Assembly: GCA_012799455.1 (NCBI GenBank)
Contig: JAAZLE010000105.1
Coordinates: 1 to 42,775 of the forward strand
Source: Clostridiales bacterium
Lineage (GTDB): Bacteria; Bacillota; Clostridia; Christensenellales; DTU072
Direction: 5' to 3'
Length of the DNA stretch: 42,775 nucleotides
Positions within the stretch are counted from its first letter, which is position 1. Each line of letters starts with the position of its first letter. Positions 1 to 42,775 of the stretch are shown here, piece by piece. The notes beneath the pieces were generated by a model. That model did no database searches and was not told where the DNA came from. It saw only the letters and a list, made by a program, of their open reading frames with translations. The translations under genes and the position numbers were made by a program.

Positions 1-722
1 CTTCATCCAGGGTTAAAAAACCTATTTACGGCCTCAAAATAGATAGTAAGATGACAGCAAGTTTACTTGAAAATCTAGGGTTTGGTAAAGATGAAATCCC
101 GTCCCTATCTAACCAGATTGATTTTTCTTTTTTTGACGACGGTATTAAAATGAAATCGCTTCTTAAAGGACTATTTTTAGCCACTGGAACGCTATCTGCG
201 CCAACTAAAAGTAGAGATGCTAAAAGCTCGGGATATCATTTAGAAATGCGAGTTTATTCCGAAACCTTAGCGCTTGATTTAATTGAACTACTTTCAAAGT
301 TTAATATTATTGCTAAAACTAGAACCAGAATCAATTCTTACACAATATATATCAAAGATGCGGAGATGATTTCTGATTTTTTAGCGGCTATGGATGCATT
401 TCAAACCCTATTCAAACTACAAGATTTGATAATGGTTAGATCTGTAAGTAATGATAGTAATAGAGGTAGGAATTGCAATGTTGCAAACATTAACAAAGCT
501 ATTGATGCATCAGCAAAACAAATTAATGCAATCACCCTACTTCAAAAGCATAAAAAACTTGGTGATTTAGAACCAAATTTAAAACAAACAGCCGAACTAA
601 GACTAGAACACCCCGAACTTACACTCACGGAGCTTGCAAACATACTAGGTGTTTCAAAAAGCTGTATAAACCATAGAATGAGAAAAATACTTTCTTTAGC
701 AGAAGAGTTAGAGACAAAATAG
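1..722 (+). CDS. whiA: WhiA, sporulation/division-type DNA-binding regulator (5' end outside the window)
   Basis: The reading frame is open to the window edge, so the first internal ATG at 51 is not the start; the N-terminal part is missing. The visible part matches the WhiA family: the LAGLIDADG-like fold segment (GLFLATGTLSAP, then YHLEMRVYSETLALDLIELL), the conserved NRGRNCNVANINKAI stretch, and a C-terminal helix-turn-helix ending LGVSKSCINHRMRKI. WhiA proteins are about 300 aa, so roughly 240 residues are present here. In the family this is a DNA-binding protein lacking endonuclease activity, tied to sporulation in actinobacteria and to division or chromosome segregation in Firmicutes. 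dnaE follows after 82 bp on the same strand, an arrangement common in Clostridia. The family call is firm; the role in this organism is inferred. Confidence 0.93.
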   Translation, partial: SSRVKKPIYGLKIDSKMTASLLENLGFGKDEIPSLSNQIDFSFFDDGIKMKSLLKGLFLATGTLSAPTKSRDAKSSGYHLEMRVYSETLALDLIELLSKFNIIAKTRTRINSYTIYIKDAEMISDFLAAMDAFQTLFKLQDLIMVRSVSNDSNRGRNCNVANINKAIDASAKQINAITLLQKHKKLGDLEPNLKQTAELRLEHPELTLTELANILGVSKSCINHRMRKILSLAEELETK

Positions 723-741
723 TCCCATAGTAACTAGTATA

Positions 742-785
742 ATTGATTCACACACTTTTTTTATACTACTAATATTTGAATCAAT
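742..785. repeat. Perfect 9-bp inverted repeat in the whiA-dnaE gap
   Basis: ATTGATTCA (742-750) and its exact reverse complement TGAATCAAT (777-785) are separated by 26 nt that include a T-run and TATACT (762-767). The right arm ends just before the dnaE ribosome binding site. It could be a weak whiA terminator, an operator for dnaE or an mRNA hairpin. A TATAAT also occurs at 738-743, but no good -35 box is seen at the right distance. The repeat is certain; its role is not. Confidence 0.5.
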
Positions 786-804
786 AACAAAGGAGAAATG
801 AAAC

Positions 805-3800
805 ATGACTAAGGCTAATTTTATTCACTTACACGTACATACCGAATACAGCGTACTCGATGGAGCTGCTCCAATATCCAGGCTAGTAGAAACTGCAGCT
901 AATATGAGGATGCCTGCAATTGCTATGACTGACCATGGCTCAATGTATGGCACTGTAAAATTTTATAAGAAATGTAAGGAAAAAAACATTAACCCAATAA
1001 TCGGTTGTGAGGTATATATAACTGACAATCGATTCAGCAGAGAAATTGAAACAAAATGGGACAAATCCCCCTCTCACCTTATTCTTTTAGCTAAAAACAA
1101 TGTTGGCTATAAAAATCTTTCAAGGCTCAGTTCTTTAGGCTTTAGTGAAGGCTTTTTTTATAAACCACGTATTGATTTAGAAATACTAAGAAAATATTCT
1201 GAAGGGTTAATCTGTCTATCTGCATGTATTTCAGGAACTATTCCAAGGCTACTGCTTTCGGGAGATCATAAAGGTGCAAAAAGTTATGCTCAAGAGTTAA
1301 AAGACATTTTTGGGGATGATTTTTATATTGAGTTACAAGACCACGGGATGATAGAGGAAAAGCAGGCAAATAAACTATTATTCCAACTAGCTAAAGAGCT
1401 TGATATAAAGTGCGTAGCTACTAACGACATGCATTACATCGATAAAGAAGACGCCGAAATGCATGATGTGCTACTTTGTATTCAAACAGGCACAACTATT
1501 GATGATCCTGACCGTATGCGTTTTCCTAATAGCGAGTTTTATATGAAAACCCCTGAGGAGATGCAAAAACTTTTCAGTTGGTATCCAGAGGCTATTACTA
1601 ACACTTTAGAAATCGCTGAAAAATGTAATGTCACCCTAACCTTTAGAGATTACCAAATACCCGAATATGAATGTCCAGATGGGATGAGCGCACCTGACTA
1701 CCTGACTAAATTAACAATGGAAGGCTTAAAACGGCGATATGGTGAAAATATAACTGAAGAACACTATGAAAGAGCTAACTATGAACTATCAACCATCATA
1801 TCTTTAGGGTTTGCAGATTACTATCTAATTGTATGGGATTTCATTTTCTGGGCTAAAAAGCAAGACATCCCTGTAGGTCCCGGTCGTGGAAGTGGTGTTG
1901 GAAGCATTGTAGCTTACGCAATTGGTATAACTAATGTAGATCCAATTAAATACAACCTACTATTTGAAAGATTTTTAAACAAAGATCGTGTTTCCATGCC
2001 CGACTTTGACGTAGACTTTTGTTTTGATAGAAGAGACGAGGTTGTCAACTATACAAGAGGAAAATATGGAGAAGATCATACAAGTCAGATAATTACATTT
2101 GGTACTATGCAGAAAAAAGCTGCTATTTTAGATGTCGGAAGAGTCTATAAAATTCCCTACGAAGAGCGTGCTAAGATAACAAAAGAAATACCATCGTTTG
2201 GTGCGGATGAGAAAAAAGTCAAAATTAACGATATATTAAACCCCACATCAGACTTCGCGCAACATGAATTGATTAATCAATATAAAACTAATGAAACGTA
2301 TAGAAAGATATTAGACATTGCCATGAAAATTGAAGGCATGCCGAGGAACACTTCTGTTCACCCTGCTGGCGTTGTCATATATAAATACCCAGCACTCGAC
2401 ACCATCCCTCTTGCCCTAAGCAAAGATAAAAATATTACAACACAATTTGAAATGGGAGAGGTAGAGCAGCTCGGTCTTTTAAAAATGGACTTCTTGGCTC
2501 TAATGACATTAACTGATATTAAGCGCGCTCACGATTTAGTGCTAAAGCGTACAGGCAATGACATTAACTTTGATGAGCTAGGATATGATGATCCAAATGT
2601 CTATGAGATGATTGGAAGAGGAGATACTGATGCTGTATTCCAGCTTGAAGGTGGCGGAATGAAAAGTTTTATGGCTGACTTCAAACCCAAAAACCTTGAA
2701 GATATTATAGCTGGAATATCTATTTACAGACCAGGTCCAATGGACAATAAAGACTTGTTTTTAGCTAACAGAGCTAACCCTGATACGATTAAGTATAAAC
2801 ATCCAAGTCTAGCCTCTATACTAGACGTTACTAGTGGAATTATGGTTTATCAGGAACAAGCTATGATGGTAGCTAGAAAGCTTGCTGGATATACTATGAC
2901 ACAAGCAGATAATTTAAGAGCTATTTTCAGCAAGAAAAAGATAGACCAAATACCAAAAGAAAAAGCTAAATTTATATACGGACTAAGAGATGCAAATGGT
3001 AATTATATACTAGATGCGGAAGGCAATCCTGTCGTTAAAGGGTGCCTTGCAAATGGCATCAGTGAAAAAATTGCGGAAGACATTTTCGATGAAATGGCTA
3101 AATTTGCACATTACGCATTCAACAAATCACATGCTGCAGCATATGCCGTCCTTAGCTATATAACTGCTTATTATAAGTACCATTATCCAGTAGAGTTTAT
3201 GGCAGCAGTTGTCAATAACCGTATGGATAAACCTAATGATATCAAAAAATATATGGCAGTTCTAAAAAACATGCAAATTAAAGTATTGCCACCTGATATC
3301 AACAAATCTTACACTAACTTTACCACCGAAGGCTCAAATATTCGGTATGGTCTTGGATGTATTAAAAACGTAGGAAAAGTAGCTGTTGAAGAATTTGTTA
3401 TATCTGAAAGAACTAAAAACGGACCATTCACCTCTTTTTATGATTTTATTTCTAGAGTGGACTCAAAGTTCTTAAACAAAAAGTTCTTAGAAAGCCTTAT
3501 CTTTGCAGGCGCATTTGACTGTTTCGAGCAAAATAGAGCGACACTAATGTCTAATTATAAGCTGCTACTTGATAGAATTATGGAAGACAAAAAATCACGT
3601 GAAAGTGGACAAGTAAGTATGTTCACAATGCTTGGTCTAAATACAGAAGATTCTTTTGAATACCTTTATCAGGATGAATATAATACAAAATATAAACTTT
3701 CTAAAGAAAAAGAAATGCTTAAGATGTACCTCACTGGCCACCCTCTTGCTGAATTAGAAGAAAGATTTTTAGCATATTCGTTTAACACATCTATGGTCCC

Positions 3801-4413
3801 GAAACCTACAGAAGGTGAAGAAGAAAATAATGAAACTAATTATGGAAATGATGGAGAAGAGGAAATTCAAGTAGAGACCGCAGTTTCAGGAGTACCAGAA
3901 GAAAATGCCATCGTTACTTTTGGCGGAATCATAACATCGGTAAATAAACGACAAACTAAAAGCAGGCAAAATATGGCTGTTGTAGAAATCGAAGATTATT
4001 ATGACCAAATTGAAGTTTTATTTTTTGCGAGGGCTTATGAAAAATCAAAAGAGCTTCTAGAAGAAGATAACATAATAGAAATAACAGGTAAATTTTCTAT
4101 GAAAGACGGAGAGCCGAAAGTATATGCTCAGTCAGCTCGCCCTATCATATATGAATCAAAGTCAGCTGGCAAGACTAAGACAAACATTTTAAATCAAGCA
4201 ATATGCTTTTTGCTTACGGAAGAAACCCAAGATAAATTTGATCAGATTGAAAAACTACTTTCACGTATCCCTGGTAGTTATCCAGTATACGTCCAGTTCA
4301 ACACATTGCTGTATAAAACTGACATAGGAGTAGACGATTTAGAACAAGCAAAAACAATCATTAGCAATGTTTTGGGTCCTCATAATGTTACAATTGGCAA
4401 CTTTAGTAGCTAA
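805..4413 (+). CDS. dnaE: DNA polymerase III subunit alpha (DnaE)
   Basis: Replicative C-family DNA polymerase, 1202 aa, close to the usual DnaE1 length. The N-terminal PHP domain keeps the likely metal ligands (HLHVHTEYS at residues 8-16, MTDHGS, ATNDMHYI), so metal-dependent PHP activity is possible. The polymerase core shows GPGRGSGVGS and the catalytic aspartate motif PDFDVDF at about 399-405, with a further aspartate in LLKMDFLAL near 560. Helix-hairpin-helix and beta-clamp-interacting parts are expected in the middle. An OB-fold nucleic-acid-binding segment runs from about 1034 (AIVTFGGIITSVNKRQTKSR) to about 1110. The start is well supported by an AAAGGAG ribosome binding site just upstream. 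The gene follows whiA and ends at a strong bidirectional terminator. No separate epsilon proofreading subunit lies nearby. Confidence 0.97.
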   Translation: MTKANFIHLHVHTEYSVLDGAAPISRLVETAANMRMPAIAMTDHGSMYGTVKFYKKCKEKNINPIIGCEVYITDNRFSREIETKWDKSPSHLILLAKNNVGYKNLSRLSSLGFSEGFFYKPRIDLEILRKYSEGLICLSACISGTIPRLLLSGDHKGAKSYAQELKDIFGDDFYIELQDHGMIEEKQANKLLFQLAKELDIKCVATNDMHYIDKEDAEMHDVLLCIQTGTTIDDPDRMRFPNSEFYMKTPEEMQKLFSWYPEAITNTLEIAEKCNVTLTFRDYQIPEYECPDGMSAPDYLTKLTMEGLKRRYGENITEEHYERANYELSTIISLGFADYYLIVWDFIFWAKKQDIPVGPGRGSGVGSIVAYAIGITNVDPIKYNLLFERFLNKDRVSMPDFDVDFCFDRRDEVVNYTRGKYGEDHTSQIITFGTMQKKAAILDVGRVYKIPYEERAKITKEIPSFGADEKKVKINDILNPTSDFAQHELINQYKTNETYRKILDIAMKIEGMPRNTSVHPAGVVIYKYPALDTIPLALSKDKNITTQFEMGEVEQLGLLKMDFLALMTLTDIKRAHDLVLKRTGNDINFDELGYDDPNVYEMIGRGDTDAVFQLEGGGMKSFMADFKPKNLEDIIAGISIYRPGPMDNKDLFLANRANPDTIKYKHPSLASILDVTSGIMVYQEQAMMVARKLAGYTMTQADNLRAIFSKKKIDQIPKEKAKFIYGLRDANGNYILDAEGNPVVKGCLANGISEKIAEDIFDEMAKFAHYAFNKSHAAAYAVLSYITAYYKYHYPVEFMAAVVNNRMDKPNDIKKYMAVLKNMQIKVLPPDINKSYTNFTTEGSNIRYGLGCIKNVGKVAVEEFVISERTKNGPFTSFYDFISRVDSKFLNKKFLESLIFAGAFDCFEQNRATLMSNYKLLLDRIMEDKKSRESGQVSMFTMLGLNTEDSFEYLYQDEYNTKYKLSKEKEMLKMYLTGHPLAELEERFLAYSFNTSMVPKPTEGEEENNETNYGNDGEEEIQVETAVSGVPEENAIVTFGGIITSVNKRQTKSRQNMAVVEIEDYYDQIEVLFFARAYEKSKELLEEDNIIEITGKFSMKDGEPKVYAQSARPIIYESKSAGKTKTNILNQAICFLLTEETQDKFDQIEKLLSRIPGSYPVYVQFNTLLYKTDIGVDDLEQAKTIISNVLGPHNVTIGNFSS

Positions 4414-4447
4414 AACCAGTTTTTAATAATAAGTTAATATAAACCCA

Positions 4448-4484
4448 AAAAGCAAGTCCCGATATAACGAACTTGCTTTTATTT
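4448..4484. terminator. Bidirectional rho-independent terminator between dnaE and the HAD gene
   Basis: A 10-bp stem, AAAAGCAAGT (4448-4457) with ACTTGCTTTT (4471-4480), has a 13-nt loop and is followed by more T residues on the + strand. The A-run at the other end gives a U-tract on the - strand. It sits between the convergent dnaE and HAD genes and probably serves both. Confidence 0.85.
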
Positions 4485-4500
4485 TGTCTATTAATTTGTT

Positions 4501-5316
4501 TTAATTTATATTCAAACCATATTTATTAATTATGAACGCAAGCCCATCTTCATCGCAATGCGGTGCAATAACTTTAGCAGATTTTTTTACTAGCTCATCA
4601 CCGTTTTCCATAGCCACACCAAGACCTGCATACTCTATCATAGGAATATCGCTTAAACCATCTCCTATACATATTATTTCTTCTCTTTTAAAACCATGTC
4701 TTTTTGCATAATTTTCAACTGCCTTGCCCTTGTCAATACTATTTGAAACAATTTCAACTAAAGTGGGCTTGGACCTGTTTATAGTTAAACTTTTGGCATA
4801 CTTTTTTCTAACTTTACTTAGCACCTTGTTATTTTGACTAGAGTCCAATATCAACATAATTTTTAATGGACTAATATTGTTTTCCCTTATAGAGGTAGAA
4901 AGTTTTACTCCTGTTTCCTTCATTTGTACGCCTGAAAAAACTGCATAGTGTCTTGAATAATCATTAGCTTTATCCACCCAAAAATATCCATCAGTATAAA
5001 TTTGATAATACCATCCATTGTTTTCTAAAAAGAGACAAACGTCTTCGGCAATTTTTGAATCTATTGTATGGGAGTATAAGACATTACCAGTTTCTATATC
5101 TGCAGTCTCTGCCCCTTGATAACCCATGATTTCGCCTTTTAGCCCTAATTTTCTCGCATAAGGGATTATACTCTCAGTCATTCGCCCCGTACAAAAAACA
5201 AAAGTCCCTCCCGCTTTTATGTATTCATGTATGGCCGATATGGTTATATTTGAAATAACTAAATCCTTCCCAACAGTCGTATCATCAAAATCTGCTACTA
5301 TCAACTTATATTTCAT
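4501..5316 (-). CDS. Cof-type HAD hydrolase (sugar-phosphatase-like)
   Basis: A 271-aa haloacid-dehalogenase phosphatase of the Cof/class IIB type, likely dephosphorylating a small cytoplasmic sugar or cofactor phosphate; the substrate cannot be told from sequence. Motif I is VADFDDTT, with the Asp nucleophile at residue 9 and the acid/base Asp at 11. Motif II is FCTGR, motif III the lysine in SIDKGKAVENYAK, and motif IV GDGLSDIPMIEYAG near 217-230. Motif IV has Ser where Cof proteins commonly have Asn (GDxxND). The large C2 cap lies between motifs II and III. The start has a strong AGGAGG site. The gene begins 26 bp after the uvrC stop on the same strand, so the two are probably co-transcribed. 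Confidence 0.88.
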   Translation of the reverse strand: MKYKLIVADFDDTTVGKDLVISNITISAIHEYIKAGGTFVFCTGRMTESIIPYARKLGLKGEIMGYQGAETADIETGNVLYSHTIDSKIAEDVCLFLENNGWYYQIYTDGYFWVDKANDYSRHYAVFSGVQMKETGVKLSTSIRENNISPLKIMLILDSSQNNKVLSKVRKKYAKSLTINRSKPTLVEIVSNSIDKGKAVENYAKRHGFKREEIICIGDGLSDIPMIEYAGLGVAMENGDELVKKSAKVIAPHCDEDGLAFIINKYGLNIN

Positions 5317-5342
5317 CCGTCCCTGCCTCCTAAAATTCTTCT

Positions 5343-7154
5343 TTAATTACTATTTTTAAAAAACTCAACTATACTATTTGCATTTTCTTTGGTTATTCCT
5401 GAAACTTTCATTAACTCCTGAGTAGAAGCTTTTTTTATCTCTTCTACTGTCTTAAAATATTCTAACAATGCTATGGCTTTTTTATCGCCTATCCCTTTTA
5501 TTTCTCTTAGTGAGGATTTAAACATACTATCTTCTCTTAATACCCTATGATAGTTAATAGCAAACCTATGAGCTTCATCTCTAATTCTTTGACATAGTTT
5601 TAAAGCTGGATCGTCGTGACTCAAAACTATTGGTTCCTTTTTCCTTGGTATAAAAATGTGCTCGTCTTTTTCAGCTAGCGATATAACTGATAGTCCTTCA
5701 GCTTCTAAAAGATCATAAACAGCTCCTAACTGCCCTTTCCCGCCATCTATAATAACTAAGTCTGGTCGCGAACTAAAACTTACATCATCTCCACTAAGCG
5801 CCATTATACGACGTGAAACAACTTCTCTTAAAGAACTATAATCATCACTTTTTAATACTGTTTTTACCTTAAACATTCTATAGTGCTTTTTAAACGGTTC
5901 ACCATTAATAAATACTGACATACTTGCAACTTGACTGGTCCCACTTATGTTGGAAATGTCAAAACACTCTATACGTTGTAAATTCTTGTTTAAGTTCAAA
6001 GCTTTTGCAAGTTGTAGCACCGCACCCTTCGTCATCTCGTCTTTATTTTTAATCTGTGCAAGACTTTTATCTAAATATTCCTTTGCATTATCTAATGAAA
6101 TATCAACTAGTCTTTTATTATTACCAATTTTAGGAATAGATATGGAAACCTTTGTTCCCTTCTGTTCACTTAAAAAACTTTCTATTTCTAATGAGAAATC
6201 AAACTCTTTAGACAAAAATACTTTTTCAGCAATTATTGGGTTAATATCATAATACTGCATTATATAACTACTGAGCACATCGCTTTCTTCACCTGCTTCT
6301 AATACGGGTTTATTGTACGATCCTATTACATTACCAGAGCGTACTAAAAGCACATTAATACAACCGTAAGTATCGTTTTTAGCATATGTAAATACATCTG
6401 CATTTAAAACATTTGGTAGATTTATCGATTGCTTCCTCGTCAAATTATCTAAAAGTTGTAAATAGTCCCTATAAGTAATTGCCAGTTCAAACTCTTCTTT
6501 TTCAACAGCAGCTTGCATCTTTTCGATTAATATGTTTTTTACCTTAGATACATCTCCTGAAAGTAGTTGAATAATATCTTTAATATGTTTTTGATACTCT
6601 ACTTCTGGGACATTATTAACACAAGGTCCTAAGCATCTATTTAGGTGATACTCTAAACATACTTTTTTACCTCTGGGATTTTTCCCTCGGCAACTTCTAA
6701 CTGGGAAAATAGCGTGTATTAAATCCAAAAGTTTCTGAGCAGAAACGCCAAGTAAATATGGGCCAAAATACTTACCACCCTTTTTTACCTTTCTTACAAT
6801 CTCTATTGTTGGATAAGTTTCTTCAATGTTTATTTTTATGTAAGGATATGTTTTGTCGTCTTTAAGTAGTATATTATAATATGGCTTATGTAATTTAATT
6901 AGATTATTTTCTAACACTAATGCTTCCAACTCAGTTGGCGTGATTATATACTCGAAATCATATATTTGGGAGACTAAAGACGCTGTTTTTGCATTTTTGT
7001 CACTGCTGTTAAAATACTGCTTTACCCTATTTTTTAAGTTTTTCGCCTTGCCTATATAGATAATCTTTTTGTTTTCATCTAACATTAGATATACACCACT
7101 AGAGGCAGGCAATAGTTTTAATTTATTTTCAATAAGGCTTATATCTTGTCCCAT
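5343..7154 (-). CDS. uvrC: UvrABC system protein C (excinuclease subunit)
   Basis: Nucleotide-excision-repair nuclease that makes both incisions after UvrA/UvrB find the lesion. With the chosen start it is 603 aa. It has a GIY-YIG nuclease domain (GVY at 20-22, YIG at 33-35, KAKNLKNRV), a four-cysteine cluster in the CRGKN...CLEYHLNRCLGPC region, a UvrB-interacting UVR segment (EFELAITYRDYLQLL), an RNase-H-like second nuclease domain (IECFDISNISGTSQVASM, DLVIIDGGKGQLGAV, DEAHRFAINYHR) and two C-terminal helix-hairpin-helix motifs (REIKGIGDKKA, LMKVSGIT). The frame stays open upstream to an ATG at 7196, but the ATG at 7154 has an AAGGA site at the right distance and gives the usual UvrC N-terminus, so I start there. 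The HAD gene follows. Confidence 0.96.
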   Translation of the reverse strand: MGQDISLIENKLKLLPASSGVYLMLDENKKIIYIGKAKNLKNRVKQYFNSSDKNAKTASLVSQIYDFEYIITPTELEALVLENNLIKLHKPYYNILLKDDKTYPYIKINIEETYPTIEIVRKVKKGGKYFGPYLLGVSAQKLLDLIHAIFPVRSCRGKNPRGKKVCLEYHLNRCLGPCVNNVPEVEYQKHIKDIIQLLSGDVSKVKNILIEKMQAAVEKEEFELAITYRDYLQLLDNLTRKQSINLPNVLNADVFTYAKNDTYGCINVLLVRSGNVIGSYNKPVLEAGEESDVLSSYIMQYYDINPIIAEKVFLSKEFDFSLEIESFLSEQKGTKVSISIPKIGNNKRLVDISLDNAKEYLDKSLAQIKNKDEMTKGAVLQLAKALNLNKNLQRIECFDISNISGTSQVASMSVFINGEPFKKHYRMFKVKTVLKSDDYSSLREVVSRRIMALSGDDVSFSSRPDLVIIDGGKGQLGAVYDLLEAEGLSVISLAEKDEHIFIPRKKEPIVLSHDDPALKLCQRIRDEAHRFAINYHRVLREDSMFKSSLREIKGIGDKKAIALLEYFKTVEEIKKASTQELMKVSGITKENANSIVEFFKNSN

Positions 7155-7160
7155 ATTGTT

Positions 7161-7165
7161 TCCTT
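7161..7165 (-). promoter_or_regulatory. Ribosome binding site that fixes the uvrC start
   Basis: AAGGA on the - strand lies 6 nt before the ATG at 7154. The two upstream in-frame ATGs (at 7196 and 7175) have no comparable site, so this decides the start. Confidence 0.75.
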
Positions 7166-7247
7166 GTCCATTCATTAATATTTTATTACATATCATTAAG
7201 GCATTTAATTAATATTAATTACGAAAGTATTACTTTTCTCTAAACAC

Positions 7248-7276
7248 TTGCCAGCATACCCCCGCCGTGATATACT
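7248..7276 (+). promoter_or_regulatory. Promoter of tRNA-Glu
   Basis: TTGCCA (7248-7253) and TATACT (7271-7276) are exactly 17 nt apart. This places the start of transcription a few bases before the tRNA at 7291. It is the best sigma-A-type promoter in the window. Confidence 0.85.
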
Positions 7277-7290
7277 TATTTCGCTTGTTT

Positions 7291-7365
7291 GCCCTCATAG
7301 TCTAATGGTTAGGACGCTGGCCTCTCACGCCGGTAGTAGGGGTTCGAATCCCCTTGGGGGTACCA
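7291..7365 (+). tRNA. tRNA-Glu (anticodon CTC)
   Basis: A full cloverleaf can be folded by eye. The acceptor GCCCTCA pairs with TGGGGGT, with a G-U at the first pair and a U-G inside. The D stem is GTCT/GGAC. The anticodon stem CTGGC/GCCGG encloses the loop CTCTCAC with anticodon CTC, which reads GAG. The T arm is AGGGG-TTCGAAT-CCCCT. The discriminator base A and an encoded CCA complete the 3' end. It stands alone, with its own promoter and terminator, between the core gene block and the first giant surface gene. Confidence 0.95.
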
Positions 7366-7459
7366 TAATTCTACAAACTTACAAAACTCTATAAAAAACT
7401 TGTAAATTTTATGTAGATTTTAACTAACCCAAGATTTATATTATATTTTTATAAAATTT

Positions 7460-7486
7460 ATGCCATTTATTAAAATGGCATTTTTT
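7460..7486 (+). terminator. Rho-independent terminator after tRNA-Glu
   Basis: A 9-bp stem, ATGCCATTT (7460-7468) with AAATGGCAT (7473-7481), has a 4-nt loop and runs into six T residues. It probably ends the tRNA transcript. On the - strand the bases after the stem are A/T-rich but a poor U-tract, so it may also serve weakly as the terminator of the giant gene that ends at 7519. Confidence 0.85.
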
Positions 7487-7518
7487 GTTTATGTTAACGC
7501 TGGCACATTATGTTAATT

Positions 7519-10500
7519 TTATACTGCAGGTGCTGTATCATCGACCAGTGAAGCCGTTTCAAATGAATTTGAGCCGATATAGCTTGAATAATCATACAAT
7601 TTAACTTTTGAATTTGTTATCTTAATAGCGCTTGAGTTATAACTATTTAAAAACTGTGGATATTGCCCAAATGCATTTTCGTCGTTAGCAGCAGGTGTTG
7701 CTATTGGCTGTATGATTTCGCCTTGATACTTAGTACCAGTTGTAATTGCGTTATCCGGTCTAAACCATCCTATACCTGAATTATAATATGGGAAGTATAC
7801 AGTTTGTCCTTCCATACCATCAATGTAAACTAAAGCTTTACCATAATGAATTACTGGCACAGCTAAGTCCACGGATGCTTCTGTTAGCGCTAGACTACCA
7901 GCCATTACATTATAACTAGTATCTGCAGTGGTAGAATACCTCACCCTATCAAATACAAACCTTATTTTATGCCTTGAAGTCAAGTTTAATAGTCCTCCAG
8001 CTGGTACTGCTAATGGTTGTGCTAAATAGTTAGTTTCGTTAATATAGAACACAAAGTTTAGATTAGTACCATCATATACTAGTTTCATACCTTTATTGAA
8101 GTATTCGTCTATTCCAACACCTTGTCCAAGAACATGCCATTCAAATTTGCCGCTTGATGATGATATTGTTTCATAATCTATGCATATATTTTCATATTTG
8201 GATACCAGTGGAATTCCCATGCCGTTAGATTGTTTGACTGTCTTTGTATCTAACGATGCATCTATTTCTGTCCCTTCTAGATTTCTTAACACGAATGCAT
8301 TGTCTACTAAATAGTCATTATTGTAATGATTATTTTTGTTGATACTCGCACTATATAAATTAACCTTAAATGTATTTGAGGCACTAATGCTTATACCATT
8401 ATCAGTTTCTGCTGTCCCCGCAAGCCAAATTGGGCTTAAAAGATCAAAGTCAGCATTTGAATATGTAAGCTGAGGTGTAGCATATTCTTTGAGGTAAGCA
8501 TTGTCTATATACTGATTAACAACTGGTGTGCCATTCCTTAATATCCTTACCGTTAATCCATCACTACCCTTTCTTAGATTCAAATACGTATTTCCACCAT
8601 ACTGCCTAATATCATTTCTATCAAGGTAAATGCCAAATGTATAAACTGCACCATCGTTAAAGTTAATCCCTGAAACATCTGGAAGCGGAACTGAAAATTG
8701 ATTATATGCCACTATACCGCTTGATACTCTATTAGCAAACATTACCCTTCCTGTAAAGCTGTGGGTAAACACACCAGCAGATTCAGTAGTAGTTTTATCT
8801 ATTACTAATGATATTCCTCTCATGGTTGCAGTGCTATCATCTACATAATATGTAGCACCATTCATAAACATATTAATACCAAATCTACTTGAACCCGTTA
8901 TAGGTTGATAAATTTCCGTACCCGCCCCTGTCTCATAGAAAACTTCTTCAAAACTCATACTATATTCCATACTACGTACTAGAGGGGCATCTTTTAATCC
9001 TGGATTCAACGCTCCATACTGAGTTAACTTATATCTAGACCTAGCAGCAGAATCTGATGTGCCTATAGGATTAGTTATACCCGCTGGATAAGTTTCAAAT
9101 TCTCTAGGTGTATAGAATGTCATAGCTCCACCATTTGGCGCTATCGGTGTTGTAGATCCATCCTTAATTAATGTAAACTCATATGGCTCAAAATCAACTA
9201 ATACTGGAACTTTTTCACTGGAAACAAGTAATGTATTATCATAAACATAAACTTCTAATTGGCTTGCACCTACTCCAAATGTAAGCGTTGCTAACTCCTC
9301 TGTTATTTCAGTTGTATAACTAATTTCCCTTGCGAGTGTACCATTAATGTAGTACTTAAATACCTGGCCTTCTGAGTTTGGCTTATATGGTGAAAATACC
9401 TTTCTAATATCTATTGACGCACTAGTCTTTTTATTATCTCTTAATACAAAATGGAAGCCATTTTCGCCCTGACCATATCGCCCATCTAAATTAACATTTA
9501 CTCTCTTTATTACCGTTGCAAAGTTATCACAGTAGCCCTGCTCTATGTAATCAAAGTATCTTAGATATGCATTTGTGTTTGTAAGTACAAACCCTACATC
9601 AGAAAGTTCTGTAATTGGCGCAGTGTCTCCACTCAGTAAGCCTACTCCAATATCTTTTACATTAATGATGGCACTAGTTTTATAATCATAAGTTAAGCTA
9701 AATGCTCCTAATCTCTTATCAAAAGATATAATAATATCATGCGTGAATCCATCGAAAATATTCATGCCATTAATGGATAGATTTGAGAAACCAATAGATA
9801 CATTGCTTGCAAATGCCTCAACACGTGCAGAACCAAAATTACCCTTTTCAAATATTAGTGCTATATAATCTCCAGAAGATAATGTTCCGTTAATTATAAA
9901 TTTAACCGAGTAATCTGATGCCCAGACTGGTACTAGTCTTATAGATGTTTCAATCCTATCATAACGTTTAGTTCCGCTAGTATTTAAGTGTGTGCCAGCG
10001 ACAAATACGCCTGTATAATAATTAGGCACAAATGTTGCATGTGATAAATCAGTAGTTTCATCATAAACTCTTATTGGCACCTTAGTTTGGAGAGTTTTAT
10101 TTGCAACTTCAATAACACCAGCGTTTAAAGTTCCCCTTGACTCAGTGGCAGTTTGAGTAGAGCCATCTTCAAGCATAACTGCATATGAGCTTAAGCTAGC
10201 AAATAGCGAATATTTATCAACATATTTAAGCTCTAAGAAATAGTTTTGATTGGTATTGTTAGATCCACTTTCGTTAAAGTTCCCGCCTTGTTTTGTAATC
10301 TTAGTACTTTCTCCATATACAAGTATTTCTCTGTTCTTGTCAGATACTTGTCCTAATAGTGTTGTATCAACCTTTTTCGCTTCTACCTTAATTAAACCCG
10401 TCATAGAAGCTTGGTCTGAGTTTAATATAACAGCATTTGTTGCTGGAGTTAATCTTGCAACTTGAGTTATAACTTCATATTCCATAGGTACATACTGAAT

Positions 10501-13500
10501 GTTGTAGTTTGTATAAGATCTAAACGATAAACCACTTATAGTGTATGTTCCTATATTATCTGTTAGCACCGACACAGTGACACCATGCTGAGGTATACTT
10601 CTACGATTAATGTGCTCATAGGAAACTGATCCTTGCACCCCTGGCTCTGGGTCATATAGGTATAATACACCATCTGTAATTTCTTTAAACACAGTCATAA
10701 AGGTATCATCATATACAAATCCCTTCTCTCTGTCTACAACCGTAAACTTGTTCGGAACATCTTCTGCATCAACTGCATAGAAATCTTCAAAGCCATATTG
10801 CCCATATACTAATTTAGCTCCCTCAAAAAGGCCATCTTTATTCCTTGCTATTCTTGCTATATATGGACCAATGCTATATCCTCTATTCTTAACATTGACC
10901 ATCACCGAATCAAACGCTTCAGCAACTGGGAATTCCATTCGGTTATATAAGTAAGAATAATCATATGTTAAAGTCGCAGGATCAGTTAACTCTCTTTCGT
11001 ATAAAACAGGCATACGGTTATTAATATTTAAAAGTGGGCTCTTAACATATACATATATAGTTTTACGACTGACCATCAATCTAGTTTCTACTAGTGTGAA
11101 CGTATAGTTAACTAGCTGATTATTTAATACCTCTGTTGGGAAATAGACTTGCGTGTCATTTAATATAGTTTCACCAACATTTTGTCTAAAGTTAATAGTT
11201 GGCTCATTATCTCCACCTTTTTCGATCTTAAGCCCTGAAGGAGTATCATGGCTAGCTAAGTTTGTATATGCAATTCTATATGGAATACTAGCCTTGTTCT
11301 CAGCAGAACCGTATACCGTATTAATAATATTTTGTCCCGTGTTAGACTCTACCCTATATGTAACTTTTCTCTTTTCTATCTTCAAATCATATGAAGCTTC
11401 AAAACTAAATCTATAATTGTCTAATACATACTTAGCACCCGGTTGATTATATACATTATCATCTAGAACAATGCTTAAATCTGTCGTACTGACTGGTTTT
11501 AAAGGATCTAATGCAGCATCGTTATCACTATAACCTGGATCGTCTTGTTTTAAAAGTTTAGATGAAAAAGCCTGACTACTTACATTAAATCCAGTTGGCA
11601 CAAGAGACCCATCTGTATTCATCATGTATACACTGAAGTTATTGAATGTTGCAGCATCCTTTGCTAAAACCCCATTAAATGCTAAATCTACAAAATTATT
11701 CCCATATACGCGTGTAAGTGCATTTTCTATTGGAGTTAAACGAGGTGTTAATGTCTTTCTTGATATTTTAATCTTAGAACTTATTACTCTAATTTGATAG
11801 TTTCCACTGGCTGAGGAAAAACCTTGAGCTGTTAAAATATATTCACCAACATTTACTATCTGTCCGAATATTTGCCCTTCTGCTATAACATTTGGATTAA
11901 CGTAACAACTATATTCGGGCGATGATACCGCAGCAATCTCGCTTGAAAACTCATGTCCTGTCACTAAACCACCGTATGTATTACGTAGTTTTTCTGCTTT
12001 TACCTCATTAGAATCATCTGCTGTAATTCCAGCTTCAGGCCATAAGAATGCGTAATCATCTCCATAGAACGAACCTGAATTAGCATCAACATAATCATAC
12101 CCTGCCACATCGAAAGTTTGCAGGCTTTGTCCATACTCGATTACATCGAAACTGGAATAGCCGTGGTTACGTAAAACTATTGTAATCATTGCTTTTTCAA
12201 TATAGAAATATTTAGGAGCAGAATCGAGGATTAGATTATAGTTACCAGATGTTTCGCTTATATATTCCTCAAGTGTTGAGTTGTTTTTAATTACAAGTTG
12301 ATACCTACCAATAGCTGCATTAATAGCTAAATCTTCTACTGGTCTTGGATATCCGACAATGGTTGTAATGGTTACTAGTTGCCCCGTCCTGCTATCTCTA
12401 AGTGAGTACCCCAAGTTATCTGGATTGTTTAGATAATGTGCTAAATCTATCTTGGTAGGATAATTAGGATCTTGCTTTCCATTTCCATAGCGAATGGTTA
12501 CATTTTTAGGAACAACTATTATATCGCTCTTAGTTATTCTGGCAACTCTATCCGGCTCTGGATGAGATAATGTGTATTCAATATTTATATCACTGCTTGT
12601 AAAGGTAAACTTATAATCTCCGACATTTACAGATGATGATATACCAGCATCGCCAAACTCAAAGGCTATATATGTATTTTCTGTCTTAATTCGGCGATGT
12701 ACATCTAATATATTATTTTTAGCATAGTCAACTTGTGCACTTGCAACGCTAATGTTACCTGCGTCTAGTCCGTTGATGGCTGCATTTAATGCCTCTTCAA
12801 TGATCGCATAAGTGTTTGAAGTAAAAGTAGTATTATCGGCAGAGAGTATTGTTAAATTACTATTTAATTTGCTTTTTGCACTTGATAAACTATTTAATGC
12901 AGTAGAAAGCATGGTCTGTGCAAAGGGGATATTATCTTCTGTAATTGTTATCTGTGCTATATCTAACCTTAACTTATTGGCAGAATCTGTTATCTCTTTT
13001 AGTCCTGCTTTAAAAGTAGCAAAACTACCATTATTTAAGAAATTCCTAACTTGTGGAAGTGTAATCGTATCCCCAGTTGTCGAAGCTATTTGGGTTTTAT
13101 TAAATGCCATTGGTAACCCATCATAAACTTTTTCCATGCCAGAAATTCTAAGGTTAATAGTCTTTTTATTTATAGTGTAGAAATAGATTTCTTTAAATCT
13201 TACAGTGTAGTTTTTATTATATGTAGAAACTCCAATACTATATTCGCCAGAATCAGAGTTGCTGCCTCCATCGTTGGCTACAACTCGTGTAAATGTAAAC
13301 TGTACCTGTTGTTTTTCTAATGTTATAGCTCCAGCACCAGTATCTACAAAATTAAACATACCAGAAGTGAATGTTGGTGGGTTTTGATCATAACTTTTAG
13401 ATAAGAAGCTCTCAGCAATCTCAATAACAACTTCCTTAGGCACAATTTTGTATTTATAGGCTTTATGTAAAACATAATTGAAGTTGTCATCAATAGAGTT

Positions 13501-16500
13501 TTCTAATATTACAACTGGATGGCTTATTATCTCGCCTTGAGCGTTATATGCTACATCAGCTTTTCCCACTCCTATTGGAGGATTAGTTCCTATGGTAACA
13601 CTTGGATAATCTCCTTCGGGGAATCCTGGAATCTTATTATCAATATCATATTCGTCTTCTGCAAATATAGCATCATATCCGTTATATTCTCTCTGGAAAG
13701 TCAAACCATCGCTTAACAGTTTAGTAGGATCAACCTTAATAACCAGTGTTCTAGGACGAATGGTAAAGGTCATGGTGGGATTATTAGCCTCTATTAACAT
13801 ATAGTTAATTGAATCTGAAATGCTATCTACCTTTGTTGTATATGTTCCTTGCTGGAGTGCTACTTCAGTTGTTAAATAAACTTGTACTGTATCATACAAA
13901 TAATTGTTATTTTCATCAGTTTTTATGGAACCGTCTTCGTTGTATTGATACCTAAGGTCTTCGGGATGTATTCTCGCAGTAATTATGTATTCACTTCCCT
14001 TATATTCCATGTTGTTGGGTAAGTCTATGTAAACTACACGCGCTACAACTGGATTAATTTTATAACTATAGTCTTCTATCAACGTTATATCGTAACTTGC
14101 ACTTTCATATTCTATTTCTATTCCATATGTACCAACATTTTTCGAACCTTGTGTTGCCTTGACATTTATTAGGTTTAATATTTGTGCTGCGTGTGAATAC
14201 GTTCTATATCCACCTTCATAATCTTCTAAAACGCTGATGGCTGCATCTTCGATAGCAGGCTTTCTACCATCATAAACTTTTGTTAAATATTCAGTATTGA
14301 TGGATATATAAAGTTCTTTTTTATAAATTACCAAATAGTTTGTGGTGTAGTTAATTGTGTAGTTAGGATTGCTTGTAGCTAAATTATTTATTCTTATCAG
14401 ATATTCACCAACGCTTTCCCCAGAATCGCGAGCTAGTGTCCCTACTAAAGTTTCAGTTACCACATGATTATTTATCATTTGTGGATTTCCGTACTCATCG
14501 AGCAAAACCACCAATCCTGACGCAGGGTTACCACTAACACTACTTACAGTAAATGTTAAAGAGTCGGGGTCACTCGCCCCATACTCTTTAGAAAACGCAT
14601 GAGCAACAACAGATACTGGTCTAGGTATAACATGTACGCTTCCAGCAGAGATATGTAGCGCATAGTTTTTATTACTGTCGACTTGCACTTCTATATTTGG
14701 CATTATCTGATATGTGCCAACTGGACTTAAATATGTCATGCTATGACTAAATGTTAATACACCTAATTCGTCTGGCGTGTCTCCAGCTGCAAACACATTT
14801 GTTTGGTTTGTATGAGAGACATCACTGTAGTATCTCACAACTGGAGCAGGAACAGGTTCTCCATAAACCCTAGTTGTACTTTCTGCTCTAATATATACAT
14901 CCCGTTTTAAGATAGTCACATATTTAGGGTCTTCTGTATATCCAGGATCATTGGGATTTACACTGTTATTAAATACAATTTCATAGTTAGTGTCATTTCT
15001 GCCTAAATCTCCCTTAACAACCAAATAACTACCTACATTGTGAATGTTAGGAGTTTCTCTATTTAGCATGCCATGTAGTTGATCTGTTCCGTAAAGCCCA
15101 CTGTCTTCTATACCAGCAACTTCCTCTGCCCTATACTCTATTGGAGGCATAGAAAATCCATATACATAACTCATATTCTCAGGGATTATTTGCACCTTTC
15201 TCTTGGTTACATTGAACACTGAATCTTCAAATATAACTTCATAATTCGAATTCTGGTTGTCCAAAACTGCATCGATAAACATCATGCTATATTCTCCAAA
15301 GGGAGAAGATTCACCTAAGGCATTTCCGAGTCTGATGATTTCAAAATTGAACATATTTAGCATTACAGGCAAACCAGTACTTGGGTTAATAAATTTTTGC
15401 CCACTACTATTACTTAGGTAAGCAATGCTTGGATAATACCCGCTACTTATCTCACTAAATCCTTCTGAATATTCAAATAATGAAAGTGGGTTTTCTAATA
15501 TTGCATCTGTTTTTCTGCCCTTTAAAACCATTAAAATCTCAGGATTTCCTGTTCCATAAATTTTCTTCTGCCCAGGATAAAAAGACATATATAATTTTTT
15601 TCTGTGAATAACTAGATGTTTTTGAGAATCCTGAAATACATTATGGATAGCATCGCCTTCATAACTGTTTTCTGCCCCTCCGTTATATGTAACAACTATC
15701 ACGTATTCACCAGCGTTTTTAGGCACTACAGTATAGTCTACGCTTGGATTCATCGTCTTGTTCAGCCATGTATTTAACTCTATGTATTCGACTATGAAAT
15801 CGGCTGCATTTATTTTTCTAGTTCTGGTTGTTTCATCGAATTGATTATATCCCCAAAGCTCTATTTGTATGGCGATGGTCATTCCGTATATGAATTCGTA
15901 CGTGTCATCAGGATTAGCATAGCGAACTTCTAAGTTCCTTCTGTTTCTCACCACCACCTTATAGCTAGTTGATAAAGTATCGCTTAACAATTCGTTTGAT
16001 GAATAGTTTATTATTATTTCTTGAACCTTGTCATAGCCTTCAAACTCTGAACTGTCGAAGTTTTCAGTAGAAATATTAAATGGAGTCTGAGCATTATCTA
16101 AAACAGCTTCAGACAGCTGCTTTGTAATAGCATCGCCATTATCATAGTAAGCGGTTATAGATCCGGTAGAAACATCAAAAGGTTCTCTTTCTATATAATA
16201 GCGTTTGGGTATTTCATTAAGTTCTACTTTAACTAAAGTCCTTTCTACAACTTGAATAGTTGTTTCAACAGTTAATGTAACACCATTGAAGGTGTATGTA
16301 ATAGAAATCTCTCTATCTCCGACCGTTCTATTAGCCTTATCGTAGCCGTTTACGTTATTAACTGAATGATAAGCGATGTGTGATTGTTCTAATGGCACAT
16401 ATTTAGGCTCATCTGTTTGACCAGATGTCACAAAACCAAGTTTCAACTTAATGCCTGCGATTTCAGCATCAGCCCCTTGTATAGCTCTAAGCGCAGGGCT

Positions 16501-19500
16501 ACCAGGCGCTATAGATATATCATTTAGTGTACTTTGTAATTTAATGACATATACCGGCAAATACACGTTTTGTAGAGATGTACTAGTAAATCTAAACCTT
16601 ACGTTTTGCCCTGCTGAACTATCTTTTTCGTAGTCTAATACAACTAAGTCGTTATAAAGTGTGTCAAACCTTATTTCATCACTGGTGTTATCTGAATATC
16701 TTATAACCACAAACAAATTACTAAACTGAGTAGCATAATACTCAACTAAATCACTATCGGTGTAATTGGCAGTGTACAGTTCTTCAATGATTAAATCTTC
16801 GCCCACACGTAAAGAAGCATATGGCCTCTTTTTTTCACCTACTGTTTCCCAGTATACATTTGTCTCACTAGCTTTCCACTCTATACTAGAAACCTCAGGA
16901 CCTAGCACCCTTACATTAAATGAAGTTTCCCAAGTAACACTGTTAGAATCCAGGTATGTAACCCTTACTGTCTTAACACCTGGGATTATGGCATCAAACC
17001 CTGCAAACCCAAGTACATGAGTACTCAAAGCTTGGTCAATATCAATATTTGTGGAAGTTCCATTGTTATATTTCAAATGAATTACTACACCTGATGGGTC
17101 TAGAACCACACTGCTGTCACCCTTGTTATATTCGGTCTTATTGGGGAGTTTTACAACCTCAATGCCCGTGACTGTTTTATCAATCACCGTAACAACGGTG
17201 TTCCTATGCGGGCTTTCTAATTGCTCTGCTGGCGTTTGTGGCACGCTATCTGGGTATACAACAATTTCTCTTTCGGGGAGAGTAGTATTGTGGATATCCC
17301 TATCAAGTATCATCTCAGCCGTTATTTCTTTATATATGGTACCAGCTTCAAATTCAAGTTCAACATAATATCTACCAAACTCTATGGGCTTTCCAGGTAA
17401 AGCTTCTCCCAAACTGTATACTTGATGTAAACTAACCACACCATTTTCTTCTACCTTTTCAAAGAACGGATTATCAGTAAATCTTACGAATTTATTTGTT
17501 ACATCTACATCTATTTCCCTTTGTTCTTCTACAACTACAACCGTGAGCCCCGCATTTTCTACTAGCCCATAGCTACATAGGTATACCTTGATGTCAACAA
17601 CATTGCCATCTTCATCTAAACCACCATCTATGTTGGTAAAGTTCCATGTTTGCTGGCCTGTTTGCGAATCAATTTGAGGGACTAAGTAATCACATCTAAA
17701 ACTCCAACCGTCTCTAATGAATGGGCTTTCTATGTTCGCACTATATTGATATTCAACAGGTTCTAAATTGTCTTCATAATTGACAATGAATTTAAGTCCA
17801 GTTGGATCAAATTCTTGATTTAGAATATAATTCGTTTTTTGAGGGGGAGATGTAATGTCTACGCTTGAAATTTTTCTAATTACATTTACCTCTATAATCG
17901 CATCAAAGTCACTGATGTAATCATCATTATATACAACCCTCGCTTGTTTAATACCAGGTGTCGCACTATCAAGCAAAACATTTTCTGCAAGAAGTGGTAT
18001 GCCTACAACGCCTACAGCAGGCTCACGAATAGTTCCATTAGTATATGTTACCTGCATAAAGACTCCACTTGTGTCAATATTGCCGCCTACATATACCCCT
18101 AAACTATCTATATAATCACCATTTGCATCAACAAACCTAATAGATTCTTCATCTAACTCAAGCGGGAGTATCTGAATGGAATATTCAACTTCTAGAGTCT
18201 CGCTAACCTTTACAAGCCAAATAACATCCCCTGCTTCTTCATATTTTAAAACTTGTTCTCCACCCTGCCAATTTACCATACTTAGTGCAAACGGTCTTGG
18301 TGTTGAGTGCTCACCATTTGAATATACTATCTGGTATGTCCAGGCCGAAACATCAATCTCTGCTCCTTGATATATAGGGGAGTGGTTGTCATCGATTAAA
18401 ATCCCCTCGGCTACTCTCGCCTCTATGTTTAAAGTAATTGTCTTTTTAGTGGCAAGTAAAACCAGCCCGTTTTCGGAAGGATACCAAAACTCAACTTCAA
18501 AGGTTTTTGTACCAGCTACTGTGCTATTATAATTTAATACATTTACTTTCTCATTAGGCAAGGCAATTGTCTCTACTGTGTTGTTATTATACTCAATACT
18601 AACCACACATCCATTTAATTCTAACTGTAGATTTTGTTGTTGAATTGGTGGAGGTGTTAATATTTCAAAACGCTTTATATCCCTATCAGTAACTTTTACC
18701 TTAAAACTTGACTCAACCCTATCGTACGTAAACTCCACTTTGCTTTCCGCAGTTTTTATAGAATTATCCCATGATACGATTTCTAAACCTGGTAATATTC
18801 TCCCTTCTGCATCTACCATATCCATCTCTACGGAATAGCCATTACTGTACATTACATGAAGTTTTCCACCAAGCAGGCTTAACTCTTCACCAACATAGTA
18901 GATTTCTTTAGTAGGTTTTGTTATTACCTCAACGCTAACTACCGATTTTTCTGCAACCTGCACATTGAACTCGCCATAAACTGTTTTGTCGCCGTACTTA
19001 TATTCTACTGTAATTATCTGCGCTTCGGTCTTACTTGGATCGAAGCCACTGCACATATCTTCCGTTATTGGGATAGTTACAAATTCGCCATCTTCTAATT
19101 CTAAATATAGGAAAGCATCACTTAAATTAAGGTTTTGACCTTCAACCAGATTGGAATTTATCTCTGGCAAATCAATACGAGTGGTTGTAACATCTCTAGC
19201 AACCACATTAACTTCTATAGTAGCTGTTCTGTCATTGTAGGAAACTACTAAAAACTGTCTACCCCATTTTTTATTATCAAAACTTGACACCATATCAGGG
19301 GTAATTTCAATGATACTATCAGTGTTATCTTCATAAATTATTCTAAGTTGGGCGCCAGTCAAGTCTAATGCTTCGCCTTCTTTGTACACCGTTTTAGTGG
19401 GAGCATTATATATTTCGACAGTATTTATATTTGCTGGCTTAGAACATGCAAAGAGTATACTCACTGAACCCAGTGCAAGTATAATTATCAAAAGCAAAAC

Positions 19501-19554
19501 CAAAAAAATCTTTTTATTCATAAACCTAAAATGCTTTTTTCTTCCACGCATCAT
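7519..19554 (-). CDS. Giant Ig-like/MBG repeat surface lipoprotein (4011 aa)
   Basis: Probable cell-surface adhesin or scaffold. The N-terminus has a basic stretch, a hydrophobic segment and a lipobox-like LFAC (Cys about 37), so lipid anchoring is likely. Residues about 45-1250 are tandem bacterial Ig-like (group 3 type) domains with the signature Y..GE.LDLTG...Y.(D/N)..T, then G...V.V.Y. Residues about 1330-2870 hold at least twelve MBG-type repeats, each starting with a (K/R)xYG or YDG motif, for example RVYGEPVPAP, KEYGASDPDS and KVYDGRKPAI. One repeat is split by a helical insertion near 2155-2290. Residues about 3190-3950 look like three concanavalin/LamG-like beta-sandwich domains. No LPXTG motif or C-terminal membrane helix is present; the protein stops at SLVDDTAPAV. 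The ATG at 19554 lacks a clear ribosome binding site; Met12 (19521) is an alternative start. Function is inferred from architecture only. Confidence 0.85.
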   Translation of the reverse strand: MMRGRKKHFRFMNKKIFLVLLLIIILALGSVSILFACSKPANINTVEIYNAPTKTVYKEGEALDLTGAQLRIIYEDNTDSIIEITPDMVSSFDNKKWGRQFLVVSYNDRTATIEVNVVARDVTTTRIDLPEINSNLVEGQNLNLSDAFLYLELEDGEFVTIPITEDMCSGFDPSKTEAQIITVEYKYGDKTVYGEFNVQVAEKSVVSVEVITKPTKEIYYVGEELSLLGGKLHVMYSNGYSVEMDMVDAEGRILPGLEIVSWDNSIKTAESKVEFTYDRVESSFKVKVTDRDIKRFEILTPPPIQQQNLQLELNGCVVSIEYNNNTVETIALPNEKVNVLNYNSTVAGTKTFEVEFWYPSENGLVLLATKKTITLNIEARVAEGILIDDNHSPIYQGAEIDVSAWTYQIVYSNGEHSTPRPFALSMVNWQGGEQVLKYEEAGDVIWLVKVSETLEVEYSIQILPLELDEESIRFVDANGDYIDSLGVYVGGNIDTSGVFMQVTYTNGTIREPAVGVVGIPLLAENVLLDSATPGIKQARVVYNDDYISDFDAIIEVNVIRKISSVDITSPPQKTNYILNQEFDPTGLKFIVNYEDNLEPVEYQYSANIESPFIRDGWSFRCDYLVPQIDSQTGQQTWNFTNIDGGLDEDGNVVDIKVYLCSYGLVENAGLTVVVVEEQREIDVDVTNKFVRFTDNPFFEKVEENGVVSLHQVYSLGEALPGKPIEFGRYYVELEFEAGTIYKEITAEMILDRDIHNTTLPEREIVVYPDSVPQTPAEQLESPHRNTVVTVIDKTVTGIEVVKLPNKTEYNKGDSSVVLDPSGVVIHLKYNNGTSTNIDIDQALSTHVLGFAGFDAIIPGVKTVRVTYLDSNSVTWETSFNVRVLGPEVSSIEWKASETNVYWETVGEKKRPYASLRVGEDLIIEELYTANYTDSDLVEYYATQFSNLFVVIRYSDNTSDEIRFDTLYNDLVVLDYEKDSSAGQNVRFRFTSTSLQNVYLPVYVIKLQSTLNDISIAPGSPALRAIQGADAEIAGIKLKLGFVTSGQTDEPKYVPLEQSHIAYHSVNNVNGYDKANRTVGDREISITYTFNGVTLTVETTIQVVERTLVKVELNEIPKRYYIEREPFDVSTGSITAYYDNGDAITKQLSEAVLDNAQTPFNISTENFDSSEFEGYDKVQEIIINYSSNELLSDTLSTSYKVVVRNRRNLEVRYANPDDTYEFIYGMTIAIQIELWGYNQFDETTRTRKINAADFIVEYIELNTWLNKTMNPSVDYTVVPKNAGEYVIVVTYNGGAENSYEGDAIHNVFQDSQKHLVIHRKKLYMSFYPGQKKIYGTGNPEILMVLKGRKTDAILENPLSLFEYSEGFSEISSGYYPSIAYLSNSSGQKFINPSTGLPVMLNMFNFEIIRLGNALGESSPFGEYSMMFIDAVLDNQNSNYEVIFEDSVFNVTKRKVQIIPENMSYVYGFSMPPIEYRAEEVAGIEDSGLYGTDQLHGMLNRETPNIHNVGSYLVVKGDLGRNDTNYEIVFNNSVNPNDPGYTEDPKYVTILKRDVYIRAESTTRVYGEPVPAPVVRYYSDVSHTNQTNVFAAGDTPDELGVLTFSHSMTYLSPVGTYQIMPNIEVQVDSNKNYALHISAGSVHVIPRPVSVVAHAFSKEYGASDPDSLTFTVSSVSGNPASGLVVLLDEYGNPQMINNHVVTETLVGTLARDSGESVGEYLIRINNLATSNPNYTINYTTNYLVIYKKELYISINTEYLTKVYDGRKPAIEDAAISVLEDYEGGYRTYSHAAQILNLINVKATQGSKNVGTYGIEIEYESASYDITLIEDYSYKINPVVARVVYIDLPNNMEYKGSEYIITARIHPEDLRYQYNEDGSIKTDENNNYLYDTVQVYLTTEVALQQGTYTTKVDSISDSINYMLIEANNPTMTFTIRPRTLVIKVDPTKLLSDGLTFQREYNGYDAIFAEDEYDIDNKIPGFPEGDYPSVTIGTNPPIGVGKADVAYNAQGEIISHPVVILENSIDDNFNYVLHKAYKYKIVPKEVVIEIAESFLSKSYDQNPPTFTSGMFNFVDTGAGAITLEKQQVQFTFTRVVANDGGSNSDSGEYSIGVSTYNKNYTVRFKEIYFYTINKKTINLRISGMEKVYDGLPMAFNKTQIASTTGDTITLPQVRNFLNNGSFATFKAGLKEITDSANKLRLDIAQITITEDNIPFAQTMLSTALNSLSSAKSKLNSNLTILSADNTTFTSNTYAIIEEALNAAINGLDAGNISVASAQVDYAKNNILDVHRRIKTENTYIAFEFGDAGISSSVNVGDYKFTFTSSDINIEYTLSHPEPDRVARITKSDIIVVPKNVTIRYGNGKQDPNYPTKIDLAHYLNNPDNLGYSLRDSRTGQLVTITTIVGYPRPVEDLAINAAIGRYQLVIKNNSTLEEYISETSGNYNLILDSAPKYFYIEKAMITIVLRNHGYSSFDVIEYGQSLQTFDVAGYDYVDANSGSFYGDDYAFLWPEAGITADDSNEVKAEKLRNTYGGLVTGHEFSSEIAAVSSPEYSCYVNPNVIAEGQIFGQIVNVGEYILTAQGFSSASGNYQIRVISSKIKISRKTLTPRLTPIENALTRVYGNNFVDLAFNGVLAKDAATFNNFSVYMMNTDGSLVPTGFNVSSQAFSSKLLKQDDPGYSDNDAALDPLKPVSTTDLSIVLDDNVYNQPGAKYVLDNYRFSFEASYDLKIEKRKVTYRVESNTGQNIINTVYGSAENKASIPYRIAYTNLASHDTPSGLKIEKGGDNEPTINFRQNVGETILNDTQVYFPTEVLNNQLVNYTFTLVETRLMVSRKTIYVYVKSPLLNINNRMPVLYERELTDPATLTYDYSYLYNRMEFPVAEAFDSVMVNVKNRGYSIGPYIARIARNKDGLFEGAKLVYGQYGFEDFYAVDAEDVPNKFTVVDREKGFVYDDTFMTVFKEITDGVLYLYDPEPGVQGSVSYEHINRRSIPQHGVTVSVLTDNIGTYTISGLSFRSYTNYNIQYVPMEYEVITQVARLTPATNAVILNSDQASMTGLIKVEAKKVDTTLLGQVSDKNREILVYGESTKITKQGGNFNESGSNNTNQNYFLELKYVDKYSLFASLSSYAVMLEDGSTQTATESRGTLNAGVIEVANKTLQTKVPIRVYDETTDLSHATFVPNYYTGVFVAGTHLNTSGTKRYDRIETSIRLVPVWASDYSVKFIINGTLSSGDYIALIFEKGNFGSARVEAFASNVSIGFSNLSINGMNIFDGFTHDIIISFDKRLGAFSLTYDYKTSAIINVKDIGVGLLSGDTAPITELSDVGFVLTNTNAYLRYFDYIEQGYCDNFATVIKRVNVNLDGRYGQGENGFHFVLRDNKKTSASIDIRKVFSPYKPNSEGQVFKYYINGTLAREISYTTEITEELATLTFGVGASQLEVYVYDNTLLVSSEKVPVLVDFEPYEFTLIKDGSTTPIAPNGGAMTFYTPREFETYPAGITNPIGTSDSAARSRYKLTQYGALNPGLKDAPLVRSMEYSMSFEEVFYETGAGTEIYQPITGSSRFGINMFMNGATYYVDDSTATMRGISLVIDKTTTESAGVFTHSFTGRVMFANRVSSGIVAYNQFSVPLPDVSGINFNDGAVYTFGIYLDRNDIRQYGGNTYLNLRKGSDGLTVRILRNGTPVVNQYIDNAYLKEYATPQLTYSNADFDLLSPIWLAGTAETDNGISISASNTFKVNLYSASINKNNHYNNDYLVDNAFVLRNLEGTEIDASLDTKTVKQSNGMGIPLVSKYENICIDYETISSSSGKFEWHVLGQGVGIDEYFNKGMKLVYDGTNLNFVFYINETNYLAQPLAVPAGGLLNLTSRHKIRFVFDRVRYSTTADTSYNVMAGSLALTEASVDLAVPVIHYGKALVYIDGMEGQTVYFPYYNSGIGWFRPDNAITTGTKYQGEIIQPIATPAANDENAFGQYPQFLNSYNSSAIKITNSKVKLYDYSSYIGSNSFETASLVDDTAPAV
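12680..13085 (-). other. Helical insertion inside an MBG repeat of the giant lipoprotein
   Basis: Between KVYDGLPMAFNKTQIAS and AFEFGDAGISSSVNVGDY, the two halves of one MBG-like repeat, lies about 135 aa rich in Ala, Leu, Asn and Ser with heptad-like spacing (LSTALNSLSSAKSKL, EEALNAAINGLDAG). It looks like a helical bundle of the FIVAR kind found in other surface proteins, inserted into an otherwise all-beta rod. Boundaries are approximate. Confidence 0.5.
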
Positions 19555-19564
19555 TTTTGATGTT

Positions 19565-19573
19565 GCGCGCGCG
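19565..19573. promoter_or_regulatory. 9-nt alternating G/C tract before the giant lipoprotein gene
   Basis: GCGCGCGCG, within TGCGCGCGCGGA (19564-19575), is 11 bp upstream of the ATG at 19554 in very AT-rich DNA. The same 12-mer occurs upstream of the 1251-aa lipoprotein gene (29489-29500). A 10-bp palindrome, CGCACGTGCG, lies at 19594-19603. In the mRNA these blocks could pair (TGCGC with GCGCA) and affect ribosome access. Confidence 0.5.
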
Positions 19574-19616
19574 GACAGAAACAGAATATGGTACGCACGT
19601 GCGCATAATTATATAT

Positions 19617-19645
19617 ATTATATACGAACGCGCGTGTATAGTAAA
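19617..19645 (-). promoter_or_regulatory. Candidate promoter of the giant lipoprotein gene
   Basis: Read on the - strand, TTTACT (19640-19645) and a perfect TATAAT (19617-19622) are 17 nt apart. The spacer contains the palindrome ACGCGCGT (19628-19635). Downstream, the leader of about 60 nt carries the palindrome CGCACGTGCG and the GC tract. The remaining bases of the 237-bp gap hold the terminator of the upstream gene. Confidence 0.6.
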
Positions 19646-19733
19646 TCATTAATATTTGTTAATTTTGTGAAATTACCTGACTTTTAAGTGCATAAACAAT
19701 TTGTATCTTTAAACTAGAATGACAATGCGCACT

Positions 19734-19762
19734 AAAAAAAGGCACTGAATTACTCAGCGCCT
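19734..19762 (-). terminator. Rho-independent terminator after the Y1-like gene
   Basis: On the - strand, AGGCGCTGA and TCAGTGCCT pair over 9 bp (one G-U) around a 5-nt loop, followed by seven T residues. It separates the Y1-like gene from the giant lipoprotein gene, which therefore has its own promoter. Confidence 0.85.
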
Positions 19763-19791
19763 ATATATAAGTCCACATAATTATAATAACT

Positions 19792-20922
19792 TTAGCCTAT
19801 TTCTTCTACTCCTTCTACAAGTCTTAAAACATACTCAGGTTCATGATATATCCCTAATTTCTTTATGCAGGAAACAAAACTTAGTCCCTTCATATCACTC
19901 ATATATCGTATAAGTTCAACTAAAAATCCGTAGTTGGGATAGGCAAGACCTAGTACATTCATTATGTAATCGTAAGAGTATCCAGTACGGTTTGACATCA
20001 CAACTACTACATCAATTAAAGTGGAACGAGCTTTACTATTGCTTGTAAATTCTATTCCTAGATTACTTATCGATTCATCATAGGTTTGATCAAAGGTAAG
20101 AGCTAAATCAACTATAACTTTAATTAGCATTTCATACTTGTTTTCCTCATTTAAGTCCAGACGTTTAGTTATGTAGTCAAACGAATAGCCCCCTCTTTCA
20201 TTCAATTCGGTAATAGCCCTATGCATAACATCATTAGGCACCCTGTCTCTATCATAATAGCCATAATCAACCATTATATTGTCCATAATTACATCAAACT
20301 TATCTAACTCTGGTAAGTTTACAAAATCTGCAGGTAAAAATCTAGGACCCTTGGCGTGAGCAGCGCCTAAAATAGCATCTCCTTCCTCAACTTCTCCTAC
20401 CATGAAATAAAATGAGTTTAGATTGGCAATTCCAGTGCCTGGTCTTTCGTTATACGAACTAAACTCATAACTATACGAGTCTGATAATCTGGTCGCATAA
20501 GGTTGCGAATGTACAATCATAATGCTATCGGCTACGTCTAAAAGATCTTTTATGCGCTTACTTCTAACAGTTGTCTTGAAGACATAACCAGCACCTTTAT
20601 AATATTTATTGTAGTATTGTGAGTATGCCTTGTTGACAGCTTGCATCATGCGCATATGGGAAACTGTTTGTTGATCAAATGTTGCAACAATAAAGTATGC
20701 TCTATTTGTGACAAGCGTGTATGCCAAAATCTCCACAGGAAATGTGGGTAGGATTGTTTTTATGCAATTGAGATAGTATGCCTTTGACTCAGGTGTAGGG
20801 AATGCAATACTCCCTCTTTTACCATCTACAACTAATCTGTAAAAGTAAGGTTTTTCACTATTTCTAGCCCCCACTCTTAAGTTTGGATTTTCAGGTCTTC
20901 TTTTGAAACGTACTTTAGCCAT
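19792..20922 (-). CDS. Degenerate Y1/REP-associated transposase-like protein with helical repeats
   Basis: 376 aa. Residues about 20-160 follow the Y1 (IS200/REP-associated tyrosine transposase) layout: PYFYRLVVDGKRGSIAFPT, then LAYTLVTNRAYFIV, then YNKYYKGAGYVFKTTVRSKRI, then SYEFSSYNE. Key residues are lost. The HUH motif (NHxH in the family) reads NRAY at 73-76, and the position where the Y(K)S tyrosine is expected is Val119. The C-terminal part carries four repeats of about 25 aa, at 232-256, 267-290, 302-326 and 334-358, ending in patterns like GYSYDYIMNVLGL, resembling helix-turn-helix units. It is probably a DNA- or RNA-binding protein rather than an active transposase (inference). An AGGGGG site precedes the start, and a strong terminator follows. 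No inverted repeats marking an insertion sequence were seen. Confidence 0.7.
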   Translation of the reverse strand: MAKVRFKRRPENPNLRVGARNSEKPYFYRLVVDGKRGSIAFPTPESKAYYLNCIKTILPTFPVEILAYTLVTNRAYFIVATFDQQTVSHMRMMQAVNKAYSQYYNKYYKGAGYVFKTTVRSKRIKDLLDVADSIMIVHSQPYATRLSDSYSYEFSSYNERPGTGIANLNSFYFMVGEVEEGDAILGAAHAKGPRFLPADFVNLPELDKFDVIMDNIMVDYGYYDRDRVPNDVMHRAITELNERGGYSFDYITKRLDLNEENKYEMLIKVIVDLALTFDQTYDESISNLGIEFTSNSKARSTLIDVVVVMSNRTGYSYDYIMNVLGLAYPNYGFLVELIRYMSDMKGLSFVSCIKKLGIYHEPEYVLRLVEGVEEIG

Positions 20923-21021
20923 TTTATAGCCCCCTAGAATTTCTATAATGCATTTATTTAAGCGTTAATCTCGTATTATGAGTATCTATTTATCTTGATT
21001 AAGTTACCTAAACTTAAACTT

Positions 21022-21660
21022 TTATTTCTTTATTTTTTCTTTAAAAGCCTTCTCAAAAGACTCTATCGTCACTTCATTATCGCTAGTAATTTCCTTAACT
21101 TTTGAAGTGATGAAATCCTTAGCAGCTCTTTCGACTATCCGGCAAACTTCTAAAGCTTCTTCCATACTTTCGCCACATGCAACTACACCATGACCTGCAA
21201 GTAAACATGCCTTTCTACCCTCCAAGGCTGCAAGCGTATTTTTCGTTAAACTTCCAGTACTTGGAAGCCCGTATTTTCCAACCCTAACATCGCCACCAAC
21301 TATGTTTTTTATTTCATCGTTGATCTCAGGAATGCCAATTCTGGCAGCAGCTAGAGATGAACACCACATAGAGTGAGTGTGTATAACAGCCTTAATTTCG
21401 GGACGAAGCGCATATATTGCGGCGTGTATTTTTCTCTCTGTTGTGGGCTTGTGTTTACCATTATATTCTAATGTTCTTACATTAACTATAACTAAATCTT
21501 CTGGTGTTAACAGTTCATACGCCAGCCCCTTTGGCGTCACAATCATATGATCTTCATCTATTCTTGTAGATAAATTTCCCCAAGTACCCTGTACTAAATT
21601 TTCTTTAACTAAAGTAAGGCTGGTTTCTATTGTCAATTTTCTAATATCTTCATGCGTCAT
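21022..21660 (-). CDS. Class II aldolase/adducin-family enzyme (fuculose-phosphate-aldolase-like)
   Basis: 212 aa, the usual length for zinc-dependent class II aldolases of the FucA/AraD group, which cleave or epimerise phosphorylated ketoses. The catalytic glutamate (Glu75 in KPTTERKIH) and all three zinc histidines (His94 and His96 in VIHTHSMWCSSLA, His157 in AGHGVV) are present, as are GNLSTR and VTPKG for phosphate binding. The substrate could be L-fuculose-, L-ribulose-, L-rhamnulose- or erythrulose-type phosphate; sequence alone does not decide. It is the last gene of a set with an aminotransferase, an FGGY kinase and a degenerate paralogue, whose stop lies 5 bp upstream. An AAGGAG site overlaps that stop, suggesting translational coupling. 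Confidence 0.88.
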   Translation of the reverse strand: MTHEDIRKLTIETSLTLVKENLVQGTWGNLSTRIDEDHMIVTPKGLAYELLTPEDLVIVNVRTLEYNGKHKPTTERKIHAAIYALRPEIKAVIHTHSMWCSSLAAARIGIPEINDEIKNIVGGDVRVGKYGLPSTGSLTKNTLAALEGRKACLLAGHGVVACGESMEEALEVCRIVERAAKDFITSKVKEITSDNEVTIESFEKAFKEKIKK

Positions 21661-21665
21661 TCTGC

Positions 21666-22301
21666 CTACTCCTTTACATCTTCCATTAGTGCTGCTTGTG
21701 TCTGAATACTATACTTTTTCTTATATATTATGTTCATGATTTTAGCATCTATAAACCCTATTTTTTGAGGATTACCAAGTATTGTTGCTTCCACAAACGC
21801 CTTGGCTCCCTTTTCCAAAACTAAAGAACCAGTAAATGCTTCTTCTATAGTTCTGCCCAGTGCTAAAGATTTCCCGGTTTTAATTATGCAAGCATTTCTA
21901 CTTCCCTGAACACATGATAATACATCCATAACACCATCTGTTTTTGCCACTTTAGCAGTAAGCCCAACTATTTGAGCAAAATCATCAAGTAGTGCGGGGA
22001 GTTTTTTTGCATTTCTAGCGACAATACCACAATATGGCGCAGTGTTTAAAATGATAGCATTCCTGTCTGTTTTATACCCGTATATGGCCATATGCAGAGC
22101 TTCGTCTGCGTCTAACTCGTCTCCTCTTTGTTTAATGATAAAATCCGCGGCAGTCAAATCAACCAAATTTACGTCAGGTTTATTTATTATTAACCCATCT
22201 CTATACCGCTCGCTAACTCGATCGCCCTCACATGAAATATTCTCTGCTACTAGCTTTTTAGCTGTTTCTATCATTTTTTCAATCAGCTTATTTTTATTCA
22301 T
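21666..22301 (-). CDS. Degenerate class II aldolase paralogue (pseudo-aldolase)
   Basis: 211 aa, the same length and layout as the next gene, but without the active site. Aligned with its neighbour, the zinc motif HTH becomes NTA (residues 86-88 in IILNTAPYCGIVA), the third histidine becomes Gly143 in KTGKSLALGRTIEEAF, and the catalytic glutamate becomes Asp66. Other landmarks remain (ALHMAIYGYKTDRNAIIL, ACIIKTG, RTIEEAF), so the fold is probably kept. It may be a structural or regulatory partner that forms mixed oligomers with the active aldolase. It has a GAGGAG site and is spaced 5 bp from the aldolase gene. The family link rests on alignment by eye with the neighbour; a role in catalysis is unlikely. 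Confidence 0.72.
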   Translation of the reverse strand: MNKNKLIEKMIETAKKLVAENISCEGDRVSERYRDGLIINKPDVNLVDLTAADFIIKQRGDELDADEALHMAIYGYKTDRNAIILNTAPYCGIVARNAKKLPALLDDFAQIVGLTAKVAKTDGVMDVLSCVQGSRNACIIKTGKSLALGRTIEEAFTGSLVLEKGAKAFVEATILGNPQKIGFIDAKIMNIIYKKKYSIQTQAALMEDVKE

Positions 22302-22372
22302 TATCTCTCCTCGTTTAATTATTAGCTAATTCTACTCTCCTTTATTTGGGTTTTCCACTAGATTAACTATTT

Positions 22373-23893
22373 TCAATCTTCAACCGGATGAGTGTTTGCT
22401 TTTTTATATGTCTTTTTTAAATCGTAATAAATATTTTTGTACGTTTTAAACATCCTATCATATACTTCTGCATTAGCAGGGTTTGGCGTGTAAACTTTCG
22501 CTACCTTTGCAAACTTATATGAATCTTCAAAACTTTTTAATTCACCTAGCCCTATCATTGCTATAATTGCCGCTCCTAATGCTCCTGCATTTCTTGGGTT
22601 TGCAATTACACTAAATTCTGTTTTAGTAATGTCCGCAATCATCTGCATCCATACTTTATCTAATGCCCCACCACCTACAATTCTAAATGTCTGGCAAGAG
22701 AATTTATAATCTTTAGCAAAATTTTCCAAAATCCAACGTAAATTAAAACCTATCCCCTCGTATACTGCACGCATTAAATGTTCTCGAGTATGGAATATGC
22801 TTATATTAAACAACGTTGCTCTAGTTGTAGTCGTGCTAACAGGACATCTTTCCCCAAGTAGCCAAGGAGTACAAATAAGTCCGTCACATCCTGGTGGAAT
22901 GTTAATAATGCTTTCGTTCATTTTATCGTATATAGCATCACCATACTTTTCTTTTTCCTCTCTGAAAAACTCATCCATAATCCAGGTAATATTAGCACCA
23001 GCAGATTCAGTAATCCCCGTAATCAGATTCATATCAGGATCGGCGCTTTTTATTGCCGCAGCACCGTGGCTAAACTTAGTCTTGTTTTTACTAGATGCAC
23101 AAACCCAAGCAGACGTTCCTAAATAAATGTGTATATCGCCATCCCTTGTCATGCCGCTTCCTATGCAAGCACTTTGTACATCATCACAACCTCCAAATAC
23201 TGGCGTGCCTGGCTCTAACCCTAATTCTTCAGCAGCCGTTTCGGTTAATGGGCCCACATTATCAGTAGATTTTACAAGTGGTGGCAATTTTTTCATATCA
23301 AGTCCAGTTAATCCAAGGACTGATAACCACTGATTCTTCTTGAGATCTAGTCCATATGCAGAGGCTCCAGACAATTCTGCCACCATCTGCCCCGTACATT
23401 TCATCTTCAAATATCCATTGACATCTAAGAAATATTGCGTTCTTTTGTAAATATCAGGTCTTTCTTCTTTAATCCAAATGAGTTTTGCAATAACGTCTTT
23501 ACCCATAATTGGCGTTCCTGAAAATATCGAAAATATTTTTGGTCCACCTAGTTTATTCATGATGGCATCAGCTTGTTTTTGCGCCCTTCCATCCACCCAT
23601 GAAATATTCGGGTGTAAAACATTTCCTTCTTTATCTACAGGAATGATTCCCATTGACTGTGTCGCAAAGATAATCCCTTTTACGTCTTTTTTGTCAATAC
23701 CTGCCTTTTTGATTAATTCCTTAGAACTGGTACATACCCCTGTCCAATAATCTTCCGGATTTTGTTCCGCCCAACCCGGATAAGGGTAATGGATATCATA
23801 ATCTGCTCTAGTCTGAGCAATTATTTGCCCTGAAAAATCTACTAGTACTGCTTTGTTCGAACTAGTCCCCATATCGAATGCAATTACGTACAT
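22373..23893 (-). CDS. FGGY-family carbohydrate kinase (xylulokinase-like)
   Basis: 506 aa with the chosen start, a normal FGGY length. It phosphorylates a sugar or sugar alcohol with ATP in the cytoplasm. The N-terminal ATPase phosphate-1 motif is IAFDMGTSSNKAVLVD, followed by FATQSMGIIPVD, the catalytic-base region GGCDDVQSACIGSG near residue 236, DIHIYLGTSAWV, and the C-terminal adenosine motif RIVGGGALDKVWMQMIADI with NAGALGAAI. It most resembles xylulokinases, but FGGY substrate calls from sequence are unreliable. The frame is open to an ATG at 23911, yet a GGAGG site precedes the ATG at 23893, which gives the standard MYVIAFDMGTS start. Together with the flanking aldolase genes it suggests a kinase-then-cleave sugar pathway. 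Confidence 0.88.
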   Translation of the reverse strand: MYVIAFDMGTSSNKAVLVDFSGQIIAQTRADYDIHYPYPGWAEQNPEDYWTGVCTSSKELIKKAGIDKKDVKGIIFATQSMGIIPVDKEGNVLHPNISWVDGRAQKQADAIMNKLGGPKIFSIFSGTPIMGKDVIAKLIWIKEERPDIYKRTQYFLDVNGYLKMKCTGQMVAELSGASAYGLDLKKNQWLSVLGLTGLDMKKLPPLVKSTDNVGPLTETAAEELGLEPGTPVFGGCDDVQSACIGSGMTRDGDIHIYLGTSAWVCASSKNKTKFSHGAAAIKSADPDMNLITGITESAGANITWIMDEFFREEKEKYGDAIYDKMNESIINIPPGCDGLICTPWLLGERCPVSTTTTRATLFNISIFHTREHLMRAVYEGIGFNLRWILENFAKDYKFSCQTFRIVGGGALDKVWMQMIADITKTEFSVIANPRNAGALGAAIIAMIGLGELKSFEDSYKFAKVAKVYTPNPANAEVYDRMFKTYKNIYYDLKKTYKKANTHPVED

Positions 23894-23899
23894 ACTAAA

Positions 23900-23904
23900 C
23901 CTCC
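23900..23904 (-). promoter_or_regulatory. Ribosome binding site that fixes the kinase start
   Basis: GGAGG on the - strand lies 6 nt upstream of the ATG at 23893. The more upstream in-frame ATG at 23911 overlaps this region and has no site of its own. Confidence 0.75.
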
Positions 23905-23991
23905 ACCACAATCTTTAGTAAATATCTAACTCTCGTAGTAGTTTCCCAAAAGTAGAAAACTACCACTTGAGTTTTTTACTATTTTGCTTTT

Positions 23992-25524
23992 TTATACCTT
24001 TTGTTTCAGATATCTCTCCATATCTTTTTTCTTTAAGCCCTTATCGGTTTCAACTACGGTTGAGAACACCTTATCAAATCTGGATAGTGCGTCATCAATA
24101 ACTTCATCAGTATCCGCAAGTGAGGTATATAGTCTAGAGCCTGCTAGCGTTACTATTCCATTTGCCATATATGCAGCACCCATAACTTCCATAGAAACCT
24201 TTCTTTCTACCATTACCTTCTTGTTAGATAGTAGATTTAGGGCTGAACGTATAAAGCTCATTGAGGATGCATCAAAGCTCATAGCGCCAGTACACTCTAA
24301 GTGCACAATACTGCCTTGGCTATATGCAACAAACGGAATCTTATATTTAGCAATAAGCTTACGTAGTCCCTCTGTTAACCTTTCTCCTGCCTGACCTGCT
24401 TTGACACATGCATTGGTTCTTTCTATTTCTTTTATAGTTAAGTATCCAGCATATGAAGAGAGTGGGTTTGCTGCCAATGTCCCGCCTACGTAGGCACGGT
24501 GTTTACCTGTTGCGACACCTGCTGCCATCAAACCTGCATATTCTTTCTTTCCGCCTACTCCACCTGCTGCAGGATATCCCCCTGCGATAACTTTACCAAA
24601 TATAGTAAGATCGGGCTCTATGCCAAAATATCCTTGTGCTCCACCTAAGCCTACTCTAAATCCAGTAACAACTTCGTCCATAATAAACAATGCACCATAT
24701 TTATGAGCTAATTTCATTGCCTCTTTATTATAGTCAAAAGAAATTGGTCTTGTTCCACTTTCTGGTCCTACTGGCTCAACAATAACTGCTGCAGTTCCGC
24801 CTTTGAATTTGTTCCTAAATAACATACGCTCTAGCATATCTAAGTCATTTGGTCTAACTTCGTCAGTTAATGATAAAACCTTTCTAGGTATACCATGGCT
24901 TTCGAGCAAGTTCCTGCTTCCTGGAATCTTCAGTCCGTAAACCATTTGGTCCGACCAGCCATGATAGGCTCCACCTACTTTTATTACTCTTTTATGTCCA
25001 GTTTCAATTCTTGCAATTCTTAGTGATGCCATTACACTCTCTGTTCCAGAACCTAACATTCTGAACATTTCAACTGCTGGCATATGCTTGTTAATTTCTT
25101 TTGCAAGTAAAAGCTCTGCTTCGTGCAATAGTCCCGTTACTGGACCACAGGTATCTATAAGTTTTTTAACCTCTTCTCTAACCGGAGCGTAGTTTGACCC
25201 AAGTATTGTAGGCCCTCCCGCTTGTAAGAAGTCAATATATCTATTGCCATCTACGTCATAAAGATACGCACCCTCTGCGCGTTCAATTGCGAGTGGAAAT
25301 GGATAATTGAATGCTAAATTGTGTTGTACTCCCCCAGGAATAAATTTCTTTGCTTCAGTTGCTAATGCTTTTGATTTAGTACATTTTGTTTCAAAATATG
25401 CCTTTACTTTCTCGTGTTCTTCAGCTGAAATTTCAAAAATTGGAACATGTCTTAAATTTTCAAGCTCCTGATTAATTTTTGCTGGATCATCCCACTTACT
25501 AATACTATAAATTTGTTCTGCCAT
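23992..25524 (-). CDS. Class III PLP aminotransferase (glutamate-1-semialdehyde-aminomutase-like)
   Basis: 510 aa. It has the class III fold-type I layout: KKFIPGGVQHN, YLYDVDGNRYIDFLQAGGP, the phosphate-binding SGTES at 159-163, AYHGWSD, the PLP-ring-binding DEVVTGFR at 283-290, and the PLP lysine Lys311 in FGKVIAGGYPAAG. It resembles glutamate-1-semialdehyde aminomutases but is about 80 aa longer, with about 50 extra residues at the N-terminus, and no other heme-pathway gene is near. In this context, followed by a sugar kinase and a class II aldolase pair, it more likely transaminates a sugar-derived or amino-sugar-like substrate (inference). It has a strong AGGAGG site. It is the first gene of the operon, downstream of a promoter at 25646-25675; the gap to the kinase gene is 98 bp. 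Confidence 0.85.
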   Translation of the reverse strand: MAEQIYSISKWDDPAKINQELENLRHVPIFEISAEEHEKVKAYFETKCTKSKALATEAKKFIPGGVQHNLAFNYPFPLAIERAEGAYLYDVDGNRYIDFLQAGGPTILGSNYAPVREEVKKLIDTCGPVTGLLHEAELLLAKEINKHMPAVEMFRMLGSGTESVMASLRIARIETGHKRVIKVGGAYHGWSDQMVYGLKIPGSRNLLESHGIPRKVLSLTDEVRPNDLDMLERMLFRNKFKGGTAAVIVEPVGPESGTRPISFDYNKEAMKLAHKYGALFIMDEVVTGFRVGLGGAQGYFGIEPDLTIFGKVIAGGYPAAGGVGGKKEYAGLMAAGVATGKHRAYVGGTLAANPLSSYAGYLTIKEIERTNACVKAGQAGERLTEGLRKLIAKYKIPFVAYSQGSIVHLECTGAMSFDASSMSFIRSALNLLSNKKVMVERKVSMEVMGAAYMANGIVTLAGSRLYTSLADTDEVIDDALSRFDKVFSTVVETDKGLKKKDMERYLKQKV

Positions 25525-25576
25525 TTTTTCCTCCTTATAAACTTTATAGGTTTTTATGTTTTTTTACTCTAGCAAG

Positions 25577-25588
25577 GTGTATCTACAC
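25577..25588. promoter_or_regulatory. Palindrome GTGTA-TC-TACAC in the leader of the aminotransferase operon
   Basis: Two 5-bp arms flank 2 nt, about 52 bp upstream of the aminotransferase start. The TGTA/TACA half-sites match those of the palindrome within the promoter spacer (25659-25666). A second operator, or a small mRNA hairpin, is possible. Confidence 0.45.
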
Positions 25589-25645
25589 ACCATGTCGTAT
25601 CTTTTACTTTGTATTTATATTTCCCTCTAACATTTTCCCCTAGTT

Positions 25646-25675
25646 ATTATAGCTTATTTGTATACATTTCACCAA
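25646..25675 (-). promoter_or_regulatory. Candidate promoter of the aminotransferase-kinase-aldolase operon
   Basis: On the - strand, TTGGTG (25670-25675) and a perfect TATAAT (25646-25651) are 18 nt apart. The spacer contains the palindrome TGTATACA (25659-25666), of the kind bound by GntR-family sugar-pathway repressors. Just upstream, TAATG-AAG-CATTA (25690-25702) is a small hairpin after the lipoprotein gene, too weak to call a terminator. Confidence 0.6.
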
Positions 25676-25708
25676 ACAAACAGATTTTCTAATGAAGCAT
25701 TACTTATT

Positions 25709-28700
25709 CTAAGGCATAATTGTAAATTTATATCCATCTGCCGGTTGGTCTACTACATTATAATTTCTCCCTATCATAAATAAATAATTCCCAGGTTGTA
25801 CCGGTCTACTTCCTGGTACATGATACGGATCTTCATGGTATGTTGGTTTCATACTTCCATCCTCTAAAAACTCACCGTCCACGTAATAAGTAAGGTCAGC
25901 TTCTTTTATCCTGTGCTGAATATTATTTAATGTGTAGGTAACTTCGTTGCTTAGAGAATTATCTGGTTCTAAATAATTAATTGTAACTCCAGCAGGAATA
26001 TTTTTAGGCATAATTTTAAACTGCATAGTTTCGTTCACAATTTGATATCTATCAGCCTCCGCTGTGGGCATACTGGGGTCTAAGTCTATATATAATCTAT
26101 AACCTATTATGTTCCCAGAAGTATCAAACATGACGTTTTCACCCGGGTCTCTTCTCACTTTTAGATATATTCTGTCTGATCCTTCTAACTCCTGACCGTC
26201 TCCTAAGTTCCACACAAATACGGGGTCTGGAGAACCATATTCTTTTGACACTATCGCACTTTTTACACTAATAACCTTTTTATTCACCTGTAATTTATCA
26301 GTAAGCACAAGTTCGCTACTTACAAAATATGCGTTTTCTACTACAACTATCTTTAAGCCGTATTCTCCTGGAAGTAATGGCGGAACATCCGACCATTCAT
26401 CATTTATCTTGTATTTAATTTGAAACTCAGGAGAAGTGAAACTTGTTACTGTATGTGTAATCTGCGCATTAACAGGAGAGGTAGTCCCGTATCTTTGAGT
26501 ACGATTACTTACTGTATAAGCACAACCCTCACCGCCTAATTGCACTTTTTTATATGTTCTAACAGAAATTTGAGTTTCTTTGTCTGCAAATCCAAGTTTT
26601 ACTACTTGAGTAGCATATAAGCCACCCTCTACCACCTTGTTTTCATCATACCTTGGAGATTTAAGATACATCTCAGACATTGAAACGATTGCATAGGTGT
26701 TTCCGAGAATGTACGGGTCCGGTGAACTTACTGAATTAGCATATGTTAACTTGGCAATTCCATCCCCTAGCCTGAGCGATTGACCAACCGCATAATTTGT
26801 TATACTTGGGAGTTTATATACATCCACCCCTGTCAATACTCTACTTGCTATGTAGATATTTAAATCGGCTATTTTATTGCCATACTTTATCTTAGCAGTT
26901 CTGAACTTGACTAAATTTCCTTCGCTATCATATTCATGATAGTTTTTATCATACGAAGATTTTAAAATGTGATATGGCTGGACATCTACATCATAATAAT
27001 CACCAGTTTCCGTGTATTTTACCTTAAGCTTTAAGTTTCCTGTAGCGACAGCTGGATTTCCATAAACATCTTCATATTCTACATAATAACGAGTGTTAAT
27101 GTCTTCCTTGTAGCCTACTACCCAAACTTGATTTCCATTAACTGTTTGCATGCCCATCTGAGTATGATCAACCATTATGTCATACACGCTGGCTTCTGCA
27201 CCTAAAACTTCTATTTTGTATTTAAACGACAAATCAAAATCCGCAAAATGTCTTGTTACCGTGACTTCCTGCTCGCCTATTGCACTTAAGTCATATCCGC
27301 TAAACGACCATTCAGGGCCTGGATTTGCACCGATTTTTTCTTCTTTTGTCTTCCCATCATCAAATACATATTCAACCACCATCTCAGGATTAAAGCCTGC
27401 AGTTTGATCTGGACTATTTGTATACACATACTGGTCTGCACTACTTAAACGCACTGATGCTACAAGATTTCTTGTTATTTTTATCTCTATTGTCGCGGTA
27501 CAACCCTTGTATCTGACTACAACATTTTGTGTACCTGAGTAAAACTCGTCATACTTAAATAAGTGTTCTTCTTTATTGAATTCTATGTTATGCACCACCG
27601 ATTCTTGTAAATTACTGTGATTTTTGTAGCGTGCAGTCATAGTCAATGTTTCAAAAGGAATATCATTAAAATCTGTATACTCATTATTTGCTAGTGGACT
27701 TACTTCTAATTCATATACTTCCGTTTCTTCCACGTTTATAATAGTTTTTTCAACAATTCCTTCGTAGGTAACAACCAGCTTGTATTGTCCTGTCGTATCA
27801 AATGAATTGGTAGCCACTCCTTCTGGATTTTCGTATGTTACATATTCTTCTGGTATTGGAGACATGGAAACGCTTGCCCCTCTTCTTCTCTGAATCAGCA
27901 TTGTTGATCCCTCGAGAGAAAGTGTAGCTGCATACACCCCAACCCCAACATAATTTCTAGTTGGAGGAATAACTGTAATGCCGACTACATCATTGGGAAC
28001 AACTTTAACCTTGAAACCAGCCAAAACATCTTGGTACTTAAAATTAATCTCCTGATAGCCTAAAGCATCCGTTCTTGACAGGCTAATACTTAAAGAGCTG
28101 CCATCATTGGCGAGCATATTGCTTGTTAGCCTTTTCCAATTAACTGGATCATCAAACTCTTCACCATCAACATCATATGTTTTATTGTTATATAAAATGT
28201 TATATCTGAGATGATCGGTAGTTATTTCCTCACCATCAACAAAATCTCTTGCTAGCTTGTTGTTTATATCTGCAAGTTTTAACTCAAATGGTTTTTTAGG
28301 TATAACATATATAGGTAATTCAACCATCTTATCCGCATGATTTTCGTATTTTATAAATAGTCTATGAGCGCCAACTATTGTATATTGTAAATTTTTAGAT
28401 ATTGCCTCAGTAGTTGCATCGTTTAGATACACATATACTTCAGGAACTTCCATGGAAACAGTTTTTGTATCTCCATTGTCATAGTCAATTTTAAGTTTTC
28501 CATTTGCCCAGTTAATTTTGTCTTTTTCTACAATACTAGTAACAGGCGACTTGTATAAAGTATCTCCAAAAGTGAACCCAATTGTGTCAGGCTGTTCTAC
28601 CATTGTCACCCTACTCACTTTAGGGTATGACACGATGACACCAAGTTCAGTAGGAAGAGTTTTATATCCTGCATATGCAACCCTAACAGGACTTCCATGT

Positions 28701-29464
28701 GTTGCTCTCGTAAAATCATAAATATATTCAATTTCGCTTTCTGGGATATTAGATATTGGCACTACACCTTCAGTATCGTTATCGTACTTTAGGTACAATG
28801 CAAGACCAGTAGGATCAAACTCCTCTCCTACAAAGTATTGTTGCTTAATTCTCTTTTTAGACTCCGCATCGATTTTGACACCTATGACTGTTTTGGGCAA
28901 AACAGTAATTTTTAAAGGCTTTGTGTATCCTGAGTACATAATGTTTATAGTGTGAGCGCCAGGAGGTAACGCATGAGAGTATCCTGAAATCATATTGTTT
29001 TCTATAGTTTTTTCCACTATGATTATTCCACTTTCATAGGTGACTTCCAGCTCTATTTTTTCTTTCAAAACCAAGTCCGTTCCTTGAACGACCGTGATTT
29101 CATCAACAAGTTTCTTAATTGCTACATCAACTATTGCACTTTCCTGAACTGTAATTTTAAAACTTGTCACAATGCCAGCATATGAAACTGTTATAGTCTG
29201 TTCGCCTGCTGCGTTTTTATTAAAACCAGAAACTTCCACCTCGCTAATAGGAATCTCTTTAGTTTTACCAGACCTGGTTCTAACAAACACTGAAACACTA
29301 TCATACGAAAAATCCTGGCCTAAATACACAGAATTAATACCTACTTCATCTATATATAATTCTTCTATTGGGTCAATATTTGGGATGTCAGTACACGCCA
29401 CTAAAAACAGGAGTGGAATAACTAAAAGTAAAACTAGAATTAAACTCTTTTTTACTGCTGTCAT
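25709..29464 (-). CDS. Ig-like repeat surface lipoprotein (1251 aa)
   Basis: Probable surface adhesin or structural lipoprotein. The signal is lysine-rich then hydrophobic, ending in a good lipobox, LVAC (Cys24). About ten tandem bacterial Ig-like (group 3 type) domains follow, each about 80-110 aa, with the recurring pattern Y..G..(F/L)D..G..(L/V)...Y.(N/D) and a closing G...V.(V/I).Y.(G/D). Near the C-terminus one MBG-like repeat is seen (VSKEYGSPDPVFVWNLGDG). The same family of domains forms the first third of the 4011-aa protein, so the two are related by domain shuffling. There is no membrane helix or sortase signal at the C-terminus. The start is backed by a TAGGAG site. A GC tract and a promoter lie upstream. 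No enzyme domain is visible; the ligand is unknown. Confidence 0.85.
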   Translation of the reverse strand: MTAVKKSLILVLLLVIPLLFLVACTDIPNIDPIEELYIDEVGINSVYLGQDFSYDSVSVFVRTRSGKTKEIPISEVEVSGFNKNAAGEQTITVSYAGIVTSFKITVQESAIVDVAIKKLVDEITVVQGTDLVLKEKIELEVTYESGIIIVEKTIENNMISGYSHALPPGAHTINIMYSGYTKPLKITVLPKTVIGVKIDAESKKRIKQQYFVGEEFDPTGLALYLKYDNDTEGVVPISNIPESEIEYIYDFTRATHGSPVRVAYAGYKTLPTELGVIVSYPKVSRVTMVEQPDTIGFTFGDTLYKSPVTSIVEKDKINWANGKLKIDYDNGDTKTVSMEVPEVYVYLNDATTEAISKNLQYTIVGAHRLFIKYENHADKMVELPIYVIPKKPFELKLADINNKLARDFVDGEEITTDHLRYNILYNNKTYDVDGEEFDDPVNWKRLTSNMLANDGSSLSISLSRTDALGYQEINFKYQDVLAGFKVKVVPNDVVGITVIPPTRNYVGVGVYAATLSLEGSTMLIQRRRGASVSMSPIPEEYVTYENPEGVATNSFDTTGQYKLVVTYEGIVEKTIINVEETEVYELEVSPLANNEYTDFNDIPFETLTMTARYKNHSNLQESVVHNIEFNKEEHLFKYDEFYSGTQNVVVRYKGCTATIEIKITRNLVASVRLSSADQYVYTNSPDQTAGFNPEMVVEYVFDDGKTKEEKIGANPGPEWSFSGYDLSAIGEQEVTVTRHFADFDLSFKYKIEVLGAEASVYDIMVDHTQMGMQTVNGNQVWVVGYKEDINTRYYVEYEDVYGNPAVATGNLKLKVKYTETGDYYDVDVQPYHILKSSYDKNYHEYDSEGNLVKFRTAKIKYGNKIADLNIYIASRVLTGVDVYKLPSITNYAVGQSLRLGDGIAKLTYANSVSSPDPYILGNTYAIVSMSEMYLKSPRYDENKVVEGGLYATQVVKLGFADKETQISVRTYKKVQLGGEGCAYTVSNRTQRYGTTSPVNAQITHTVTSFTSPEFQIKYKINDEWSDVPPLLPGEYGLKIVVVENAYFVSSELVLTDKLQVNKKVISVKSAIVSKEYGSPDPVFVWNLGDGQELEGSDRIYLKVRRDPGENVMFDTSGNIIGYRLYIDLDPSMPTAEADRYQIVNETMQFKIMPKNIPAGVTINYLEPDNSLSNEVTYTLNNIQHRIKEADLTYYVDGEFLEDGSMKPTYHEDPYHVPGSRPVQPGNYLFMIGRNYNVVDQPADGYKFTIMP

Positions 29465-29488
29465 CGTACACTCCTAAACATTAAATAA

Positions 29489-29508
29489 TGCGCGCGCGGA
29501 TATGCGCA
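29489..29508. promoter_or_regulatory. Alternating G/C tract and ATGCGCA block in the leader of the 1251-aa lipoprotein gene
   Basis: TGCGCGCGCGGA (29489-29500) is identical over 12 nt to the element before the 4011-aa gene. Five nt further, TGCGCA (29503-29508) follows. In the mRNA, TGCGC and GCGCA can pair to a 5-6-bp hairpin ending about 25 nt before the start codon and close to the ribosome binding site. Confidence 0.5.
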
Positions 29509-29530
29509 CCCTTAAATTAAATATACACTC

Positions 29531-29560
29531 ATTATACACCGCATATGTTAATTAAAGCAA
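29531..29560 (-). promoter_or_regulatory. Candidate promoter of the 1251-aa lipoprotein gene
   Basis: On the - strand, TTGCTT (29555-29560) and TATAAT (29531-29536) are 18 nt apart. This gives a leader of about 60 nt that contains the G/C tract. Confidence 0.55.
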
Positions 29561-29646
29561 CATACATTATTTGAATATTTAGGAATTTAACGGAAATTTA
29601 TTGGGGAGTTATGTGAATATAGTGTCATCAGTTTAAAAAAATACAC

Positions 29647-29662
29647 GTACAAACGTTTGTAC
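29647..29662. promoter_or_regulatory. Perfect 16-bp palindrome GTACAAACGTTTGTAC
   Basis: It lies in the 405-bp gap between the 1251-aa lipoprotein gene and the GDPD-like gene. The AAACGTTT core with a central CG is typical of LacI-family operators, including catabolite (cre-like) sites. It is about 85 bp upstream of the -35 box of the lipoprotein promoter. No regulator gene is in the window. Confidence 0.5.
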
Positions 29663-29676
29663 ACAAATCATTATTA

Positions 29677-29686
29677 TACTAGTATT
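29677..29686. promoter_or_regulatory. 10-bp palindrome ATACTAGTAT
   Basis: It is 14 bp from the 16-bp palindrome. TTGTAC (29657-29662) and TAGTAT (29680-29685) are 17 nt apart on the + strand, so a rightward promoter is possible, but no gene begins behind it. The rest of the gap (29690-29869) is AT-rich, and I see no clear gene, terminator or RNA in it. Confidence 0.35.
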
Positions 29687-29869
29687 AGAAGAAATTTACG
29701 CTCATAGAAAGGATTTATTCATCAAGATTTGCACATCAAATTTATACAAAGTATATACTTTCTCTTTTTGAAAAACTACTTATTAAGGAAACATAATAAC
29801 GCAAAACAGATACCGTTACTACTAGATATTAACACTTGCTATCTGGCCCAACTGAACAAAAGACTATTG

Positions 29870-30532
29870 TTATATTTGTATTTTTTCTCTTAATTCTAAG
29901 GCTAAAAGAGGCTGGTTAGTAGTGATGTTTTTAACCCCATATTCAAGCAGTCTACGAAGTGTATTTTCATCATCAACAGTATAAACTGAAAGGTTGATTC
30001 CTAACTCAAAAGCTTTATTTAAGAAGGATTCGCTAGCAAAAACTTTAGAAATATTTAATCCTTTAATTTCATCATGCCCTAATTCATCTAAACAATTTTT
30101 TATTCTTTCAAGAGAAGATACGCTTGGTAATCCACATAATGAACTATAAAAAGTATTATTACAAAAAACGGGTATCCCTTTCAATATTGGTAAATGCTTC
30201 CAGTTTACAGCGCCTGTTAAATAAACATTGTCTTTAGCATTACTAGCATGAATTTGCTCACAAGTACGTTTTACCCCACTACGAAGCTTTATATCACAAT
30301 TAAGTATAAAATCATATTTTTTGCAGTACTCTAAAACCCAATTAAACTCTATGCGTTTTGATGGTAAAAACGGCACAAAAGTATGACCTAAAAAGGGCTT
30401 GTTTCCAAGCAATCTAATATCTACTTCTATACCTTCAGTATCAACATTTTGCATTCTCTCGAAGAAGGCATGACTGTTTCTACTTGTACTTAACGCCCCA
30501 GTATGAGCTGTAATCATTGTTTTATATCCCAT
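29870..30532 (-). CDS. Glycerophosphodiester phosphodiesterase-like protein
   Basis: 220 aa with the TIM-barrel layout of GDPD enzymes, which release glycerol-3-phosphate from glycerophosphodiesters. It shows ITAHTGALSTSRNSHAFF, GIEVDIRLLGNKPFLGH, INLSVYTVDDENTLRRLLEYG and VKNITTNQPLL. The catalytic His10, the metal ligands Glu36 and Asp38, and His50 are in place. The arginine that normally follows the first histidine (HRG) is Thr11, so activity or substrate may differ. No signal peptide is present, so it is cytoplasmic. A TAGGAG site precedes the start. The gene stands between the PHP gene (136-bp gap) and the long regulatory gap before the lipoprotein gene. Confidence 0.75.
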   Translation of the reverse strand: MGYKTMITAHTGALSTSRNSHAFFERMQNVDTEGIEVDIRLLGNKPFLGHTFVPFLPSKRIEFNWVLEYCKKYDFILNCDIKLRSGVKRTCEQIHASNAKDNVYLTGAVNWKHLPILKGIPVFCNNTFYSSLCGLPSVSSLERIKNCLDELGHDEIKGLNISKVFASESFLNKAFELGINLSVYTVDDENTLRRLLEYGVKNITTNQPLLALELREKIQI

Positions 30533-30668
30533 AATTGAGTCTCCTAGCTATATTTAGCACTTAATTAGGTTCTATTATTATATAGAAAATATTGTATTCT
30601 TTTCACCTAATATTATGTCGTTAAATCCTCACATTATATCCTACATGATAGTTAAAGCAGTTCGATTA

Positions 30669-31631
30669 TTAACTTACAAAAAACGGCGTACTAAATAATA
30701 ATGTTGCTTTTTTTCCATTTACTTTACCAAGTAATTCCACCTTTAAAAATCCGGGTTTTAAGGTTAAGAACTTAGCAAAGCCACCAAAACTTACCTTGGT
30801 TTCAATCTTTTCCTCTAGTGCGGTTCCAGATAAAAGTATTTTTTCAACAATAACATTTTCAGGCGCAAAACGGGCTAGTTCCTGCTGCAGTCTGCAAACA
30901 AGAGTGTAATTACCCGCACGCACTTCACCTCCTAAATCTGTGAAGTTACCTAAACTATCCTTTAATTTAATATTTGCCCTCACCCCGATAGAAATATATG
31001 TTCTTCTTTCTTTAATTGCCTTCAAGACCGACTTTGCATTAAGTTCTTCAAGCCCAATATATGTAGCTGCCACAAGTTGATCATTACTGCGAGGCCCATG
31101 CCAATCTCTACCATACATAACAGCTATCTTGCAGCCTTTTTCACATAACTTATCATACTTAGCTTCTGCGTTTTTATTAATTGTATTCAGGTGAGGATTG
31201 AAGCTTGACCAAACCTCAAAACCATCAAAAATGTCATAATCGCTAATATTAAAATCATCATAACAACCCGAACAGAAAGGAGAACCAGGACGACATGGAT
31301 GAGTTAAAACTGCTATATCTCCACTTTTTTGTATTTTTTTAATTTGCTCTACCACTGTATCTGGGTTAATTTCGCGATAGTCAGAAGTGCTATGTCCCCC
31401 TAAAACAGTAATATGACCATGGAAAGTAGTCCACTCTAAACCTTTTAAAAAAATTAAACCTAATTGTTCGCTTGCTTTTTGTGCTTCAGCATTACCTGTT
31501 GTCGCATTATGATCGGTTAAACAAAATCCAAAAAGCCCTTCATCTTTTACACTTTCCGCTAAGCTAGAAGGCAAAAAAGAGCCATCGCTATGTCTAGTGT
31601 GAGTATGCATTTCAAAGGGATAAAACTCCAT
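30669..31631 (-). CDS. PHP-domain metallohydrolase (CehA/McbA-like)
   Basis: 320 aa metal-dependent hydrolase of the PHP superfamily. Likely ligands are His9 and His11 with Asp16 (MHTHTRHSDGS), Asp40-His41 (LTDHN), Glu66 (GLEWTT), His71/His73 (HGHITVLGGH), His111 (VLTHPCRPG), Glu139 (FEVWSS) and Asp176/His178 (GRDWHG). This set fits the CehA/McbA branch, whose members cleave phosphodiesters or esters. A beta-rich domain of about 100 aa follows the barrel. The substrate is unknown. It has an AAAGGAG site and follows the 147-aa gene after 39 bp, with the GH20 gene further upstream, which suggests one operon. No export signal is present. Confidence 0.8.
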   Translation of the reverse strand: MEFYPFEMHTHTRHSDGSFLPSSLAESVKDEGLFGFCLTDHNATTGNAEAQKASEQLGLIFLKGLEWTTFHGHITVLGGHSTSDYREINPDTVVEQIKKIQKSGDIAVLTHPCRPGSPFCSGCYDDFNISDYDIFDGFEVWSSFNPHLNTINKNAEAKYDKLCEKGCKIAVMYGRDWHGPRSNDQLVAATYIGLEELNAKSVLKAIKERRTYISIGVRANIKLKDSLGNFTDLGGEVRAGNYTLVCRLQQELARFAPENVIVEKILLSGTALEEKIETKVSFGGFAKFLTLKPGFLKVELLGKVNGKKATLLFSTPFFVS

Positions 31632-31670
31632 TTTGTTCTCCTTTAAGTAGTAAATTTAGTCAACCTTTTG

Positions 31671-32114
31671 TTATTCCTTAACCTCAATTATAACTTCAAA
31701 CTCCACTGCATCAGTTACAACAGAGTGTGTACTAACTGCTACAACATACTCTCCCTTTACTACATCAATATTTAAAAATCCATATGAAGATTTCTCTTTA
31801 TTTATGATATATGCTATGTCGTTTTTTTGGTTATGAGCATTGCCAATGTGCCCAAAAGGTCCATCTAAAGACACTGTTAAAAGGTTTCCTATTGGTAATT
31901 TTTTTATGGCATCTTCTCTGGACATACAAACTCCCGCACGCTCAAATTCCGCACATAATAAATCTATAGAAGCCTCTTTGTCATCATAATACTTTGGAAA
32001 ATACTTGAAGTTAATTACCAATTCAAAGTAGTCTTTGTCTAAAACAAACGGGAAGTAAAAGTGTTTTTTATCATCTTTACGTGTCAGTGTTTTTTTTACT
32101 TTAAAAACTTCCAT
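31671..32114 (-). CDS. Small beta-sandwich protein, likely partner of the PHP hydrolase
   Basis: 147 aa, no signal peptide. The pattern GHIGNAHNQKNDIAYIIN, then SSYGFLNIDVVKGEYVVAVS, then VEFEVIIEV resembles the N-terminal beta-sandwich that precedes the PHP barrel in many CehA/McbA-type proteins. Here it is a separate gene directly before the PHP gene, with its own start and stop and only weak ribosome binding (AGG 8 nt before the ATG). It begins 13 bp after the GH20 stop, so translation is probably coupled. The product may bind the PHP protein in trans. The domain match is from memory of the family and only moderately sure; otherwise it is a hypothetical protein. Confidence 0.6.
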   Translation of the reverse strand: MEVFKVKKTLTRKDDKKHFYFPFVLDKDYFELVINFKYFPKYYDDKEASIDLLCAEFERAGVCMSREDAIKKLPIGNLLTVSLDGPFGHIGNAHNQKNDIAYIINKEKSSYGFLNIDVVKGEYVVAVSTHSVVTDAVEFEVIIEVKE

Positions 32115-32127
32115 TTCAAAACCTAAA

Positions 32128-33753
32128 CTAATCAGCTATACTTTTCACACGCTTTCTTCTTCTATATTGCATTGCCCTATTGAATTCAAAATGTGCATCT
32201 CTTTTTGCAAACTTCAAAGGACTTATAATCTTTTTGATGAAATTAGAGTGCACCATATGCATTGGGCAGTAAATCTTCCCTAACTTATCAAGAGTAGGCA
32301 AAAACTTTTCTAATCTTTGTAAAAACTCATCATAATCTTTTTTATTGTCCGGAGTCCAAGCAACTTCAGCAAAAGCTTCTAATCTCGGATACATCTGAAA
32401 ATCAAGTCTCAATTGTGTAGAAATCCATTCTGTCCAAAGTGTGCACTCTACACCAAGTATAGTGTGCTTATTTTTTGCCATACCATACTTATCAGGCGTA
32501 AAATTATATGTATCATTAAGAGGTAGTTGGGCATATGGCATATCAAAATAAAATGCTTGATGTTTACTAATAATTACATTCCCGCCAGAAGCCATCCATT
32601 CTACAACATTTCCATCCTCTTTATACGTCCAATATTGTGGAATAACACTTCTTTCTAGATTTTTACCTTTTAAAATCTCATTCCAGCCGATTAGCCTTTT
32701 ACCTTTGCGTTTTAAGTAGACAGCTATTTTATTGTTCATATACGACTGAAGCTCTTCTTCATCTGTTAAATTTTTATCATCTATGACCTGTTGGCATGAT
32801 GGGCATTTTTTCCATTCTTTCTTGGGCGCTTCGTCTCCTCCAATGTGGAAATATGGTGCTGGGAAAAGTCTTGATAGCTCATCTATGACATCGTAAACGA
32901 ATTGAAATGTGGAGTCCTTCCCTGCGCACGCAATTATATTATACTCACCGGGGTTGTTGCCTTTATGAGATGCAAAAGGCTCTATTTCTTTGTTAAAACA
33001 TCCCAGTTCAGGATAAGCTGCAATAGCAGCGGCAAAGTGTGCAGGAATATCAATTTCTGGAACTATCATTATATTTAGTCTAGCGGCATAAGCGACAATG
33101 TCCTTTATCTCTTCTTGCGTGTAAAACCCATCATAGGGCACCCATTCTATATCTTTTTGGCCCCATGCCTTCCATTGTGTGCCTTTACGGACAGAACCAA
33201 TGCTGGTTAATTTAGGGTATTTTTTAATCTCGATTCGCCATCCTGTATTGTCTGTTAAATGCCAATGAAAAACGTTTAATTTATGAAAAGCCATCATCTC
33301 TAAAATGGACTTTACGGCATCTGGTCCAAAGAAGTGCCTGCTTTCATCTAGCATAAGCCCACGCCACTCATACTTAGGATAATCTTCAATATATACGGCA
33401 TGAATTGATAATGACTCAGGATTGTCTATAAGATCTGAAAGTGCTAGTTGCCTTAAACTTTGTATGGCATAAAGCGCACCAGCTTTTGTTGAAGCATATA
33501 CATGAATCTTTTCGGTGGTGCAATCTATTATGTACCCTTCTCTAGGTTGCTTTTTATCCACTAAAAAATTGATGTCCGCAGTCGGGCTTAAAATTACATT
33601 TAATCTATACCCACACACACTCTCTACCGTTTCTACGAATTTATCGCGAGCAAACGCCAGCGAATCCTCGGCATAAATAGTGGTATTTATGTCTATTACA
33701 AAATCCCCATATCTTTCTTCACTTTTAGCAGGTTTTGGAATAATATTAACCAT
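32128..33753 (-). CDS. Beta-N-acetylhexosaminidase, glycoside hydrolase family 20
   Basis: 541 aa enzyme that removes terminal beta-linked GlcNAc or GalNAc by substrate-assisted catalysis. The N-terminal alpha/beta GH20b-type domain (to about 120) is followed by the TIM barrel: WRGLMLDESRHFF at 130-142, FHWHLTDNTGWRIEI at 162-176, IMIVPEIDIPAH, and the catalytic pair Asp307-Glu308 in HIGGDEAP; substrate-contact tryptophans appear in PQYWTY and TLWTEW. There is no signal peptide, so it probably acts on imported chito- or glycan oligosaccharides in the cytoplasm. The C-terminus ends in a basic tail (YRRRKRVKSIAD). The start has an AAGGAG site. It heads a likely operon with the 147-aa and PHP genes. 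Confidence 0.93.
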   Translation of the reverse strand: MVNIIPKPAKSEERYGDFVIDINTTIYAEDSLAFARDKFVETVESVCGYRLNVILSPTADINFLVDKKQPREGYIIDCTTEKIHVYASTKAGALYAIQSLRQLALSDLIDNPESLSIHAVYIEDYPKYEWRGLMLDESRHFFGPDAVKSILEMMAFHKLNVFHWHLTDNTGWRIEIKKYPKLTSIGSVRKGTQWKAWGQKDIEWVPYDGFYTQEEIKDIVAYAARLNIMIVPEIDIPAHFAAAIAAYPELGCFNKEIEPFASHKGNNPGEYNIIACAGKDSTFQFVYDVIDELSRLFPAPYFHIGGDEAPKKEWKKCPSCQQVIDDKNLTDEEELQSYMNNKIAVYLKRKGKRLIGWNEILKGKNLERSVIPQYWTYKEDGNVVEWMASGGNVIISKHQAFYFDMPYAQLPLNDTYNFTPDKYGMAKNKHTILGVECTLWTEWISTQLRLDFQMYPRLEAFAEVAWTPDNKKDYDEFLQRLEKFLPTLDKLGKIYCPMHMVHSNFIKKIISPLKFAKRDAHFEFNRAMQYRRRKRVKSIAD

Positions 33754-33841
33754 ATTCTCTCCTTCTTCTAGTTTTAATTCTCCCTATCATTTTATAAGAA
33801 CACATGCTTAAAAACGCAATGCTCCCCCACTCACTTATTAA

Positions 33842-35227
33842 TTATTTATCCGACCTTTTGCTTAATTTGGTATATTTATGCATATCCGAAACAGCATTGT
33901 ATGCCGGTCTTATTATCTTACCCATATTAGAAATTTCTTCTATCCTATGGGCACTCCACCCAGGTATTCTAGCGATTGCAAATAAAGGAGTGTAGAGTTC
34001 TATCGGGATATTTAACATCTTGTATATAAACCCGGAATAAAAGTCCACATTTGCACAAACTCCTTTATAGATCTTGCGCTTTTCAGAAATTAGTTGTAAT
34101 GAAATTTCTTCTACCTTTCTGTATAGTTCATACTCTTCCTCTAACCCCTTCTCCTGCGCTAGCTGTTTTGCAAAACTTTTTAGGATTCTCGCTCTCGGAT
34201 CGCTTTTAGTATATATTGCATGCCCCATTCCATATATAAGACCCGTTTTATCGTACGCCTTTTTATCCAATATTTTAACCAGAAAATCCCTTAAATCTAC
34301 ATCTTTTTTTATGTTTGGGTTTTCCTTTATAACATTCATCATTTCTACTACTTTAACATTTGCGCCTCCATGTCTTGGCCCTTTTAATGAACCTAATGAA
34401 GCTGCTATAGTAGAATACGTATCTGTACCAGTACTAGACACAACATGCGTTGTAAAGGTACTGTTGTTACCACCACCGTGTTCTGCATGTAAGACCAAAC
34501 ATAAGTCTAAGATTTTAGCTTCAAGCGGTGTATATGTTGAATCTTTTCTCAATAAATGTAGTATGTTTTCTGCAGTTGATAGCTCAGGTTTTGGTTGATG
34601 AATTACTAAAGTCCCGTCATCATGATAGTGCTTATATACCTGATACCCATAAACAGAAAGAAGTGGAAATCTAGAAACTAATTTAAGTAGTTGTTTTAGG
34701 ATGTTTTCTATTGAGAGTCCATCAGGATTGTCATCATATGCATAAAGCGTTAGAACGCTTCTAGCAAGGACATTCATCATGTCGACAGAGGGTCTTTTCA
34801 TTATTACGTCTCTTACAAAACTAAGAGGTAAACTTCTATAACTGCCAAGCAGTGTACAAAAATCATCTAATTCTTGCTTTGTTGGGAGTTTCCCAAAAAC
34901 CAGAAGATAACTTATCTCTTCAAAGCCAAATCTTCCTTCTGAAACAAAACCTTTAACTAGCGAATCGATGAGATATCCCCTGTAGTATAGTTCTCCATCA
35001 ATTGGAATCGTTTCCCCTTTAATTTCCTTTTTAGCAAATATTGTAGATATGTTTGTGAGACCAACTACAACGCCCTTTCCATCTAAATCTCTTAGACCTC
35101 TTTTAGTATCATGTAAATCATAAAGGCTAGGATCTATAAGTGAATTCTTATAAGCTTCCATCGCTAGCGATTTTATCCTAGTCTTTAATTCTGCTTCTGT
35201 AAATATGTTTGGTGTATTATTGCTCAT
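33842..35227 (-). CDS. gltA: Citrate synthase (clostridial type)
   Basis: 461 aa; condenses oxaloacetate with acetyl-CoA to citrate (2-methylcitrate synthesis by relatives cannot be excluded). The catalytic residues are present: His286 in GPRHGGAN, His336 in GMGHAIYT and Asp395 in NVDFYSGF. His250 in LHAEHGGG and the arginines in SDPRARI and the closing PGWSAHRIEE also match. The N-terminal segment GLTNISTIFAKKEIKGETI, leading into YYRGYLI, is typical of the longer clostridial enzymes. It has a strong AGGAGG site and lies only 33 bp after the stop of the 1987-aa surface gene, so it may be reached by transcription from that gene's promoter. No aconitase or isocitrate dehydrogenase gene is near. 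Confidence 0.95.
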   Translation of the reverse strand: MSNNTPNIFTEAELKTRIKSLAMEAYKNSLIDPSLYDLHDTKRGLRDLDGKGVVVGLTNISTIFAKKEIKGETIPIDGELYYRGYLIDSLVKGFVSEGRFGFEEISYLLVFGKLPTKQELDDFCTLLGSYRSLPLSFVRDVIMKRPSVDMMNVLARSVLTLYAYDDNPDGLSIENILKQLLKLVSRFPLLSVYGYQVYKHYHDDGTLVIHQPKPELSTAENILHLLRKDSTYTPLEAKILDLCLVLHAEHGGGNNSTFTTHVVSSTGTDTYSTIAASLGSLKGPRHGGANVKVVEMMNVIKENPNIKKDVDLRDFLVKILDKKAYDKTGLIYGMGHAIYTKSDPRARILKSFAKQLAQEKGLEEEYELYRKVEEISLQLISEKRKIYKGVCANVDFYSGFIYKMLNIPIELYTPLFAIARIPGWSAHRIEEISNMGKIIRPAYNAVSDMHKYTKLSKRSDK

Positions 35228-35260
35228 TATTCCTCCTTTTGTATTTAATGCTTTTCACCA

Positions 35261-38200
35261 CTAATTTTGTTTAAACTTTATGATCCTTCGGGCGTTTTTC
35301 TTCTTGACAATAATACTAATAACTACTGCTATAACTATTATTGCTCCAACACCGCCAGCTGCAATTGGGATATAACGTTTAAAATCTATTGGTGGAGCAA
35401 CCTGTTTTAAAAACACAATACTCTCTATATTTTCTATATCAAATTCAACTGCATTTTCTTCGTCAATTTCTGGGCTATTAAGTACAGCAATATCGCCAGA
35501 ATACGATACGCTTAATATTGTATAGTTTTCAAACTCAGCTAACTGTTCTTCTGATAATGTTATTTTTATCTTTGTAGCCCCAGAATTCACTACAACATCA
35601 CCTGTGTTTTGATCTACGAATTTTAATAGATATAAACTTGCTATCGCTGTGTTTGTTATTTCTTCGGTCTTTTTCTTCGCTGCTTCAACCTTCCCCGCAA
35701 TTTTCTTATAATCTAACCCTTCTTCAACTTGTCTTGATTGGCTTACAATATTATCCTTAAATACGCCGTATATTGTTACATCGCCCTCTTCTTCTGGAGG
35801 AATTTCCGTCCTCAGCACTGTTACATTAAACGGCTCATATACAATAGTATAGTTTGTAGCAGTTGCATTTTTCGCCCGAACACCCTCTTGTAGTCCAGCA
35901 ACTTGTTCGTACTCTATTACTGGAGTACTTATTAGTACGGTTTCATCCTCACCAAAGACAAATCCTTCATATGTAAAATTATAATCTATAACCTCACCTA
36001 GAGCTACTTCTGTGTCAGGGTGACTAACTGTCAATGTCTTAGGCGTTATTATAATTTTTGTAGTTTTTGTACCAGTTAAGATATAATTACCTTGATTAAT
36101 TGTCACTGTAACAGTGTATACTCCAACATCTTTAACATCTCCACTGTATGTTATTTGCTCATTTAAAGAATCGGTCCCTCTTACTCCACTAAAGGTACAA
36201 CTTATGCTCTTATGCGATGAACCATCGTATTCAAACTCTTTTGTACCCTCAAACTCAACCGTTACTTCCAACTTTATTGGAAGCACACTTATTGTGAAAA
36301 ATGATCTCTTATAATTTCTATCATATGGTCTAAACATTACTTCACATGGCACACTTGCTACATCTTGGAAGTTAGGTTTAAATTCTGGAGTTCTCCACTC
36401 GTAAACGCCTGTTAAAGTGATTGTCTCCCACTCATTAGTCTGTACATTCAACCTTTTACCCTTAGCTGTTGCAAGCGCATCTGGCATGGTTTCACTTTTA
36501 TTTACACCATATCTTGCGTTTGAAAGCGCATCCCCGTATTGAACATATACCTTGACCAAATCGCTAAAGCTTGGAGTTTTAGGCACTATTGTCAACACAC
36601 TAGGATTTACAAAAACAGTGGCTTCGTAGTTACTTGAATTATGTTTAAAGCGGTTCGCATCATCAGGTTGCACAAAATATGCATATGTTCTGTACTGTGT
36701 AGGATCTCCGGATTTAAATGCATCTTCACCTGTTGCTCTTTCTATGACACCATTTAATCCAATTGAACTTATAGTATCACTATATTTTAGCCCTTCTACT
36801 GTATATGCTGGAGCAGGATCGGGACTAGCATACTCCTTAGTCTGAGGGGTAATAGATACTGTAAGCTGTGCTTTTGTTATTTTGTATGTAGCGCCAGTAA
36901 AAGTAATTTGATAATTTGGATTTTTAGTTACTATATTTCCAACACCTATGTTATACGTGCCAACATTATTGCCTGCAGCCCTTGTAAGACTGCCAGAAAG
37001 CAACACGTTTTCAAGTAAAGTATCACTGTTTGAATATACTTTATACGTAAGCGGAGCATTGCTTCCATAAACTAAGTTTTTACTGTCTGCTTTAACTTTT
37101 ATCTTCATTTTGTTTACAGTAAGCGTAGAAACGGTAGTTGTATCATACTCAAATTCATATCCATATGAACTAGCAGTTGCAGTTTCTGCCTCTATTTCCA
37201 GGTTATAAACACCTGCATCATACAAAGTTTCATCGGAATAATACCCACAAAAAACGTCGTTTTTTTCTATCCGTACTTTGGGAGGATTTGTGAACCCAGC
37301 AGGTTTTTCTAAAGTATCATTTGCAAAGCTAAACTGCATTTCACTTGAAGAACCATACTCAATTTCAAAAGACTTTATTCCTAATAAAATTGTAACTTTA
37401 TTTATAGTTAACTCGAATGGAGATGACTGGGTAGCATTATAATTATCACTTTCTGCCTTTACAGCTATTACATACACCTTGCCAGCCTTCACAGTAGTAA
37501 CTACACCATTTTCTCCTATTAAAACTTCTCCAGTACTGTTATAGGTCGGATTGTCTGAAACAATATTGTATGTAACCACCCCATCCCCACTACCACCAGA
37601 TGTTCCTAAAGTATATGCTTCGTTAAAATTCATAGATGGATTAGAAATTATGCTAATTGCATCTTGAGTTGCCTTTGAAATAATAAACTCTTTAATTGGA
37701 TTTTGAATGTAGTATGTTTTTGCCGTTTCAGGAGTTATCCCAAAATTATCACCTTCTACTACCATAGCAGCATATTCTCCTGCCATAGATGGAGTACTTA
37801 CCATTAATTTATATGAGTTTTCTCCAATTGTTATATCTGCTTCTGAAGGGTCTAGAACTTTTTCATAAAATTGAAAACTTAAAGCGTTACTAACCCCACC
37901 TAAGTCATTAAATGTTGCACTATAATTCATGACCCTTGTTGAATTATATACCAGAGTTTCTCCTACCCCACCTTCATAATCACTTTCATTAAACCCAGCA
38001 TATGTAGCTATTCGAGATCTTGATTTTATTTTATACGTTAAAGACGTTTGATTCCCGACAGGATCGCCTTCAGTAGGATTTTCTATCTTTAGGTACAAAT
38101 TAAAGAAATCGTTATCTGTAACATCTCTGAATGTAGCAGTAAGAGTATAACTCCCTATATTATGCCCTGCTGGTGAAAAATTAAAGTTTGGTGGAACTTT

Positions 38201-41200
38201 TGGTAACTTATCATTTAAAACTTCTGGGATATTTTCCCCAGCCCAATAATGATGCGCCACTATTGCGGGTGCTTTAGCATCATACTCTTTTTCCAAATGC
38301 GCTCTTTGTATAACTACACTAACTGCCCGTTTTGTAATGTTTCCAAAATTGCCAGATACTTCTGCAGGCAATATATAATTTCGAGCAGAAAGTCCTCTCA
38401 TACTGAATCTTACAATAACTGGGACATCTGGATTTGCGCTAACATCCGGAGAAGAATAGTGAATCTCTGCAGAAATTACTAGTTTTGCTTCATTATTTGC
38501 ATCATTTGAAACTATTCCTATAACTTTACTTTGACTGACAACTGTACTTTGATAAATAGGCCTACTATCACCATCTAACCCACCAAGTCCATCATATTCT
38601 TTTTCAGTTACAACCACATCATGGTCAGTTGCATTAAAATTAACGCTTAGTTGTTTTTTGGTTATTGTATATTGTCTTTGTAATTTACCCCTCGTAACCC
38701 CGTCTTTTGCATAAACTATGGATAGTCTACCATCTTCTATAGCATTAATTGGGCTGGTGCCATGATTATCCAGTGTGAATGTAAATCCGTCGGGGCCACC
38801 ACCTAATAAATCCCTAGATGGAACCAATGTATATACTTCAGATCCGGTATATTCTTTTGGGCTATTAAACGCATCTCCTATAAGATTTATATCCTCAGCA
38901 ACTACTTTAATAGTTTCTAGCGCCGCACTCATTATTACTTTGATTTTTAATTCGCTGCTATGACTAAAGTATTCATACTCATGGAAAATGGTAATTAACT
39001 GGTTGTCAGCATTATAAAACTTTATGCTATCAATGTACTTACCGTTAGCTTCTATAGTTCCAAGTTTTAATGTAAGTTCAAATGATTGTGCTGACCAAAA
39101 TTTTGACTCAAGTGTGGGAAGGACGGTGCAAGTTAATCCAGAAACTGCTTGATCTTCACTATCTACAATCATCAAATCTACTATTTTTACAAACCTTCCA
39201 TAATATCTAAAATTTCTTTGTGCCATGTTTTTATCAGGCTGGTAAACATTGCTTGTAGATAATTTAACTTCTTTATCTGTTCTAAACTCGCCTGACCAAC
39301 CTGGTTTTGCGTTTAAAGTAAAGGTTATTTGCCCGGTGTTATCTATTGAACTTACGATACTTCCAAGTTCAGGATTTATGGTTATTGTATTTCCATATTC
39401 ATCTGTGCTACTAATGCTTAGTGTCCTTGATGGATTATTCACATACCAAACATTAACAAATGATGTAATTTGAGATTGATATCCGAGTACGCCTTTATGC
39501 TTTGGAGCTAACTGTTCGGTAACACCCACAAACGAAACGTCAGATAAAATATTGCTATAATTTCCACCCTCAGCCTCTCCAATAATGCCTCCACCTTTTT
39601 CACTCGATGCAAAAACCTTAGCTCTACTATGAATTGTCGAAACAGTTGCGCCGGAGGAATACCCAACCAAACTACCTACCGAACTTCTACCTACGAACGA
39701 ACAAGTCTCGTCGATAATTATGTTTTTAACTGTGGCGTTGCTAGATAAAAGCCCAAATAAGCCTACTCTATTTTGCGTAGCATACTCCGTTCCTTCAAGA
39801 TTAAAGTTTTTAATCTTCTTCATATCTCCATCGTATGTACCTGAGAATGGATAATATCTATTATCACCATGCCCTACAATCATTAAGGTTTCCATGTCTG
39901 AAAAATCGATATCTTTTGTCTGTTTGAAAAACCTATTTATATATGATTCGGGTGCTACTTGTCTCGTTACATTTTTTGCTAAATTATCAAAATGGGTGGC
40001 ATTTTCAATCAAAAATGGGTTATCTATACTTCCCCACACTTCATAATTAGTTGGATCATATCCATAGTTTCTAATTGCCACGCTATGTTTGAATTTTACA
40101 TTTGTATTATGCTCGCCTGTAGTTGGTACCAACTTTTTCAAAACTGGAGCATATACTGCTGAACGATCGCTTACAGTATATTTTCTAGCAAAATGACTTT
40201 CATGTACAGTGCTAAACATCTCATTTAAAGGTTTAGTCGCTAGAAGCTCACTCGTTAAACCTACATACTTGTTCGTTGTAGGGTCGTCTTGAACGGCAGT
40301 ATTATCCATCGATTCCGAACCATATCCAATTGCATTCATATTTGGATTATTAACCGAACGATTAAAGTATACAAATTTAGGTGTAGTAGAAATATCATCA
40401 GTCCTGGCTATTCTTCCGCCCAGAACACCACCAATATTACCGCCATAAGTTGTCCCGCCACCAGACCAAAATGCTGCATCTACAATTGATAGAGAGTAGC
40501 TAGCAAATATCTGACATTCGTTTCTTCCTACAAGCCCACCAACAAAACTTCCAGAAGCTACAACACTACCAGAACTATACGAATATCTAACTACTGCGGT
40601 GTTTAAAAATGTAGATCCGTTTAAACCCACAAGTCCGCCAACGTTAGATATTCCTTTAACTGTACCATTGAAAAACGAATGGGAAATTAAACCCCTGTTT
40701 GTTCCGACAAGCCCTCCTACATTAGAAGTTAATGTATCGTCACCAACATTTGCATTAAGAAGTCCCACCCCTTCAATTTTTGCAGAGTTAGCAGTTTGCC
40801 CAAAAAGTCCACCCTGAGGAGAAACGAGGTTAGATATAACATGATAATTATATTCATTAACCCCGCCAATAAAATGACCTGCAAACGGTTTAGCGGCCGT
40901 CCCTATTGGTCTAAAATTATCAACCCCAGACATATCAATATCTTGTGTCAGGACAAAATACACATTAGCAGTATCAAGCTTATCATCATTCACTTTGACA
41001 ACAACATCCATCAAATCTAAAGCATCTTCAATTTGATACGGATCTGCCTGAGTACCCGACCCATACAATGCAAATGCCGCCTCAGCATTTAAACCATTTC
41101 TGTTTTCCGAAACTGAAAATCCAAAAACAAGCAATAAACAAAGAACAGTTAATAGCATAAAACTAATAACTATCTTCCGAATGTTTATAACCTCTAACCC

Positions 41201-41224
41201 ATTTGACTTTGTGTATACTTTCAT
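35261..41224 (-). CDS. GLUG/MBG repeat surface protein with C-terminal membrane anchor (1987 aa)
   Basis: Large envelope protein, probably an adhesin. It has an N-terminal signal (hydrophobic IVISFMLLTVLCLLLVFGF) with likely cleavage near LNAEA-AFA. Next come beta-helix-type GLUG repeats: NVGGLVGTNRGLISHSFF, NVGGLVGLN, FVGGLVGRNE, NIGGVLGG, then a second set (SVGSLVGYSSGATV, KGGGIIGEAEGG) after a spacer with the PF-helix-like lead GSIDNPFLIENATHFDNLA. From about residue 780 onward at least eight MBG-type repeats follow, such as KEYDGLGG, KEYDAKAPAI, LVYGSNAPLTYKV and FEYDGSSHKS. A C-terminal helix at about 1951-1973 (YIPIAAGGVGAIIVIAVVIS) with a basic tail anchors it. There is no LPXTG motif. 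The ribosome binding site is poor (AGGAT directly before the ATG). The ligand is unknown. Confidence 0.87.
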   Translation of the reverse strand: MKVYTKSNGLEVINIRKIVISFMLLTVLCLLLVFGFSVSENRNGLNAEAAFALYGSGTQADPYQIEDALDLMDVVVKVNDDKLDTANVYFVLTQDIDMSGVDNFRPIGTAAKPFAGHFIGGVNEYNYHVISNLVSPQGGLFGQTANSAKIEGVGLLNANVGDDTLTSNVGGLVGTNRGLISHSFFNGTVKGISNVGGLVGLNGSTFLNTAVVRYSYSSGSVVASGSFVGGLVGRNECQIFASYSLSIVDAAFWSGGGTTYGGNIGGVLGGRIARTDDISTTPKFVYFNRSVNNPNMNAIGYGSESMDNTAVQDDPTTNKYVGLTSELLATKPLNEMFSTVHESHFARKYTVSDRSAVYAPVLKKLVPTTGEHNTNVKFKHSVAIRNYGYDPTNYEVWGSIDNPFLIENATHFDNLAKNVTRQVAPESYINRFFKQTKDIDFSDMETLMIVGHGDNRYYPFSGTYDGDMKKIKNFNLEGTEYATQNRVGLFGLLSSNATVKNIIIDETCSFVGRSSVGSLVGYSSGATVSTIHSRAKVFASSEKGGGIIGEAEGGNYSNILSDVSFVGVTEQLAPKHKGVLGYQSQITSFVNVWYVNNPSRTLSISSTDEYGNTITINPELGSIVSSIDNTGQITFTLNAKPGWSGEFRTDKEVKLSTSNVYQPDKNMAQRNFRYYGRFVKIVDLMIVDSEDQAVSGLTCTVLPTLESKFWSAQSFELTLKLGTIEANGKYIDSIKFYNADNQLITIFHEYEYFSHSSELKIKVIMSAALETIKVVAEDINLIGDAFNSPKEYTGSEVYTLVPSRDLLGGGPDGFTFTLDNHGTSPINAIEDGRLSIVYAKDGVTRGKLQRQYTITKKQLSVNFNATDHDVVVTEKEYDGLGGLDGDSRPIYQSTVVSQSKVIGIVSNDANNEAKLVISAEIHYSSPDVSANPDVPVIVRFSMRGLSARNYILPAEVSGNFGNITKRAVSVVIQRAHLEKEYDAKAPAIVAHHYWAGENIPEVLNDKLPKVPPNFNFSPAGHNIGSYTLTATFRDVTDNDFFNLYLKIENPTEGDPVGNQTSLTYKIKSRSRIATYAGFNESDYEGGVGETLVYNSTRVMNYSATFNDLGGVSNALSFQFYEKVLDPSEADITIGENSYKLMVSTPSMAGEYAAMVVEGDNFGITPETAKTYYIQNPIKEFIISKATQDAISIISNPSMNFNEAYTLGTSGGSGDGVVTYNIVSDNPTYNSTGEVLIGENGVVTTVKAGKVYVIAVKAESDNYNATQSSPFELTINKVTILLGIKSFEIEYGSSSEMQFSFANDTLEKPAGFTNPPKVRIEKNDVFCGYYSDETLYDAGVYNLEIEAETATASSYGYEFEYDTTTVSTLTVNKMKIKVKADSKNLVYGSNAPLTYKVYSNSDTLLENVLLSGSLTRAAGNNVGTYNIGVGNIVTKNPNYQITFTGATYKITKAQLTVSITPQTKEYASPDPAPAYTVEGLKYSDTISSIGLNGVIERATGEDAFKSGDPTQYRTYAYFVQPDDANRFKHNSSNYEATVFVNPSVLTIVPKTPSFSDLVKVYVQYGDALSNARYGVNKSETMPDALATAKGKRLNVQTNEWETITLTGVYEWRTPEFKPNFQDVASVPCEVMFRPYDRNYKRSFFTISVLPIKLEVTVEFEGTKEFEYDGSSHKSISCTFSGVRGTDSLNEQITYSGDVKDVGVYTVTVTINQGNYILTGTKTTKIIITPKTLTVSHPDTEVALGEVIDYNFTYEGFVFGEDETVLISTPVIEYEQVAGLQEGVRAKNATATNYTIVYEPFNVTVLRTEIPPEEEGDVTIYGVFKDNIVSQSRQVEEGLDYKKIAGKVEAAKKKTEEITNTAIASLYLLKFVDQNTGDVVVNSGATKIKITLSEEQLAEFENYTILSVSYSGDIAVLNSPEIDEENAVEFDIENIESIVFLKQVAPPIDFKRYIPIAAGGVGAIIVIAVVISIIVKKKNARRIIKFKQN

Positions 41225-41294
41225 ATCCTATACTCGAAAATCTTTTAAATCTGAAACTGCACACAATCTCGATTTTAACATTTTGACTTATACC

Positions 41295-41323
41295 ATTTTA
41301 GCACATACGCGCGCGCTAGACAA
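41295..41323 (-). promoter_or_regulatory. Candidate promoter of the 1987-aa surface gene with a G/C tract as spacer
   Basis: On the - strand, TTGTCT (41318-41323) and TAAAAT (41295-41300) are exactly 17 nt apart. The spacer includes the alternating 9-mer CGCGCGCGC (41308-41316). The leader to the ATG at 41224 would be about 65 nt. Confidence 0.55.
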
Positions 41324-41345
41324 TATTAATAATCAAAGAAGGAAG

Positions 41346-41355
41346 GCGCATGCGC
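41346..41355. promoter_or_regulatory. GC-rich 10-bp palindrome GCGCATGCGC upstream of the 1987-aa surface gene
   Basis: It lies within GGCGCATGCGCGCC (41345-41358), 22 bp upstream of the candidate -35 box. It shares the ATGCGC core with sites before the other two giant surface genes (19600-19607 and 29502-29509) and one near 19725-19732. Confidence 0.5.
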
Positions 41356-41428
41356 GCCCTCTTGAAATTAAACATTTAGAGTCTGTACACTAAAATTACA
41401 ATGTATCGACACTTGTAGTCCAAAATAA

Positions 41429-41610
41429 CCTATTTCATAGCATCACATCAAGAAACACTTACACTCTTGCATCTCTAACTTGTTTTCTAGAACACCTACA
41501 CTTTTATCTCTTATTTATTTTCTGCAACTTCAAAAAAGCCTATACCTCTTTATCTCTTATTTTTTTAGACAACACCGCAAAGAAGTGCTTATACTTCAGC
41601 ATCTCTTATG
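41429..41610. repeat. Degenerate direct repeats around the 3' end of the DUF6067 gene
   Basis: Four to five imperfect copies of a unit of about 22 nt, roughly CTTACACTTTTGCATCTCTTA on the + strand, have ATCTCT cores at 41471, 41506, 41552 and 41601; a weaker copy is near 41429-41446. Spacing is 35, 46 and 49 nt. The copy at 41601 is the coding 3' end of the DUF6067 gene, which ends IRDAEV and a stop. Read on the - strand, two others spell IRDKEV-stop and VRDARV-stop. They fill much of the 364-bp gap before the surface gene promoter. Confidence 0.6.
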
Positions 41611-42775
41611 AAAAACTTATTATCTAATTTTTTAATCCTTAAGCCCTTGCCTTTTTTTGATATTACGAAAAGAATTCCTGTATTTGCCTTTAGTTTTCTT
41701 GGTTTTCCTATTTTTATAAGTTTAAACCTTTGCTCTCCTGGGATTCTTGGAGAATAAACTTTTTTTCCAACAGAGGTATATCCTAGTTTTGTTTCAATTC
41801 CCATATCAAACCGTGCTTTCTTTTCCGAGAAGTTATAAGCTACAACCAGCATGTCTTCCCCATTTTTATAGCAGGAACATTTTACCTTGTTATTATCTAC
41901 AACAAATGGATTTTTATCATCCCAGTATCCATAAAATTCAGCCTTACCTATATCGAATTCATCTAAAATCTTGTATACCTTACTAAGCCCGATACTAGTA
42001 TTCTGGGTCAGCCCATACTTTGGAAGCATGGCATAAAGTAAACACTTAATTATTGATGCATTTTCTGGGGCAGCTACTGATATTCCGTATGGAATACCAG
42101 ATGCTTCTATAAGAAGCTCTTTTGGACTAGTAACGGTTTTATCAAAACTACCATCTAGCCACACCTTATCCATAAACGGTAGTACATCTGTATAGTAATT
42201 TAGAGAATTTGCATATCCGCATTTATCATTAAATTGATCGGAAATCTGCATCTCGATAATTCCGGGGATTCCTTTAATTTGTCCCATTATTTTTTTAATG
42301 CGCTCCATTGTCTCTCTTCCAACGCTTGCATCTCGCATCGTAATGGCATCAATATCTGCGTTTTTAATAAAATAATTAATCCCTTCTACGTAATAATTAT
42401 CCATTCGGGATGATGGGGTACAAATGACTGCTTGGTCACTTTGTCCTTTTCTCTTGCCCGCATTATATCTAACTATTTTATCAACAATTATGTCGTCTCC
42501 TATAGCTTTTACTTCATCTGAACTTTCCTTATTTCTATTCCGAGACCTTAGAAGCAGTTCATCGCCAAGCGCCTTATATGCATATATCTCGCGACTTTGT
42601 GTACTGGTTTCTCTTAAGTTGTACGATAAGCTTAAACCAAGTCCCTTATCATGTAACTTTCTTGACAATGCGGCAATAGCTTTAATGTATGGGAAGGGGT
42701 AATTTAGGTAAGGATTAGCTTCTCCACCATAGGTAATGTTTAAATAAGTCAAACCATCTTTATTTGCTCTATTTA
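41589..42775 (-). CDS. DUF6067 glycoside-hydrolase-like protein (5' end outside the window)
   Basis: The frame has no stop up to the window edge (an internal TTG lies at 42752), so only the C-terminal part of about 395 aa is seen. It matches the DUF6067 pattern: NPYLNYPFPYIKAIAALS, HDKGLGLSLSYNLRETSTQS, IYAYKALGDELL, SRMDNYYVEGINYFIKN, ETMERIKKIM, ISDQFNDKCGYANSLNYY, VWLDGSFD and IEASGIPYGISV. These are putative carbohydrate-active TIM-barrel proteins. The family's acidic strand segment (GIDGLYIDDxAFD-like) reads DIDAITMRDASVG here, so the active site may differ. A beta-sandwich C-terminal domain follows. Full-length relatives are about 600 aa or more. It is transcribed towards the 1987-aa surface gene, with no clear terminator between them. 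Confidence 0.65.
   Translation of the reverse strand, partial: NRANKDGLTYLNITYGGEANPYLNYPFPYIKAIAALSRKLHDKGLGLSLSYNLRETSTQSREIYAYKALGDELLLRSRNRNKESSDEVKAIGDDIIVDKIVRYNAGKRKGQSDQAVICTPSSRMDNYYVEGINYFIKNADIDAITMRDASVGRETMERIKKIMGQIKGIPGIIEMQISDQFNDKCGYANSLNYYTDVLPFMDKVWLDGSFDKTVTSPKELLIEASGIPYGISVAAPENASIIKCLLYAMLPKYGLTQNTSIGLSKVYKILDEFDIGKAEFYGYWDDKNPFVVDNNKVKCSCYKNGEDMLVVAYNFSEKKARFDMGIETKLGYTSVGKKVYSPRIPGEQRFKLIKIGKPRKLKANTGILFVISKKGKGLRIKKLDNKFFIRDAEV

Follow-up and report, generated by a model that had tools for sequence, protein, structure and literature searches.

Which role may a transposase-like protein play once its cutting residues are gone, and next to which genes is it kept? This question arises at positions 19,792 to 20,922 of the window, i.e. 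the whole analysed stretch of 42,775 nucleotides (contig JAAZLE010000105.1, assembly GCA_012799455.1, Clostridiales bacterium). ORF analysis and translation display a 376-aa protein encoded on the minus strand, stop included, without frameshift or internal stop, and the gene (hereafter the dead-Y1 gene) is present as a single copy in its own genome. The closest structural relatives, the RAYTs, are termed domesticated transposases. An earlier note, made from the sequence alone, had ascribed to the gene its own ribosome-binding site and terminator, both of which are found:

19792..20922, minus strand: coding sequence of the nuclease-dead RAYT/Y1-derived protein, 376 aa (ORF, translation, single copy, orthologues)
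20929..20935, minus strand: ribosome-binding site AGGGGGC (read straight from the sequence)
19740..19762, minus strand: intrinsic terminator 3' of the dead-Y1 gene (1 found versus 0.6 in shuffles)

Searched by sequence, the 376-aa protein alone yields nothing significant in Pfam, NCBIfam, PHROGs or the PDB. Viral contigs and plasmids hold no relatives, apart from one unannotated phage contig from human faeces (MT835484.1, positions 1230-1613) with 28% identity to the Y1 part of the protein.

Fold and descent of the N-terminal half

20428..20859, minus strand: Y1/RAYT-like core, residues 22-165 (AlphaFold2 model, Foldseek, VIA-align, hhalign)

An alignment of 30 orthologues (A1) served as input for an AlphaFold2 model with a mean pLDDT of 86. 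Residues 26-143 of the model follow the order E-H-E-E-H-E-H, that is, the beta-alpha-beta-beta-alpha-beta-alpha layout of Y1/REP-associated transposases which the earlier note had read into this half. In Foldseek, the top hit is 4er8, the E. coli RAYT in complex with a REP hairpin, and every hit from rank 1 to 30 is a Y1 transposase. VIA-align superposes model residues 22-202 on 4er8 with a Z of 15.2 (146 residues, rmsd 3.1), the next match reaching a Z of 9.9. Based on the order of elements, the Foldseek ranks and this Z, the assignment of the N-terminal half to Y1 is solid, and the protein shares the core fold of RAYTs.

Profile comparison extends this kinship to the sequence. Between the dead family and a set of HUH-bearing RAYTs, hhalign reports a probability of 99.6% (E 1.5e-24, 234 columns), and the two are collinear as far as the C-terminal HTH of the RAYTs, which coincides with the first C-terminal repeat (R1, see below). 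Searches with the 376-aa protein and the A1 profile also retrieve proteins about 250 aa long from further families of the same order. Several of these score above the PF01797 (Y1_Tnp) cut-off, some with C-terminal HTH matches, and most carry HUH and tyrosine, one set (f32) being degenerate. None of the 30 A1 members scores above the PF01797 cut-off.

In three genomes (G003, G004, G018) the dead-Y1 protein carries an extra N-terminal domain, residues 1-105. Its likeness to the N-terminal half of the Y1 core is weak (hhalign 59%, E 1e-4), and it is possibly a duplicated core.

Loss of the active site

20695..20706, minus strand: lost HUH motif site, N73-R74-A75-Y76 (active RAYTs N-H-x-H; alignments)
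20515..20517, minus strand: lost catalytic tyrosine site, I136 (E. coli TnpAREP Y115; alignment and profile anchor on 4er8)

As proposed earlier, the NHxH signature of active relatives is replaced by NRAY at residues 73-76, so that the H-u-H position reads R74-A75-Y76. The location of the missing tyrosine needs correction. The RAYT motif YIHxNP aligns with IVHSQP of the dead protein, which puts I136 into the tyrosine column; Val119, named in the earlier note, sits in the preceding strand. In the RAYT profile, YIhnnP aligns on residues 115-120 of 4er8 (E. coli TnpAREP), where Y115 is the catalytic residue (PMC8266576). The third metal ligand of 4er8/TnpAREP, N119 (PMC6006769), corresponds to Q140 here. 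With HUH pair, tyrosine and third metal ligand all replaced in the 376-aa protein, strand cleavage is unlikely, and its loss is well supported by these alignments.

Across 36 aligned members, both HUH histidines never occur together. The second histidine is retained in six (G010, G015, G021, G024, G025, G027); a tyrosine occupies the catalytic column in six, some of them the same members (G005, G009, G010, G021, G024, G025), never together with HxH. Part of genus g9 retains both the second histidine and the tyrosine, which suggests a stepwise loss: an ancestral RAYT in this Clostridia family would have lost the histidine pair first, followed in most lineages by the tyrosine and the third metal ligand, the order being read from present-day members.

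A RAYT-like set in family f32 (L063 4238-4981, L126, L127, L130, L131), about 240-285 aa long and with one match per genome, lacks the first HUH histidine and mostly retains the second as well as the tyrosine. It may represent an independent loss of cleavage.

The C-terminal repeat domain

20149..20244, minus strand: helical repeat R1, residues 227-258 (repeat profiles, model, hhalign; collinear with the C-terminal HTH of active RAYTs)
20044..20148, minus strand: helical repeat R2, residues 259-293 (repeat profiles, model)
19942..20040, minus strand: helical repeat R3, residues 295-327, the most conserved repeat (GYSYDYIM..LGLAYPN)
19837..19932, minus strand: helical repeat R4, residues 331-362 (repeat profiles, model)

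The C-terminal part, modelled alone, reaches a pLDDT of 93 and a pTM of 0.87. Four tandem helical repeats, as stated in the earlier note, are seen in the model and in repeat profiles; their length is about 34 aa instead of the 25 aa given there. Each unit is predicted to consist of a helix of 15-19 residues, a G-[YL]-S turn and a helix of 7-8 residues. Profile comparison relates R1 to R3 with a probability of 90% (E 1.7e-7) and the other pairs with 38-51%; over all six pairs, E lies between 2e-7 and 6e-5 at probabilities of 38-90%, which is above chance.

The collinearity of R1 with the RAYT HTH suggests that the repeats derive from this HTH, whereas direct comparison of single repeats with the HTH profile gives no support (probability 6% or less). 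Repeated HTH-like two-helix units would have been gained at the C terminus of the ancestral protein. Foldseek of the repeat domain against the PDB returns no chain below E 0.001, and the domain is weakly nearer to designed helical-repeat proteins than to any DNA-binding fold.

Conservation and selection

Among 40 sampled genomes of the same GTDB family, mostly drafts, 37 carry one dead copy. The three others are G008, which has a HUH-bearing RAYT only, and G012 and G035, in which none was seen. In the tree, the dead proteins form one clade (support 100/99), and members of a genus mostly group together. The reading frame is intact in the extracted orthologues, and gene order is maintained across seven genera. 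Close pairs of the gene display dN/dS values of 0.03-0.13, next to 0.01-0.13 for the neighbouring enzymes, i.e. the gene is under purifying selection.

Neither of the two findings that the earlier note had named as speaking against its reading was made: a Y1 core is present in the predicted fold, and the HUH motif is missing from the close homologues too, which show no decay either. The cutting residues were lost, helical repeats were gained, and one copy was kept beside a giant surface-protein gene in most members of the family, which argues for a tamed protein and not for a relic. As far as identity alone is concerned, we therefore hold with great confidence that the protein is a dead RAYT which has been domesticated and is under selection.

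In one genome (G003), about 30 PF01797 matches occur, many of them broken by stops, and in another (G000) there are none. The former looks like a burst of IS200-type elements.

The locus and its most constant partner

The gene does not stand alone. It is part of a conserved locus that encodes sugar enzymes, with giant Big_3/MBG lipoproteins as flanking genes:

7519..19554, minus strand: giant Big_3/MBG_2 lipoprotein, 4011 aa, most constant neighbour (Pfam, synteny)
19617..19645, minus strand: promoter-like site TTTACT-17-TATAAT before the giant gene, CGCGCG tract in the spacer (consensus match only)
21022..21660, minus strand: class II aldolase, conserved sugar operon (Pfam, synteny)
21666..22301, minus strand: second, divergent class II aldolase (Pfam, synteny)
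22373..23911, minus strand: FGGY carbohydrate kinase (Pfam, synteny)
23992..25524, minus strand: class III aminotransferase (Pfam, synteny)
25709..29464, minus strand: second Big_3 giant lipoprotein, 1251 aa (Pfam, synteny)

In most relatives outside genus g9, the locus also comprises an MFS_2 transporter. In 31 of the 36 genomes that could be tested, the dead-Y1 gene directly adjoins a giant gene on the same strand (at 2.7 kb in G030); giant genes were clustered here by repeat-rich BLAST links, and clusters do not equal one-to-one orthology. The exceptions are an overlapping antisense ORF in between (G023), one opposite gene in between (G003) and no adjoining giant gene (G004, G009, G018). 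In genus g9, the dead-Y1 gene follows the giant gene at 5-58 bp in 9 of 9 genomes, and in G010, the g9 genome that was checked, the sugar operon lies on another contig. Hence, the giant lipoprotein gene, adjoining so regularly and tightly linked where the sugar operon is elsewhere, is the most constant partner of the dead-Y1 gene.

Candidate nucleic-acid targets

A basic surface was considered as a sign of nucleic-acid binding and rejected. Net charge ranges from -7 to +12 for the core and from -12 to +9 for the C-terminal part, so that such a surface is no trait of the family.

The GC palindromes nearby had been proposed as binding targets. In the genome of origin, GCGCGCGC tracts occur at 5 sites, 3 of them upstream of the three giant genes, and alternating CG tracts lie at 19565-19573, 29490-29498 and 41308-41316 of the window. 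Such tracts are intergenic or situated in promoter regions, where several genomes have them in the spacer between -35 and -10. In the related genome G013 (loci L181-L195), however, numerous unrelated genes have such a tract upstream, and of the ten GCGCGCGC sites in G001 and G002 none lies clearly before a giant gene within 1.5 kb flanks, one preceding a 156-aa lipoprotein-like ORF. Being a general intergenic feature in a relative, the palindromes are no evidence of a specific operator, and we dropped them as candidates.

Strong stem-loops of 13-15 bp without a U-run are found in several genomes some 30-100 bases before the dead-Y1 gene (L074, L068, L147, L148, L150, L067, L073; z -4.3 to -5.5). 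They sit in the gap that separates the transporter gene from the dead-Y1 gene, and their sequences differ by lineage. Strong hairpins of this kind occur in part of g4, in g11 and in g2, and are absent in g1, g5, g6, g9 and g10. They might be part of the transporter gene's end and, being limited to certain lineages, were not adopted as a target. By eye, giant-gene leaders in L078, L080, L140, L142 and L145 display, close to the ribosome-binding site, short stem-loops with a UAUGCCC-like stretch that recurs.

Inverted repeats near the dead-Y1 gene are weak ones only, Rfam gives no match at the locus or in the giant-gene leaders, and no shared operator or conserved binding site was found. Regarding the earlier suggestion of a domesticated nucleic-acid-binding protein, domestication is well supported by the clade, the single copy and the dN/dS values, and binding is suggested by kinship of fold, with core charge varying as given above and no conserved site at hand.

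Possible functions

Based on this dataset, we propose that the dead RAYT became fixed beside the giant Big_3/MBG lipoprotein gene and may regulate it. The Y1 core would still grip a hairpin or another structured nucleic acid without cutting it, and the four-repeat solenoid would supply contacts to DNA or to a partner protein. The protein would thereby control the adjacent giant lipoprotein gene, as well as the aldolase/kinase/transporter operon where present. Taken as a whole, i.e. including binding and regulation, the statement of a domesticated, catalytically dead RAYT relative that regulates its locus has in our judgement slightly less than an even chance of being correct. Its more specific form, by analogy with known dead regulators, is put forward tentatively: a family-wide, nuclease-dead TnpA/RAYT with a four-repeat, HTH-derived solenoid may read hairpins or DNA and thereby regulate giant surface lipoproteins, which would make it the TnpA counterpart of TldR.

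The main rival to a regulator is a role in protein interaction. Here, the dead Y1 core would be a fold scaffold only, with no binding of nucleic acid, and the solenoid would make protein-protein contacts, for instance in a cytoplasmic assembly, export or quality-control factor for giant lipoproteins. The variable charge in the family, the weak resemblance of the repeat domain to designed helical-repeat proteins over DNA-binding folds, and the placement of the gene in a tight operon with its giant neighbour in genus g9 are in line with this idea. However, R1 lines up with the HTH of RAYTs, a hairpin-bound RAYT is the nearest match in fold, and the association with the sugar operon in other genera would be left unexplained. 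We consider such a scaffold somewhat unlikely.

A post-transcriptional regulator would bind RNA hairpins in the giant-gene leader, or between the transporter and dead-Y1 genes, and control translation or mRNA stability. Hairpin recognition is natural to Y1 proteins, and candidate structures exist in the upstream stem-loops of several genomes (z -4.3 to -5.5) and in short stems seen by eye beside the ribosome-binding sites of giant genes, likewise in several genomes. The upstream hairpins are nevertheless limited to lineages and track the transporter gene, and no Rfam family matches; action on RNA thus appears unlikely.

RAYTs are single-copy and vertically inherited, and their function is unknown (PMC8049555). 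A role in genome maintenance, such as upkeep of replication forks or repeats, might have been inherited from them, unrelated to the neighbours, the adjacency then reflecting slowly decaying synteny; the neighbouring uvrC-HAD order is conserved, too. This appears improbable, as every residue for cleavage is lost, the gene remains beside the giant gene while the sugar operon of genus g9 sits elsewhere (G010), and two genomes without a dead copy (G008, G012) also lack a close homologue of the aminotransferase of the locus. A decaying transposase remnant, which the loss of catalytic residues would suit, is refuted by open frames in the orthologues, dN/dS values of 0.03-0.13, one copy per genome and a gene order kept across seven genera.

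Comparison with known systems

With RAYT/TnpAREP proteins (class 2 Y1), the dead family has in common the Y1 core fold (4er8), a homologous sequence and single-copy inheritance. The nearest group is RAYT subclass 2.1 of Quentin et al., 2018 (PMC6006769), which has a C-terminal HTH where the HTH-like unit R1 is collinear here. The dead family differs in that no member has the HUH pair and most lack the tyrosine, in that PF01797 does not detect it (0 of 30), in that four repeats take the place of one HTH, and in its fixed position beside a lipoprotein gene. The survey of Quentin et al., 2018 left out sequences in which the HuH or Y motif was incomplete, regarding them as probably without function (PMC6006769). 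In the open-licence literature we found no description of a RAYT clade that is conserved and lacks HUH, which indicates only weakly that none has been published.

Active IS200/IS605 TnpA proteins (IS608, ISDra2) share the Y1 fold with a Z of about 8-10. They are mobile elements with HUH-Y, in contrast to the single-copy gene described here, whose product has no active site.

TldR proteins are nuclease-dead, RNA-guided repressors derived from TnpB and genetically linked to the genes under their control (PMC13418256). The likeness lies in an inactivated, domesticated protein of an IS200/IS605-type element beside a non-transposon gene, flagellin for TldR (PMC13418256) and a giant lipoprotein here. 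The proteins themselves are unrelated, TnpB there and TnpA here, since Foldseek and VIA-align assign a Y1 and not a TnpB fold. Furthermore, TldR works with a guide RNA and its regulation is demonstrated, whereas at this locus Rfam finds no match and regulation is what we infer.

A whole clade without HUH and Y that is kept by selection, and whose gene order hints at a partner, makes a cleavage-independent role of the Y1 fold testable. If giant lipoproteins are regulated by the dead RAYT, this would parallel, on the side of TnpA, the regulators derived from dead TnpB, i.e. the transposase half of IS200/IS605-type elements would have been turned into a transcription or translation factor.
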